Positions 1 through 39,978 of a DNA stretch of 39,978 nt are shown one piece after another. This DNA comes from Archaeoglobaceae archaeon (lineage in GTDB: Archaea; Halobacteriota; Archaeoglobi; Archaeoglobales; Archaeoglobaceae). The position numbers and the translations under genes are program-made. The notes under the pieces are model-generated. The model had not been told where the DNA came from. It saw only the letters and a program-made list of their open reading frames with translations, and did not search any database. Numbering within the stretch: the stretch's first letter is position 1; each line of letters opens with the position of its first letter. The stretch is from assembly GCA_030153385.1 (NCBI GenBank), contig JASKJN010000008.1, positions 1 through 39,978 of the forward strand, read 5' to 3'.

Positions 1-25
1 GACAAAGAAAATTTGGAGGTGAAGA

Positions 26-529
26 ATGAACCTTTCAGCCCTTTACAAGATCAGCTACGGGCTCTACATCGTTACTTCTGTGAAAGATGGAAGCTTTGCG
101 GGACAGATCGCGAATACGGTTTTTCAGGTAACATCTGAGCCACCAAAGATTGCGGTTTGTTTGAACAAGAAGAACGCAACCCACGAGTTTGTTAAAAACA
201 GCAAGGTTTTCGGAGTAAGCGTTCTTGAGAAGGAGACTCCGATGCAGTTAATCGGAAAATTTGGTTTCAAGAGCAGTAGAGATGTTAACAAGTTTGAGGA
301 TGTAAAGTTCAAAATCGGCAAGACTGGAGCACCGCTTGTTCTCGATCACTCGGTCGCAGTTTTTGAGGCAGAGGTTAAAGGAGAATGCGATGTAGGCACG
401 CATACGCTATTTATTGGTGAGCTTGTCGACGCTGAAGTCATAAGCGAGAAGGAAGTGATGACTTACGCCCATTATCACTTCATAAAGGGTGGGAAGGCTC
501 CCAAAACTGCAACGGTATATATAAAATAA
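26..529 (+). CDS. Flavin reductase-like FMN-binding protein
   Basis: A 167-residue protein that matches the flavin reductase-like split-barrel family, which binds FMN and either reduces free flavin or passes electrons to a partner such as rubredoxin. The N-terminal half carries the family pattern of a small/polar flavin-contact stretch (IANTVFQVTSEPPKIAVCLN, residues about 28-47) followed by FGVSVLEKE, and the second half ends with HTLFIGELVDAEVI and a tyrosine/histidine-rich stretch, as in the single-domain flavoredoxin and Hrb-type reductases of anaerobes. The length is normal for a single domain with no fused rubredoxin. The ATG at 26 follows a strong GGAGGTGA site (15-22). The next gene is convergent and ends immediately at its stop, so it is the last gene of its transcript. 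Family assignment is firm; the electron partner is unknown. Confidence 0.85.
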   Translation: MNLSALYKISYGLYIVTSVKDGSFAGQIANTVFQVTSEPPKIAVCLNKKNATHEFVKNSKVFGVSVLEKETPMQLIGKFGFKSSRDVNKFEDVKFKIGKTGAPLVLDHSVAVFEAEVKGECDVGTHTLFIGELVDAEVISEKEVMTYAHYHFIKGGKAPKTATVYIK

Positions 530-1759
530 TTATTTCTCCCTTTTTGTCAGCAAGAAGGTCAGAATTTCCTGATATCTCAGCTCTTCGATCGTCTCAACGA
601 TCCTCTTCAGCTGTTTCTCAACTTCTCTCAGAGCTCTCTCTGTTCCTATCTCATTTGCAACATCTATGTATCCCAATGCAATTGCCAGGGGATTTCTGAG
701 CTTGTCCGAAAGGTTTTCGAACTGCTTGAGATTCTCGATCAGCAGATTTGACATGATCTTTCTTTCCCTCTCTGTTCTGTAGTGGATGATCGCAAATCCG
801 AGATCTTCGCTGAGCTGTGAGAAGACCTTTATCTCGTTCTCTGTCAGGTCTCCAATGGAGCAGAGAGCCAATAAGCCAAGAATTTTGCCTTCATAAGTCA
901 TGGGAATGACTAAACTCTTCCCTTTAGCTTTTTCGCAATTGCAGACTTCATATACAAACTCATTTTTACCTCGAAGTAAGCATTCTGAAGAAAAAGGAGT
1001 CGCATCTAAAAGCTTTCCGGATTCATAAAGCCACGCATACGCCTTGATCCCAAAGCTCTTCAGTATTGCGCAAACTTTCTGCAGGAGCGAATATTCATCC
1101 TTCTCCCTGAATACCTGCTGGTTGACTTGCGTAAGGATCTGCAATGCCCTGTTCGTTCTTTCGAGCTCTTCTTCTATAAGGACTCTTTCTGTTATATCTC
1201 TTGCCACCCCTTCACCACCCACGATCTTCCCCTCTACTATTCTGGGCCATTCTGTAACTTCGATGAACCTCTGCTCCCCACTTTTAGTCTTTGCTTTAAA
1301 AATAAACCTTACAGTCTCTCCTTTAAGGACTTTTAAGAAATTCTCTCTTAGAGTCTCGATCTGATCCTCGAAGGCCAGCACTCTCGAATTTTTACCCAAT
1401 AGATACTCTCTCGGGTAGCCCATAACTTTATATGTAGGATTTACGTCTATAAATCTGCCCTTTTCGTCGAGTATGAAGAAGAAGTCTCTCCCATCTTTGA
1501 AAAATCTTTCATATACTCTAAGAAAATCGATATTTCTCTGCTCTTGAGTGTATTCAAATGCCAATATTACTTTATAATCGCCCAAATCTGCAGAAAAGAG
1601 CTTATACAAATTTTCTCCAATCAAAATCTTCTCCTTATTCTGGAATTCTGGCACAAAGTTGATCTCGACAGCTTTTTTATTTCTGTAAACTATCGAATTA
1701 TCCTTGAGGATCGCTACCGCAACTGGTAGTTTTTCGAGCAAATGGGCGAAATCGAGCAT
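530..1759 (-). CDS. PAS-GAF sensor protein lacking a kinase ATPase domain
   Basis: A soluble sensor of about 409 residues. Residues 1-80 look like a short PAS fold, residues about 85-200 are a clear PAS/PAC unit (FFILDEKGRFIDVNPTYKVM, then RDITERVLIEEEL), and residues about 210-335 form a GAF domain. The last 70 residues are helical and resemble a histidine-kinase dimerisation segment: LSDKLRNPLAIALGYIDVA aligns with the H-box pattern SHxLRNPL, but the phosphorylatable His position is Asp. No HATPase_c domain (N, G1, G2 boxes) follows; the protein ends at KREK. It therefore cannot autophosphorylate by the usual route and may dimerise with, or sense for, a separate kinase. There are no membrane helices. 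I prefer the ATG at 1759 over the TTG one codon upstream. Confidence 0.8.
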   Translation of the reverse strand: MLDFAHLLEKLPVAVAILKDNSIVYRNKKAVEINFVPEFQNKEKILIGENLYKLFSADLGDYKVILAFEYTQEQRNIDFLRVYERFFKDGRDFFFILDEKGRFIDVNPTYKVMGYPREYLLGKNSRVLAFEDQIETLRENFLKVLKGETVRFIFKAKTKSGEQRFIEVTEWPRIVEGKIVGGEGVARDITERVLIEEELERTNRALQILTQVNQQVFREKDEYSLLQKVCAILKSFGIKAYAWLYESGKLLDATPFSSECLLRGKNEFVYEVCNCEKAKGKSLVIPMTYEGKILGLLALCSIGDLTENEIKVFSQLSEDLGFAIIHYRTERERKIMSNLLIENLKQFENLSDKLRNPLAIALGYIDVANEIGTERALREVEKQLKRIVETIEELRYQEILTFLLTKREK

Positions 1760-1832
1760 CAATAATTTTTTAATCTTCTACTATTTATAACTTTTCATAT
1801 GAGCAATCTATAAGAAGAAATAAATTTTATAT

Positions 1833-1900
1833 GCCAAAACTGAGCTAACTTTTGGCTTGTGAAATTTGCGGTCAGCAAGTAAATAAGCATTTTGGCCAAA
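1833..1900. promoter_or_regulatory. TTTTGGC/GCCAAAA repeats upstream of trm56
   Basis: Between the sensor gene and trm56 there is an inverted repeat GCCAAAA (1833-1839) / TTTTGGC (1850-1856) just after a TATA-like TTTATAT (1826-1832). A further TTTTGGC starts at 1890 and forms the 10-bp palindrome TTTGGCCAAA (1891-1900). A second TATA-like stretch (TTTTAAAA, about 1900-1907) lies about 23 bp before the trm56 GTG. The repeated heptamer looks like an operator, but no regulator can be named. Confidence 0.4.
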
Positions 1901-1927
1901 TTTTAAAAACTAAATTGAATCTAAATT

Positions 1928-2440
1928 GTGGAAGTTTACGTTCTTCGCCTTGGGCATAGGATAGGCAGGGATCAGCGAATCTCAACCCATGTCGCACTTA
2001 CCGCAAGAGCCTTGGGTGCAAAGGGGATCTACTTCACAAGAATGGACGAAAAACTATTTGAAAGCGTTCGTAAGGTTGTTCGGAATTGGGGAGGGAATTT
2101 TTTTATCGAAGTGGCTGAATGGAGAAAGTTGCTTAGAGAATTTGAAGGCTTAAAGGTTCATCTCACCATGTATGGGATTCCACTGCCTGAAAAGATCGAG
2201 GAGATAAGAAGGGCTGAAAAATTGCTCGTTGTCGTAGGAGCGGAGAAGGTGCCAAAGGAAGTCTACGAACTCTGCGACTTGAATATATCAATAGGAACAC
2301 AACCGCACAGCGAAGTCTCCGCCTTGGCAATTTTCTTGGACAGAGTGGTCGGCCAAACCTTTACTCTGAGCTTTAATGACGCTAAGCTGAAAATTCTGCC
2401 AAGCGAAAGGGGTAAAAAAGTTTTAAAGTTGAAGGATTAG
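1928..2440 (+). CDS. trm56: tRNA (cytidine(56)-2'-O)-methyltransferase
   Basis: A 170-residue SPOUT-class enzyme that methylates the 2'-O of C56 in the T-loop of archaeal tRNAs using SAM. The start VYVLRLGHRIGRDQRISTHV is the hallmark of aTrm56: a beta strand, then conserved GHR and RDxRxxTH residues. The C-terminal half contains the knotted SAM site, seen as LLVVVGAEKVPKEVYELCDL followed by the conserved IGTQPHSEVSALAIFLDR. The length is typical of the short form without a C-terminal HD extension. The start codon is GTG at 1928, with a TATA-like element about 23 bp upstream, so the mRNA is probably leaderless. The purB start follows after one base, so the two are co-transcribed. Confidence 0.93.
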   Translation: MEVYVLRLGHRIGRDQRISTHVALTARALGAKGIYFTRMDEKLFESVRKVVRNWGGNFFIEVAEWRKLLREFEGLKVHLTMYGIPLPEKIEEIRRAEKLLVVVGAEKVPKEVYELCDLNISIGTQPHSEVSALAIFLDRVVGQTFTLSFNDAKLKILPSERGKKVLKLKD

Positions 2441-2441
2441 T

Positions 2442-3785
2442 ATGCCCATGATTCATCCGATCGAGTACCGCTATGGGACGAAAGAGATGAAGAGGATTTG
2501 GAGCGAGGAAAGCAAGATTAAAAGGATGATCAGAGTCGAGATCGCACTTCTCAAAGCTCTTGCAAAAAAAGGATATTTGAGCTTTGAAGAAGTTGAGAGG
2601 GTTAGAAAAAAAGCGATCAAAATAAGTCCGGACAGGGTTAAGGAGATCGAGGAAGAAATAAGGCACGACATAATGGCGCTGGTTAAGGCGATTAGCGAAG
2701 TTTCTGACTGCAGATGGATCCACTTCGGTGCAACATCGAACGACATAATAGACACCGCTACCGCAACTCAGCTGAGGGACAGCGTGCTGATCTTCGAGGA
2801 GAAGCTAAGGAAGTTAGCCCTGCTTTTAGCGGAAAAGGCTATTGAATACAAGAACGTTGTGTGTCTTGGCAGAACTCACGGACAGGCTGCTTTGCCGACT
2901 ACTTACGGCTTTCGATTTTCAGTCTGGGCATCGGAAGTTGCAAGACACTACATAAGGCTGAAGCAGATGAAGGAGAGGCTTTTGGTCGGGAAGATGAGCG
3001 GAGCGGTTGGAACGCAGGCTGCATTTGGAAAGGATGGCTTTGAAATTGAGAGCGAGGTCATGAGGCTTCTTAACTTGAAGCCAGCAATAATATCAACGCA
3101 GATCATTCCGAGAGACATTTACTGCGAATATCTTGAATTTCTTGCAAATCTCGCAACAACTCTGGAGAAGATCGCCCTTAACATAAGGCTTCTTCAGAGA
3201 GCGGAAGTTGCGGAGCTGATGGAGAAGTTCGACGCTAAGCAGGTTGGAAGCTCAACGATGCCTCATAAGAGGAATCCGATCGACAGCGAAAACGTTTGTG
3301 GACTTGCAAGGGTAGTTCGCGGATTTGTGGAGCCACAGCATCAATCCGCAATACTCTGGGAGGAGAGAGATCTGACAAATTCCTCCGCTGAAAGGATAAC
3401 TCTGCTCGAGGCAACGATCCTTGCGGATCACATATTAACAAAGCTTATCAAGATAATCTCGGAAATCGGAATAGATCTTGAAAACGTAAAAAGGAATCTG
3501 GACGCACAGAAAGGGCTGAATATGAGCGAGGCGGTGATGATAGAGCTGACCAAGAGAGGAGTTGACAGACAGGTCGCTCACGAAATTTTGAGAAGAGCGT
3601 CTTTGAGGGCATATGCAAATAAAAGCTCACTGCTCGAAGAGCTTTTGAAGGACGAGGATTTGCTAAGATATTTAAAGAAGGAGGAGATTTCCGAACTTCT
3701 GAAGCCTGAGAACTACCTGGGCACCGCTCTTGAAAGGATCGAGATGGTCGTTGACTGGGTTAGGAAAACGGTGAATGAAGGCTGA
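2442..3785 (+). CDS. purB: Adenylosuccinate lyase
   Basis: A 447-residue fumarase/aspartase-superfamily enzyme that removes fumarate from SAICAR and from adenylosuccinate, serving both the purine trunk pathway and AMP synthesis. It shows the superfamily signature SSTMPHKRNP (residues 270-279), the catalytic-loop GRTHGQAA with His146, and HFGATSNDIIDTATATQ near residue 90-110. The length is normal for the archaeal/Bacillus-type enzyme. It starts one base after trm56 stops and overlaps the next regulator gene by 11 bp (3775-3785), which indicates a three-gene transcript. Confidence 0.97.
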   Translation: MPMIHPIEYRYGTKEMKRIWSEESKIKRMIRVEIALLKALAKKGYLSFEEVERVRKKAIKISPDRVKEIEEEIRHDIMALVKAISEVSDCRWIHFGATSNDIIDTATATQLRDSVLIFEEKLRKLALLLAEKAIEYKNVVCLGRTHGQAALPTTYGFRFSVWASEVARHYIRLKQMKERLLVGKMSGAVGTQAAFGKDGFEIESEVMRLLNLKPAIISTQIIPRDIYCEYLEFLANLATTLEKIALNIRLLQRAEVAELMEKFDAKQVGSSTMPHKRNPIDSENVCGLARVVRGFVEPQHQSAILWEERDLTNSSAERITLLEATILADHILTKLIKIISEIGIDLENVKRNLDAQKGLNMSEAVMIELTKRGVDRQVAHEILRRASLRAYANKSSLLEELLKDEDLLRYLKKEEISELLKPENYLGTALERIEMVVDWVRKTVNEG

Positions 3786-4701
3786 AGATAGGATTTTGTC
3801 TCTTTTGGAGATTGCAAAGGAAAGAGGAGTGCTTCAGAGCGAAATCGTGAGGAAGCTCAATCTCTCCAAGTCAACAGTCTCAGAAATTCTTTCCGCCTTA
3901 GAGGAAAGAAAAGCTGTTGTGAGAACAGAAGTCTCTCCAAAGTCCTACAGGGTCTGGCTCACAAAATACTATCCCCAGCCAATCGAGGGAGTGCTTAGAA
4001 TTGGAATTTTGAAGGCGAGCGAATATGCAAGAGTTGTATCCGCGGGTAGCAAGGTTGATGCGATCTTCAGAGTTTACAGAAACGGCATTGAGGCGACAAA
4101 GGATCTCGTTCAGGGCTCCATAGACCTCGTGGCAAGTCCCCTGATCACTCAGATCTTTTTTGGAGTTCTGATGAAGAACATCAAGATCATCAGAGCGGTT
4201 GCTATGAACGGAAGTGGTGTTGCTTATTCCAACGGCAGAGACTTCGGATGCTCCGAATTCTCGACAATGGAAAGAATTCTGAGGAAGTTCATGAAGGCGA
4301 AGGGGATCAGTCAGAGGATCAGATTTTTCAGTTCGCCAGAGGAAATGATCGCGGAATTCCCGAATCTTTATGGAGTAGCAATATGGGAGCCATATCTTTC
4401 GATGCTTGAACCTGCTGAGTATTTCGACTCGGTTATCGGAGACTTTGTCTGCTGTTCTCTTGCTGTGAATGAAGAATTTTTGCAAGTCAACAATGACTTG
4501 TTTGAGAAATTCCTAGCAGAATACGAAAGATCTAAGCCAGAGGATGGTGTTGAGTATCTTTCAGAGCTTATCGGCTTCTCCAAGGATCTGATCGCAAGGT
4601 CTCTTTCGAGCTACGAATTCGAAGTTAGCTTCGAGGAGCTCAAGAAAGATATCGATGAGCTAAGATTTGGTGGAATTGAGGAGATCCTTTGCTTCTATTA
4701 G
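3775..4701 (+). CDS. HTH regulator with periplasmic-binding-like ligand domain
   Basis: A 308-residue putative one-component regulator. Residues 1-62 are a winged helix: ILSLLEIAKERGVLQSEIVR, then NLSKSTVSEILSALEERKAV with a wing ending at about residue 65. Residues about 75-300 resemble an NMT1/MqnA-like type-2 periplasmic-binding fold used inside the cell: a GVLRIGILKASEY first strand, VQGSIDLVASPLITQIFFGV, and AIWEPYLSMLEPAEYFDSV. There is no signal peptide, so the domain probably senses a small metabolite rather than feeding a transporter. The gene overlaps purB by 11 bp and runs 42 bp into the 3' end of the convergent pyrE. Location between purB and pyrE makes a purine, pyrimidine or thiamine-precursor ligand plausible, but this is inference. 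Confidence 0.7.
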   Translation: MKAEDRILSLLEIAKERGVLQSEIVRKLNLSKSTVSEILSALEERKAVVRTEVSPKSYRVWLTKYYPQPIEGVLRIGILKASEYARVVSAGSKVDAIFRVYRNGIEATKDLVQGSIDLVASPLITQIFFGVLMKNIKIIRAVAMNGSGVAYSNGRDFGCSEFSTMERILRKFMKAKGISQRIRFFSSPEEMIAEFPNLYGVAIWEPYLSMLEPAEYFDSVIGDFVCCSLAVNEEFLQVNNDLFEKFLAEYERSKPEDGVEYLSELIGFSKDLIARSLSSYEFEVSFEELKKDIDELRFGGIEEILCFY

Positions 4702-5181
4702 ATCTCTGAGCTTCAAAACGCTCTCGAACTCGATTCCCGACTCCTCTCTGTCGATGACAGCAACGATGGTTGCAATCTTTCCACCCCTCCTTTTCACTCT
4801 CTCAGCGACTGAAAGTGCGGATCTGCCTGTAGTGATAACATCCTCGACAACAACAACTCTTTCACCCTCCTTTATCTCTCCTATGGCATCACCGCCAACT
4901 CCGTAGCTCTTCTGCTCTTTTCTGAAGATAACAAGTGGTTTCTTTGTTTTTAAGGAAACCGCAGTCGCTATCGGAACCCCTCCAAGCTCTATGCATGCTA
5001 TTTTTTCGAATTCATACCTTTTGAGTATTTTCGCGATCTCGTCGGAGATCATGTCCAGAATATCCGGATACGTGATCGCAAGCTTTATGTCAACGTAAAC
5101 GTCGCTCCTTTTTCCCGACGATAGGACAAAGTCTCCGAATTTAAGCGCTCCGACTTCCAGCAGACGCTTAATTAGCAACAC
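4660..5181 (-). CDS. pyrE: Orotate phosphoribosyltransferase
   Basis: A 173-residue enzyme that joins orotate to PRPP to give OMP in UMP synthesis. It carries the type-I PRPP-binding motif VVVVEDVITTGRSA (residues 109-122), the N-terminal ALKFGDFVLSSGKRSDVYVD typical of archaeal OPRTs, and the flexible-loop segment KSYGVGGDAIGEI that covers the active site. The start is GTG at 5181, with a minus-strand TATA box at 5201-5208, about 23 bp upstream, so initiation is probably leaderless. Its last 42 bp are antisense to the end of the preceding regulator gene. Its promoter is divergent from that of mat. Confidence 0.95.
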   Translation of the reverse strand: MLLIKRLLEVGALKFGDFVLSSGKRSDVYVDIKLAITYPDILDMISDEIAKILKRYEFEKIACIELGGVPIATAVSLKTKKPLVIFRKEQKSYGVGGDAIGEIKEGERVVVVEDVITTGRSALSVAERVKRRGGKIATIVAVIDREESGIEFESVLKLRDLIEAKDLLNSTKS

Positions 5182-5200
5182 AGAAAACAGCCATGGGATG

Positions 5201-5252
5201 GATATAAATCCCTTCTCGATCTCGAATAGAGATTTGATGTAAGATTTATATC
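5201..5252. promoter_or_regulatory. Divergent pyrE / mat promoter region
   Basis: GATATAAA at 5201-5208 is a TATA box read on the minus strand, about 23 bp before the pyrE GTG. TTTATATC at 5245-5252 is a plus-strand TATA box about 30 bp before the mat ATG, which is also preceded by a GGTGGT ribosome site (5275-5280). Confidence 0.6.
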
Positions 5253-5282
5253 TCCTTCGAGTTCAGGCATTCTGGTGGTTAG

Positions 5283-6479
5283 ATGCCAAACATAGTTGTT
5301 GAAGAGCTCATTCATACTCCCATTGAGGAACAAAAGGTTGAATTAGTCGAAAGAAAGGGAATAGGGCATCCAGATAGTCTTGCAGATGGAATAGCTGAGA
5401 GTATGAGCAGGGAACTCTGCAAGGAATATTTGAAGCGCTTCGGTGTGGTCATGCACCATAACACGGATGAAACGCAGATTATCGCTGGAAAATCTAATTC
5501 GAGATTTGGCGGTGGAGAGGTTATAGAGCCCATTCACATAATCCTCGTTGGAAGGGCGACGAAAAAGGTTGGAGATGAGGTAATCCCCACTGACAAGGTA
5601 GCTCTGAAAGCTGCGAAGGAATATATTAAAAAAGCTATGAGATACCTCGATCCGGAGCTCGATGTGGTCTTTGGAGTCTGTCTGGGGGAAGGGAGTGCGG
5701 ACCTGCAGGATGTATTCAGAAGGAAAACAGAAATTCCGCTTGCAAATGACACTTCCTTTGGAATAGGATTCGCGCCTCTTTCTGAGACCGAAAAACTAGT
5801 TTTGAATGCTGAGAGAAGAATTTATGAAGAGCTGAGGAAAAAACTCCCAGCTATAGGGGAAGACATCAAGGTAATGGGGCTTAGAGAGAAGGACAAGATC
5901 AAACTGACCGTGGCTGTTGCGATGGTAGACAGATTTGTAAATAACATAGGCGAATACGATGCGGTTAAAACAGAGATCGCAGATTTTCTTAAGGATATCT
6001 CCTCAGAATATACTTCGCGAGATGTGGAGGTTTTTGTGAACACCGCTGACAACTACGAGAATCAGAGTGTCTATCTCACAGTTACTGGAACATCCGCTGA
6101 AAACGGCGATGATGGAAACGTGGGAAGGGGAAATAGATGCAATGGGCTGATAACTCCTGGAAGACCGATGAGCATGGAAGCGGCAAGTGGTAAAAACCCG
6201 ATAAACCACGTTGGGAAGCTTTACAACATTCTTTCGAATATGATAGCAAACAGATGCTACGAAGAGGTTGAGGGCATTCGCGAAGTCTACGTCCGAATTC
6301 TTAGCCAGATAGGGAAGCCAATAAACGATCCGAAAGTTCTCAGCATCCAGATAATTCCTCAGAAGGGATACACGGTTGAGAAGCTTGAGCGCAGAGTTAG
6401 AGAAATAGCTGAGGAAATGATCGGTAACATAACAAAGCTCACGGAAAAAGTGATCAGGGGAGAGGTCAGAACCTTCTAA
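5283..6479 (+). CDS. mat: S-adenosylmethionine synthetase, archaeal type
   Basis: A 398-residue methionine adenosyltransferase making SAM from methionine and ATP. It belongs to the archaeal class, whose sequence is very distant from bacterial MetK. Key parts are [20 protein letters not shown] near residue 26, [40 protein letters not shown], and [13 protein letters not shown]. The length of about 400 residues is exactly that of the archaeal family. It is transcribed alone from its own TATA box, and the convergent M20 deacylase gene overlaps its last 14 bp. SAM made here supplies the several methyltransferases in this window (Trm56, TrmI, Mod). Confidence 0.97.
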
Positions 6480-7602
6480 AATTTTCAACTATCCTTCTGT
6501 ATATCCTTGTCGCCTTTTTTAGCTCAGAGATGTATACGAATTCATCCCTTCCGTGCAGATCCCCACCTCCGGGGCCAAAGTATAGCGCTGGTATTCCGAA
6601 TTTTCTAACATGCCTTGTGTCTCCGACGCCCAAGGTGAAAACAGCCCTTGTTTTAAGCCCTTCAGACATTACCGCATCGGATACCACTTTAATGAGCATG
6701 AGATCTTTTTCCAGTGGAACGGAATCCGCAAGAATACCGTATGATGGCAGAAAACCGCATACAGTTAGCTTTACTCCTGTTCTTTTTAGAAAACCAAGAA
6801 TTTCATCGATGCTTATCCATGGAGCAAATCTTATGTCCGCGGAGACTCTGCAGTTTGGAGCGACCACGTTTCTCTTCACACCACCGCTGATCAGAGAGGG
6901 ATTGAAAACCGCTTCCCACGATTTCAATGCAAAGGGAATTCCAAGAGCTCCAAATAAGCTTTTGTAGGATTCATAGTTTCCCCTCAGATTTCTGAAGAAA
7001 TCAATCGCTTCGATTATGAACTGCGAAGCGCTGAAAATTGCTCCCTCTCTTGCATCTCTCACAGCTGTGTGTCCGTCTTTTCCCTCAAATTCCATGTCAA
7101 CCGCTAGGACGCATGCCTGAAGAACGTGTATCGAGTCACATCCTGTTGGCTCCCCTATTACCACCGCATCGCATTTTTCAGCTTCAAATACCTTCTTGAG
7201 CCCATTTCTGCCACCGACTTCCTCATCTGCTGTAAATGCAACCTTTAGCCCAATGCCGATGTCTGCAAGCGGAAGAACCGCGGAGCAGATCGAAGCAACG
7301 CAACCCTTTGCATCGCAACTCCCTCTACCGTAAAGCTTCCCATTAACGACTATAGGGTTAAGAAGCTCATCTTCACACGGAACAGTGTCCAGATGGGAGG
7401 AAATCATTAAAGTTTTCTCTCCCTTTGATATTTCGATCAGAAGGTTCTCTTTGCCTTCGCTGACGTAGTTCTTTGTTTTAAAGGAGGAAAAGAGTTTTTC
7501 AAGGAACTCAACTGCACTGGAGGTATATCCAGGGGGATTTCTCGTGTCGATCTTTACAAGGGCCTTTGTTAGCTCGACCTCATCTACTTCCAGTCCAGAC
7601 AC
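6466..7602 (-). CDS. M20 family deacylase (ArgE/DapE/LysK-like)
   Basis: A 378-residue di-zinc amidohydrolase. The metal-binding set of the M20 family is complete: SSHLDTVP (His70), YGRGSCDAKG (Asp97), the catalytic TADEEVGG (Glu127-Glu128), VIGEPTG (Glu151) and a C-terminal GPGGGDLHGRDEFV with the last His ligand. A dimerisation lid domain lies between residues about 165 and 280. Family members remove acyl groups from N-acetylornithine, N-acetyl-LysW-linked intermediates or N-succinyl-diaminopimelate; sequence alone does not decide which. The GTG start overlaps the nnrDE end by 19 bp, so it is translated from that transcript. A GGAGGTG stretch overlaps the start codon itself. Confidence 0.85.
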   Translation of the reverse strand: MSGLEVDEVELTKALVKIDTRNPPGYTSSAVEFLEKLFSSFKTKNYVSEGKENLLIEISKGEKTLMISSHLDTVPCEDELLNPIVVNGKLYGRGSCDAKGCVASICSAVLPLADIGIGLKVAFTADEEVGGRNGLKKVFEAEKCDAVVIGEPTGCDSIHVLQACVLAVDMEFEGKDGHTAVRDAREGAIFSASQFIIEAIDFFRNLRGNYESYKSLFGALGIPFALKSWEAVFNPSLISGGVKRNVVAPNCRVSADIRFAPWISIDEILGFLKRTGVKLTVCGFLPSYGILADSVPLEKDLMLIKVVSDAVMSEGLKTRAVFTLGVGDTRHVRKFGIPALYFGPGGGDLHGRDEFVYISELKKATRIYRRIVENFRRF

Positions 7603-8981
7603 CTCCTGAATGCTTCGGGAAGCATTCCAATTAATTCCATTGAAGTGTAGTTGTATCCGTATCTCTCAAGGCATAGATCTCCAGCGAAGCCATTAATGAA
7701 TGCTGATGCGCAGGCGGAGTGGAAAGCATCGTCAAGGCAGAGCAAAGCTCCGCATATTCCTGCAAGCACGTCTCCAGTCCCTCCTACAGTCATTCCAGCA
7801 TTCCCGGTTCTGTTCACTTTCGTGCGAAATCCATCGGTTATTATATCCTCCTTTCCCTTCAGAAGAATCACAGCTCCAATTTCCTTTGCGATCTTTTGCA
7901 AGTCTTTTGGCTCAGCATTGAAATTTTTCTTAAGCTCTCCTCTGTGCGGTGTCAGAATGCACTCAACTCCTTCCGGGATATTCTTTGTTATCCCTTCAGC
8001 ATCCAGAACAGCCTTCTTACAGCTTTTAAGAAGCTCTTCCACGAATTCCCTGAACTCCGGGTTATTCCCAACCCCCATTCCGATCACCGCAACATCGCAC
8101 TTTCTGACGATTTCCTCCGCTTCTTTCAGATTTCTTGGCGTGATTCTATCGCCTTTCAAACCTCTGACGATAAGATTTGGGCTGAAGCTTGCAACAATGC
8201 CCTTTATGCTTTCTGGCACCGCGGTGATGACTATATCCCCCCCAGAATGGTAGGCTGAGAGGCTTGCAAATGCGACCGCCCCGGTGTACTCTCCTCCCCC
8301 GATCACTGCAACCCTTCCGTGCATTCCCTTGTGAGCATCATCAAACCTCTTGTAAGTGGCAACAACATCTCCTACTCCGCAAAGTCTTTCAAATGCTTCC
8401 GGAATTCCTATGTCCCTTACAACAACCTCACCGCAGATCTCCTTGGCTTTCAGTATTCCGGGCTTCATTCTGTGAAAGGTTACTGTCAGATCCGCTTTAA
8501 CTGCTATCTCGTATTCGCCTGTATCAGCATTCAGTCCGCTTGGCACATCAACCGCGAGCTTGAAAGCTTCGCTACTGTTTATGATCTCGATTGCTCTTTC
8601 ATACTCTCCTCTCGGTCTTCCTGTGATTCCTGTGCCTAAGAGAGCGTCCACGATGATCTCTGCATCGCATTCAGAGATCTTCTGGATCCTGTATCCGGAC
8701 TTCTTCAAGATCTCGAAGTTCTTCAAAGCTATATCTGTTTTCGGTTCTCCTGCCAAGAATATTTCAACTTCGAATCCCTTAAGATGCCTCGCTGCAACGA
8801 ATCCATCTCCTCCGTTATTTCCGCTTCCCGCATAGATCGCAACCTTTCCATTTCTAAATCTGCTCTTTATCTCTTCAGCAATTGCCTTCCCAGCATTTTC
8901 CATCAGCTGAAGCCTGCTGAGGCCGAAGAATTCGCAGTTAAGGTCAATAATCCGCATATCCTTTGAGTTTATGGTTTCCAT
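7584..8981 (-). CDS. nnrDE: Bifunctional NAD(P)H-hydrate epimerase / ADP-dependent dehydratase
   Basis: A 465-residue repair enzyme fusing the two steps that restore hydrated NAD(P)H, damage that is frequent at high temperature. Residues 1-200 are the YjeF_N epimerase with the nucleotide-binding AGSGNNGGDGF (51-61), and VDALLGTGITGRPRG and VDVPSGLNADTGE further on. Residues 220-465 are the ribokinase-like dehydratase (CARKD) with HKGMHGRVAVIGG, LDAEGI, LTPHRGEL and the C-terminal NAGMTVGGTGDVLAG anion hole. The two-domain order is the usual prokaryotic Nnr fusion. It is first in a two-gene unit with the M20 deacylase. The ATG at 8981 is divergent from the small gene at 9057. Confidence 0.95.
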   Translation of the reverse strand: METINSKDMRIIDLNCEFFGLSRLQLMENAGKAIAEEIKSRFRNGKVAIYAGSGNNGGDGFVAARHLKGFEVEIFLAGEPKTDIALKNFEILKKSGYRIQKISECDAEIIVDALLGTGITGRPRGEYERAIEIINSSEAFKLAVDVPSGLNADTGEYEIAVKADLTVTFHRMKPGILKAKEICGEVVVRDIGIPEAFERLCGVGDVVATYKRFDDAHKGMHGRVAVIGGGEYTGAVAFASLSAYHSGGDIVITAVPESIKGIVASFSPNLIVRGLKGDRITPRNLKEAEEIVRKCDVAVIGMGVGNNPEFREFVEELLKSCKKAVLDAEGITKNIPEGVECILTPHRGELKKNFNAEPKDLQKIAKEIGAVILLKGKEDIITDGFRTKVNRTGNAGMTVGGTGDVLAGICGALLCLDDAFHSACASAFINGFAGDLCLERYGYNYTSMELIGMLPEAFRRCLDWK

Positions 8982-9030
8982 CAGATTTTAATGGACTTTA
9001 AGCTTAAATTTTTTACCCGATCGCTAAAAA

Positions 9031-9038
9031 TTTATATT
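9031..9038 (+). promoter_or_regulatory. TATA box of the small gene at 9057
   Basis: TTTATATT is centred about 23 bp before the in-frame GTG at 9057. This favours a leaderless start there over the ATG at 8991, which lies upstream of the TATA box. Confidence 0.55.
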
Positions 9039-9056
9039 TGGCCTTTGAGAAATTCT

Positions 9057-9362
9057 GTGGTTTACAGTGGAAGGCACAAGACGGTAATCGGAGATCGTGA
9101 TGGTTTAAAGCTGATCGGAGAAATTCTTTCACACAGAGCGGTCAAAAGGGTGATTTTTGGGAGAATTGAGACCAAGGGGGCGAGAACTGGCCATGGGCTA
9201 AGATTCAAGATAACGAGGGTTGATGAGAAGGGAAATATAAGGGCAATTCTTTCCTATGGTTCCTCAAATCAGGAGATCCACATAATCACGACCGCATCAA
9301 CCAGTGAAGAAGGTATGAAGATAGCGGAGGAGCTCTCGAAGCTTTTTAAAAGATTTGATTGA
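9057..9362 (+). CDS. Small archaeal protein, DUF2103-like
   Basis: A basic protein of about 101 residues when started at GTG 9057 (123 residues if started at ATG 8991, whose first 22 codons lie across the promoter and look non-coding). The sequence GRHKTVIGDRDGLKLIGEIL, the patch VKRVIFGRIETKGARTGHGL and the end VDEKGNIRAILSYGSSNQEI resemble, from memory, the uncharacterised archaeal DUF2103 family. Some members have an N-terminal cysteine knuckle; none is present here. No function can be assigned. It sits upstream of the S17e and dapA genes with its own promoter. Confidence 0.6.
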   Translation: MVYSGRHKTVIGDRDGLKLIGEILSHRAVKRVIFGRIETKGARTGHGLRFKITRVDEKGNIRAILSYGSSNQEIHIITTASTSEEGMKIAEELSKLFKRFD

Positions 9363-9451
9363 CAGGACATTATTTCTTTCTTTAAAAAATTTGAATTTTA
9401 GTTCAATTGATGAGTGCGTAAAAGCTTAAATATCACGCGAGAACTGCGTTC

Positions 9452-9646
9452 ATGGGAACTGTAAAGCCTGCGTATATAAAAGTGATAGCGAACGAACTGC
9501 TCAAGAAGTATCCGGAAATGTTCACTTCGAACTTTGATGAGAACAAAAAACTCGTCTCACAGCTGACGACGATAGCGAGTAAGACCATTCGCAACAGGGT
9601 TGCCGGATATATCACGAGGAAGGTCAATCGGGGAATGAAGGGATAA
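9452..9646 (+). CDS. rps17e: 30S ribosomal protein S17e
   Basis: A 64-residue ribosomal protein found only in archaea and eukaryotes. [20 protein letters not shown] and the stretch [20 protein letters not shown] are the conserved helical core of S17e, and the length equals that of archaeal orthologues. It is a component of the small-subunit head. dapA begins two bases after its stop, so the two are co-transcribed. A TATA-like AAATAT lies at about 9427. Confidence 0.96.
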
Positions 9647-9648
9647 AG

Positions 9649-10518
9649 ATGTTTAAGGGCGTAATTCCCGCCCTGGTGACTCCGTTTAAGGAAGACTTCA
9701 GCGTTGACTACGACGGCTTGGCAAAGAACTTGGACTACATGGAAAAGCATGTGGACGCCTTTGTTCCCTGCGGAACCACTGGAGAAGCTTCGACTCTTGG
9801 CTATGAGGAGCACATTGAGGTTGTGAGGTTTGTTGCGGAGACCTCAAAGCTTCCAGTAATCGGAGGTTCCGGGTCGAATTCAACAAAAGAAGCAATCTGG
9901 ATCACGAAAGAGGTGGAAAAAGCTGGGGCAGAAGCTGCAATGCTCGTGACACCTTACTACAACAAGCCTAACGATGAAGGATTGCTTGAGCACTACAAGG
10001 CTGTAGCCAGGGAAGTTTCAATTCCCCTGATCGTTTACAACATTCCCAGCAGGACTGGAATAAACGTATCGCCGAAGCTAATGGCCAAGCTTGCAGAAAT
10101 AGACAACATAGTCGGAGTTAAGGAGGCAAGTGGCAACCTGAAGCAGATTTCGGAGATAATACGGATTGTGAAGAAGAAAGATTTCGTCGTTCTTTCAGGT
10201 GATGACTTCTTAACACTCCCGATCCTTGCAATTGGAGGAAAAGGAGTTGTGAGCGTCGCGGCGAATGTTGCACCGCATTTGATGAAGGAACTCTATAGAT
10301 CTTTCGAGGAAGGCAAAATTGCGAGGGCAATCGAGATCCACCACAGGCTTTCCCCATTGTTCGATGCGCTCTTCATTGATACGAATCCGATTCCAGTTAA
10401 AAAGGCAATGGAGCTCATGGGGCTTGCAAGTGGAAAGCCAAGACTTCCGTTAGTTGAACTGTCCCAAGAAAAAACTGAGAAGCTGAAATCCGTTTTGAAA
10501 TACCTGGGATTGATCTAA
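9649..10518 (+). CDS. dapA: 4-hydroxy-tetrahydrodipicolinate synthase
   Basis: A 289-residue class-I aldolase that condenses pyruvate with aspartate semialdehyde, the first committed step of diaminopimelate/lysine synthesis. The Schiff-base lysine is Lys158 in VGVKEASGN, the catalytic Tyr130 lies in IVYNIPSRTG, and the GTTGEAST loop is at residues 42-49. The length is typical. It follows the S17e gene by two bases. Related N-acetylneuraminate lyases and keto-sugar aldolases share the fold, but the overall match favours DapA. The M20 deacylase at 6466 could act later in the same route, though it is not in the same transcript. Confidence 0.93.
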   Translation: MFKGVIPALVTPFKEDFSVDYDGLAKNLDYMEKHVDAFVPCGTTGEASTLGYEEHIEVVRFVAETSKLPVIGGSGSNSTKEAIWITKEVEKAGAEAAMLVTPYYNKPNDEGLLEHYKAVAREVSIPLIVYNIPSRTGINVSPKLMAKLAEIDNIVGVKEASGNLKQISEIIRIVKKKDFVVLSGDDFLTLPILAIGGKGVVSVAANVAPHLMKELYRSFEEGKIARAIEIHHRLSPLFDALFIDTNPIPVKKAMELMGLASGKPRLPLVELSQEKTEKLKSVLKYLGLI

Positions 10519-10651
10519 TTCAGATAGAATTTTTGATAATATTTTAAGCTTGCTGAAGTTTATTGGACACAACCAGATATAAAGAAAAGTTTATAGATGC
10601 TTTGGAAGCCAGATTTCACTGCTTTTGGCTTTATTTTAAAAGATAAGAACG

Positions 10652-10722
10652 TGCGCGGACCGGGATTTGAACCCGGGCTAACGGCTCGGAAAGCCGTTGT
10701 CCTACCACTAGACTATCCGCGC
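10652..10722 (-). tRNA. tRNA-Gly(UCC)
   Basis: Read on the minus strand: acceptor stem GCGCGGA/TCCGCGC, D-arm GTC...GAC, a 5-bp anticodon stem ACGGC/GCCGT enclosing the loop TTTCCGA (anticodon UCC), a T-arm CCGGG-TTCAAAT-CCCGG and discriminator A. CCA is not encoded. There is no intron. A minus-strand TATA-like TTAAGCTTAA at 10741-10750 is about 24 bp upstream. Confidence 0.95.
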
Positions 10723-10779
10723 TTAAATAGCTGAGGGGCTTTAAGCTTAAAATTTTTTCGAATCTCATATTTTGACAGA

Positions 10780-10797
10780 GCGAAAAATAAAAATATT
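10780..10797 (+). promoter_or_regulatory. BRE/TATA element of the HerA-like gene
   Basis: GCGAAAAATAAAAATA at 10780-10795 is a purine-rich BRE followed by a TATA-like tract, about 25 bp before the ATG at 10817. The identical 16-mer occurs at 28029-28044 upstream of tRNA-Phe. Confidence 0.5.
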
Positions 10798-10816
10798 CTT
10801 TTGAAAAGTGATTTCA

Positions 10817-12307
10817 ATGAGAAGCGCATTGGGCAGGATCCACGGTTCCGCAACGTCTTTCGAATTCGAATTCGTTGTCACGAACTCAAAAAATGTGAAG
10901 AGAGGGGACTACATCAAGGTTTGGAATGACAAAGATGGTTGGGTTCTCGCACAGGTTGCAGACATATTGGCAGTGGACAATCCAAAGCTTTCTGAGATTT
11001 ACAGATCCAAAGAAGTTTTAATCGCAAAGGCAAGAGTTTTGGGGAAAAGAGAAAGTGGAAAACTAAGGATGCCCACAAGCCCCTTTATTCCGGGAGATAA
11101 CGTTTACTCCGCAGAGGACAGTTTGGTTGCTGAAACTCTTGGATTTTGCGAAGACGGTGTTTACATAGGTCTGCTTGGAGACACCGGCGTTAAAGTGAAG
11201 TTGAATCCGAATACCTTGGTTCAAAAACACGTCTGCATACTTGCAAAAACTGGTAGTGGGAAAAGCTATACCGCAGGCGTTATAATAGAGGAGCTTCTGG
11301 AGAGAAACGTTCCGCTTTTGATCATAGACCCTCATGGAGAGTATATCTCCATGAAAAAGCCCGGGAGGTTTAAGGATAACGAGTTTGGCGTAGAGCCGAG
11401 AGGTTATGCTGATAAAATAGTTGTTTACGCTCCACCTTCATCTCCTTTTATCAACTCTGCAGATAAAGAGCTCTCTCTCGACGGAATCAATCTTTCAGCT
11501 GAAGAGCTTATCGAGTTGAGTGGTTTGAGAAGTCCCACCGCACAGGCACTGCTTTACCAAGCTTTGAGAAACCTCAAAGATTACACGATATCCGATATAA
11601 TCGAAGAAGTCGAAAACATAAGGCACAGCGGAAAATGGACTCTGATCGGCGCTCTCTCGAAAATCGAAAATTCTGGGCTATTCAAGAGCAAACCTACGGA
11701 TCTAAGAACGCTCCTGCTCAGAGGAAAGGCAAGTTTGATAGATTTGCGTGGTATCGAGCCAGCATATCAAAATCTGATCGTTTCCAGAGTGGTTTCGAAG
11801 CTTTTTGAGCTCAGAAAGAAAGGTGAAGTTGAGCCAGGAATGATCGTGGTTGAGGAGGCGCACAATTTTGCCCCCGAGAGGGAGAAGACTGTAGCAACGA
11901 AGGTGCTCAGAAACGTTGCAAGCGAAGGCAGGAAATTTGGGCTCGGTTTGATGGTGATAAGTCAGAGGCCCGCAAGGGTGGATAAAAATATAATAAGTCA
12001 ATGCAACACGCAGATCATTCTTAAAGTCACGAATCCCAACGATATAAACGCTATAAAGAAAGGGATCGAGGGAATTACAGCGGAGATGGTTGAGGAGATT
12101 AAACGTCTTCCAACTGGAACCGCGGTTGTTGTAAGTCCTGAACTTGATGTTCCTGTTATCGTTCGCGTTAGAATAAGAAAAAGCCAGCACAGTGAAGCAA
12201 CAAGTGTGATGAAAGAGGAAGAAAAGGAGAAGGAGCCTGTATTGGAGGAGAACAAGGAAGAGAAAAAGGGATTTTTGAAGAGATTTTTCAGAAGTCGCAA
12301 ATCCTGA
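10817..12307 (+). CDS. HerA-like FtsK-family ATPase
   Basis: A 496-residue hexameric-type ATPase. Residues 1-95 form the beta-rich HAS-barrel, followed by an FtsK/HerA RecA-like core with Walker A AKTGSGKSY (Lys149), LLIIDPHGEYISM, and Walker B MIVVEEAHNFAPE (Glu346-Glu347). A sensor/arginine-finger region follows near ISQRPARVDKNIISQCNTQI. The C-terminus is a highly charged tail rich in E and K ending in a basic RFFRSRKS. Canonical HerA works with NurA in end resection beside mre11-rad50; none of these genes is nearby, so this is probably a stand-alone paralogue. I choose ATG 10817 over GTG 10808 because of the TATA spacing. Its last 20 bp overlap the convergent ATP-grasp gene. Confidence 0.88.
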   Translation: MRSALGRIHGSATSFEFEFVVTNSKNVKRGDYIKVWNDKDGWVLAQVADILAVDNPKLSEIYRSKEVLIAKARVLGKRESGKLRMPTSPFIPGDNVYSAEDSLVAETLGFCEDGVYIGLLGDTGVKVKLNPNTLVQKHVCILAKTGSGKSYTAGVIIEELLERNVPLLIIDPHGEYISMKKPGRFKDNEFGVEPRGYADKIVVYAPPSSPFINSADKELSLDGINLSAEELIELSGLRSPTAQALLYQALRNLKDYTISDIIEEVENIRHSGKWTLIGALSKIENSGLFKSKPTDLRTLLLRGKASLIDLRGIEPAYQNLIVSRVVSKLFELRKKGEVEPGMIVVEEAHNFAPEREKTVATKVLRNVASEGRKFGLGLMVISQRPARVDKNIISQCNTQIILKVTNPNDINAIKKGIEGITAEMVEEIKRLPTGTAVVVSPELDVPVIVRVRIRKSQHSEATSVMKEEEKEKEPVLEENKEEKKGFLKRFFRSRKS

Positions 12308-13199
12308 GAGCAACGTTTCCAACTTTAGCAAAAAAGTCGTCAAAATTACCTTTTTCAATTCTTTGCCTTCTAAATTCTCTGCAGAATTCAAATTCTCCTA
12401 GGATCATGTCTGCGACGTTAACACCGTATGCCCTTTCGAAGGCTATTGCGGGGGTTGTGAGTCTGGCATTTATTTCTATTACGTAAGGCTGATCCGCATA
12501 AACTAAGTCCACACCAACGTAACCGTTGAGACCCTTTACAGATTCAACAGCGGTAATAGCTTCGTCGCAGATCTCTAAGGCGGTCCTATTATCGATCCTC
12601 GCTGGAACTACCGCACCTTTGTATCTGAAATCCTCGAGAATTTGCTCGTTCACACTCACAACCTCGATCTCATCACCAACAACCAAACTCACGCTCAGAG
12701 GTATCCCTGGGATGAATTCCTGGGCAATAAAACCCTTCTTTACTTCTTCAGAAAATTCTATTCCCTCTCCAGCACAGGAAACTCTCGGTTTTACGATGAA
12801 TCTCTCACCAAGCTCTCTCTTAGAGGTTTTTGGAAGGGTAACCTTTCCCTTGAGCTTCTTGTAAAGCTTCCACTTATCGGAGGTGATAGATATAGCTCTG
12901 CTTGAAGATCCGAGGTTTTCAGCAATCTTTTCCGCTTTTTTTGTCAGATTTAGAAGGATAAAATCATCCTCTGGTGCGACGATTAGAAAGTAATCGCAAT
13001 CCTCCAGCCACTTCTCCATTTCTTCCATTTTTCCAGTTGGAAGGCCGAGATACCCAAAATTTTCTCTTACAAATGTACGGACTTCACAATGCTTTCTGAA
13101 TCCATTGTAAAGAGTTTTGAACATTGAAAGGCCTTCAACTGCAATACTATCCGCTAATTTTTCACCACAAGTAGCGTATTCGAACAAAAAGAGTTTCAT
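12288..13199 (-). CDS. mfnD: ATP-grasp ligase, MfnD-like (tyramine-glutamate ligase)
   Basis: A 303-residue ATP-grasp enzyme. The start MKLFLFEYATCGEKLADSIA with a following GLSMFKTL, and the block RFIVKPRVSCAGEGIEFSEE for ATP binding, resemble the archaeal family typified by MfnD, which adds glutamate to tyramine in methanofuran synthesis. VGVDLVYADQPYVIEINARL carries the metal-binding E-x-N of ATP-grasp folds (near residues 245-250), followed by TTPAIAFERAYG. Archaeoglobales use methanofuran in their C1 pathway, which fits. It overlaps the upstream NYN gene by 4 bp, so both are on one transcript. The ATP-grasp fold is certain; the substrate is inferred from family resemblance. Confidence 0.72.
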   Translation of the reverse strand: MKLFLFEYATCGEKLADSIAVEGLSMFKTLYNGFRKHCEVRTFVRENFGYLGLPTGKMEEMEKWLEDCDYFLIVAPEDDFILLNLTKKAEKIAENLGSSSRAISITSDKWKLYKKLKGKVTLPKTSKRELGERFIVKPRVSCAGEGIEFSEEVKKGFIAQEFIPGIPLSVSLVVGDEIEVVSVNEQILEDFRYKGAVVPARIDNRTALEICDEAITAVESVKGLNGYVGVDLVYADQPYVIEINARLTTPAIAFERAYGVNVADMILGEFEFCREFRRQRIEKGNFDDFFAKVGNVALRICDF

Positions 13200-13699
13200 A
13201 CTTCAAGAAGGTCTTTTTCCTCCTCTTCCTCCTCGTTTAGAATAATCGATATGTCAGCGGAGTTCTTCAGAGCGGTTGAAAAGCCTGGTTCCGCTCCAAC
13301 TATGATTGTTTCCTTTCCCATTTCCATAGCCTTCATCAGAACAGCTTTAAAATCCGCGTCCCTCGTTACAAGGGCTATTACGTCGATTGACTCGTTGTAG
13401 ATCAGCTCCATCGCTTCCACAGCCATTCTCACATCAACATCCCCAGAGGTAACAACCGGTTCGAATCCTTGATTCTCAATCGCTTCGACAAGCTTATCGG
13501 TCGCGTACTGATTCAGAAAAACCTTTGCAATTTTTATGTCCCCATACTCTGCCAACATCTCCCTTATCTCTTTCAGATTAGTGTTAAACTCCTTCCTAAG
13601 CATGTTTGGACCATCGACCAGAACACCTATTTTTTTTGTTGAAGTTGATTTTTTCTTAGAGAGATACTCCTTTATTTTCTGTATTTTTGAGCTTTTCAT
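13196..13699 (-). CDS. NYN/LabA-like PIN-fold protein
   Basis: A 167-residue protein of the NYN (Nedd4-BP1/YacP nuclease-like) superfamily, in the archaeal group once called TIGR00288. The acidic metal-site pattern is present: IGVLVDGPNMLRKEF (Asp29), SGDVDVRMAVEAMELIYN and LVTRDADFKAVL, each placing Asp residues where PIN-fold nucleases bind Mg. A lysine-rich N-terminus (1-22) and an acidic C-terminus (EEEEEEKD) flank the domain. It may be an RNA-processing or RNA-binding protein. The stop codon overlaps the start of the downstream MfnD-like gene (ATGA arrangement). Confidence 0.85.
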   Translation of the reverse strand: MKSSKIQKIKEYLSKKKSTSTKKIGVLVDGPNMLRKEFNTNLKEIREMLAEYGDIKIAKVFLNQYATDKLVEAIENQGFEPVVTSGDVDVRMAVEAMELIYNESIDVIALVTRDADFKAVLMKAMEMGKETIIVGAEPGFSTALKNSADISIILNEEEEEEKDLLEV

Positions 13700-13820
13700 T
13701 CTGCATAGCTATGATTTGAGAGTTTAAAAATCTTATGAGGACTATTTTTAATAATATGGACAGATAATCTCAGAACGCCTAAAAACGCCTGTTTTAGATA
13801 AATAGCTAAATGCAAAAAAA

Positions 13821-13841
13821 TTTATATACTCAATAGTATAT
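13821..13841 (+). promoter_or_regulatory. TATA box overlapped by a palindromic operator
   Basis: TTTATATA (13821-13828) is the TATA box of the regulator gene at 13867. ATATACT-CAAT-AGTATAT (13824-13841) is a perfect 7-bp inverted repeat overlapping it, placed where a bound repressor would block TBP. Autoregulation by the downstream HTH protein is the simplest reading. Confidence 0.55.
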
Positions 13842-13866
13842 CAATTATCTATCCGAGGTGAACGCG

Positions 13867-14235
13867 ATGGTTGAGGAACTATCTGAGAGTGATGAAAGGA
13901 TCGTCTCCCTCCTGGTAGAAGCGGGACTTAACAGAAATATTGCAAAAGTAGTTGTGTTCCTCTCAAAGGTAGGAGAAGCTGTTTCAAGGGATATCGAGAG
14001 AGCAGCAAATCTCAGACAACCAGAAGTCAGTCTCGCGATGAAAGAGCTTAAGGAATTGGAATGGGTAAAGGAAAGGGAGCTAAAAAAGAAGGGTAAAGGT
14101 AGACCGCTCAAAAGCTATAAGATGACAAGAGATCTCCGAGAAATTGCAATGGAGATCATTCAGAAAAAAAGGGAAGAGATAAAGAAAATCGAGAAAGACT
14201 TGGAAGAGCTCGAAAAGTTCGTATCCTCAAAGTAA
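13867..14235 (+). CDS. Winged-helix transcriptional regulator
   Basis: A protein of about 122 residues. Residues 15-85 form a winged helix with EAGLNRNIAKVVVFLSKVGE leading to RDIERAANLRQPEVSLAMKE as the recognition region and a basic wing KERELKKKGKGRPLKSYKM. Residues 90-122 form a charged coiled coil suited to dimerisation. It resembles archaeal ArsR/TrmB-like regulators but carries no ligand domain. I prefer ATG 13867, 6 bp after a GAGGTG site, over the GTG at 13858, which overlaps that site. The stop shares a base with the next start (TAATG at 14233-14237), so it is co-translated with the hydrolase gene. A palindromic operator upstream suggests autoregulation. Confidence 0.83.
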   Translation: MVEELSESDERIVSLLVEAGLNRNIAKVVVFLSKVGEAVSRDIERAANLRQPEVSLAMKELKELEWVKERELKKKGKGRPLKSYKMTRDLREIAMEIIQKKREEIKKIEKDLEELEKFVSSK

Positions 14236-14939
14236 TGTTCTTCGATACAATTTTTGGCAGGAACTTCGGAAGGATACATGTAAAGGAAGCAATTTTAGTC
14301 TGCCATGGGTTCCCCTACGAGCCAGGATCGGTTGTTGACAAAGGTTACGGCGAATTGGCCAATTTTCTCTCTTCCATTGCTCCAGCGGTTATCTTCGACT
14401 TTTCAGGTTGCGGAAACAGTAGAGGACACTTCAGCGTTGAGAACTGGGTGGAGGATTTAGAGAGAATAGCGGGAAAATTCGAAGCGGTCTCAATTATTGG
14501 TTACAGCATGGGTGGGTTAATTGCGATCAGAGCGGGAGCGGATATCTTTAACCTTAAGAGGCTGATAGCAATCTCAACTCCTCTTCCAGAGATCTTTAGC
14601 GAAGAAAGGCTTAGAGCTATGTTCGAGAATGCGAAGAGGATCATGAGGGTAGGAAGCTTTGAGGAATTTCGAAAAGAGATGGAAAGAGCGGTAGAGATGG
14701 ATCCGAAAAGATATGTAAAGCGGATTAAAGCTCCAAAGCTGATAGTTCATGGTACAAACGACGATGTTGTTCCTTTCCAGTGCGGAGAAGTGATTTACCG
14801 TGAAGCTGAAGAACCGAAGTTCTTTCTAAGAGTGATAAATGGGGACCACTTTCTGAGGAGAAACCAGAGAGTAATGTCAGCAGTTGCGGAGTGGATTAAA
14901 GGAGAAATAAAAGATAAGGAGTTCGATATCAGGCTTTGA
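14235..14939 (+). CDS. Alpha/beta hydrolase
   Basis: A 234-residue serine hydrolase. It has the oxyanion-hole HGFPYEPG, the nucleophile elbow GYSMGG with Ser91, the acid site in HGTNDDVVP and the terminal catalytic His in INGDHFLRR, so the triad is complete. A small cap is formed by residues about 120-160. There is no signal peptide or membrane helix, so the enzyme is cytoplasmic. It resembles BAAT/acyl-esterase-like hydrolases that act on ester or thioester bonds; the substrate is unknown. It is translationally coupled to the regulator before it, and the convergent adk gene overlaps its last 11 bp. Confidence 0.88.
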   Translation: MFFDTIFGRNFGRIHVKEAILVCHGFPYEPGSVVDKGYGELANFLSSIAPAVIFDFSGCGNSRGHFSVENWVEDLERIAGKFEAVSIIGYSMGGLIAIRAGADIFNLKRLIAISTPLPEIFSEERLRAMFENAKRIMRVGSFEEFRKEMERAVEMDPKRYVKRIKAPKLIVHGTNDDVVPFQCGEVIYREAEEPKFFLRVINGDHFLRRNQRVMSAVAEWIKGEIKDKEFDIRL

Positions 14940-15582
14940 TCTTTCCAAGAATTGACAGGATCTCTGATCTAACGGCTTCAACATCTTTCGTGCCATCTAC
15001 ATCGTAAAGAATTCCTTTCTTTTTATAATAATCAATCAATGGCTGAGTGCTCCTTTTGTAAACTGCAAATCTCTCTCTGACCACTTCTTCTCTGTCATCA
15101 TCTCTCTGATATAGCTCTCCTCCGCATTTATCGCATACTCCGTTCTTTTTTGGCGGATTGTGGATCAGATGGTAAATCGCTCCACACTTCTTGCATATTC
15201 TCCTGTTAACGATTCTTTTGACAACTTCCTCTTCAGGAACGTTTACGTTGATCACAGCATCTATTTCCTTGCCCATCTCGCCCATAATTTTATCCAGAGC
15301 CTCTGCTTGAGCTATCGTCCTTGGAAAGCCATCCAGAATAAATCCCTTTTCGCAGTCCTTCTGCGTGAGCCTCTCTTTCACGATTCCGATCACGATTTCG
15401 TCTGGCACGAGTTTTCCCTGATTCATGAATTCCTTTGCCTTTCTACCGAGCTCAGTTCCCTTAGCTACCGCCTCTCTGAGAATATCTCCAGTTGAAACTT
15501 GCGGAATTCCGTATTTTTCTGCTATGAACTTGGCCTGTGTCCCCTTACCAGCTCCGGGAGCACCTAAAAGAATTAGGTTCAT
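14929..15582 (-). CDS. adk: Adenylate kinase, long zinc-LID form
   Basis: A 217-residue enzyme interconverting ATP+AMP and 2 ADP. It has the P-loop GAPGAGKGTQ (residues 7-16), the AMP-site TGDILREAV and LDGFPRT, and a LID domain with a four-cysteine zinc site (CKKCG and CDKCG flanking about 16 residues). This is the bacterial-style long form rather than the short trimeric archaeal AdkA, a known trait of Archaeoglobus. The ATG at 15582 stands alone with its own upstream region. The gene converges with the hydrolase. Confidence 0.97.
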   Translation of the reverse strand: MNLILLGAPGAGKGTQAKFIAEKYGIPQVSTGDILREAVAKGTELGRKAKEFMNQGKLVPDEIVIGIVKERLTQKDCEKGFILDGFPRTIAQAEALDKIMGEMGKEIDAVINVNVPEEEVVKRIVNRRICKKCGAIYHLIHNPPKKNGVCDKCGGELYQRDDDREEVVRERFAVYKRSTQPLIDYYKKKGILYDVDGTKDVEAVRSEILSILGKIKA

Positions 15583-15678
15583 GGATTTTTGAGATCAAAT
15601 GAAATTTAAAATCTTTTGGTTTCTCGCACCCTCAGCCTTTAGTTCTTCAAAGGTTTTAAAAGCAGAAATCAAGGTCTT

Positions 15679-16140
15679 ATGGTGGAGATAAGGAAGGTAA
15701 GAAGGGAGGATGCGGGATGTTTTGTAAATGCTTATTTCAAAAGCTATCAGGGACTAGAAGAGTATGCTTATCGAAGCAGAAGACTCGTAAAAGGTTACTT
15801 CAAGTGGCTTTTTTCGAGGGACAATCAGGGTTTCATGGTCGCGGAGCTTAATGGTAAGGCTGTCGGATTTGTAGCTTGTGATACGAACTGGATCAGCATT
15901 TTTGAGTTAAAAAGAGTTGGCGAAATCCACGAAATATTCGTTCTTCCTGAATTCAGGTGCATGGGCATTGCTTCAAAGCTTCTAAGCTCCGCTCTAAGCT
16001 ATGCAAAGGATAAGGGCAGAGATTTGGCAGAGCTTTGGGTTGGTGAAAAAAACGAAAAGGCGATTAAATTCTACGAGAATAGGGGCTTTAGGGTAGTGGG
16101 AAAATTAGTAAAATGGGTTAGAATGGTAAAAAAGCTGTAA
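15679..16140 (+). CDS. GNAT family N-acetyltransferase
   Basis: A 153-residue acetyl-CoA-dependent acetyltransferase. It shows motif A as IHEIFVLPEFRCMGIASKLL, where RCMGIA is the Q/RxxGxG/A pyrophosphate loop, and motif B as LWVGEKNEKAIKFYENRGFR, with the strand MVAELNGKAVGFVACD preceding. These are the RimI-like features of GNAT enzymes. A substrate cannot be read from sequence. It is monocistronic between two convergent or unrelated genes. Confidence 0.88.
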   Translation: MVEIRKVRREDAGCFVNAYFKSYQGLEEYAYRSRRLVKGYFKWLFSRDNQGFMVAELNGKAVGFVACDTNWISIFELKRVGEIHEIFVLPEFRCMGIASKLLSSALSYAKDKGRDLAELWVGEKNEKAIKFYENRGFRVVGKLVKWVRMVKKL

Positions 16141-16150
16141 ATAAAATTAA

Positions 16151-17260
16151 TTAAAGTAAAGCGGAGAAATCTTTCCCTCTATCCTCAAGTAGCTGTTGGA
16201 TGTAGGTTCTGTGGTCTGGAATATCTGGTTTCTCTTCTCTTTCAACGAGTTCTATGGCATGCACTGGACAAGTTGGCACACATACACCGCAACCTAGACA
16301 CTTCTCAGCCATAACAGTTGCAGCTTCTCTGTTTATCTTGACCTTGACAGCCTTCATCGGACAGCGAAGCGCGCAAATTCCGCAAGCAATGCATTTGCTT
16401 ACATCCACGCTTGCCACGTAGCTTGAATGAGCTATCGTATTGGGATGCTTGGCTTTGTGAATCGCTTTGAAAAACGCACAGCAATCGCTACAGCAGTTGC
16501 AGATCGTGCTTATTGGCCCCTGACTTCTTTCTGTTGTGTGCACAAGTCCCTCTCTGTTTGCATTCCTTAGGATCTCTATGGCTTCATCAGCTGTGATTCG
16601 CCTTGCATAACCGTGTTCTACCATGTATTTCGCCAAAGATCCGAAATGGAGACAATTCTCTAAAGAATGTCTGCATCCCTCACCGCTGAGCTTTGAAATA
16701 ATTCTGCAAGCACAGTAGCCTACAGCATGGTAGTCTCTTTCCTTCACAAGCCTAACCGCATCCTCGTAAGGCAAAATTTCTGTTTTCTCGGAAATCGTGT
16801 CTCTTTCAGGCAGAGCTCTCATCACAGCATGCTTTCTATCACCAAGTTCGTGGAGAAATCCCTCTTCATGGTATTTCCAGAATAAGGGAGCCAGTTTTCT
16901 CTGCATGGCCTCGTTTTTCGGTCCTGGAAGGAATTGCATCTCGAAAAGTCCTACAACAGTTGGAAAAAGCCTGTAATACGTTTTTCCTCCTCTTTCTCCT
17001 TTCCACACTGTCCCTTTTCTTGCCATCTCGTTCAGCATTTTTTCCAGATACTCCTCACTTTTCCCAGTTTTTTCGGAGAGCTGTTCTACAGTAAAGGGAA
17101 TGAAGGGCATGTTCACCGCAATCTTTGCCTCTTCTTCGCTGAAAAGAACGCTCAGAATTTCTTTCTCAACACCACTCAAACTCTTCGGCATTCCCACTGG
17201 GGCTTTATCAAGCTTTTCTCTCAACTTTTCATAGATTTCCAAATGATGCGAATGGTGCAT
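16151..17260 (-). CDS. 4Fe-4S ferredoxin-type protein with N-terminal winged helix
   Basis: A 369-residue soluble redox protein. The histidine-rich start (MHHSHHLEIYEKL) is followed by a winged-helix-like segment (residues about 55-115, MPFIPFTVEQLSEKTGKSEE). A central cysteine-rich domain includes GYCACRIIS, CRHSLENCLHFG and CNCCSDCCAFF, and two ferredoxin motifs, CIACGICALRCP and CLGCGVCVPTCP, bind two [4Fe-4S] clusters near the end. The layout is that of an uncharacterised anaerobe family in which the middle CNCC motif may hold an extra metal site. It is transcribed divergently from a winged-helix regulator (17348), which may control it. Confidence 0.82.
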   Translation of the reverse strand: MHHSHHLEIYEKLREKLDKAPVGMPKSLSGVEKEILSVLFSEEEAKIAVNMPFIPFTVEQLSEKTGKSEEYLEKMLNEMARKGTVWKGERGGKTYYRLFPTVVGLFEMQFLPGPKNEAMQRKLAPLFWKYHEEGFLHELGDRKHAVMRALPERDTISEKTEILPYEDAVRLVKERDYHAVGYCACRIISKLSGEGCRHSLENCLHFGSLAKYMVEHGYARRITADEAIEILRNANREGLVHTTERSQGPISTICNCCSDCCAFFKAIHKAKHPNTIAHSSYVASVDVSKCIACGICALRCPMKAVKVKINREAATVMAEKCLGCGVCVPTCPVHAIELVEREEKPDIPDHRTYIQQLLEDRGKDFSALL

Positions 17261-17286
17261 TTTATCACCCGCTCAATTTTTCTTCG

Positions 17287-17327
17287 TTTATATATAAAGA
17301 TATCGGATTTGCTATAGTTTTATATAG
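17287..17327. promoter_or_regulatory. Divergent promoter with palindromes
   Basis: TTTATATATAAA (17287-17298) is a perfect palindrome able to act as a TATA box for the minus-strand Fe-S gene, and CTATA-GTTTTA-TATAG (17312-17327) is an inverted repeat around the TATA box of the plus-strand regulator, about 26 bp before its ATG at 17348. The arrangement suits shared regulation by that regulator. Confidence 0.5.
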
Positions 17328-17347
17328 TTAAGGAAAAGAGTGTTGTC

Positions 17348-18082
17348 ATGAAGAGTCTGCTCGAGGAAAAGATCGAAGAAATCGCCAAGAAGCTTGACGA
17401 AATTCTCGGTGCGGTCAGCATTCTTCAGCAGAATCTAATTCAGCTAAGCGTTACTCTTGAAGCAATAAACCGGAAAGCAGTAGAAAGAGAGCTTTTGTCA
17501 TGAATTTCTAGTGAAACAGAAGATTATCTGAAAAAATTCAGAGAAGGAAGACTTGAAGATTGCGAGCTGAAAGAATTTTGCACAAAAAGAGTGGAAAAGG
17601 CTGCGATGAGAATTCTTCAAACAGTGGCAAAAAATGGTGCAGAGGAAGGGCTTAAAGAGCTCAGAATGCACATAGATGCGATTGAAGGGCATTCTGGTAT
17701 TTGCAAGGACGAAAAATGCCTGAAAAATGCAGTTGAAGTGTTTAAAATTCTTGAAAAGCTAATAGAGAGTTCGGAGGAGAGAGCAAATTTGGGGAGGGAG
17801 CTGATTTGGGGGATAAGCTATGATGGGTTAAAAGAGGAGAAGGTTGCGGAAAAGATTTCTGCAATTTCAAATGCAGTAAGGATAAAGATACTCAAGATAT
17901 TAGCCAGAGGTGCAAAGAGCTATGCAGAGCTAGAAAGAGAAACTGGGCTAAAGGGAGGACATCTCCACTTCCATCTCAAAAACCTTATCAGTGCAGAATA
18001 CGTGATACGGAACTCGAAAGGGTATGCTATCACAGGTGAAGGCTTGAGGATTTTGAAGCTGCTTTCAGATCTTAAAGATTGA
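17348..18082 (+). pseudogene. Winged-helix regulator with one in-frame TGA
   Basis: One reading frame is open from ATG 17348 to TGA 18082 (244 sense positions) except for a single TGA at 17501-17503. Before it are 51 codons beginning MKSLLEEKIEEIAKKLDEIL, an ideal coiled coil; after it the frame continues at once as ISSETEDYLKKFREGRLEDC, also helical and coding-like. The C-terminal 70 residues are an ArsR-type winged helix: AVRIKILKILARGAKSYAEL then GGHLHFHLKNLISAEYV. No good re-initiation site lies at the TGA: the overlapping ATG and the GTG at 17511 each stop within a few codons. The choices are a nonsense mutation, a sequencing error, or readthrough. Its TATA box and start at 17348 are well spaced. 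Confidence 0.6.
17591..18082 (+). CDS. ArsR-like winged-helix protein (open part after the TGA)
   Basis: The longest uninterrupted piece of the regulator above, starting at a GTG with no clear ribosome site. It has 163 residues: helices with Cys pairs (GHSGICKDEKCLKN), a linker, then the winged helix at residues about 95-160. If the TGA at 17501 is real and not read through, this fragment might still be made, but the upstream in-frame sequence suggests it is truncated. The likely target is the divergent Fe-S gene and its own promoter. Confidence 0.6.
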   Translation: MEKAAMRILQTVAKNGAEEGLKELRMHIDAIEGHSGICKDEKCLKNAVEVFKILEKLIESSEERANLGRELIWGISYDGLKEEKVAEKISAISNAVRIKILKILARGAKSYAELERETGLKGGHLHFHLKNLISAEYVIRNSKGYAITGEGLRILKLLSDLKD

Positions 18083-18222
18083 AGCCTGTTAAGAGGACTT
18101 TGAGGATTTATAAACTGTTTTAAAGCTTTTTAAAGTTTTAGAAGGGTTTAATTCAGACTCAATTTTTTCAGACCGAAAGTTTTCTTATATTTAACAGCGT
18201 TGATCTTTTGCTGGTGATGTGA

Positions 18223-19194
18223 ATGAAAGTGAAGTGGATGTTGCTCGGGTTGCTGATAGTCGCGTTGCTCATACCATCGGCGGTGGGAGCGACGCCCAGA
18301 GATGATAAAGGAATGGGTATGGGTAAAGCTCAGGACCCCAGAGAAAAAGTCTTTGCGGAGAACAAGGAGAGAATGATGAACTGGGTCAACAACTGTGAGA
18401 GATGGATTGAAAGAATGCAGGAAAAAGTGAACACGTCAAACCTCGGAGAAGAATCAAAGCTCAGGATCCAAGAAAGGATCAGAAACTTAGATCTAAAAAT
18501 GGAGCAAATTAGGAGCCAGATCTCAAATGCAAATAACTACTACGAGCTTGTAGACGCAATGAGGCAGGCTAAATTACTCTGGATCAACATGTCGAAAGAA
18601 ATGAGACTTATAGCGTATGAAAATACGATTACACAAATGGAAAGTATAATCTCAAAGCTTGAAGAGCTTGCAGATCGATTCGAAAGCTATGGACTTGACA
18701 CAACTCAACTCAGGAATGCAATAGAAGATGCAAATTCTACATTAAGTGAAATAAAGAGCAAGATCGCCAACGGAGAAGACGTTTTCAGCGAACTTAAAGA
18801 GCTTAAAAAGAAAATTGAAACTGCATTTGCAGAAGCGAAGAGACTTGCGATAGAATACAAGCCTAAACCGAGCAATGGAATTGTGATGGCAAACGTTAAC
18901 GGTAGCTTTGAGCTTAACGGAACGCTGAATGCCCTTATTAAGGGAAGTGGTAATGTCACAGTAAGCCCAGAGAGCTCCGTTAGCCAAGCAAATGGCACGA
19001 GTGTTGCTATTGTTGTCAGAGGGAACACAGCAGTCACCGGAGAAGGGAACTTCAAGATCGTGGCTCACGGCAATGGAACGCTAACAATGACTGGGAGCGG
19101 GAGCTACTCGTACAAGGAGTGCGTCAGCGATAAGTTTACAACCGGGAGCTTCAACGAGAGCGTAACCATAAAATTCGGTTGTGGTCAAGTATGA
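18223..19194 (+). CDS. Secreted coiled-coil protein
   Basis: A 323-residue exported protein. Residues 1-23 are a signal peptide (basic MKVKW, hydrophobic LLGLLIVALLIPSAV, cleavage after AVGA). Residues 40-215 are long amphipathic helices rich in E, K and N with little hydrophobic core, as in cell-surface stalk proteins. Residues 225-323 switch to a Gly/Ser/Thr/Asn-rich beta region with repeated strands (NGSFELNGTLNALIKGSGNV, then TAVTGEGNFKIVAHGNGTLT) resembling a small beta-solenoid or sandwich. There is no C-terminal membrane anchor. A TATA box (about 18184-18191) and GGTGAT ribosome site precede the ATG. The lipoprotein gene follows in an ATGA overlap. The family is unknown to me. Confidence 0.75.
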   Translation: MKVKWMLLGLLIVALLIPSAVGATPRDDKGMGMGKAQDPREKVFAENKERMMNWVNNCERWIERMQEKVNTSNLGEESKLRIQERIRNLDLKMEQIRSQISNANNYYELVDAMRQAKLLWINMSKEMRLIAYENTITQMESIISKLEELADRFESYGLDTTQLRNAIEDANSTLSEIKSKIANGEDVFSELKELKKKIETAFAEAKRLAIEYKPKPSNGIVMANVNGSFELNGTLNALIKGSGNVTVSPESSVSQANGTSVAIVVRGNTAVTGEGNFKIVAHGNGTLTMTGSGSYSYKECVSDKFTTGSFNESVTIKFGCGQV

Positions 19195-19496
19195 AGCCAA
19201 GTATGAAATTGCTCCCTATTTTTTTGCTTTTTTCTATACTGATCTTGGGATGCTCCGCTCCCGAATCAAGCACGGAAAAAACCTCTCCCACTCCGCTTCA
19301 AACCACTCCGACACCCTCAGACATCAAAACTCCGCTTCAGACAACTCCGGTGATTACTGGGACTCCAGTCTCCACAACCCCCTCAGAGGTCTCAGTTGAA
19401 GATCTTGGAGTCGAAGATATCGAAAAGGAACTGAAGGAGATGGAAGAGATTCTTTCAGAGCTTGAAAGCCTCGAAAACGTTAGTTTTGATATTTAA
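19191..19496 (+). CDS. Small Thr/Pro-rich lipoprotein
   Basis: About 101 residues from the ATG at 19191, which overlaps the previous stop (ATGA) and is preferable to the TTG at 19179. The N-terminus MKPSMKLLPIFLLFSILILG ends in a lipobox LILGC, followed by a Ser/Thr/Pro linker with two copies of a TPLQTTP motif, and a final acidic helix (DLGVEDIEKELKEMEEILSE). This is the layout of a lipid-anchored surface protein with an extended, probably glycosylated spacer. Overlap with the secreted coiled-coil gene suggests the two proteins work together at the cell surface, perhaps through helix pairing. Confidence 0.75.
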   Translation: MKPSMKLLPIFLLFSILILGCSAPESSTEKTSPTPLQTTPTPSDIKTPLQTTPVITGTPVSTTPSEVSVEDLGVEDIEKELKEMEEILSELESLENVSFDI

Positions 19497-20016
19497 ATTT
19501 TTTGTTTTTGAGATAATTTTAAAAGTTGGGAGCATCTTAACACATAGACTTCATAGAGATCTGTTCAAAGTGTGGTGCAGATGTTGCTTTGAAGCTAAAC
19601 CCCCCATTTCGAAAAAGAGGTTGAAAATACTGCTCGATAACGGAATAAGTTCGGAATTTGTTGAATTTGGAAGATACAGGCATTTAAAGATTAAAGAAGA
19701 TGGATATTGCGTCTTCTTCGAGAACGGAAAATGCAAGATCCATGCTATAAAGCCAGAAACTTGCGTTGCGGGTCCTATTACCTTCGATATAAAAGACGAC
19801 ATGCTCGAGCTTTACATAAAGAAGGCTGAAATCTGTCCGCTTGTGAAATTCCTCAAAGAAAACGAGCAAATTCTGAAGGAACATTTGAGTATTGCAGTTG
19901 AAAAAATAGTTGATCTGATAAGAGAGCTCGACAGAGAGGAGCTTGAGGAAATTATAAAAATTGAAGAGCCAGAAACGGAAAAAATACTGGAGATCAGTTT
20001 GAAAGAGCTTCTATGA
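19462..20016 (+). CDS. YkgJ-family cysteine cluster protein
   Basis: A protein of up to 184 residues with the zinc/iron-chelating YkgJ (CxxCxxCC) pattern: WCRCCFEAKPPIS, YCVFFENGKCKIHAIKPETC and a later EICPLVKFL. These spaced cysteines are thought to bind a metal or cluster; no enzyme role is established. The C-terminal 60 residues form a charged helical tail. The start is uncertain: TTG 19462 overlaps the lipoprotein gene by 35 bp, a TTG at 19486 and a GTG at 19570 are alternatives, and a TATA-like GATATTTAAA lies at about 19488. The end overlaps the convergent ATP-grasp gene by 23 bp. Confidence 0.75.
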   Translation: MKASKTLVLIFKFFVFEIILKVGSILTHRLHRDLFKVWCRCCFEAKPPISKKRLKILLDNGISSEFVEFGRYRHLKIKEDGYCVFFENGKCKIHAIKPETCVAGPITFDIKDDMLELYIKKAEICPLVKFLKENEQILKEHLSIAVEKIVDLIRELDREELEEIIKIEEPETEKILEISLKELL

Positions 20017-20819
20017 TCTTCTCGTAGATCTCGGGGTTCTTCGCATCTTCACAGCCATGCATGATCGTCGGGTTGTCGTTTACTTCGATCACATAGTATT
20101 TTCCGCAGTATTCCTTTATGTCTATTCCGTATAGCCCATCGCCAATGCATCTCGCAGCATCTTCTGCAAGCTTTTTCAATTTTTTGGGCAGATTTTCAAG
20201 CTTTATTGCAACAACGTCTCCCCAAACCTTCTTGTTCCCAACGTAATCTCTTATTCTCCAGCCCCCTTTCGGGATCAGATACTTGCAGGAGTAAATTGCC
20301 TCCCCTTCGAGAACGCCGATTCGCCAGTCAAATGCGGTGGGCATAAATTCTTGAAGCAGTATCGCCTTGCTCCTACGCATGAAACGCTTCACGATTGTTG
20401 AGAGCTCTGAAAAATTGTTTGCCTTCTCTACATAGAGCGAAAACCTTGAATTCGGGCTTTTCACAACCAGTGGATATCCAAGCTCATCCGCCACATGCTC
20501 GAGTCCGTCAAGGCTGTAAACTATTCTTGTTTCGGGCATTGGGATATTCGCCTTTTTGAGCTTATAGTAAACCGCTATTTTGTTTGAGCAAATCCTTATG
20601 CTTTCGGAGTCATCAATTACTCTTCTCCCCCATTTCTTCCGCAAGCCTTGACACCGTGTAAGCAGTGAAGAGCGGATCTGTTGTGGCCCTTATGAAAACA
20701 GAGTCGTATCTTTCCATATCTTGCAGTATCTCCTTTCCCTTCAACTCAAACTCGTGACCCATTTTTTTGCTGTTTCTAAGAATAGCTGGAGTGCCTGAAC
20801 TTCCTGTTTCTGTGTGAAA
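19994..20819 (-). pseudogene. RimK-like ATP-grasp ligase, frameshifted
   Basis: The open part 19994-20644 (216 residues from a doubtful TTG) contains most of an ATP-grasp ligase: YPLVVKSPNSRFSLYVEK, LLQEFMPTAFDWRIGVLEG and YGIDIKEYCGKYYVIEVNDN with the metal-binding E-x-N. Its first residues are not natural. Moving one frame upstream of a run of five G (plus-strand C at 20627-20631) restores the missing pre-ATP-grasp domain: TETGSSGTPAILRNSKKMGH, then YDSVFIRATTDPLFTAYTVS and RLAEEMG, which joins smoothly to RRVIDDSESIRICSNK. Thus a single-base change in a homopolymer splits the gene. That upstream frame reaches back to the TAA ending the neighbouring RLAN gene, with no start codon before ATG 20762. 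It may be a real lesion or a sequencing error. Confidence 0.7.
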
Positions 20820-21458
20820 TTATAACTTTCTACAAAGCAACCAATTCTCATTTAAGACCTCTCTCAAGAATCCAAAATCGATCTCAGCCTTCATTAGGGG
20901 CATAAAGTAGAATGGTCTGATTCTTCCACCGTCCTTTTCAGCCAGAATCCTACCAATTGGCACGCCGAATATATCGTAGATTCTTCTAAAGATCCAGTTA
21001 TTCGACTTCTTCGTTTTCCCTAAGTAGAAGTCGAACTCCTCTACTTCGCCCTCAGCACATACCTGCACCACGAGATAGTGGTAGTCCATGCTCAAGCTTT
21101 TGAAGTATCTATTGTATTGGCTTTCAGTTTTGACCAGTTTTGCGGAGTTCTTTGAGAATGGATTCAGGGGCACTAAGACGCATTTTTCGGGATTTGGATC
21201 TCTTAAAACGCAAATCTTTGGAGTATCGATTCCAGCTTTTTTGAGCCTTTCAATGAAAACTGGAGCTCTGTAGATATCCAAGCGTAAAAAACGCCTTGGA
21301 TATACGACGCAACCGTTTTCTTCCGCATGCAGAGAAACATAATAGCCCTTTGAGAGATATCTATAATCTCCAAGCAGATTTAAAACTGTATCCCTAACAC
21401 TCTTTCTCAGAAAATCGTCAGGCGGTTCTTGATCTTCACCTTCCCCAACTATTATCAT
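20820..21458 (-). CDS. RLAN-type N-terminal domain protein of RimK-like ligases
   Basis: About 212 residues from ATG 21458; the TTG at 21479 is less likely, because a minus-strand TATA box at 21482-21489 sits about 25 bp before the ATG. The stretch LNLLGDYRYLSKGYYVSLHA matches the RLAN domain that in bacteria is fused in front of a RimK-type ATP-grasp ligase, and the later YLVVQVCAEGEVEEFDFYLG and RRIYDIFGVPIGRILAEKDG continue it. Here it ends at a TAA (20820), and the same frame continues directly into the pre-ATP-grasp domain of the next gene. Either the two domains are separate genes or a Tyr codon mutated to TAA in a fusion gene. The peptide-like product of such ligases is unknown. Confidence 0.65.
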   Translation of the reverse strand: MIIVGEGEDQEPPDDFLRKSVRDTVLNLLGDYRYLSKGYYVSLHAEENGCVVYPRRFLRLDIYRAPVFIERLKKAGIDTPKICVLRDPNPEKCVLVPLNPFSKNSAKLVKTESQYNRYFKSLSMDYHYLVVQVCAEGEVEEFDFYLGKTKKSNNWIFRRIYDIFGVPIGRILAEKDGGRIRPFYFMPLMKAEIDFGFLREVLNENWLLCRKL

Positions 21459-21557
21459 CCGACAAGAACTAAATACCAAAGGATATAAGCTTTTCTGCCC
21501 GATCAGAGATAAGTTCGCTCAAAAATATAGAAAAATAGTATAAACCTATTTGAATTT

Positions 21558-21929
21558 TCATGGCTTTTTGATCTTCTCAAGAATGCTAACAAGCTTTTCA
21601 AGAGATTCTGAAAGAATCCTTACTTCTTCCGCCGAACTCGCATTGAGGATTAGATCGCAAACTTTGCTGATAGCGGACTGTAATTTTTCATCAAGTAGCC
21701 TAAATTTCTCGTCAATCTTTTCACGCTCCTTTTCTCCACTATCAACTGCGATTTCTGCTTTTTTCTCTATTTTAACTTCTCTTTCGCAATTGGGGCAGAA
21801 AATCTTGTTATCTGCCTCGAAAAGTGGAAATTTACATTCAGGACAGTAGTACGATAGCATCTTCGCTCCTTTCCGCAGGAGTTGGGCAGCATCGATTATG
21901 CTGTCTTCCGAAATTTTTTTATTACTCAC
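21558..21929 (-). CDS. Zinc-ribbon protein of the SSSCA1/p27 autoantigen family
   Basis: A 123-residue archaeal protein. Residues 12-60 carry AQLLRKGAKMLSYYCPECKF and a second knuckle FCPNCERE, the zinc ribbon typical of the Sjogren's/scleroderma autoantigen-1-like family widespread in archaea. The rest is a charged helical coiled coil (residues 65-120). Function is unknown; a nucleic-acid or protein-binding role is usually assumed. It is divergent from the UPF0147 gene. Confidence 0.82.
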   Translation of the reverse strand: MSNKKISEDSIIDAAQLLRKGAKMLSYYCPECKFPLFEADNKIFCPNCEREVKIEKKAEIAVDSGEKEREKIDEKFRLLDEKLQSAISKVCDLILNASSAEEVRILSESLEKLVSILEKIKKP

Positions 21930-21982
21930 AGCCTTTAGTATTGCGGAGAATATTAAAAAGTTGCCATTCTGGGGTGATGGAG

Positions 21983-22240
21983 ATGGCGAAAAAAGTGCCC
22001 GAAAGCGTTTTAGATACGTTGGATAGGCTTATACAGGATGATACTGTCCCGAGGAGTGTAAGGAAGGTAGCAAGTGAAATAAAAGAAAAGCTTCTGTCGA
22101 GTAAGAAAGTTTCAGTTGAGGCGGCGTCCGCAATAACCGTTCTCGAGGACATATCTGCAGATCCGAACCTGCCAATGCATGTCAGAACGATGATCTGGAA
22201 CCTTGCAAGCCAGCTGGAGAGAATTTCTGTTGAGAAATAA
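21983..22240 (+). CDS. UPF0147 family helical protein
   Basis: An 85-residue all-helical protein conserved across euryarchaea and known as UPF0147. MAKKVPESVLDTLDRLIQDD, PRSVRKVASEIKEKLLSSKK and the end MHVRTMIWNLASQLERI are typical, with two HEAT-like helical pairs centred on PRSVR and MHVRT. No function is established. I choose ATG 21983, which follows GGGGTGA at 21971-21977 with 5 bases of spacing, rather than the ATG at 21977 that overlaps this site. Confidence 0.85.
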   Translation: MAKKVPESVLDTLDRLIQDDTVPRSVRKVASEIKEKLLSSKKVSVEAASAITVLEDISADPNLPMHVRTMIWNLASQLERISVEK

Positions 22241-22292
22241 AGTAAATTTTTAAGGAAAGGCAACTCATTTTTGAGGCTTTGTGAAATCAGTA

Positions 22293-22300
22293 AAATATAT
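22293..22300 (+). promoter_or_regulatory. TATA box of the FBPase/IMPase gene
   Basis: AAATATAT lies about 28 bp before the ATG at 22325, setting a leaderless start there. Confidence 0.5.
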
Positions 22301-22324
22301 CACATCTCCCTTCCGCCTTTTTTC

Positions 22325-23074
22325 ATGGATGAAAAAAAAGCCCTCGAACTTTCAAGAGAGGTTGCAAAAAGAGTTCTCAAAGCTGTAAATAGTCTTCCTC
22401 TGGAGAGACGTGGAGAATTTTTTGCGTTTGGCAAAAGCAGTGTAACAAAGCTTGTCGACAAAGTTGCAGAAGACGCTGCTTTAGAAGTTCTCAGAAAGGA
22501 GAAATTAAGGATTTTAAGCGAGGAGTGCGGATATGTCGGTGAGGGCGATGTATTCGTTGCCCTAGACCCTCTTGACGGAACTTTCAATGCGGTTCGTGGA
22601 ATTCCGATTTATTCCGTGAGTCTTTGCTTTTCAGATTCAGAAAAATTTGGTGATGCATTTTTCAGCTACGTCTTCAATCTCTGCAGTAGGGATGAGTATT
22701 ATGCTGGGGAAATGGCCTTTAAAAATGAAAAAGAGATAAAAGTGGGCGGGAAAGAGAATTTAGAAGAGATTAATGCTGTTGTCTACTATCCAGATCGACC
22801 GCTACCATTTAAGAGAATAAGAGCTCTCGGTAGCGCCGCTCTTGAGACTTGCTTTGTCGCGGAAGGGATTTTCGACTGCTTCATCGATCTCAGAGGCATG
22901 CTCAGAATCTTTGACGTTGCTGGCGGAATATGCATACTTGAGCGGGCGGGTGGAGTCGCTGTGGATGAAAGAGGAAACTCTTTGAAGAATAAAAGATTTG
23001 AAATATCAGAAAGGATAAATGTCGTGGCATCGAATAAAATACTGTGTAAGAAATTGCTGGAGCTGATCGTATGA
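22325..23074 (+). CDS. Fructose-1,6-bisphosphatase / inositol-1-monophosphatase
   Basis: A 249-residue Mg-dependent phosphatase of the archaeal class-IV FBPase/IMPase group, close in length to the characterised dual-activity enzyme of A. fulgidus. The metal sites are complete: EECGYVGEGD (Glu), VALDPLDGTFNAVRG (DPxDGT) and IFDVAGGICILERAGG near the C-terminus. It can serve gluconeogenesis and the synthesis of di-myo-inositol phosphate, a heat-protective solute. The ATG at 22325 fits the TATA box; the upstream 18 in-frame codons cross the promoter and are not coding. It overlaps nadK by 4 bp (ATGA). Confidence 0.92.
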   Translation: MDEKKALELSREVAKRVLKAVNSLPLERRGEFFAFGKSSVTKLVDKVAEDAALEVLRKEKLRILSEECGYVGEGDVFVALDPLDGTFNAVRGIPIYSVSLCFSDSEKFGDAFFSYVFNLCSRDEYYAGEMAFKNEKEIKVGGKENLEEINAVVYYPDRPLPFKRIRALGSAALETCFVAEGIFDCFIDLRGMLRIFDVAGGICILERAGGVAVDERGNSLKNKRFEISERINVVASNKILCKKLLELIV

Positions 23075-23823
23075 AGTCTGCCATAGTTTACAAGTCTCCT
23101 GAGCTCTTAGAAAGGGTTGAAAAAGTCCTCATGGATATGGGACACGAAGTCAAAAGGTTTCCAAAGCCCTCAAAGTCTCTTGAGGATTTTGATTTCATAG
23201 TAAGCATTGGTGGAGACGGCACAATCCTCTCGATCCTTCAGGAGGTCAGAAAATGCCCTCCAATTTTTGGCATAAACTCGGGGAGAATTGGATTCCTAAC
23301 TCATTCGAATTTAGCGAACTTCGAGGAAAGGCTGAAAAATTCACTAACCAAATTCGAACTGGAGAAATTTGACAGGATAAAATGCTCCTGCGGGGAATCT
23401 GAGTGTTTGGCTTTAAATGAAATTGCATTTTTTGGACGGGAAAGGGGGAGATTAACGGAGATCTCAATAAAAATCGATTCTGAGGAAGTTGATAGAGTGA
23501 GGTGTGATGGAATAATTGTAGCGACACAAATCGGATCAACCGCTTACTCTTTTTCTGCAGGTGGCCCTGTTGTCGAGCCTTATTTGGCGTCAACTATCAT
23601 AGTCCCGCTCGCACCTTTTAGGTTTGGATGGAAGCCTGTGGTTGTGAGGATGGAGAGAACGATCGAATTAGAGTCAGAAGGCAGTGGGATCGTAGTAGTC
23701 GATGGGATAAGAACATTTGAGGCGAATGAGGTCACAATAACCAAATCTGAATTTCCAGCCGTGTTTTTCAAGCGTGAAGATAGAATTAAACATCTTTTCT
23801 ATATTATGAAGCGAATAGAATAA
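23071..23823 (+). CDS. nadK: NAD kinase
   Basis: A 250-residue ATP- or polyphosphate-dependent kinase making NADP from NAD. The diacylglycerol-kinase-like fold is marked by IVSIGGDGTILSIL (GGDGT), FGINSGRIGFLTHSNL, LNEIAFF (the NE/D motif) and CDGIIVATQIGSTAYSFSAG for NAD binding. It overlaps the phosphatase gene by 4 bp, a pairing that is also known as a natural fusion in some archaea, suggesting linked dephosphorylation and phosphorylation of nicotinamide nucleotides. An ncRNA promoter begins directly after its stop. Confidence 0.95.
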   Translation: MKSAIVYKSPELLERVEKVLMDMGHEVKRFPKPSKSLEDFDFIVSIGGDGTILSILQEVRKCPPIFGINSGRIGFLTHSNLANFEERLKNSLTKFELEKFDRIKCSCGESECLALNEIAFFGRERGRLTEISIKIDSEEVDRVRCDGIIVATQIGSTAYSFSAGGPVVEPYLASTIIVPLAPFRFGWKPVVVRMERTIELESEGSGIVVVDGIRTFEANEVTITKSEFPAVFFKREDRIKHLFYIMKRIE

Positions 23824-23825
23824 GA

Positions 23826-23833
23826 TTTAATAT
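23826..23833 (+). promoter_or_regulatory. TATA box of the H/ACA RNA gene
   Basis: TTTAATAT is centred about 23-25 bp before the first H/ACA stem (23853), just after the nadK stop, so the RNA can be transcribed on its own. Confidence 0.5.
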
Positions 23834-23850
23834 CCGGGGAATACTATTTC

Positions 23851-24065
23851 TGTCCCCGAACGGGGAAGAGGCGGAGAGAGCATTGCTTGCTATGAAGCCT
23901 TTCTGCGAGCTCGGGGATACAGACCATGTTGTTAGGTCCCCTGATGAGCGAGCGTCCGCTTGCAATGATTCCGGGGCAACCCAAACATGGAACAGCTCTC
24001 GGGGGGTCAAACGCTTTGAGCGAGCGTCCGCTTGCAATGAGAAGCGGTGTTACTCCCGAGGCACA
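23851..24065 (+). ncRNA. Three-hairpin H/ACA guide RNA with kink-turns
   Basis: Three consecutive hairpins each end in an ACA box. Hairpin 1: lower stem TCCCCGA (23853-23859)/TCGGGGA (23911-23917), ACA at 23919. Hairpin 2: CCATGTT (23924-23930)/AACATGG (23984-23990), upper stem CCCC/GGGG, ACA at 23992. Hairpin 3: CTCGGGGG (23998-24005)/CTCCCGAG (24053-24060), upper stem CGCTT/AAGCG, ACA at 24063. Between lower and upper stems are 6-8-nt pockets on each side, as for rRNA pseudouridylation guides. Each apex has an L7Ae-type kink-turn: UGA on the 5' side, a short GC hairpin (GCGAGC-GTCC-GCTTGC in hairpins 2 and 3) and AAUGA or UAUGA on the 3' side. The RNA would act with Cbf5, Nop10, Gar1 and L7Ae. 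Three-unit guides such as Afu-4 are known in A. fulgidus. Its 3' end overlaps the convergent queC gene by 16 bp. Confidence 0.9.
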
Positions 24066-24772
24066 TCTTTGTAGCTTCTGAAAATCATTATCGCCTTATT
24101 CCATTCTTCCTCACTCAAGAGCGGATCTTTAACTCCGTTGAGCAAAAAAGCCTCAGTTCTTTCGACACATGTCCCACAGCTTAGGCATGGCCTTTCTTCG
24201 CCACGATAACAACTCCATGTGAGCTCATACGGAACATTAAGCTTCAAACCGAGAGCGACGATCTCAGCTTTTTTCATGTCAACAAAAGGGGCTTTCAGCT
24301 CAACCGGTGTCCAGAGATTCCCTAAATAGATCGCAGTGTCCAAGGCCTTAACAAATTCTTTTCTGCAGTCTGGATAAATACTGTAGTCGCTCTTATGTGC
24401 TGCGTAGTAAACTTCTCTTGCCCCGATTTTTACCGCGTAACCGGTAGCAATGGAAAGCAGGATCATGTTTCTGTTAGGCACGATCGTCGATCTCTGTCTT
24501 TCTTCACAGTAAAATCCTTCAGGAACCACGTCTTCGCCTGTAATGGCTCCGTGGGATATTAGATCGTGGATCGAAGTTATATCCACAATTCTGTGCTCCA
24601 ATTTTCCGATTTTTTTAACCCGCTCCGCAAGCATTTTTGCAAATTCGACTTCTTTTGAATGCCTTTGACCATATACAAACGTGAGCGCTGAGACCTCGTA
24701 TCCTTGGCTTATGAGATGGTAAAGAAGGGTCGAGGAATCCAGACCCCCACTAAAGATAAGCACAGCCTTCAC
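24050..24772 (-). CDS. queC: 7-cyano-7-deazaguanine synthase
   Basis: A 240-residue enzyme that converts CDG to preQ0 with ATP and ammonia, supplying the precursor of archaeosine in tRNA. It has the PP-loop FSGGLDSSTLL (residues about 7-17) and the zinc site formed by CYRGEERPCLSCGTC near residue 190-205, the hallmark of QueC. VPNRNMILLSIATGYAVKIG and YYAAHKSDYSIYPDCRKEF are also conserved. The length is typical. It lies 17 bp downstream of the Dph6 gene on the same strand, so the two share a transcript of PP-loop enzymes. Its 3' end overlaps the H/ACA RNA in antisense. Confidence 0.96.
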   Translation of the reverse strand: MKAVLIFSGGLDSSTLLYHLISQGYEVSALTFVYGQRHSKEVEFAKMLAERVKKIGKLEHRIVDITSIHDLISHGAITGEDVVPEGFYCEERQRSTIVPNRNMILLSIATGYAVKIGAREVYYAAHKSDYSIYPDCRKEFVKALDTAIYLGNLWTPVELKAPFVDMKKAEIVALGLKLNVPYELTWSCYRGEERPCLSCGTCVERTEAFLLNGVKDPLLSEEEWNKAIMIFRSYKDVPRE

Positions 24773-24789
24773 GGAATTAGTTTGCGGTG

Positions 24790-25476
24790 CTAAGATATAT
24801 CTTTATCCTCGAGTTCGTATTCCCTTACAATAGCGATCCCGCTACTCTCCCTCCACGATTTCTCCAGCTTTTTAATTGAAATTCTCTTTCTGAAAAGCGG
24901 AGCGTCGATGACCAGGGTCTCATATTCACCACCTTCTCCAGCTAAATTAACTCCATATCTCCTGTTCACTCTTTTCAACTCTTCAATACACTCGAGATCG
25001 ATTCTTCTACCCAAAAAGCTCTCATCAAGACCCATTGCGGACACACTGACTATTATGGCCTCAAAATCTGAGGCAACTTCCTTTAAAATCTTCTCGGGAT
25101 CCTCACCCCATAAAGGTGCGAACAGCTTAAAGTTTCCCCTCTTGCAGATACTCTCAATCCTTTTGAACTGATATCTTGAAGCGATTGCTCCGATACACAG
25201 AGCATCAACATCTAAGTCCATTAAAGCTTTTTCCAGCTCAAAAACCTCTTTTTCTTCCTCTCCAGAAACTTTAACCTTCAATAAAGGAATGTCAAGGCAT
25301 TTTGCAATTTCGTCGAGCATGTGCAGATTTACCGTATGGAACATGAAGGACTCCGGATTCATTGGAAATGCTCCCACGAGAACGAGTTCTTCTTTTGAGA
25401 CAAAATTGTTCTCCAAAATTTTATGTAAAGCCAAAATCGAGTCTTTACCACCGGAAGTCAGCACACCGACATTCAT
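24790..25476 (-). CDS. dph6: Diphthine-ammonia ligase
   Basis: A 228-residue N-type ATP pyrophosphatase that amidates diphthine on elongation factor aEF2 to give diphthamide. The PP-loop is LTSGGKDSILAL (residues 6-17), and the family features FMFHTVNLHMLDEIAKCLDI, ALCIGAIASRYQFKRIESIC and the C-terminal GVNLAGEGGEYETLVIDAPL are all present. GEGGEYE is diagnostic of the Dph6 group. It overlaps the alanine dehydrogenase gene by 4 bp and precedes queC, so ala, dph6 and queC probably form one transcript. Confidence 0.93.
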   Translation of the reverse strand: MNVGVLTSGGKDSILALHKILENNFVSKEELVLVGAFPMNPESFMFHTVNLHMLDEIAKCLDIPLLKVKVSGEEEKEVFELEKALMDLDVDALCIGAIASRYQFKRIESICKRGNFKLFAPLWGEDPEKILKEVASDFEAIIVSVSAMGLDESFLGRRIDLECIEELKRVNRRYGVNLAGEGGEYETLVIDAPLFRKRISIKKLEKSWRESSGIAIVREYELEDKDIS

Positions 25477-26441
25477 TCCAGCTCAACGAACTTTAAACTA
25501 ATTCCTGCAGATTTTCTTACTGCCTTCTCGTAGACAATTTTCGCCACTGCGATATCCTGAATCGCCAGGCCAGTTGAATCGAAGATCGTTATCTCATTCC
25601 CTTCCCTACCCTTCTTCAATCCCGCAATAACTTCGCCGAGTGTTGCATGGATATCCTTCTTCGATATAATTCCTTTTGAAACCGCAAAGTTGACTTCTCC
25701 ACCATGTAAAGCTTGTTGCATGTCATCAACTACTATTTTTGCCCTTTTGAGGATTTCAACTTCAAGCTCCTGCTTTCCCGGAGCATCCGCACCGATAGCA
25801 TTTATATGCATTCCATCTTTAATCCACTCATTCTTGACAACAGGCTTCGTTGATGGAGTCGTTGTAATGAGCACATCGCAATCGCAGACATCTTTAAGCT
25901 CTGTAAGCTTGCACTCCACACCCAGGGACTCACAAAACTCCTTGAACTTATCTTCAGCTTTCCTATTTATATCATAGGCCTTTACGAGCTCAACTTTACA
26001 AATTTCCCTGATCGCGAGCAGTTGATACCGGGCTTGCTTCCCGCATCCCACAAATCCGAAAGTTCTGCTGTCTCTCCTTGCAAGATGCTTCACCGCAACC
26101 CCGCCAGCAGCACCTGTCCTCAGGGATGTGAGGAAAGTGGCATCCATCACCGCAAGTGGAAAGCCATTCGATGGATCGTTCAGAATGAGCACTGCCATCA
26201 CAGAAGGTAACCCTTTCATCGGATTCTGTGGATGCGAGTTCACCCATTTAACTCCTGCGTAATCCATAATAAAGGCAGGCATTGCTCGAAAATCTCCTAT
26301 TTCAAGGCTGAGATATACCTTTTGGGGTATGAGTGCTTTGGAGAGGGCATGAAGCTTGAAAGCGTCCTCAACCGCGTCAATCGCTTCCTTCATTGTTATC
26401 AGACCTTTAACCTCTTCAGCGGAAAGAAGCAATGTTTCCAT
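25473..26441 (-). CDS. ala: Alanine dehydrogenase (ornithine cyclodeaminase family)
   Basis: A 322-residue NAD-dependent enzyme of the OCD/mu-crystallin family, the same length as the archaeal alanine dehydrogenase characterised from A. fulgidus. The Rossmann motif is FGFVGCGKQARYQL with a later acidic AYDINRK after the second strand. The substrate side includes KVYLSLEIGDFRAMPAFIMD, VKWVNSHPQNPMKGLPSVMA and TSLRTGAAGGVAVKHLARRD. Reductive amination of pyruvate to alanine is the likely reaction, although ornithine cyclodeaminase or another imine reductase cannot be excluded from sequence alone. It is the first gene of the unit with dph6 and queC. Confidence 0.88.
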   Translation of the reverse strand: METLLLSAEEVKGLITMKEAIDAVEDAFKLHALSKALIPQKVYLSLEIGDFRAMPAFIMDYAGVKWVNSHPQNPMKGLPSVMAVLILNDPSNGFPLAVMDATFLTSLRTGAAGGVAVKHLARRDSRTFGFVGCGKQARYQLLAIREICKVELVKAYDINRKAEDKFKEFCESLGVECKLTELKDVCDCDVLITTTPSTKPVVKNEWIKDGMHINAIGADAPGKQELEVEILKRAKIVVDDMQQALHGGEVNFAVSKGIISKKDIHATLGEVIAGLKKGREGNEITIFDSTGLAIQDIAVAKIVYEKAVRKSAGISLKFVELE

Positions 26442-26462
26442 GCGCTGAAGTATTGGAGAAGA

Positions 26463-26470
26463 TATTTAAA
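26463..26470 (+). promoter_or_regulatory. TATA box of the duplicated-domain gene
   Basis: TATTTAAA is about 28 bp before the ATG at 26495 and lies inside the longer frame that starts at 26432, which argues against that longer start. Confidence 0.5.
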
Positions 26471-26494
26471 TTTTCAGAAACCATATCTCTGCGG

Positions 26495-26920
26495 ATGAGA
26501 GAACTCGACTTCAAGACAATAAGGGAGGAATGGATGCACCTTCATCTTGACGACGGGACGGTAATTCGTTTTAAATCAGTTCTCACAAGAGTTTTTGACA
26601 CCGGGCAAAGAGATCCTCTTGGAGAGGTTATTTACCGGATTGACAGTCAGAACGTCGTGGTAGCAAGAGCCCCGGATGAGCTTAAAGGTCCTCCAAGTGA
26701 ATTCGTCCCGCCTATTCAGGAGATCGCAAAGAAGAAGAAGCCAACAGCGGTGAAGATAAGAGCGATTGTGGGCGATGAGTGGAACGAATATGAGCTTGAA
26801 GATGGAAGCAGAATAAAGATCAGGACAATAATAACGAAAGTTCTGAGGCTTGACGGTTATTTTGACGCATACGGAAATCCAATTTATGTAATTCAGTCGC
26901 AGATGGTCGTCGCAACCTAA
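26495..26920 (+). CDS. Small protein with two tandem beta-rich repeats
   Basis: A 141-residue protein of unknown function. It is an internal duplication: residues about 10-60 (EEWMHLHLDDGTVIRFKSVL, then GEVIYRIDSQNVVVA) align with residues about 90-141 (DEWNEYELEDGSRIKIRTII, then GNPIYVIQSQMVVAT). Each repeat has a DG turn between two strands, a TRV/TKV strand, a G-x-x-x-Y segment and a final QxxVVA strand. They are joined by a Pro/Lys-rich linker. The shape suggests a small beta-barrel dimer in one chain. It starts leaderless at 26495, is divergent from ala, and overlaps the convergent trmI gene by 4 bp. Confidence 0.75.
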   Translation: MRELDFKTIREEWMHLHLDDGTVIRFKSVLTRVFDTGQRDPLGEVIYRIDSQNVVVARAPDELKGPPSEFVPPIQEIAKKKKPTAVKIRAIVGDEWNEYELEDGSRIKIRTIITKVLRLDGYFDAYGNPIYVIQSQMVVAT

Positions 26921-27657
26921 TACTTCCTGCCGATCACTATATATCCAGTGTGCCAAACGCCGGTGGACGTTCTCGTGCCAACTCTTTTTATGTCCAAGTC
27001 TATGCGCAAAATTTCAAAGGCTTCAAGCTCTCTGAATTCATTTTTGCTCATCGCGTTGTATACTTCTCTTGTTGCCTCGATATAGGGATTGTAAACTGCT
27101 AAATAGCCTCCAACCCTCAAAATCTGCTTAGCTTTTGGCACGAAGGCAACATCATCCTTCATGTCCAAAACGACTAAATCGAACTCTTTTTTAAATCCTT
27201 CTGCTACAATTATGGCGTCTCCCAGTATCTGGTGGATGTTTTTCAGACCAGCGAGCTTGAAATTTCTCCTCGCGATCTTTGCAAAGTCCTCTCTTTTCTC
27301 AACTGTGACAACCTCTCCAAACTTGTTGAAGTATGCAAGGTATGCTGCGAGTATTCCGCTACCAGTTCCAGCATCAAATATCAGAGAATCTGGAGATAAG
27401 CCTGTGTAGGCGATTATTGCTCCAATATCCTTCGGCATTAGTGGTGTTGCCCCCCTTTTGAAATGCTTAAAGAATTCTGAGGGGTTGAAGGGGACAATTT
27501 TATACTCAACACCCAAATGCGTTTTCACTGATTCTCCGAATGACTTATTATTCAATTCACTCAGCTCTATTATTCCATGGTGCGTGTGCAGCTTCCCCCC
27601 AAACTTCTCGACGAGGAAGCTGTTCTTCCCTCTTGAAAGGACAACTGGAGGCTTCAT
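26917..27657 (-). CDS. trmI: tRNA (adenine-N1)-methyltransferase TrmI
   Basis: A 246-residue class-I SAM methyltransferase that makes m1A at positions 57/58 of archaeal tRNA, a modification that stabilises the T-loop at high temperature. Motif I is IFDAGTGSGILAAYLAYF, the acidic residue after strand 2 is in VTVEKREDFAKIA, and motif IV is FDLVVLDMKDD. The N-terminal small beta domain (LSRGKNSFLVEKFGGKLHTH) and RGATPLMPKDIGAIIAYTGL are typical of TrmI. It overlaps the upstream NAC gene by 4 bp (ATGA), so the two are co-translated. Confidence 0.93.
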   Translation of the reverse strand: MKPPVVLSRGKNSFLVEKFGGKLHTHHGIIELSELNNKSFGESVKTHLGVEYKIVPFNPSEFFKHFKRGATPLMPKDIGAIIAYTGLSPDSLIFDAGTGSGILAAYLAYFNKFGEVVTVEKREDFAKIARRNFKLAGLKNIHQILGDAIIVAEGFKKEFDLVVLDMKDDVAFVPKAKQILRVGGYLAVYNPYIEATREVYNAMSKNEFRELEAFEILRIDLDIKRVGTRTSTGVWHTGYIVIGRKY

Positions 27658-27983
27658 CCCTGCAGTTTCAGTAAAGCTTCTGCTATGTCTCCTTTTGCCT
27701 CGATTAAAGCCCTTTTCGCAGTCTCTTCATCCACCTTAGCCTGTTCCATCACAAGCTTTATGTCTTCCTCGCTTATCTCTGGCGCAGTTTTAACGATCTC
27801 GTATTCCCCCATAACCTGAAATGTCTCCATCCCCTTTGCGGAGATCTTTGTTACATTTGGATTTCTGAAAATGATTTCTTCAGTGCTCGTCTTTATTATC
27901 ACTTCTTTCGCATCGAGTTCTTCCATCTCAATGCCCATCTGCTTCATCATCTTCTTCATCTGCTTTGCGTTTATTGGAAGCAT
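27654..27983 (-). CDS. nac: Nascent polypeptide-associated complex protein
   Basis: A 109-residue archaeal NAC that binds nascent chains at the ribosome exit as a homodimer. It begins MLPINAKQMKKMMKQMGIEM, followed by the NAC beta domain (VIIKTSTEEIIFRNPNVTKI, residues about 28-75) and a C-terminal UBA domain (EEDIKLVMEQAKVDEETAKR, residues about 72-109). All parts are of normal length. It is the first gene of a two-gene unit with trmI and is divergent from the tRNA-Phe gene. Confidence 0.95.
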   Translation of the reverse strand: MLPINAKQMKKMMKQMGIEMEELDAKEVIIKTSTEEIIFRNPNVTKISAKGMETFQVMGEYEIVKTAPEISEEDIKLVMEQAKVDEETAKRALIEAKGDIAEALLKLQG

Positions 27984-28065
27984 GGATCGAGATGTCTGAA
28001 TAAGTTAAAATACTTTGCACTTCATAGGGCGAAAAATAAAAATACTCAGCCAATACTTATCTTGA

Positions 28066-28139
28066 GCCCGGGTAGCTCAGCCTGGGAGAGCGTGCGGCTG
28101 AAGACCGCATAGTCGCCGGTTCAAATCCGGCTCCGGGCA
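28066..28139 (+). tRNA. tRNA-Phe(GAA)
   Basis: Acceptor stem GCCCGGG/TCCGGGC (one G-U), D-arm GCTC...GAGC, anticodon stem TGCGG/CCGCA with loop CTGAAGA (anticodon GAA), T-arm GCCGG-TTCAAAT-CCGGC and discriminator A. There is no intron and no encoded CCA. The promoter element GCGAAAAATAAAAATA (28029-28044) is about 30 bp upstream. Confidence 0.96.
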
Positions 28140-28242
28140 TACTTTTAAAATCTCATTGACCTTCCGAAGTCCGATTCACTGCAAATCTTCATCAAAGTAT
28201 AGGAAAAGAAAAATTTTTTAAATCTATAATCCAACCTTTTTT

Positions 28243-29415
28243 ATGCGTTTCCCGATCGTCGCGGTGCTGGTTCTTTCACTAATAGCCTCTGCAATGGCTC
28301 TGGAGACCTTGGATGCAAGCAACTTTAGCTTCGAGATTAAGATCTCCCCTGAGAAGGATTATTACTTTGTCGGAGATGAAATTCAAATAAGTTATACCAT
28401 TTATCCAAAATCGAGCTCTGACAAGCTGAAGATTGGCGGTGAACAGGGAAATCCAAGGACTTACTCTTTCAAAACTCCTCTGCTGGACCCAAGCGGGTAT
28501 TGGGAAGTTAAGTATCCGGGTGTTTCGGCAGTGAAACAGGATTTTAAAGGATCTTCCTTCTCGATCGAGGTGAAGTACTACTCAATCGAAGAGAAGGGGT
28601 GGGAGGGAGTCGATTATATTCTTGTGAATCTCACAGGGAAAGTTCCTGATACTGATTTGAGGATCAAAGAGCTCGAGGTTTTAAATGCGACAGCGGAAGA
28701 GGTTAAAAGTGGTGCGTTAAAGTCTGTGAAGATCAAAGTTGTCAATAAAACTGCATTTTTAGCAGATTTAAATTCGCTTAAAAACAAATTGTCTGAGACA
28801 AGAAGCAATTTAGACCGTGAAGGTATAAAGTACGATGATAAGGAGTTCCAAAATGCTGAGGATCTTCTTAGCTCAGCGGAAAAAGACCTAAATGCCGGGA
28901 ATTATGGTTCTGCTGACGAGAAGCTTAAGAGTGCGGAAGAGAAGATCTCGAACTTGACAAGCTTAGCAGATAAAATCAGAGCGGAAGAGATTTACGGAAA
29001 GCTAAGTGAAATTATGGACAATATAACAGGTAAGCTTGAGGAATTGCAAATCCTGATCCAAGCTCTCAAGGGAACAGAAAATTTCACGAATTTGAGCTCG
29101 AATTATGCGAGTCTGAAGTCAAGTGCTGATAGTCTGAAGAGCAAACTTCAGAGCATAGGGAATTATCTCGAGCAGGGGAATTTCGCAAGGGCTTATGAGG
29201 AGGCGAAGAAAATAGAGAACAGCGTTTATAAATTAAAAGAAGATGTAGAGAAACTATACTCAGAAGTCTCTGCCACGCAGAACTCTGGAGGGTTCGACTT
29301 CATATCCGCACTGAAATCCTACCTGATCTACATCGTGGCAGTGTTCCTTGTGCTCTTGCTGGTCTTTGCGATCACTCGATTTAGAAAGAGAAGGAAATGG
29401 GACGAGTTGAGGTAG
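28243..29415 (+). CDS. Surface coiled-coil protein with C-terminal membrane anchor
   Basis: A 390-residue exported membrane protein. Residues 1-19 are a signal peptide (MRFPIVAVLVLSLIASAMA). Residues 25-140 form a beta-rich, Ig-like extracellular domain (ISPEKDYYFVGDEIQISYTI). Residues 165-345 are long helical repeats with Leu/Ser heptads (SETRSNLDREGIKYDDKEFQ, LKSAEEKISNLTSLADKIRA) that would make a stalk. Residues about 357-380 are a single membrane helix (YIVAVFLVLLLVFAI), followed by a basic cytoplasmic tail RFRKRRKW. The architecture resembles archaeal S-layer-associated or adhesion-type proteins. It stands alone after tRNA-Phe, with an AT-rich promoter at about 28208-28220. The specific family is not recognised. 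Confidence 0.8.
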   Translation: MRFPIVAVLVLSLIASAMALETLDASNFSFEIKISPEKDYYFVGDEIQISYTIYPKSSSDKLKIGGEQGNPRTYSFKTPLLDPSGYWEVKYPGVSAVKQDFKGSSFSIEVKYYSIEEKGWEGVDYILVNLTGKVPDTDLRIKELEVLNATAEEVKSGALKSVKIKVVNKTAFLADLNSLKNKLSETRSNLDREGIKYDDKEFQNAEDLLSSAEKDLNAGNYGSADEKLKSAEEKISNLTSLADKIRAEEIYGKLSEIMDNITGKLEELQILIQALKGTENFTNLSSNYASLKSSADSLKSKLQSIGNYLEQGNFARAYEEAKKIENSVYKLKEDVEKLYSEVSATQNSGGFDFISALKSYLIYIVAVFLVLLLVFAITRFRKRRKWDELR

Positions 29416-29447
29416 GCGAAATAAAATTAGAATTATTAAAAATTAAT

Positions 29448-29843
29448 TTATTTTACACATATAACTGGCTGGTTTGAATTTAGGATTACATCCTGAGCGA
29501 CACTGCCAAAAATGACTTTTCCAGCCGGTCTCCTTTTTCTGACTCCTATGATTATCAAACTTGCTTTTATCTCATTTGCGAACTCCACTATATCTTCTGC
29601 AGGCTCTTTTCCCCTCACAAGGAGTTTTTTCTCGCATTCAACTCCTGCATTTTTTGCCATTTCCTCTGCCCAATTAAGAAGCTCTTCACCTGCATCGATC
29701 TCCTTTTGCGTCGTTTTATCCCCACCAAACAGCGAGTGGAGGAAATATAGCTTTTCTTTTCTAAGTTTTGCTTCTTCGATCGAGAAATTCACAACTCTTT
29801 CTGACCTTTTTGACTTTTCATCTAATGCCACTACGATAGCCAT
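29448..29843 (-). CDS. Universal stress protein (UspA family)
   Basis: A 131-residue single-domain Usp. It has MAIVVALDEKSKRSERVVNF for the first strand and helix, an internal GEELLNWAEEMAKNAGV helix, and the ATP-binding signature IIIGVRKRRPAGKVIFGSVA, followed by QDVILNSNQPVICVK. The G-2x-G-9x-G(S/T) pattern is partly changed (GVRKRRPAGKVIFGS), yet the KVIFGSVAQDVI part is standard. Usp dimers bind ATP or AMP and are induced by stress; the partner is unknown. This is the last clear core gene before the accessory region. Confidence 0.9.
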   Translation of the reverse strand: MAIVVALDEKSKRSERVVNFSIEEAKLRKEKLYFLHSLFGGDKTTQKEIDAGEELLNWAEEMAKNAGVECEKKLLVRGKEPAEDIVEFANEIKASLIIIGVRKRRPAGKVIFGSVAQDVILNSNQPVICVK

Positions 29844-30463
29844 GAAGAAAAAATTATGTCAATTTAATAAACTTTTCGCAGTTTTTATCAACTGGGCTAA
29901 ATTTTTATATCTCCTGCCTTTGATGTCTCTTGCTATTCTCTTCTCTAATTTCTTCCTTTCTGAGCTCAGGACTTAAAGCCTTTTAACAGTAACAATTGCT
30001 TTGCAACATATCTTCAATTCTTCTGGGTCTACATCCAAGACTTCGAGGTTCATTCTGAGTCCACCAACGGTGGTTAGCTTTTAAAAGCTTCTCTTGCCAC
30101 ATAAACTTTTCCTGGATACTTCTTCCAAAAAGCTGTAATCCAAGAAGAATCGGTTGTAATCCTCAAAGGGTATTTCGGAGCTGAATCGAATTTAAAAGAT
30201 ATGTCTCGTCCCACCATTAATACCAACTGGAGGATTAGAAGGGCTATAGAAATTGCGCTTTTTATAAAACCATCAAGATGATAAGCCAGAAAATGTTCTG
30301 GTTAAAAAGAGATTTGGACATTTTATCTCTTCCATTCACCATGCTACACAAGTGGGATGACAACACAAAGTTTTTAAGTTCAAAGCTTAATGACTTTTCG
30401 CCTACAAATGCGTGTGTAAACGCAGAGGGAAAAATTTAAACTTCGCGTGAAAGACTACAATAA
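29844..30463. other. Gene-poor 620-bp stretch before tRNA-Lys
   Basis: No intact gene is visible. The stretch holds short broken minus-strand reading frames (listed separately), the hairpin CCACC-AAC-GGTGG (30061-30073), a perfect palindrome AGCTTTTAAAAGCT (30076-30089), and the tRNA-Lys promoter AAAATTTAAA (30431-30440). It looks like decayed sequence beside an integration site. Confidence 0.5.
29973..30335 (-). pseudogene. Possible decayed gene with three in-frame stops
   Basis: From an ATG at 30335, which follows GGTGA, to a TAA at 29973 there are 121 codons in one frame, broken by three internal stops. The pieces read like protein: IRFSSEIPFEDYNRFFLDYS, FLEEVSRKSLCGKRSF and a final LRMNLEVLDVDPEELKICCK. 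A second overlapping minus-strand frame is open for about 73 codons and reads LRITTDSSWITAFWKKYPGK, so past frameshifts are possible. No family is recognised. In AT-rich DNA a frame with three stops in 120 codons is not rare, so confidence is low. Confidence 0.28.
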
Positions 30464-30841
30464 GGGCCGGTAGCTTAGCCAGGAAGAGCGCGGGACTCTT
30501 AATCCCGCAGTCGTGGGTTCAAATCCCTCCCGGCCCGTCTCGGATTTTGATATTAAGACGAAAGCGGATTGAATTTGGTTTTTCGAGCCTTCCACGAGCT
30601 TCTCTATGAATTTTGAGATATTTGAGACGTTTTGTTTGAGCCAATCGTGAAGCTCTTTGGAAATCCTAACGTGTAAGTCCTTTCTGCTGGCTTCTTTTTC
30701 CGATTGGAGCCTTCTGACGGATTCCGATTTTGTTCCAGTTTGAACCATGTGGAACATATATTTTGAAGTTAAAAAAAGGTTTCCTGATGATTTCGCAGTT
30801 TTCTTTAATTTCAGAAGCTTTTCTGTCTCATTTGGGTTCAT
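30455..30841 (-). CDS. Putative N-terminal fragment of an SSV-type integrase, int(N)
   Basis: A 128-codon frame reading leftwards into and through the tRNA-Lys gene. Residues 1-100 are basic and contain a ribbon-helix-helix-like stretch (LHVRISKELHDWLKQNVSNI). From about residue 103 the sequence is translated tRNA antisense: GREGFEPTTAGLRVPRSSWL. In SSV1 the integrase gene contains its attP as an in-frame copy of the tRNA-Arg 3' half, giving a comparable PPGFEPGTSGSGGG; on integration the gene is split and int(N) stays attached to the intact tRNA. The position, direction and reading frame here fit that arrangement. The catalytic part (R, HxxR, Y) would be at the far end of the element. The alternative is an unrelated RHH protein whose frame happens to run into the tRNA. 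Confidence 0.5.
   Translation of the reverse strand: MNPNETEKLLKLKKTAKSSGNLFLTSKYMFHMVQTGTKSESVRRLQSEKEASRKDLHVRISKELHDWLKQNVSNISKFIEKLVEGSKNQIQSAFVLISKSETGREGFEPTTAGLRVPRSSWLSYRPLL
30464..30537 (+). tRNA. tRNA-Lys(CUU), probable integration site
   Basis: Acceptor stem GGGCCGG/CCGGCCC, D-arm GCTT...GAGC, anticodon stem CGGGA/TCCCG with loop CTCTTAA (anticodon CUU), T-arm GTGGG-TTCAAAT-CCCTC and discriminator G. The T-stem has a U-U mismatch at its second pair, unusual for an otherwise perfect tRNA. The TATA-like AAAATTTAAA is about 28 bp upstream. The accessory region begins at its 3' end. Confidence 0.93.
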
Positions 30842-30978
30842 GCTTTTAAGAATTCAGCAGATTCAGGAATTTAATAAAATATAAATGATGTTTTTCAACA
30901 TCTTTCGTGGCGACAATGCAAAACAGCAGTTCTTACTTATCGAATCCTTTTTTTCACTTCAACCTACTATCTCATATA

Positions 30979-31198
30979 ATGAGTGTAGCAGGTGGTTGTT
31001 GGGTAAGTGTTAAGGTTCCGAAAGAGCTTGCAGAGATCCAAAAAACAGCAAAAAACCAGCTACGTTTCTCATATGGGGTTTGTCAGATACGCAATCATAA
31101 GAAGCTTGGAAAAACCAAGAAACTGCTTTCGAACTCCAAGTTTGTGTTTGTGTGGATCTTGTTTAAGAGATGAGAAGGAAGAGGTGAATGGAAAATGA
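30979..31198 (+). pseudogene. Possible frameshifted ribbon-helix-helix gene
   Basis: One frame gives WVSVKVPKELAEIQKTAKNQ, the strand and first helix of an RHH (antitoxin-like) protein; a second frame a few codons later gives TSYVSHMGFVRYAIIRSLEK, which looks like the matching second helix. Joined by a frameshift they make a typical 45-residue RHH domain. Neither frame alone is a plausible protein: the first drifts into low-complexity sequence and the second lacks a strand. Probably the remnant of a regulator or antitoxin in the integrated element. Confidence 0.35.
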
Positions 31199-31230
31199 GG
31201 CTTGCAGAGAAATTATCTGCTTGCAGAATT

Positions 31231-31318
31231 CTTACAAACTGCAAAAACTTAATTCTATATTTATCTTATATTTCTAAAACTCTTACAAGTTATATATTCG
31301 GAAAGAGAATTGTTACAA
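31231..31318 (+). promoter_or_regulatory. CTTACAA repeats around a TATA box
   Basis: CTTACAA occurs at 31231-31237 and 31282-31288 and GTTACAA at 31312-31318, on both sides of TTATATATT (about 31289-31297). This resembles an autoregulated promoter for the DNA-binding gene at 31398. The transcript would have a leader of about 75 nt with a GGAGGA ribosome site (31386-31391). Confidence 0.4.
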
Positions 31319-31397
31319 GCAACAATTCTGAAAGCTTCAACAAAACTGTTTGGAAAAGAGCTTCTCTTTCTGTTAATACTATCTTGGAGGAGATTTT

Positions 31398-32015
31398 ATG
31401 GATAAGAAAACGATAAGCGTTAAGGTCGATTCTAAAGTCTGGCAGGACTTCAAGAACTACGTTCTTTCCAAATACGGTCAGCTTTGGCGTTTTCTGGGAC
31501 ATGAAGTTACGGATGCTCTGAAGTTCTACCTGTCCCATATCATCTCTGCATGCGATGCACAGATACACAGAAATCAGAAGGACGAATTTGCAGCAGATAG
31601 AAAAATAAAAAAGCATCATAAATTAATTGAGTGGATTTCGCAGTTCGAGGAAATACCGAGCTACGAGTTGAGAAAGTACATAAACGAGAACTTTGGAATA
31701 GATAGGAGAACTGAAGAGAAATATTTGGAGTATCTGTTAATGAATGGTTTCATAGAAGCTGTTGCTGAGAACAAGGCTAATGGCATCACGATTTACAGGG
31801 TTAACAACGAGATCGTAAACAAGTATCTAAACAAAGGGAAAAAAGAGCAATTCGAAACAGAGAAAGCGGATATAATCGAGTTTTGCATGCAGAGACACGA
31901 GATGGGGGATTCAATCAAGGAGATAAAAGACAAGCTTGCAGAGATGGGAACGGATCTTCCGGAGAAGGCGATAAGGAATCTCATAAAGAAGGGAAACAAG
32001 ATGGAAAATTTATGA
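31398..32015 (+). CDS. DNA-binding protein A: RHH-like plus winged-helix domain
   Basis: A 205-residue protein with a GGAGGA site before its ATG. Residues 1-50 (KKTISVKVDSKVWQDFKNYV) look like a ribbon-helix-helix domain, with HEVTDALKFYLSHI closing it. Residues about 75-145 resemble a small winged helix: HKLIEWISQFEEIPSYELRK, NENFGIDRRTEEKYLEYLLM. The C-terminal 60 residues (KADIIEFCMQRHEMGDSIKE) form another helical, HTH-like unit absent from its neighbour. The next gene, at 32043, is a shorter paralogue with the same first two domains. The family is not one I recognise. Its place beside an iteron-like array suggests a replication, copy-control or partition role in the element; this is inference. 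Confidence 0.68.
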   Translation: MDKKTISVKVDSKVWQDFKNYVLSKYGQLWRFLGHEVTDALKFYLSHIISACDAQIHRNQKDEFAADRKIKKHHKLIEWISQFEEIPSYELRKYINENFGIDRRTEEKYLEYLLMNGFIEAVAENKANGITIYRVNNEIVNKYLNKGKKEQFETEKADIIEFCMQRHEMGDSIKEIKDKLAEMGTDLPEKAIRNLIKKGNKMENL

Positions 32016-32042
32016 TTTGAATTTGAAAGGAGGTGTTTTTTG

Positions 32043-32462
32043 ATGAAGAGAAAGGTTAAGGCATGTATTTTGGTTGATGAAGATGTCTGGATTGAGTTCA
32101 AAAAGTACGTTCTTTCCAAGCATAGGAAATTGTACGGCTATGTTGGCTACGAGCTGTCAGAAGCGATAAAAAGATATCTGGAGAATTTTAGCGATTCCAA
32201 GGTTGAGAAGATGAATCCCAGACCCAAACATTTCAAGCTCTTGGTCTGGCTGGCGGAAAGGGATAAAGTTACGCATTCTGAATTAAAGGAGTTCATAAAC
32301 ATTAACTTTGGGGTAGATCCAAGAACAGAAAGGAAGTATTTCAACTATCTGACGGAATTCGGTTATCTGATCCCTTCTGAAGCAGAGCATGGCGATGAGC
32401 AGATATTCAAGGTTAACTCGGAAGCGGTAAAGAAGTTCTTAGAGAAGTTGAACTCAAAGTGA
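32043..32462 (+). CDS. DNA-binding protein B: shorter paralogue of the preceding gene
   Basis: A 139-residue protein (ATG 32043, with AAGGAGGTG ending 7-8 bp upstream). Residues 1-50 (CILVDEDVWIEFKKYVLSKH, ELSEAIKRYLENF) and 60-110 (FKLLVWLAERDKVTHSELKE, INFGVDPRTERKYFNYLTEF) match the neighbouring protein block by block, including YVLSK, NFGxDxRTExKY and the hydrophobic spacing. It lacks the third domain. It starts 27 bp after the first paralogue ends, so both are on one transcript. The tandem pair arose by duplication and divergence. The iteron array starts 48 bp beyond its stop. Confidence 0.68.
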   Translation: MKRKVKACILVDEDVWIEFKKYVLSKHRKLYGYVGYELSEAIKRYLENFSDSKVEKMNPRPKHFKLLVWLAERDKVTHSELKEFININFGVDPRTERKYFNYLTEFGYLIPSEAEHGDEQIFKVNSEAVKKFLEKLNSK

Positions 32463-32468
32463 TTAGAG

Positions 32469-32487
32469 TTCTTTTTATTTTTTATTC
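32469..32487 (+). terminator. T-rich terminator candidate
   Basis: A run of thymines (TTCTTTTTATTTTTTATTC) starts six bases after the paralogue B stop, the usual form of an archaeal intrinsic terminator. Confidence 0.4.
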
Positions 32488-32510
32488 AAACTGACATCAG
32501 CTGGAATGTT

Positions 32511-32785
32511 GATCCGAGTTAGAGCCGGATAAATCCGAGCTGTCGGATTGAGATCCGAGTAGGATGTTAATCCGGGCAATAGAGCTGGATCCAAGTTATC
32601 GGACTGTAAATCCGAGTCTGATTCAAATCAAATCAGAGTTAAATCCGATCTGATACTCGGATCTACAATCCGATAGCTCAGATTTACTTTGGGATTCAAA
32701 ATCGAATCTAATCCAAATCCGAGTAAAGTCAACTCGGATCAACTTTAGAAGTTACATTCTCAGTCCCAAATTGCGAAATCGGATA
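32511..32785. repeat. Iteron-like array of ATCCGAGT repeats in both orientations
   Basis: Core ATCCGAG(T/C) occurs at 32512, 32533, 32553, 32610 and 32717, with one-base variants at 32570 (ATCCGGG), 32589 (ATCCAAG), 32643 and 32669 (ATCCGAT). Reverse copies (ACTCGGAT, TCGGAT) lie at 32543, 32655, 32732 and 32779. Spacing is about 20 bp for the first four, roughly two helical turns, and then irregular. No hairpin or coding signal explains it. Such arrays next to DNA-binding genes are typical of plasmid replication origins or partition sites. Confidence 0.7.
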
Positions 32786-33150
32786 GGTTATCTTTGAGAT
32801 GGTAAAGGATTCAGAATCGATTAAAACAAGAGATTTGGAAAGTTGAAGGAGGATAAGGAAAATATTGTAAAAGAAGGACTCGTCTGTTGCTTTATACTTA
32901 GAAAGAAGATTTTTGAGTTAGACATTTACAGAAAAAACAATTTTTAAAGTACAGAAGTATATGAGAAACAGAACAAAGCAAAGGAGATCGAGTATAAGAA
33001 ATCCTCTAGAATTGCTCTATTAGCCTATTCAAAGTATGTTTAACTTTATCTAAGTCAAATCGATCAACGTCAGGCAGGAGGTTGAACGAAAAATTTTAAA
33101 AAAATGGATGTTACAGTGTATTGAAATAATTTTGAAAAGAGGGACGAGAA

Positions 33151-36100
33151 ATGGCAGATGACGATGACAGCGAATTAAAGGAAAAATTAAAAGAAAAGCT
33201 TAAGGAGATTTTTCAGTTCGAGAACGAGGATTTGGATTTCGGAATTTACAGAATAATGAACTACAAGCGAAAAGAGATTGAAGAATTTATTGAAAAAAAG
33301 TTAATTGATGAAATCAAAAAACAATTAAATCAGCTAAGTGAAGATAAAAGAAAAGAGATAGAAGAAAAATTAAATAAAATCTCTTCAAAAAATGGGGTTA
33401 AAAAATATCTTGAAGCGTTACAGAAAGAAGATACGGAAAGAGCGAAGATTTATAGAGAGGATTTTAAAGAAGACATAGAAGAATATGAAAAGTTGAAAAA
33501 GCAATTAGAAGAAGTTAAAATTTCAGAGGAATTAGAAAAAGAAATTTACAATCATTTAATTAATTTCTTCTCAAGATATTATGATGAAGGAGACTTCATA
33601 AGCATGAGAAGGTATGGAAAAAATGAGAGATATGTTGTCCCATATAATGGAGAGGAGATTTTGCTTTATTGGGCAAATAAAGATCAATATTACATAAAAA
33701 CTACTGAATACTTCAGGAAGTACACTTTCAAGGTTAATGGTAACTTGACCGTTAATTTCAGAGTTGTAGAGGCAGAAGAAGAGAAGGGAAATATCAAATC
33801 ACCTGAAAAGAAGTTCTTTGTTTTAAATGAGAAGGTTTTTGATTTTGATGAAATAAAGAAAGAGTTGAACATTTATTTTGAGTATAGAGGTTTAACAGAA
33901 GAAGAGGTTGAAAAATATAAGCACGGGCAGTCCCCATCCCAAGATAAAATAAATGAAGAAATAATACATCGTTTGAAGGAAAAACTCCCAGAAAATAGCC
34001 CAGCAAGATTAATCTTTGAGAATAAAAACGGGAAAACACTTATTGAAAAGCATCTTTACAGATATACGAGGAGAAATACGACAGATTACTTCATTCATAA
34101 GGATTTGAAAGGATTCTTGGAAAGAGAACTGGATTTCTACATCAAGAATGAGTTTTTGAATTTAGATGATTTAGGGGTTTTAGAGAAAAGCGAGTATTTT
34201 GACAAGCTAAGACTATACTTGATTGGTGCCAATGTTTTCAGGAATATTGCTTTAACAATAATCGAATTTTTAGCACAGATTGAAAACTTCCAGAAGAAAA
34301 TTTGGGAGAAAAAGAAGTTCGTTATTGAGACTCATTATGTAATCACTTTAGACAAGATTAAGGAGTATGCAGGAGAGGAGTTCTTGGAGAGAATCGTTGA
34401 TGAGATTTTGAACAATGAAAAGCAACTGGCAGAGTGGAAAGAGTTATTCGGGATAGAAGTTAAGAAAAAAGCGGATTTAATTGAAAAAAATACTCTTGAT
34501 GGAAATGAATGGAAAAAGCTGCCAGTTGATACGAGACATTTTGATGAAGACTTTAAATGGAGGCTACTAACTGCTTTAACCAAAAACAAAAATTTGGATG
34601 AGATTCTGGATGGGGTTTTGATAAAAAGTGAGAACTTCCAGGCGTTGAACTTACTTCTGAACAAGTACTATGAGAAAGTTCAGACGATATACATTGATCC
34701 ACCGTTTAACAAAGAGCAGGAAGCAGACTATCTTTACAAGGTAGGTTATAAGGACTCCACTTGGGCAACAATGCTTGAGAATAGAATAAGATTAGCAAAA
34801 GATTTGTTGAGTGAAAGAGGAAGTATTTTTGTTAGATGCGATTACAACGGAAACTGGATAGTAAGACCTTTGATGGATGAGATTTTTGGAAAGGAGAATT
34901 TTAGGAATGAGATAGTAGTCTCTAGAACAAAAACTGCTTTCTATCTTTATGCACCACCAGCCAACCCAAAAAATTTAAGTCCAATTTACGATAATATTTA
35001 CTGGTATTCTAAAACAGCCTCTTCCACTTTCTCAAACTTACGAAAAGGAATTACACCAGAGAAAAAAGATGCTTATTGGAAAGATTTCAAAACATTCTAC
35101 CCAAGAGAAGAATATAGATACGAATTATTAGGTATTATGCCTGAAGAGGGATGTAGTTGGATGTGGAAACAGGAGGAAGCAATAAAAGCAGCTGAAAACT
35201 ATCAATATTACAAGAGGGAGATCGAACCCAAAGGTATCTCTTTAGAGGAGTATTGGCTTCAGACTGGTAGGAAGCTCAAGTTCATAAAAAAAGAAGGGAA
35301 TACAATAAAATACTGGGTGCCTCCCATCAAGCCTCTTTCTCACAATATTTGGACTGACATTGAAGGATACGCTAGAGGATGGGGTTTCAAAACCGAAAAC
35401 TCCGAAATCCTTCTAAAACGCGTCATAGAATCTACATCCGACGAAGGAGATTTAGTTATGGACTTTTTCCTTGGTTCAGGCACAACGACAGCGGTAGCCC
35501 ATAAGCTCAGAAGAAAATGGATTGGTGTTGAGATGGGAGAACATTTCTGGACTGTCGTTTTACCGAGAATGAAGAAAGTTTTAGCTTATGATAAAACCGG
35601 AATTTCAAAAGAAGATGATGTCAAAGAAAGATACAACGAAAAAACTGCAGGAGGCTTTTTCAAATATCACCTCTTAGAACAATATGAAGATGCCTTGGAG
35701 AATATCGAATTTGAAAGACTGCAAAAAGAACTCTACGAGTTCTTCGATTACTTCGTCAAATACATGCTCGAATGGGAGACAAAGAATAGTAGCACGTTCC
35801 TTAACATAGATAAGATGGAAGATCCATTTAGCTATAAGCTGAAATTCATTGAGAACTATCAGCAGAAGATAGTGAACGTTGATCTGGTAGAGACATTCAA
35901 TTACCTTCTTGGTTTGAAAGTAGATAAATACAAAGTATTGTATGAAAACGGAAGGAAATATGTGTTTGTCTTTGGAGAGAAAGACGGTAAAAGGGTTTCT
36001 GTTGTTTGGAGAAGCATAGAAGATATTGACTTCGAAAAGGATAGGGAGATTATTGAGAAGACTATTAGAGAATCCAATCCAGATGAGATTTACATTAGTG

Positions 36101-36174
36101 GGGAAGCTTTGATTAAAGGATTCAAGCATATAGAGCCCGTATTTAAATCCCTAATGTTTGAAGAAATAAGTTAA
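33151..36174 (+). CDS. mod: Type III restriction-modification methyltransferase (Mod)
   Basis: A 1007-residue adenine-specific DNA methyltransferase of beta-class order. Motif IV is IDPPFN (Asp516-Phe519), the target-recognition region lies between, and motif I is MDFFLGSGTTTAVAHKL (from residue 770) followed by IGVEMGEHF. The N-terminal 480 residues are an extra, lysine/glutamate-rich helical region containing RYYDEGDFISMRRYGKNERY and YFIHKDLKGFLERELDFYIK, far longer than in classic Mod proteins of about 650 residues. The C-terminal 200 residues probably bind Res. A GAGGGA site precedes the ATG; res follows 16 bp later, and the two form the R-M complex in which Mod both methylates and gives sequence specificity. 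Codon use is strongly AT-rich compared with the core genes. Confidence 0.92.
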   Translation: MADDDDSELKEKLKEKLKEIFQFENEDLDFGIYRIMNYKRKEIEEFIEKKLIDEIKKQLNQLSEDKRKEIEEKLNKISSKNGVKKYLEALQKEDTERAKIYREDFKEDIEEYEKLKKQLEEVKISEELEKEIYNHLINFFSRYYDEGDFISMRRYGKNERYVVPYNGEEILLYWANKDQYYIKTTEYFRKYTFKVNGNLTVNFRVVEAEEEKGNIKSPEKKFFVLNEKVFDFDEIKKELNIYFEYRGLTEEEVEKYKHGQSPSQDKINEEIIHRLKEKLPENSPARLIFENKNGKTLIEKHLYRYTRRNTTDYFIHKDLKGFLERELDFYIKNEFLNLDDLGVLEKSEYFDKLRLYLIGANVFRNIALTIIEFLAQIENFQKKIWEKKKFVIETHYVITLDKIKEYAGEEFLERIVDEILNNEKQLAEWKELFGIEVKKKADLIEKNTLDGNEWKKLPVDTRHFDEDFKWRLLTALTKNKNLDEILDGVLIKSENFQALNLLLNKYYEKVQTIYIDPPFNKEQEADYLYKVGYKDSTWATMLENRIRLAKDLLSERGSIFVRCDYNGNWIVRPLMDEIFGKENFRNEIVVSRTKTAFYLYAPPANPKNLSPIYDNIYWYSKTASSTFSNLRKGITPEKKDAYWKDFKTFYPREEYRYELLGIMPEEGCSWMWKQEEAIKAAENYQYYKREIEPKGISLEEYWLQTGRKLKFIKKEGNTIKYWVPPIKPLSHNIWTDIEGYARGWGFKTENSEILLKRVIESTSDEGDLVMDFFLGSGTTTAVAHKLRRKWIGVEMGEHFWTVVLPRMKKVLAYDKTGISKEDDVKERYNEKTAGGFFKYHLLEQYEDALENIEFERLQKELYEFFDYFVKYMLEWETKNSSTFLNIDKMEDPFSYKLKFIENYQQKIVNVDLVETFNYLLGLKVDKYKVLYENGRKYVFVFGEKDGKRVSVVWRSIEDIDFEKDREIIEKTIRESNPDEIYISGEALIKGFKHIEPVFKSLMFEEIS

Positions 36175-36190
36175 AAGAAGGGGGATAAAA

Positions 36191-39100
36191 ATGGTGCTGG
36201 AACTCGAAAAACACCTTGTACTGAATAAATACTTCCTAAATCTCTTTGGTTTTGAAGACTTCAACGAATTAAGAGAGAAACTAAAAGATACTCAGGAAGG
36301 ATACGACTCCACAGGTAGAAGTTATTTTGTAGACGTTTTAATAGGTTTAAAACCTGAACCTGAATGGAAGAACTTACTTCTAAGATATGATGAAGCGATA
36401 AAAGAGTATGTTGAAAGACTAAGACAGAATAGAAGACAACCTAGTTTGAATCTTAAGTACTTCCAGTATTTAGCAGTTTTATTTGCAGAGATATTTCTAG
36501 ATAAATACTATAACGAAAGAGATAGATTCCTGAAGGAACTTAATGAGTTTTTGGAAAAATTCAACTCCAAAAACAGTAGCAAAAATAAAATTAATCCTTT
36601 CACAGAAAAGGATCTCAAAAAACTTGCTTTCTGGATGGCTACTGGAAGTGGAAAAACTCTTATAATGCACATAAACTACTGGCAGATTTTAAAGTACTCT
36701 AAAAACAATTGGGATAATATTATCCTTATAACTCCAAATGAGGGATTATCGAAACAGCATTACGAGGAACTGAAGTTAAGTGGAATTCCTTGCAAGCTAT
36801 ACGACGGAAATATAGATAGCCTAAAAACAAGAAATGGCGAAATTCTAATCATAGACATCCACAAGTTAACAAAAGAAAAAACTGGGGAAGGCATAAGTGT
36901 TGATATTTCATATTTTGATGGCAAAAATCTGGTTTTTATCGATGAGGGGCATAAAGGGCAAAGAACAGAAGAACAGAAATGGAAAAAGTTAAGGGAAGAG
37001 ATTGGAAAGGATGGATTTCTGTTCGAGTATTCAGCAACTTTTGGACAAGTTATCGGAAGAAATAAAGATCTGCTTGAAGAGTATGCAAAAGCAATAATCT
37101 TTGATTATTCATACAAATACTTTTACACAGATGGATATGGAAAAGATTTCTACGTTTATAACATTAGAGAGGACGCTTATACAGAAACTCAAAGAGATTT
37201 ACTGCTTACAGCGGGGCTTCTGTCATTTTACGAGCAGTTAATAGTATTCGAAGAACATAAAGAAGATCTAAGAGAGTATAATGTAGAGAAACCGTTATGG
37301 ATTTTTGTAGGAAGCAAAGTTTCTGGTAAGGGTATCAACTCTGATGTGGTTAGAGTAATTCAGTTTTTAGATGAGATATTAAGAGACGAAAATCACTTGA
37401 AAGAAAATATTGAGAAGATAATTAACGGAGAATCGGGACTCATAGATAAAGACGGAAACGACATTTTCAGAGGCAAATTTGAATTTATAAGAGGAAAACA
37501 AATTAACGAGATCGTTGAAGATATTTATCTAAAAGTTTTTGGTGGTAAAGGCAGATTAGAAATTTACGAAATAAAGAATGCTGAAGGAGAATTGGGACTT
37601 AAAACGACTACAGGAGAAAAATATTTTGGTGTTGTTAACGTAGGTGATATACAGGAGTTAAAAAAATTGATCAAAGAATTGGAAATCGAAGTTAAAGACG
37701 ATCATTTCAGCCAATCGCTATTTTTTGGAATAAATGAGAGTAATTCTCGTGTAAACATTTTAATTGGTTCTAAAAAATTTATTGAGGGTTGGAACTCTTG
37801 GAGAGTTTCAAATATGTGTCTGATAAACATGGGGAAAGGTGAGGGACCTCAAATCATTCAGCTTTTCGGTAGGGGCGTAAGGTTAAAGGGAAAGAATTAT
37901 TCACTAAAACGAGAAGAAGCTTCTGATTATAAACTAAAATTGTTGCAAACCCTTTTTATTTTCGGATTAAATGCGGATTACATAAAGGCATTTCTCGAGA
38001 CAATAAATAAGGAAGATGTGAATTATAGAGAGATTGCAATACCAATAAAATTCAACAGACCAGAAGCATGGGAGGAGAAAATTTATACAATTAAAACCAA
38101 AGAAGAGTTTGATTTTCTAAAACATCCTTTAAAGCTGGATTTTGACGAAAACATTTTGAAAAACATCAGAATAGACTTGAGACCAAAAATTACAATTGCA
38201 CATGGCTTAGAAGTGCAGAAAGCGGATACCGTTACCGATGAAGTAGACATACCGGACAAATACTTTGAATTGCTCAACTGGGATTCGATTTATTTAGAGA
38301 TTTTGAACTACAAAATCACTAAGGGGATGTTCAATTTAATAGTGGATAAGGAAATCATCAAAAAAATAGCAACTTCAAAGAAATACAAGATATCAATTGC
38401 TGAATCTCTGGGATTAAAAATTGAATATAATGGAAATAAACATTTATTGAGGATAGTTTCTTTTGATGGGATTAAAAAATTGCACAATTTGGTTTTACTC
38501 GTTTTGAAAGATTACATTCAGAAATTCTACAGACGGGAGGAGAAAAAGAAAACTATGGACTACCTGGAGGTAGAGCCTCTGAGAAGAGAACATTCTGATA
38601 TGTTTCCGAAAGATATCATTATCAAAATTCCGATGGAAATGGTAAATGATATAAAAGAAGTTATGGAACAGCTCGAGAAATATAATGCTGGAGAGCTTTC
38701 AAGCAAGTGGAAAGCAGGGGATTATTTCCTACTACATCTTGACAACCACCTATACACACCGCTGGTAATATGGCAAAAAAACAAGGAAGAAATAAAATCA
38801 GTCCCTGTAAAATTAAATAAAGGAGAAACAAAATTCGTAAAAGATTTAAGAGAATTCTTAAATAAAAATAAAAGTTTGTTTAAGGATATGGATATTTTCC
38901 TGCTCAGGAATCTTTCAAGAAGGGGGGTAGGGTTTTTCATAAGTTCTGGATTTTATCCAGATTTTATTATATGGATTAAAAAAGATAACAAGCAAAATAT
39001 GATTTTTGTAGATCCAAAAGGCATTAGAAATCTCGGGAATTTTAACGATGATAAAATCAGATTTTGCACCTCAGATATAAGGGAAATAGAGAAAAAGGTA

Positions 39101-39298
39101 AATGATGAGTTAAATAAAGAACGGAAATCAGAGATTTTAAAAATGGACGCATTTATTGTATCTGTATCTTCCTATGATGATATTAAAAAGACTTTTGGAG
39201 AAGGTAGTCACACAAAAGAAGACTTCGAAAAACGCAACATACTATTCCAAGAGGACGAAAAATATATTGAAAAAATCTTTGAAAAAGTGGCTTTCTAA
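36191..39298 (+). CDS. res: Type III restriction endonuclease subunit (Res)
   Basis: A 1035-residue SF2 translocase-nuclease. Helicase motif I is MATGSGKT (Lys155), motif II is the family-specific DEGH (251-254), and motif VI is QLFGRGVR (557-564), with KKFIEGWNSWRVSNMCLINM preceding it. The C-terminal nuclease shows the PD-(D/E)xK pattern: YPDFIIW (Asp924) and IFVDPKG (Asp941, Lys943). All catalytic elements are intact, so the enzyme appears functional. It would cut DNA at unmethylated sites recognised through Mod after ATP-driven movement. The ATG at 36191 lies 16 bp after the mod stop with a GGGGG-type ribosome site. AT-rich codon use matches mod and supports joint acquisition. Confidence 0.93.
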   Translation: MVLELEKHLVLNKYFLNLFGFEDFNELREKLKDTQEGYDSTGRSYFVDVLIGLKPEPEWKNLLLRYDEAIKEYVERLRQNRRQPSLNLKYFQYLAVLFAEIFLDKYYNERDRFLKELNEFLEKFNSKNSSKNKINPFTEKDLKKLAFWMATGSGKTLIMHINYWQILKYSKNNWDNIILITPNEGLSKQHYEELKLSGIPCKLYDGNIDSLKTRNGEILIIDIHKLTKEKTGEGISVDISYFDGKNLVFIDEGHKGQRTEEQKWKKLREEIGKDGFLFEYSATFGQVIGRNKDLLEEYAKAIIFDYSYKYFYTDGYGKDFYVYNIREDAYTETQRDLLLTAGLLSFYEQLIVFEEHKEDLREYNVEKPLWIFVGSKVSGKGINSDVVRVIQFLDEILRDENHLKENIEKIINGESGLIDKDGNDIFRGKFEFIRGKQINEIVEDIYLKVFGGKGRLEIYEIKNAEGELGLKTTTGEKYFGVVNVGDIQELKKLIKELEIEVKDDHFSQSLFFGINESNSRVNILIGSKKFIEGWNSWRVSNMCLINMGKGEGPQIIQLFGRGVRLKGKNYSLKREEASDYKLKLLQTLFIFGLNADYIKAFLETINKEDVNYREIAIPIKFNRPEAWEEKIYTIKTKEEFDFLKHPLKLDFDENILKNIRIDLRPKITIAHGLEVQKADTVTDEVDIPDKYFELLNWDSIYLEILNYKITKGMFNLIVDKEIIKKIATSKKYKISIAESLGLKIEYNGNKHLLRIVSFDGIKKLHNLVLLVLKDYIQKFYRREEKKKTMDYLEVEPLRREHSDMFPKDIIIKIPMEMVNDIKEVMEQLEKYNAGELSSKWKAGDYFLLHLDNHLYTPLVIWQKNKEEIKSVPVKLNKGETKFVKDLREFLNKNKSLFKDMDIFLLRNLSRRGVGFFISSGFYPDFIIWIKKDNKQNMIFVDPKGIRNLGNFNDDKIRFCTSDIREIEKKVNDELNKERKSEILKMDAFIVSVSSYDDIKKTFGEGSHTKEDFEKRNILFQEDEKYIEKIFEKVAF

Positions 39299-39388
39299 AA
39301 AATAATGAGATCTGGAAGAAGCTGAGAAGTGTAAAATGAAACAACAAAATTTATCAATAAGTTTTTTGGAAATAAAGCTGGTGATCAG

Positions 39389-39823
39389 ATGGGATACTGG
39401 CTCTGCATAACAACTGAGGAGAACTGGAAGGTGATTAAGGAGAAGAATGTTTTTGGTGTTCCAGAAAGGCACAAGAATACTATTGCTAAAGTTAAACCGG
39501 GCGACAAGCTTCTAATCTATCTGAAACAGGAAAATATTGGAGATGAAGTTAAACCTTCAAGGATAGTTGCTGTTTATGAAGCGGCTTCAGAAGCTTTTAA
39601 AGACTCTTTAAGGATCTTCAAAACTCCTAAAGGAATGGGGAACAAAAGCTTTCCTTTTCGCATAAACCTCAAGCCTGTGAAAATCTTTGAAAAGCCAGTT
39701 GAATTCAAACCGCTTATTCCTAAGCTTAAGTTCATAAAGAACAAGAAAAAATGGACTGGGCATTTAATGGGAAAGGCGATTAGAGAAATACCTGAAGAGG
39801 ACTTTAAGTTAATCGTTGGATAG
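39389..39823 (+). CDS. EVE domain protein
   Basis: A 144-residue single-domain protein of the EVE/PUA-like fold, which binds modified bases. The start [20 protein letters not shown], the pocket-strand [13 protein letters not shown], and [13 protein letters not shown] and [12 protein letters not shown] follow the EVE pattern, and the end [15 protein letters not shown] matches the C-terminal helix and strand. EVE proteins are often found beside restriction systems and may sense modified DNA. It lies 90 bp after res with a GGTGAT ribosome site, and may belong to the same defence unit as an accessory reader. Confidence 0.85.
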
Positions 39824-39827
39824 AACT

Positions 39828-39978
39828 ATGGTATTGATAAATGGAATTATAAAATTGCTCGATTTTATTAGCTTTATAGCTTTGAATTCTTGGAGAAAGA
39901 AGAGAATAATTACCTCTACAATAGTCATTATTGGAAGGGTCCTTGCAAATTTTTCCGTTCCACTTATTATCATGCCAA
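39828..39978 (+). CDS. Start of a membrane protein, cut by the window end
   Basis: An open frame of 50 codons from ATG 39828 to the end of the window, only four bases after the EVE stop. It reads MVLINGIIKLLDFISFIALN, then a basic WRKKR and a long hydrophobic stretch (IITSTIVIIGRVLANFSVPL), so it begins with an amphipathic helix and a membrane span. No family can be named from this part. Close spacing suggests co-transcription with the EVE gene. Confidence 0.5.
   Translation, partial: MVLINGIIKLLDFISFIALNSWRKKRIITSTIVIIGRVLANFSVPLIIMP

Follow-up and report, generated by a model that had tools for sequence, protein, structure and literature searches.

In the window, by which we mean the whole 39,978 bp stretch analysed here (one entire contig), repeats of the core ATCCGAG form a cluster that is real and far above chance, and the resulting array is part of a mobile-element family made up of islands and virus genomes that lie beside tRNA genes of Archaeoglobaceae. 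We propose that the array is an upstream transcription-control region, common to the islands and to the late-gene regions of the viruses; a reading to which we would give about an even chance of being correct. Both elements of this proposal, that the array is bound by protein and that it controls transcription, we infer from comparison of sequences.

Seven exact copies of ATCCGAG (five forward, two reverse) fall within 32512-32739, at 32512+, 32533+, 32553+, 32610+, 32656-, 32717+ and 32733-, out of just 11 in all 39978 bp of the window. Allowing up to one mismatch gives 15 copies in 32512-32784, and the 10 forward and five reverse among them are close to the approximately nine and four reported in a preliminary description, which had also correctly placed the array between the two RHH/winged-helix genes and mod, i.e. 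3' of the former and 5' of the latter (Table 1). The top 7-mer count per 240 bp reaches seven at the array, against a maximum of five across 200 Markov shuffles of the whole window. Gaps between the first forward copies measure 21, 20, 17, 19, 21 and 22 bp, such that the spacing of about 20 bp originally described, and read there as matching one face of the DNA, holds for this part; it does not extend to the array as a whole, where helical phasing over all copies is not significant (p ~0.28) and the copies beyond the first six are degenerate and irregular. Some adjoining copies combine into imperfect palindromes, one of them being AATCCGAGCTGTCGGATT at 32532. Neither an Rfam RNA match nor a TRF tandem repeat turned up in the array region, and no further ATCCGAG array lies elsewhere in the window's own genome. 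Among the Archaeoglobaceae genomes searched, three closely spaced copies of this core occur only in the window. Triplets of ATCCGAG in G093, G121 and G135 were set aside, as these belong to regular repeats of 12-30 bp that differ in composition.

Table 1. The repeat array and its neighbours; positions are those of the window.
Feature	Position	Strand	Remarks
int(N)-like fragment, predicted RHH-type segment	30455..30841	-	runs into tRNA-Lys in antisense; sister elements have homologous fragments at tRNA genes
tRNA-Lys (CTT)	30464..30537	+	presumed element attachment site
First RHH - winged helix - C-terminal helix-turn-helix-like protein	31398..32015	+	205 aa
Second RHH - winged helix protein	32043..32462	+	139 aa; without the C-terminal domain
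Repeat array	32511..32785	.	exact and <=1-mismatch ATCCGAG copies
BRE/TATA-like stretch	33086..33107	+	5' of mod; putative, picked out by eye
Type III restriction-modification methyltransferase (Mod)	33151..36174	+	
Type III restriction enzyme subunit (Res)	36191..39298	+	
EVE-domain protein	39389..39823	+	also in sister islands

The two RHH-winged-helix genes that precede the array are paralogous, with 39% identity across the part that could be matched. For the 205-aa product, an RHH, a winged helix and a C-terminal helical domain are predicted (mean pLDDT 75), and its fold matches in the PDB are to wHTH regulators only, all of them weak with none below E 0.001. Neither neighbour matched a Rep family, nor could a Rep gene be recognised anywhere in the window. 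On the far side of the array, the adjacent mod and res genes (MTase_III, 2.5e-164; REase_III, 2.3e-154) constitute a type III restriction-modification system. The EVE-domain gene that follows is a recurrent feature of the defence islands, where it often lies on the int(C) side (L113 11737-12069, L114 4642-5073, L120 8280-8708 and L377 16387-16830).

The array sits in a tRNA-integrated element rather than in a free plasmid. The N-terminal part of the int(N) fragment overlapping tRNA-Lys aligns with fragments in nine other elements, each of which lies at a tRNA gene or at the end of a contig, as expected for a split SSV-type integrase. The contig stops before the other end of the element, so that only one of its boundaries is known. 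The window's assembly yielded no second att copy; candidates in its own genome were rejected, having proved to be different tRNA genes or a tRNA-like site that is unrelated. Suicidal (SSV-type) integrase elements, e.g. SSV1, pTN3 and pT26-2, have been reviewed (PMC8371274). The window element resembles these in the overlap of int(N) with a tRNA, as do its sister elements in having an int(C) at the other end (Pfam Phage_integr_3, E 1.3e-29), with direct att repeats of 50, 45, 44 and 49 bp bounding the G010, G022 and G007 elements and the G023 provirus, respectively (for G040, a second copy is absent within 16 kb). It differs from them in that the cargo is a methylation-based defence operon plus a repeat array, and in that the window shows the int(N) end only. 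Elsewhere in the same genome (G000:C69; L105 1-132 and 7298-7810) there is a further int(N)-like fragment, which over 44 residues has 75% identity to that of the window, together with a degenerate integrase.

A homologue of the second RHH-winged-helix protein is encoded in 20 of 149 related genomes, and the surroundings of these genes resolve into three kinds of element: proviruses, defence islands and remnants. The proviruses (G013:C11, G023:C20, G024:C14, G039:C9 and the more distant G045:C28) carry RHH-winged-helix homologues, a packaging ATPase and a capsid protein. The ATPase is of HerA/FtsK type (PHROG terminase/head-and-packaging family, 3.4e-29), whilst the capsid sequence matches a PHROG head protein and has the STIV1 coat protein as its best Foldseek match (E 2.4e-11, with a low-confidence model); this STIV1-like capsid and HerA/FtsK-type ATPase are encoded together in G013, G023, G024 and G039. 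Equivalents were recovered by alignment query in Archaeoglobus MAG contigs JACDNU010000009.1, DAVR01000038.1, NZ_JACDNT010000028.1 and DACH01000020.1. A BrnT-like small protein and a split integrase are also seen in the proviruses (L118 4170-19001 with L056 to 12316, corresponding to G023:C20 ~194.2-212.3 kb; L053, L054 and L050). In their capsid protein and packaging ATPase the sister elements are akin to the STIV-group double-jelly-roll (pro)viruses TKV4, MVV and pTN3 (PMC5894146); however, capsid and packaging ATPase genes of this kind are absent from the window element (30455-39978) and from the islands, and the replication genes recognised in TKV4 and MVV have no counterpart found in the sister elements. 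Searches of plasmid and phage collections returned no homologue, IMG/VR held no relatives of the provirus capsid protein, and no paper on double-jelly-roll proviruses of Archaeoglobus was found in the open-access literature searched.

Defence islands carry type I restriction-modification systems (G010, G022, G032, G033:C9, G045:C33, G018:C181, G024:C31 and G045:C10) or other cargo, namely HmaA-like genes in G045:C19 and HmaC/DUF499 in G040; islands and proviruses co-occur in G024 and G045. The remnants consist of an array with int(N) or a tRNA alone, and one of them lies in the window's own genome beside a tRNA-Val (G000:C62; array and int(N) at L104 7941-8350), near PIN-type and CRISPR-associated-looking genes. 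Taken together, the array-bearing elements are a new variation on known integrated archaeal elements. The RHH-winged-helix gene was also encountered in head-tailed virus contigs (L128, IMGVR_UViG_3300005298_000024, 215-10859; L060 8650-9180), with terminase-, portal- and prohead-like genes by reading, and the regulator is therefore common to unrelated virus types.

Most sister elements contain a dense array of 5 to 24 exact copies, in both orientations, of a different core: ATCAAC. In many genomes of Archaeoglobaceae, such arrays accompany RHH-winged-helix homologues or int(N) fragments located at a tRNA; the anticipated arrays beside homologues of the two genes were thus found, albeit not with the ATCCGAG core, and the broader notion of a cis-acting multi-site array belonging to a mobile element is supported by these equivalents in tRNA-anchored sister elements. 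Same-strand spacings of ATCAAC peak at 10-12, 21-22, 32-33, 43-44, 54 and 64 bp, a period of ~10.75 bp, and both core and phase are kept across genera. As the ends of the window array contain GTTGATCCGAG and CTCGGATCAAC, its core may be a descendant of an ATCAAC-type array. ATCAAC clusters in G019 and G025 were discarded, being low-complexity or 12 bp-periodic stretches with no element context, and a ‘TGATGAA array’ in L051, which is mostly inside a coding region, was not counted as equivalent.

In the proviruses, the array is flanked by a thymidylate-kinase-like gene and by the zinc-ribbon membrane-protein gene that opens the capsid/ATPase cluster (ZnTM-ATPase-P795-capsid), and extends into the coding sequence of the latter as GTTGAT codons. 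In five type I islands, whose hsdM genes are related and which are not fully independent cases, it spans ~-62/-82 to ~-270/-360 from the hsdM start, with a TATA-like, AGAAAAnTAAAA-like box between array and ATG. Further cargo found 3' of an array comprises an HmaA-like helicase (G045:C19), a second type I system (G045:C10), HmaC/DUF499 (G040) and, in the window, the type III system.

Synthesising these observations, we suggest that the array is a cis-acting, multi-site protein-binding region of a tRNA-integrated suicidal (SSV-type) integrase element, positioned where the regulator genes give way to the operon that follows, which holds the late genes in the proviruses and is a methylation-based defence operon in the islands. 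In the most likely mechanism, an oligomeric DNA-binding protein encoded by the element or by a related virus would bind the repeats cooperatively along one face of the helix, and thereby control the promoter of the adjacent operon, here mod-res. We prefer control of the adjacent operon because the array is 5' of promoters in most islands, because arrays are retained in islands that have a truncated RHH-winged-helix gene or none, and because motif positions are conserved between G045 and G033, which differ at 0/102 motif versus 11/205 spacer positions (Fisher p 0.018). Set against this, motif positions in G010 and G022 are no better conserved than spacers; the G007 island, from the same genus, has an RHH-winged-helix gene and hsdM but no array; at G024:C31 hsdR and the RHH-winged-helix gene converge on the array with their 3' ends, a place where no cargo promoter is expected; and, in the window itself, ~370 bp separate the array end from the mod start, a larger gap than in the type I islands, in addition to the non-significant phasing.

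The main rival to transcription control is an iteron-like origin from which the excised element or virus would replicate, bound by the RHH-winged-helix-HTH protein (via its conserved winged-helix or C-terminal domain) or by a host initiator, which we hold to be a tentative possibility of appreciable but minor likelihood. Dense, phased repeats common to proviruses and islands, their location at the regulator/late junction, and the G024:C31 array, which is not at a promoter, would all be in keeping with an origin. The 18.1 kb G023 provirus moreover has no recognisable Rep, primase or helicase and should therefore need an unrecognised initiator plus a cis array, although P795, which is uncharacterised, could itself be a replication protein. 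However, GC skew has no switch at the window array, where the preliminary description had proposed to look for one; the persistence of arrays without an intact RHH-winged-helix gene, and the G007 island without an array, also argue against an origin, as does the fact that in most islands the array occupies the place expected for the upstream regulatory site of the cargo operon. Clustered repeats near the gene for a multi-domain DNA-binding protein are indeed reminiscent of iteron plasmid origins, but no Rep was recognised here; the archaeal origin of pRN1, for its part, is a stem-loop and not a set of iterons (PMC4234260).

Which protein might read the array can be approached through the operators of the RHH-winged-helix genes. 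The ~200 bp 5' of these genes (L050 260-459, L053 9707-9906, L059 8235-8434 and L128 15-214) have a common layout of TGCA boxes and a TATA-like stretch, but the repeated cores differ: TCTTCCA goes with the RHH strand KISVHV (G024:C14 and G022, weaker in G010), GCAGCCA with KIYIYV (G013 and G045:C28), GTTACCA with KIHVFV/KIHAYV (G039 and G054) and ACTCCAA with RIQIYV (viral contig L128). ATCAAC is absent from all of them, and the upstream region of the window's own RHH genes has no ATCCGAG within one mismatch. Since the operator core follows the RHH strand, whilst the array core stays constant (ATCAAC) in elements whose RHH strands differ, the RHH domain is probably not the array reader; on this correlation, drawn from few cases, the RHH domains of the two neighbours probably read their own upstream operators, and binding of the array by both proteins through these domains is not supported. 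Candidates for the reader are instead the conserved winged helix or the C-terminal domain, a further protein encoded by the element or virus, or a host protein. The palindromic operator cores vary in the manner of phage immunity specificities, and may be exchanged as one cassette together with the RHH domain.

These operators also bear on a partition or packaging site, i.e. a parC-like centromere bound by an RHH protein, or a packaging signal of viruses and satellite-like islands, which we consider rather improbable. ParR proteins of ParMRC systems (R1, pB171) are RHH proteins that bind direct repeats of 10-11 bp or 20 bp (PMC9426499). The ~10.75 bp steps of ATCAAC, near an RHH gene and 5' of an operon, are similar, and the array is common to islands and proviruses that co-occur in two genomes. 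Yet no ParM/ParA/TubZ-type partner NTPase was recognised among the annotated neighbours (int(N), RHH-winged-helix paralogues, mod, res and EVE), such that the partition site first proposed is not supported; changes in the RHH strand go along with changes in a separate, upstream operator and not with the array; the RHH proteins here have an extra winged helix and probably read that other operator; and packaging of islands is without any sign. In the omega repressor system, contiguous WATCACW-like heptads lie in both orientations near an RHH regulator. Those short repeats are comparable in orientation and setting, but the ATCAAC steps are of 10-11 bp rather than contiguous, and no omega-type partner gene is present.

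That the window array is a decayed or mutationally expanded repeat, now functionless, is the least probable account, as it is far above chance and related arrays retain core and phase across genera, despite its degenerate later copies and the vestigial ATCAAC arrays at G000:C62 and G053:C22.

Returning to control of the adjacent operon, we also entertain, as an improbable extension, that the islands are virus-derived satellites in which methylation-based defence operons replaced the late genes of an STIV-like virus whilst the late-gene control array was kept; the regulator of a related infecting virus would then switch the defence operon on, or its packaging machinery would mobilise the island. 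One common cis array and one regulator family, in any case, link the defence islands of Archaeoglobaceae to STIV-like proviruses. Should the array control cargo, defence genes would be run from a viral control region, giving viruses or satellites a route by which to pass on restriction systems. For hyperthermophilic archaea, where genetic tools are few, the elements also provide candidates for regulators, operators and att sites.

Finally, L107 contains two arrays with a common spacing pattern (8072-8457 and 9647-9846) around a nucleotidyltransferase/HEPN-like pair, an arrangement that suggests two elements stacked at one tRNA-Val.
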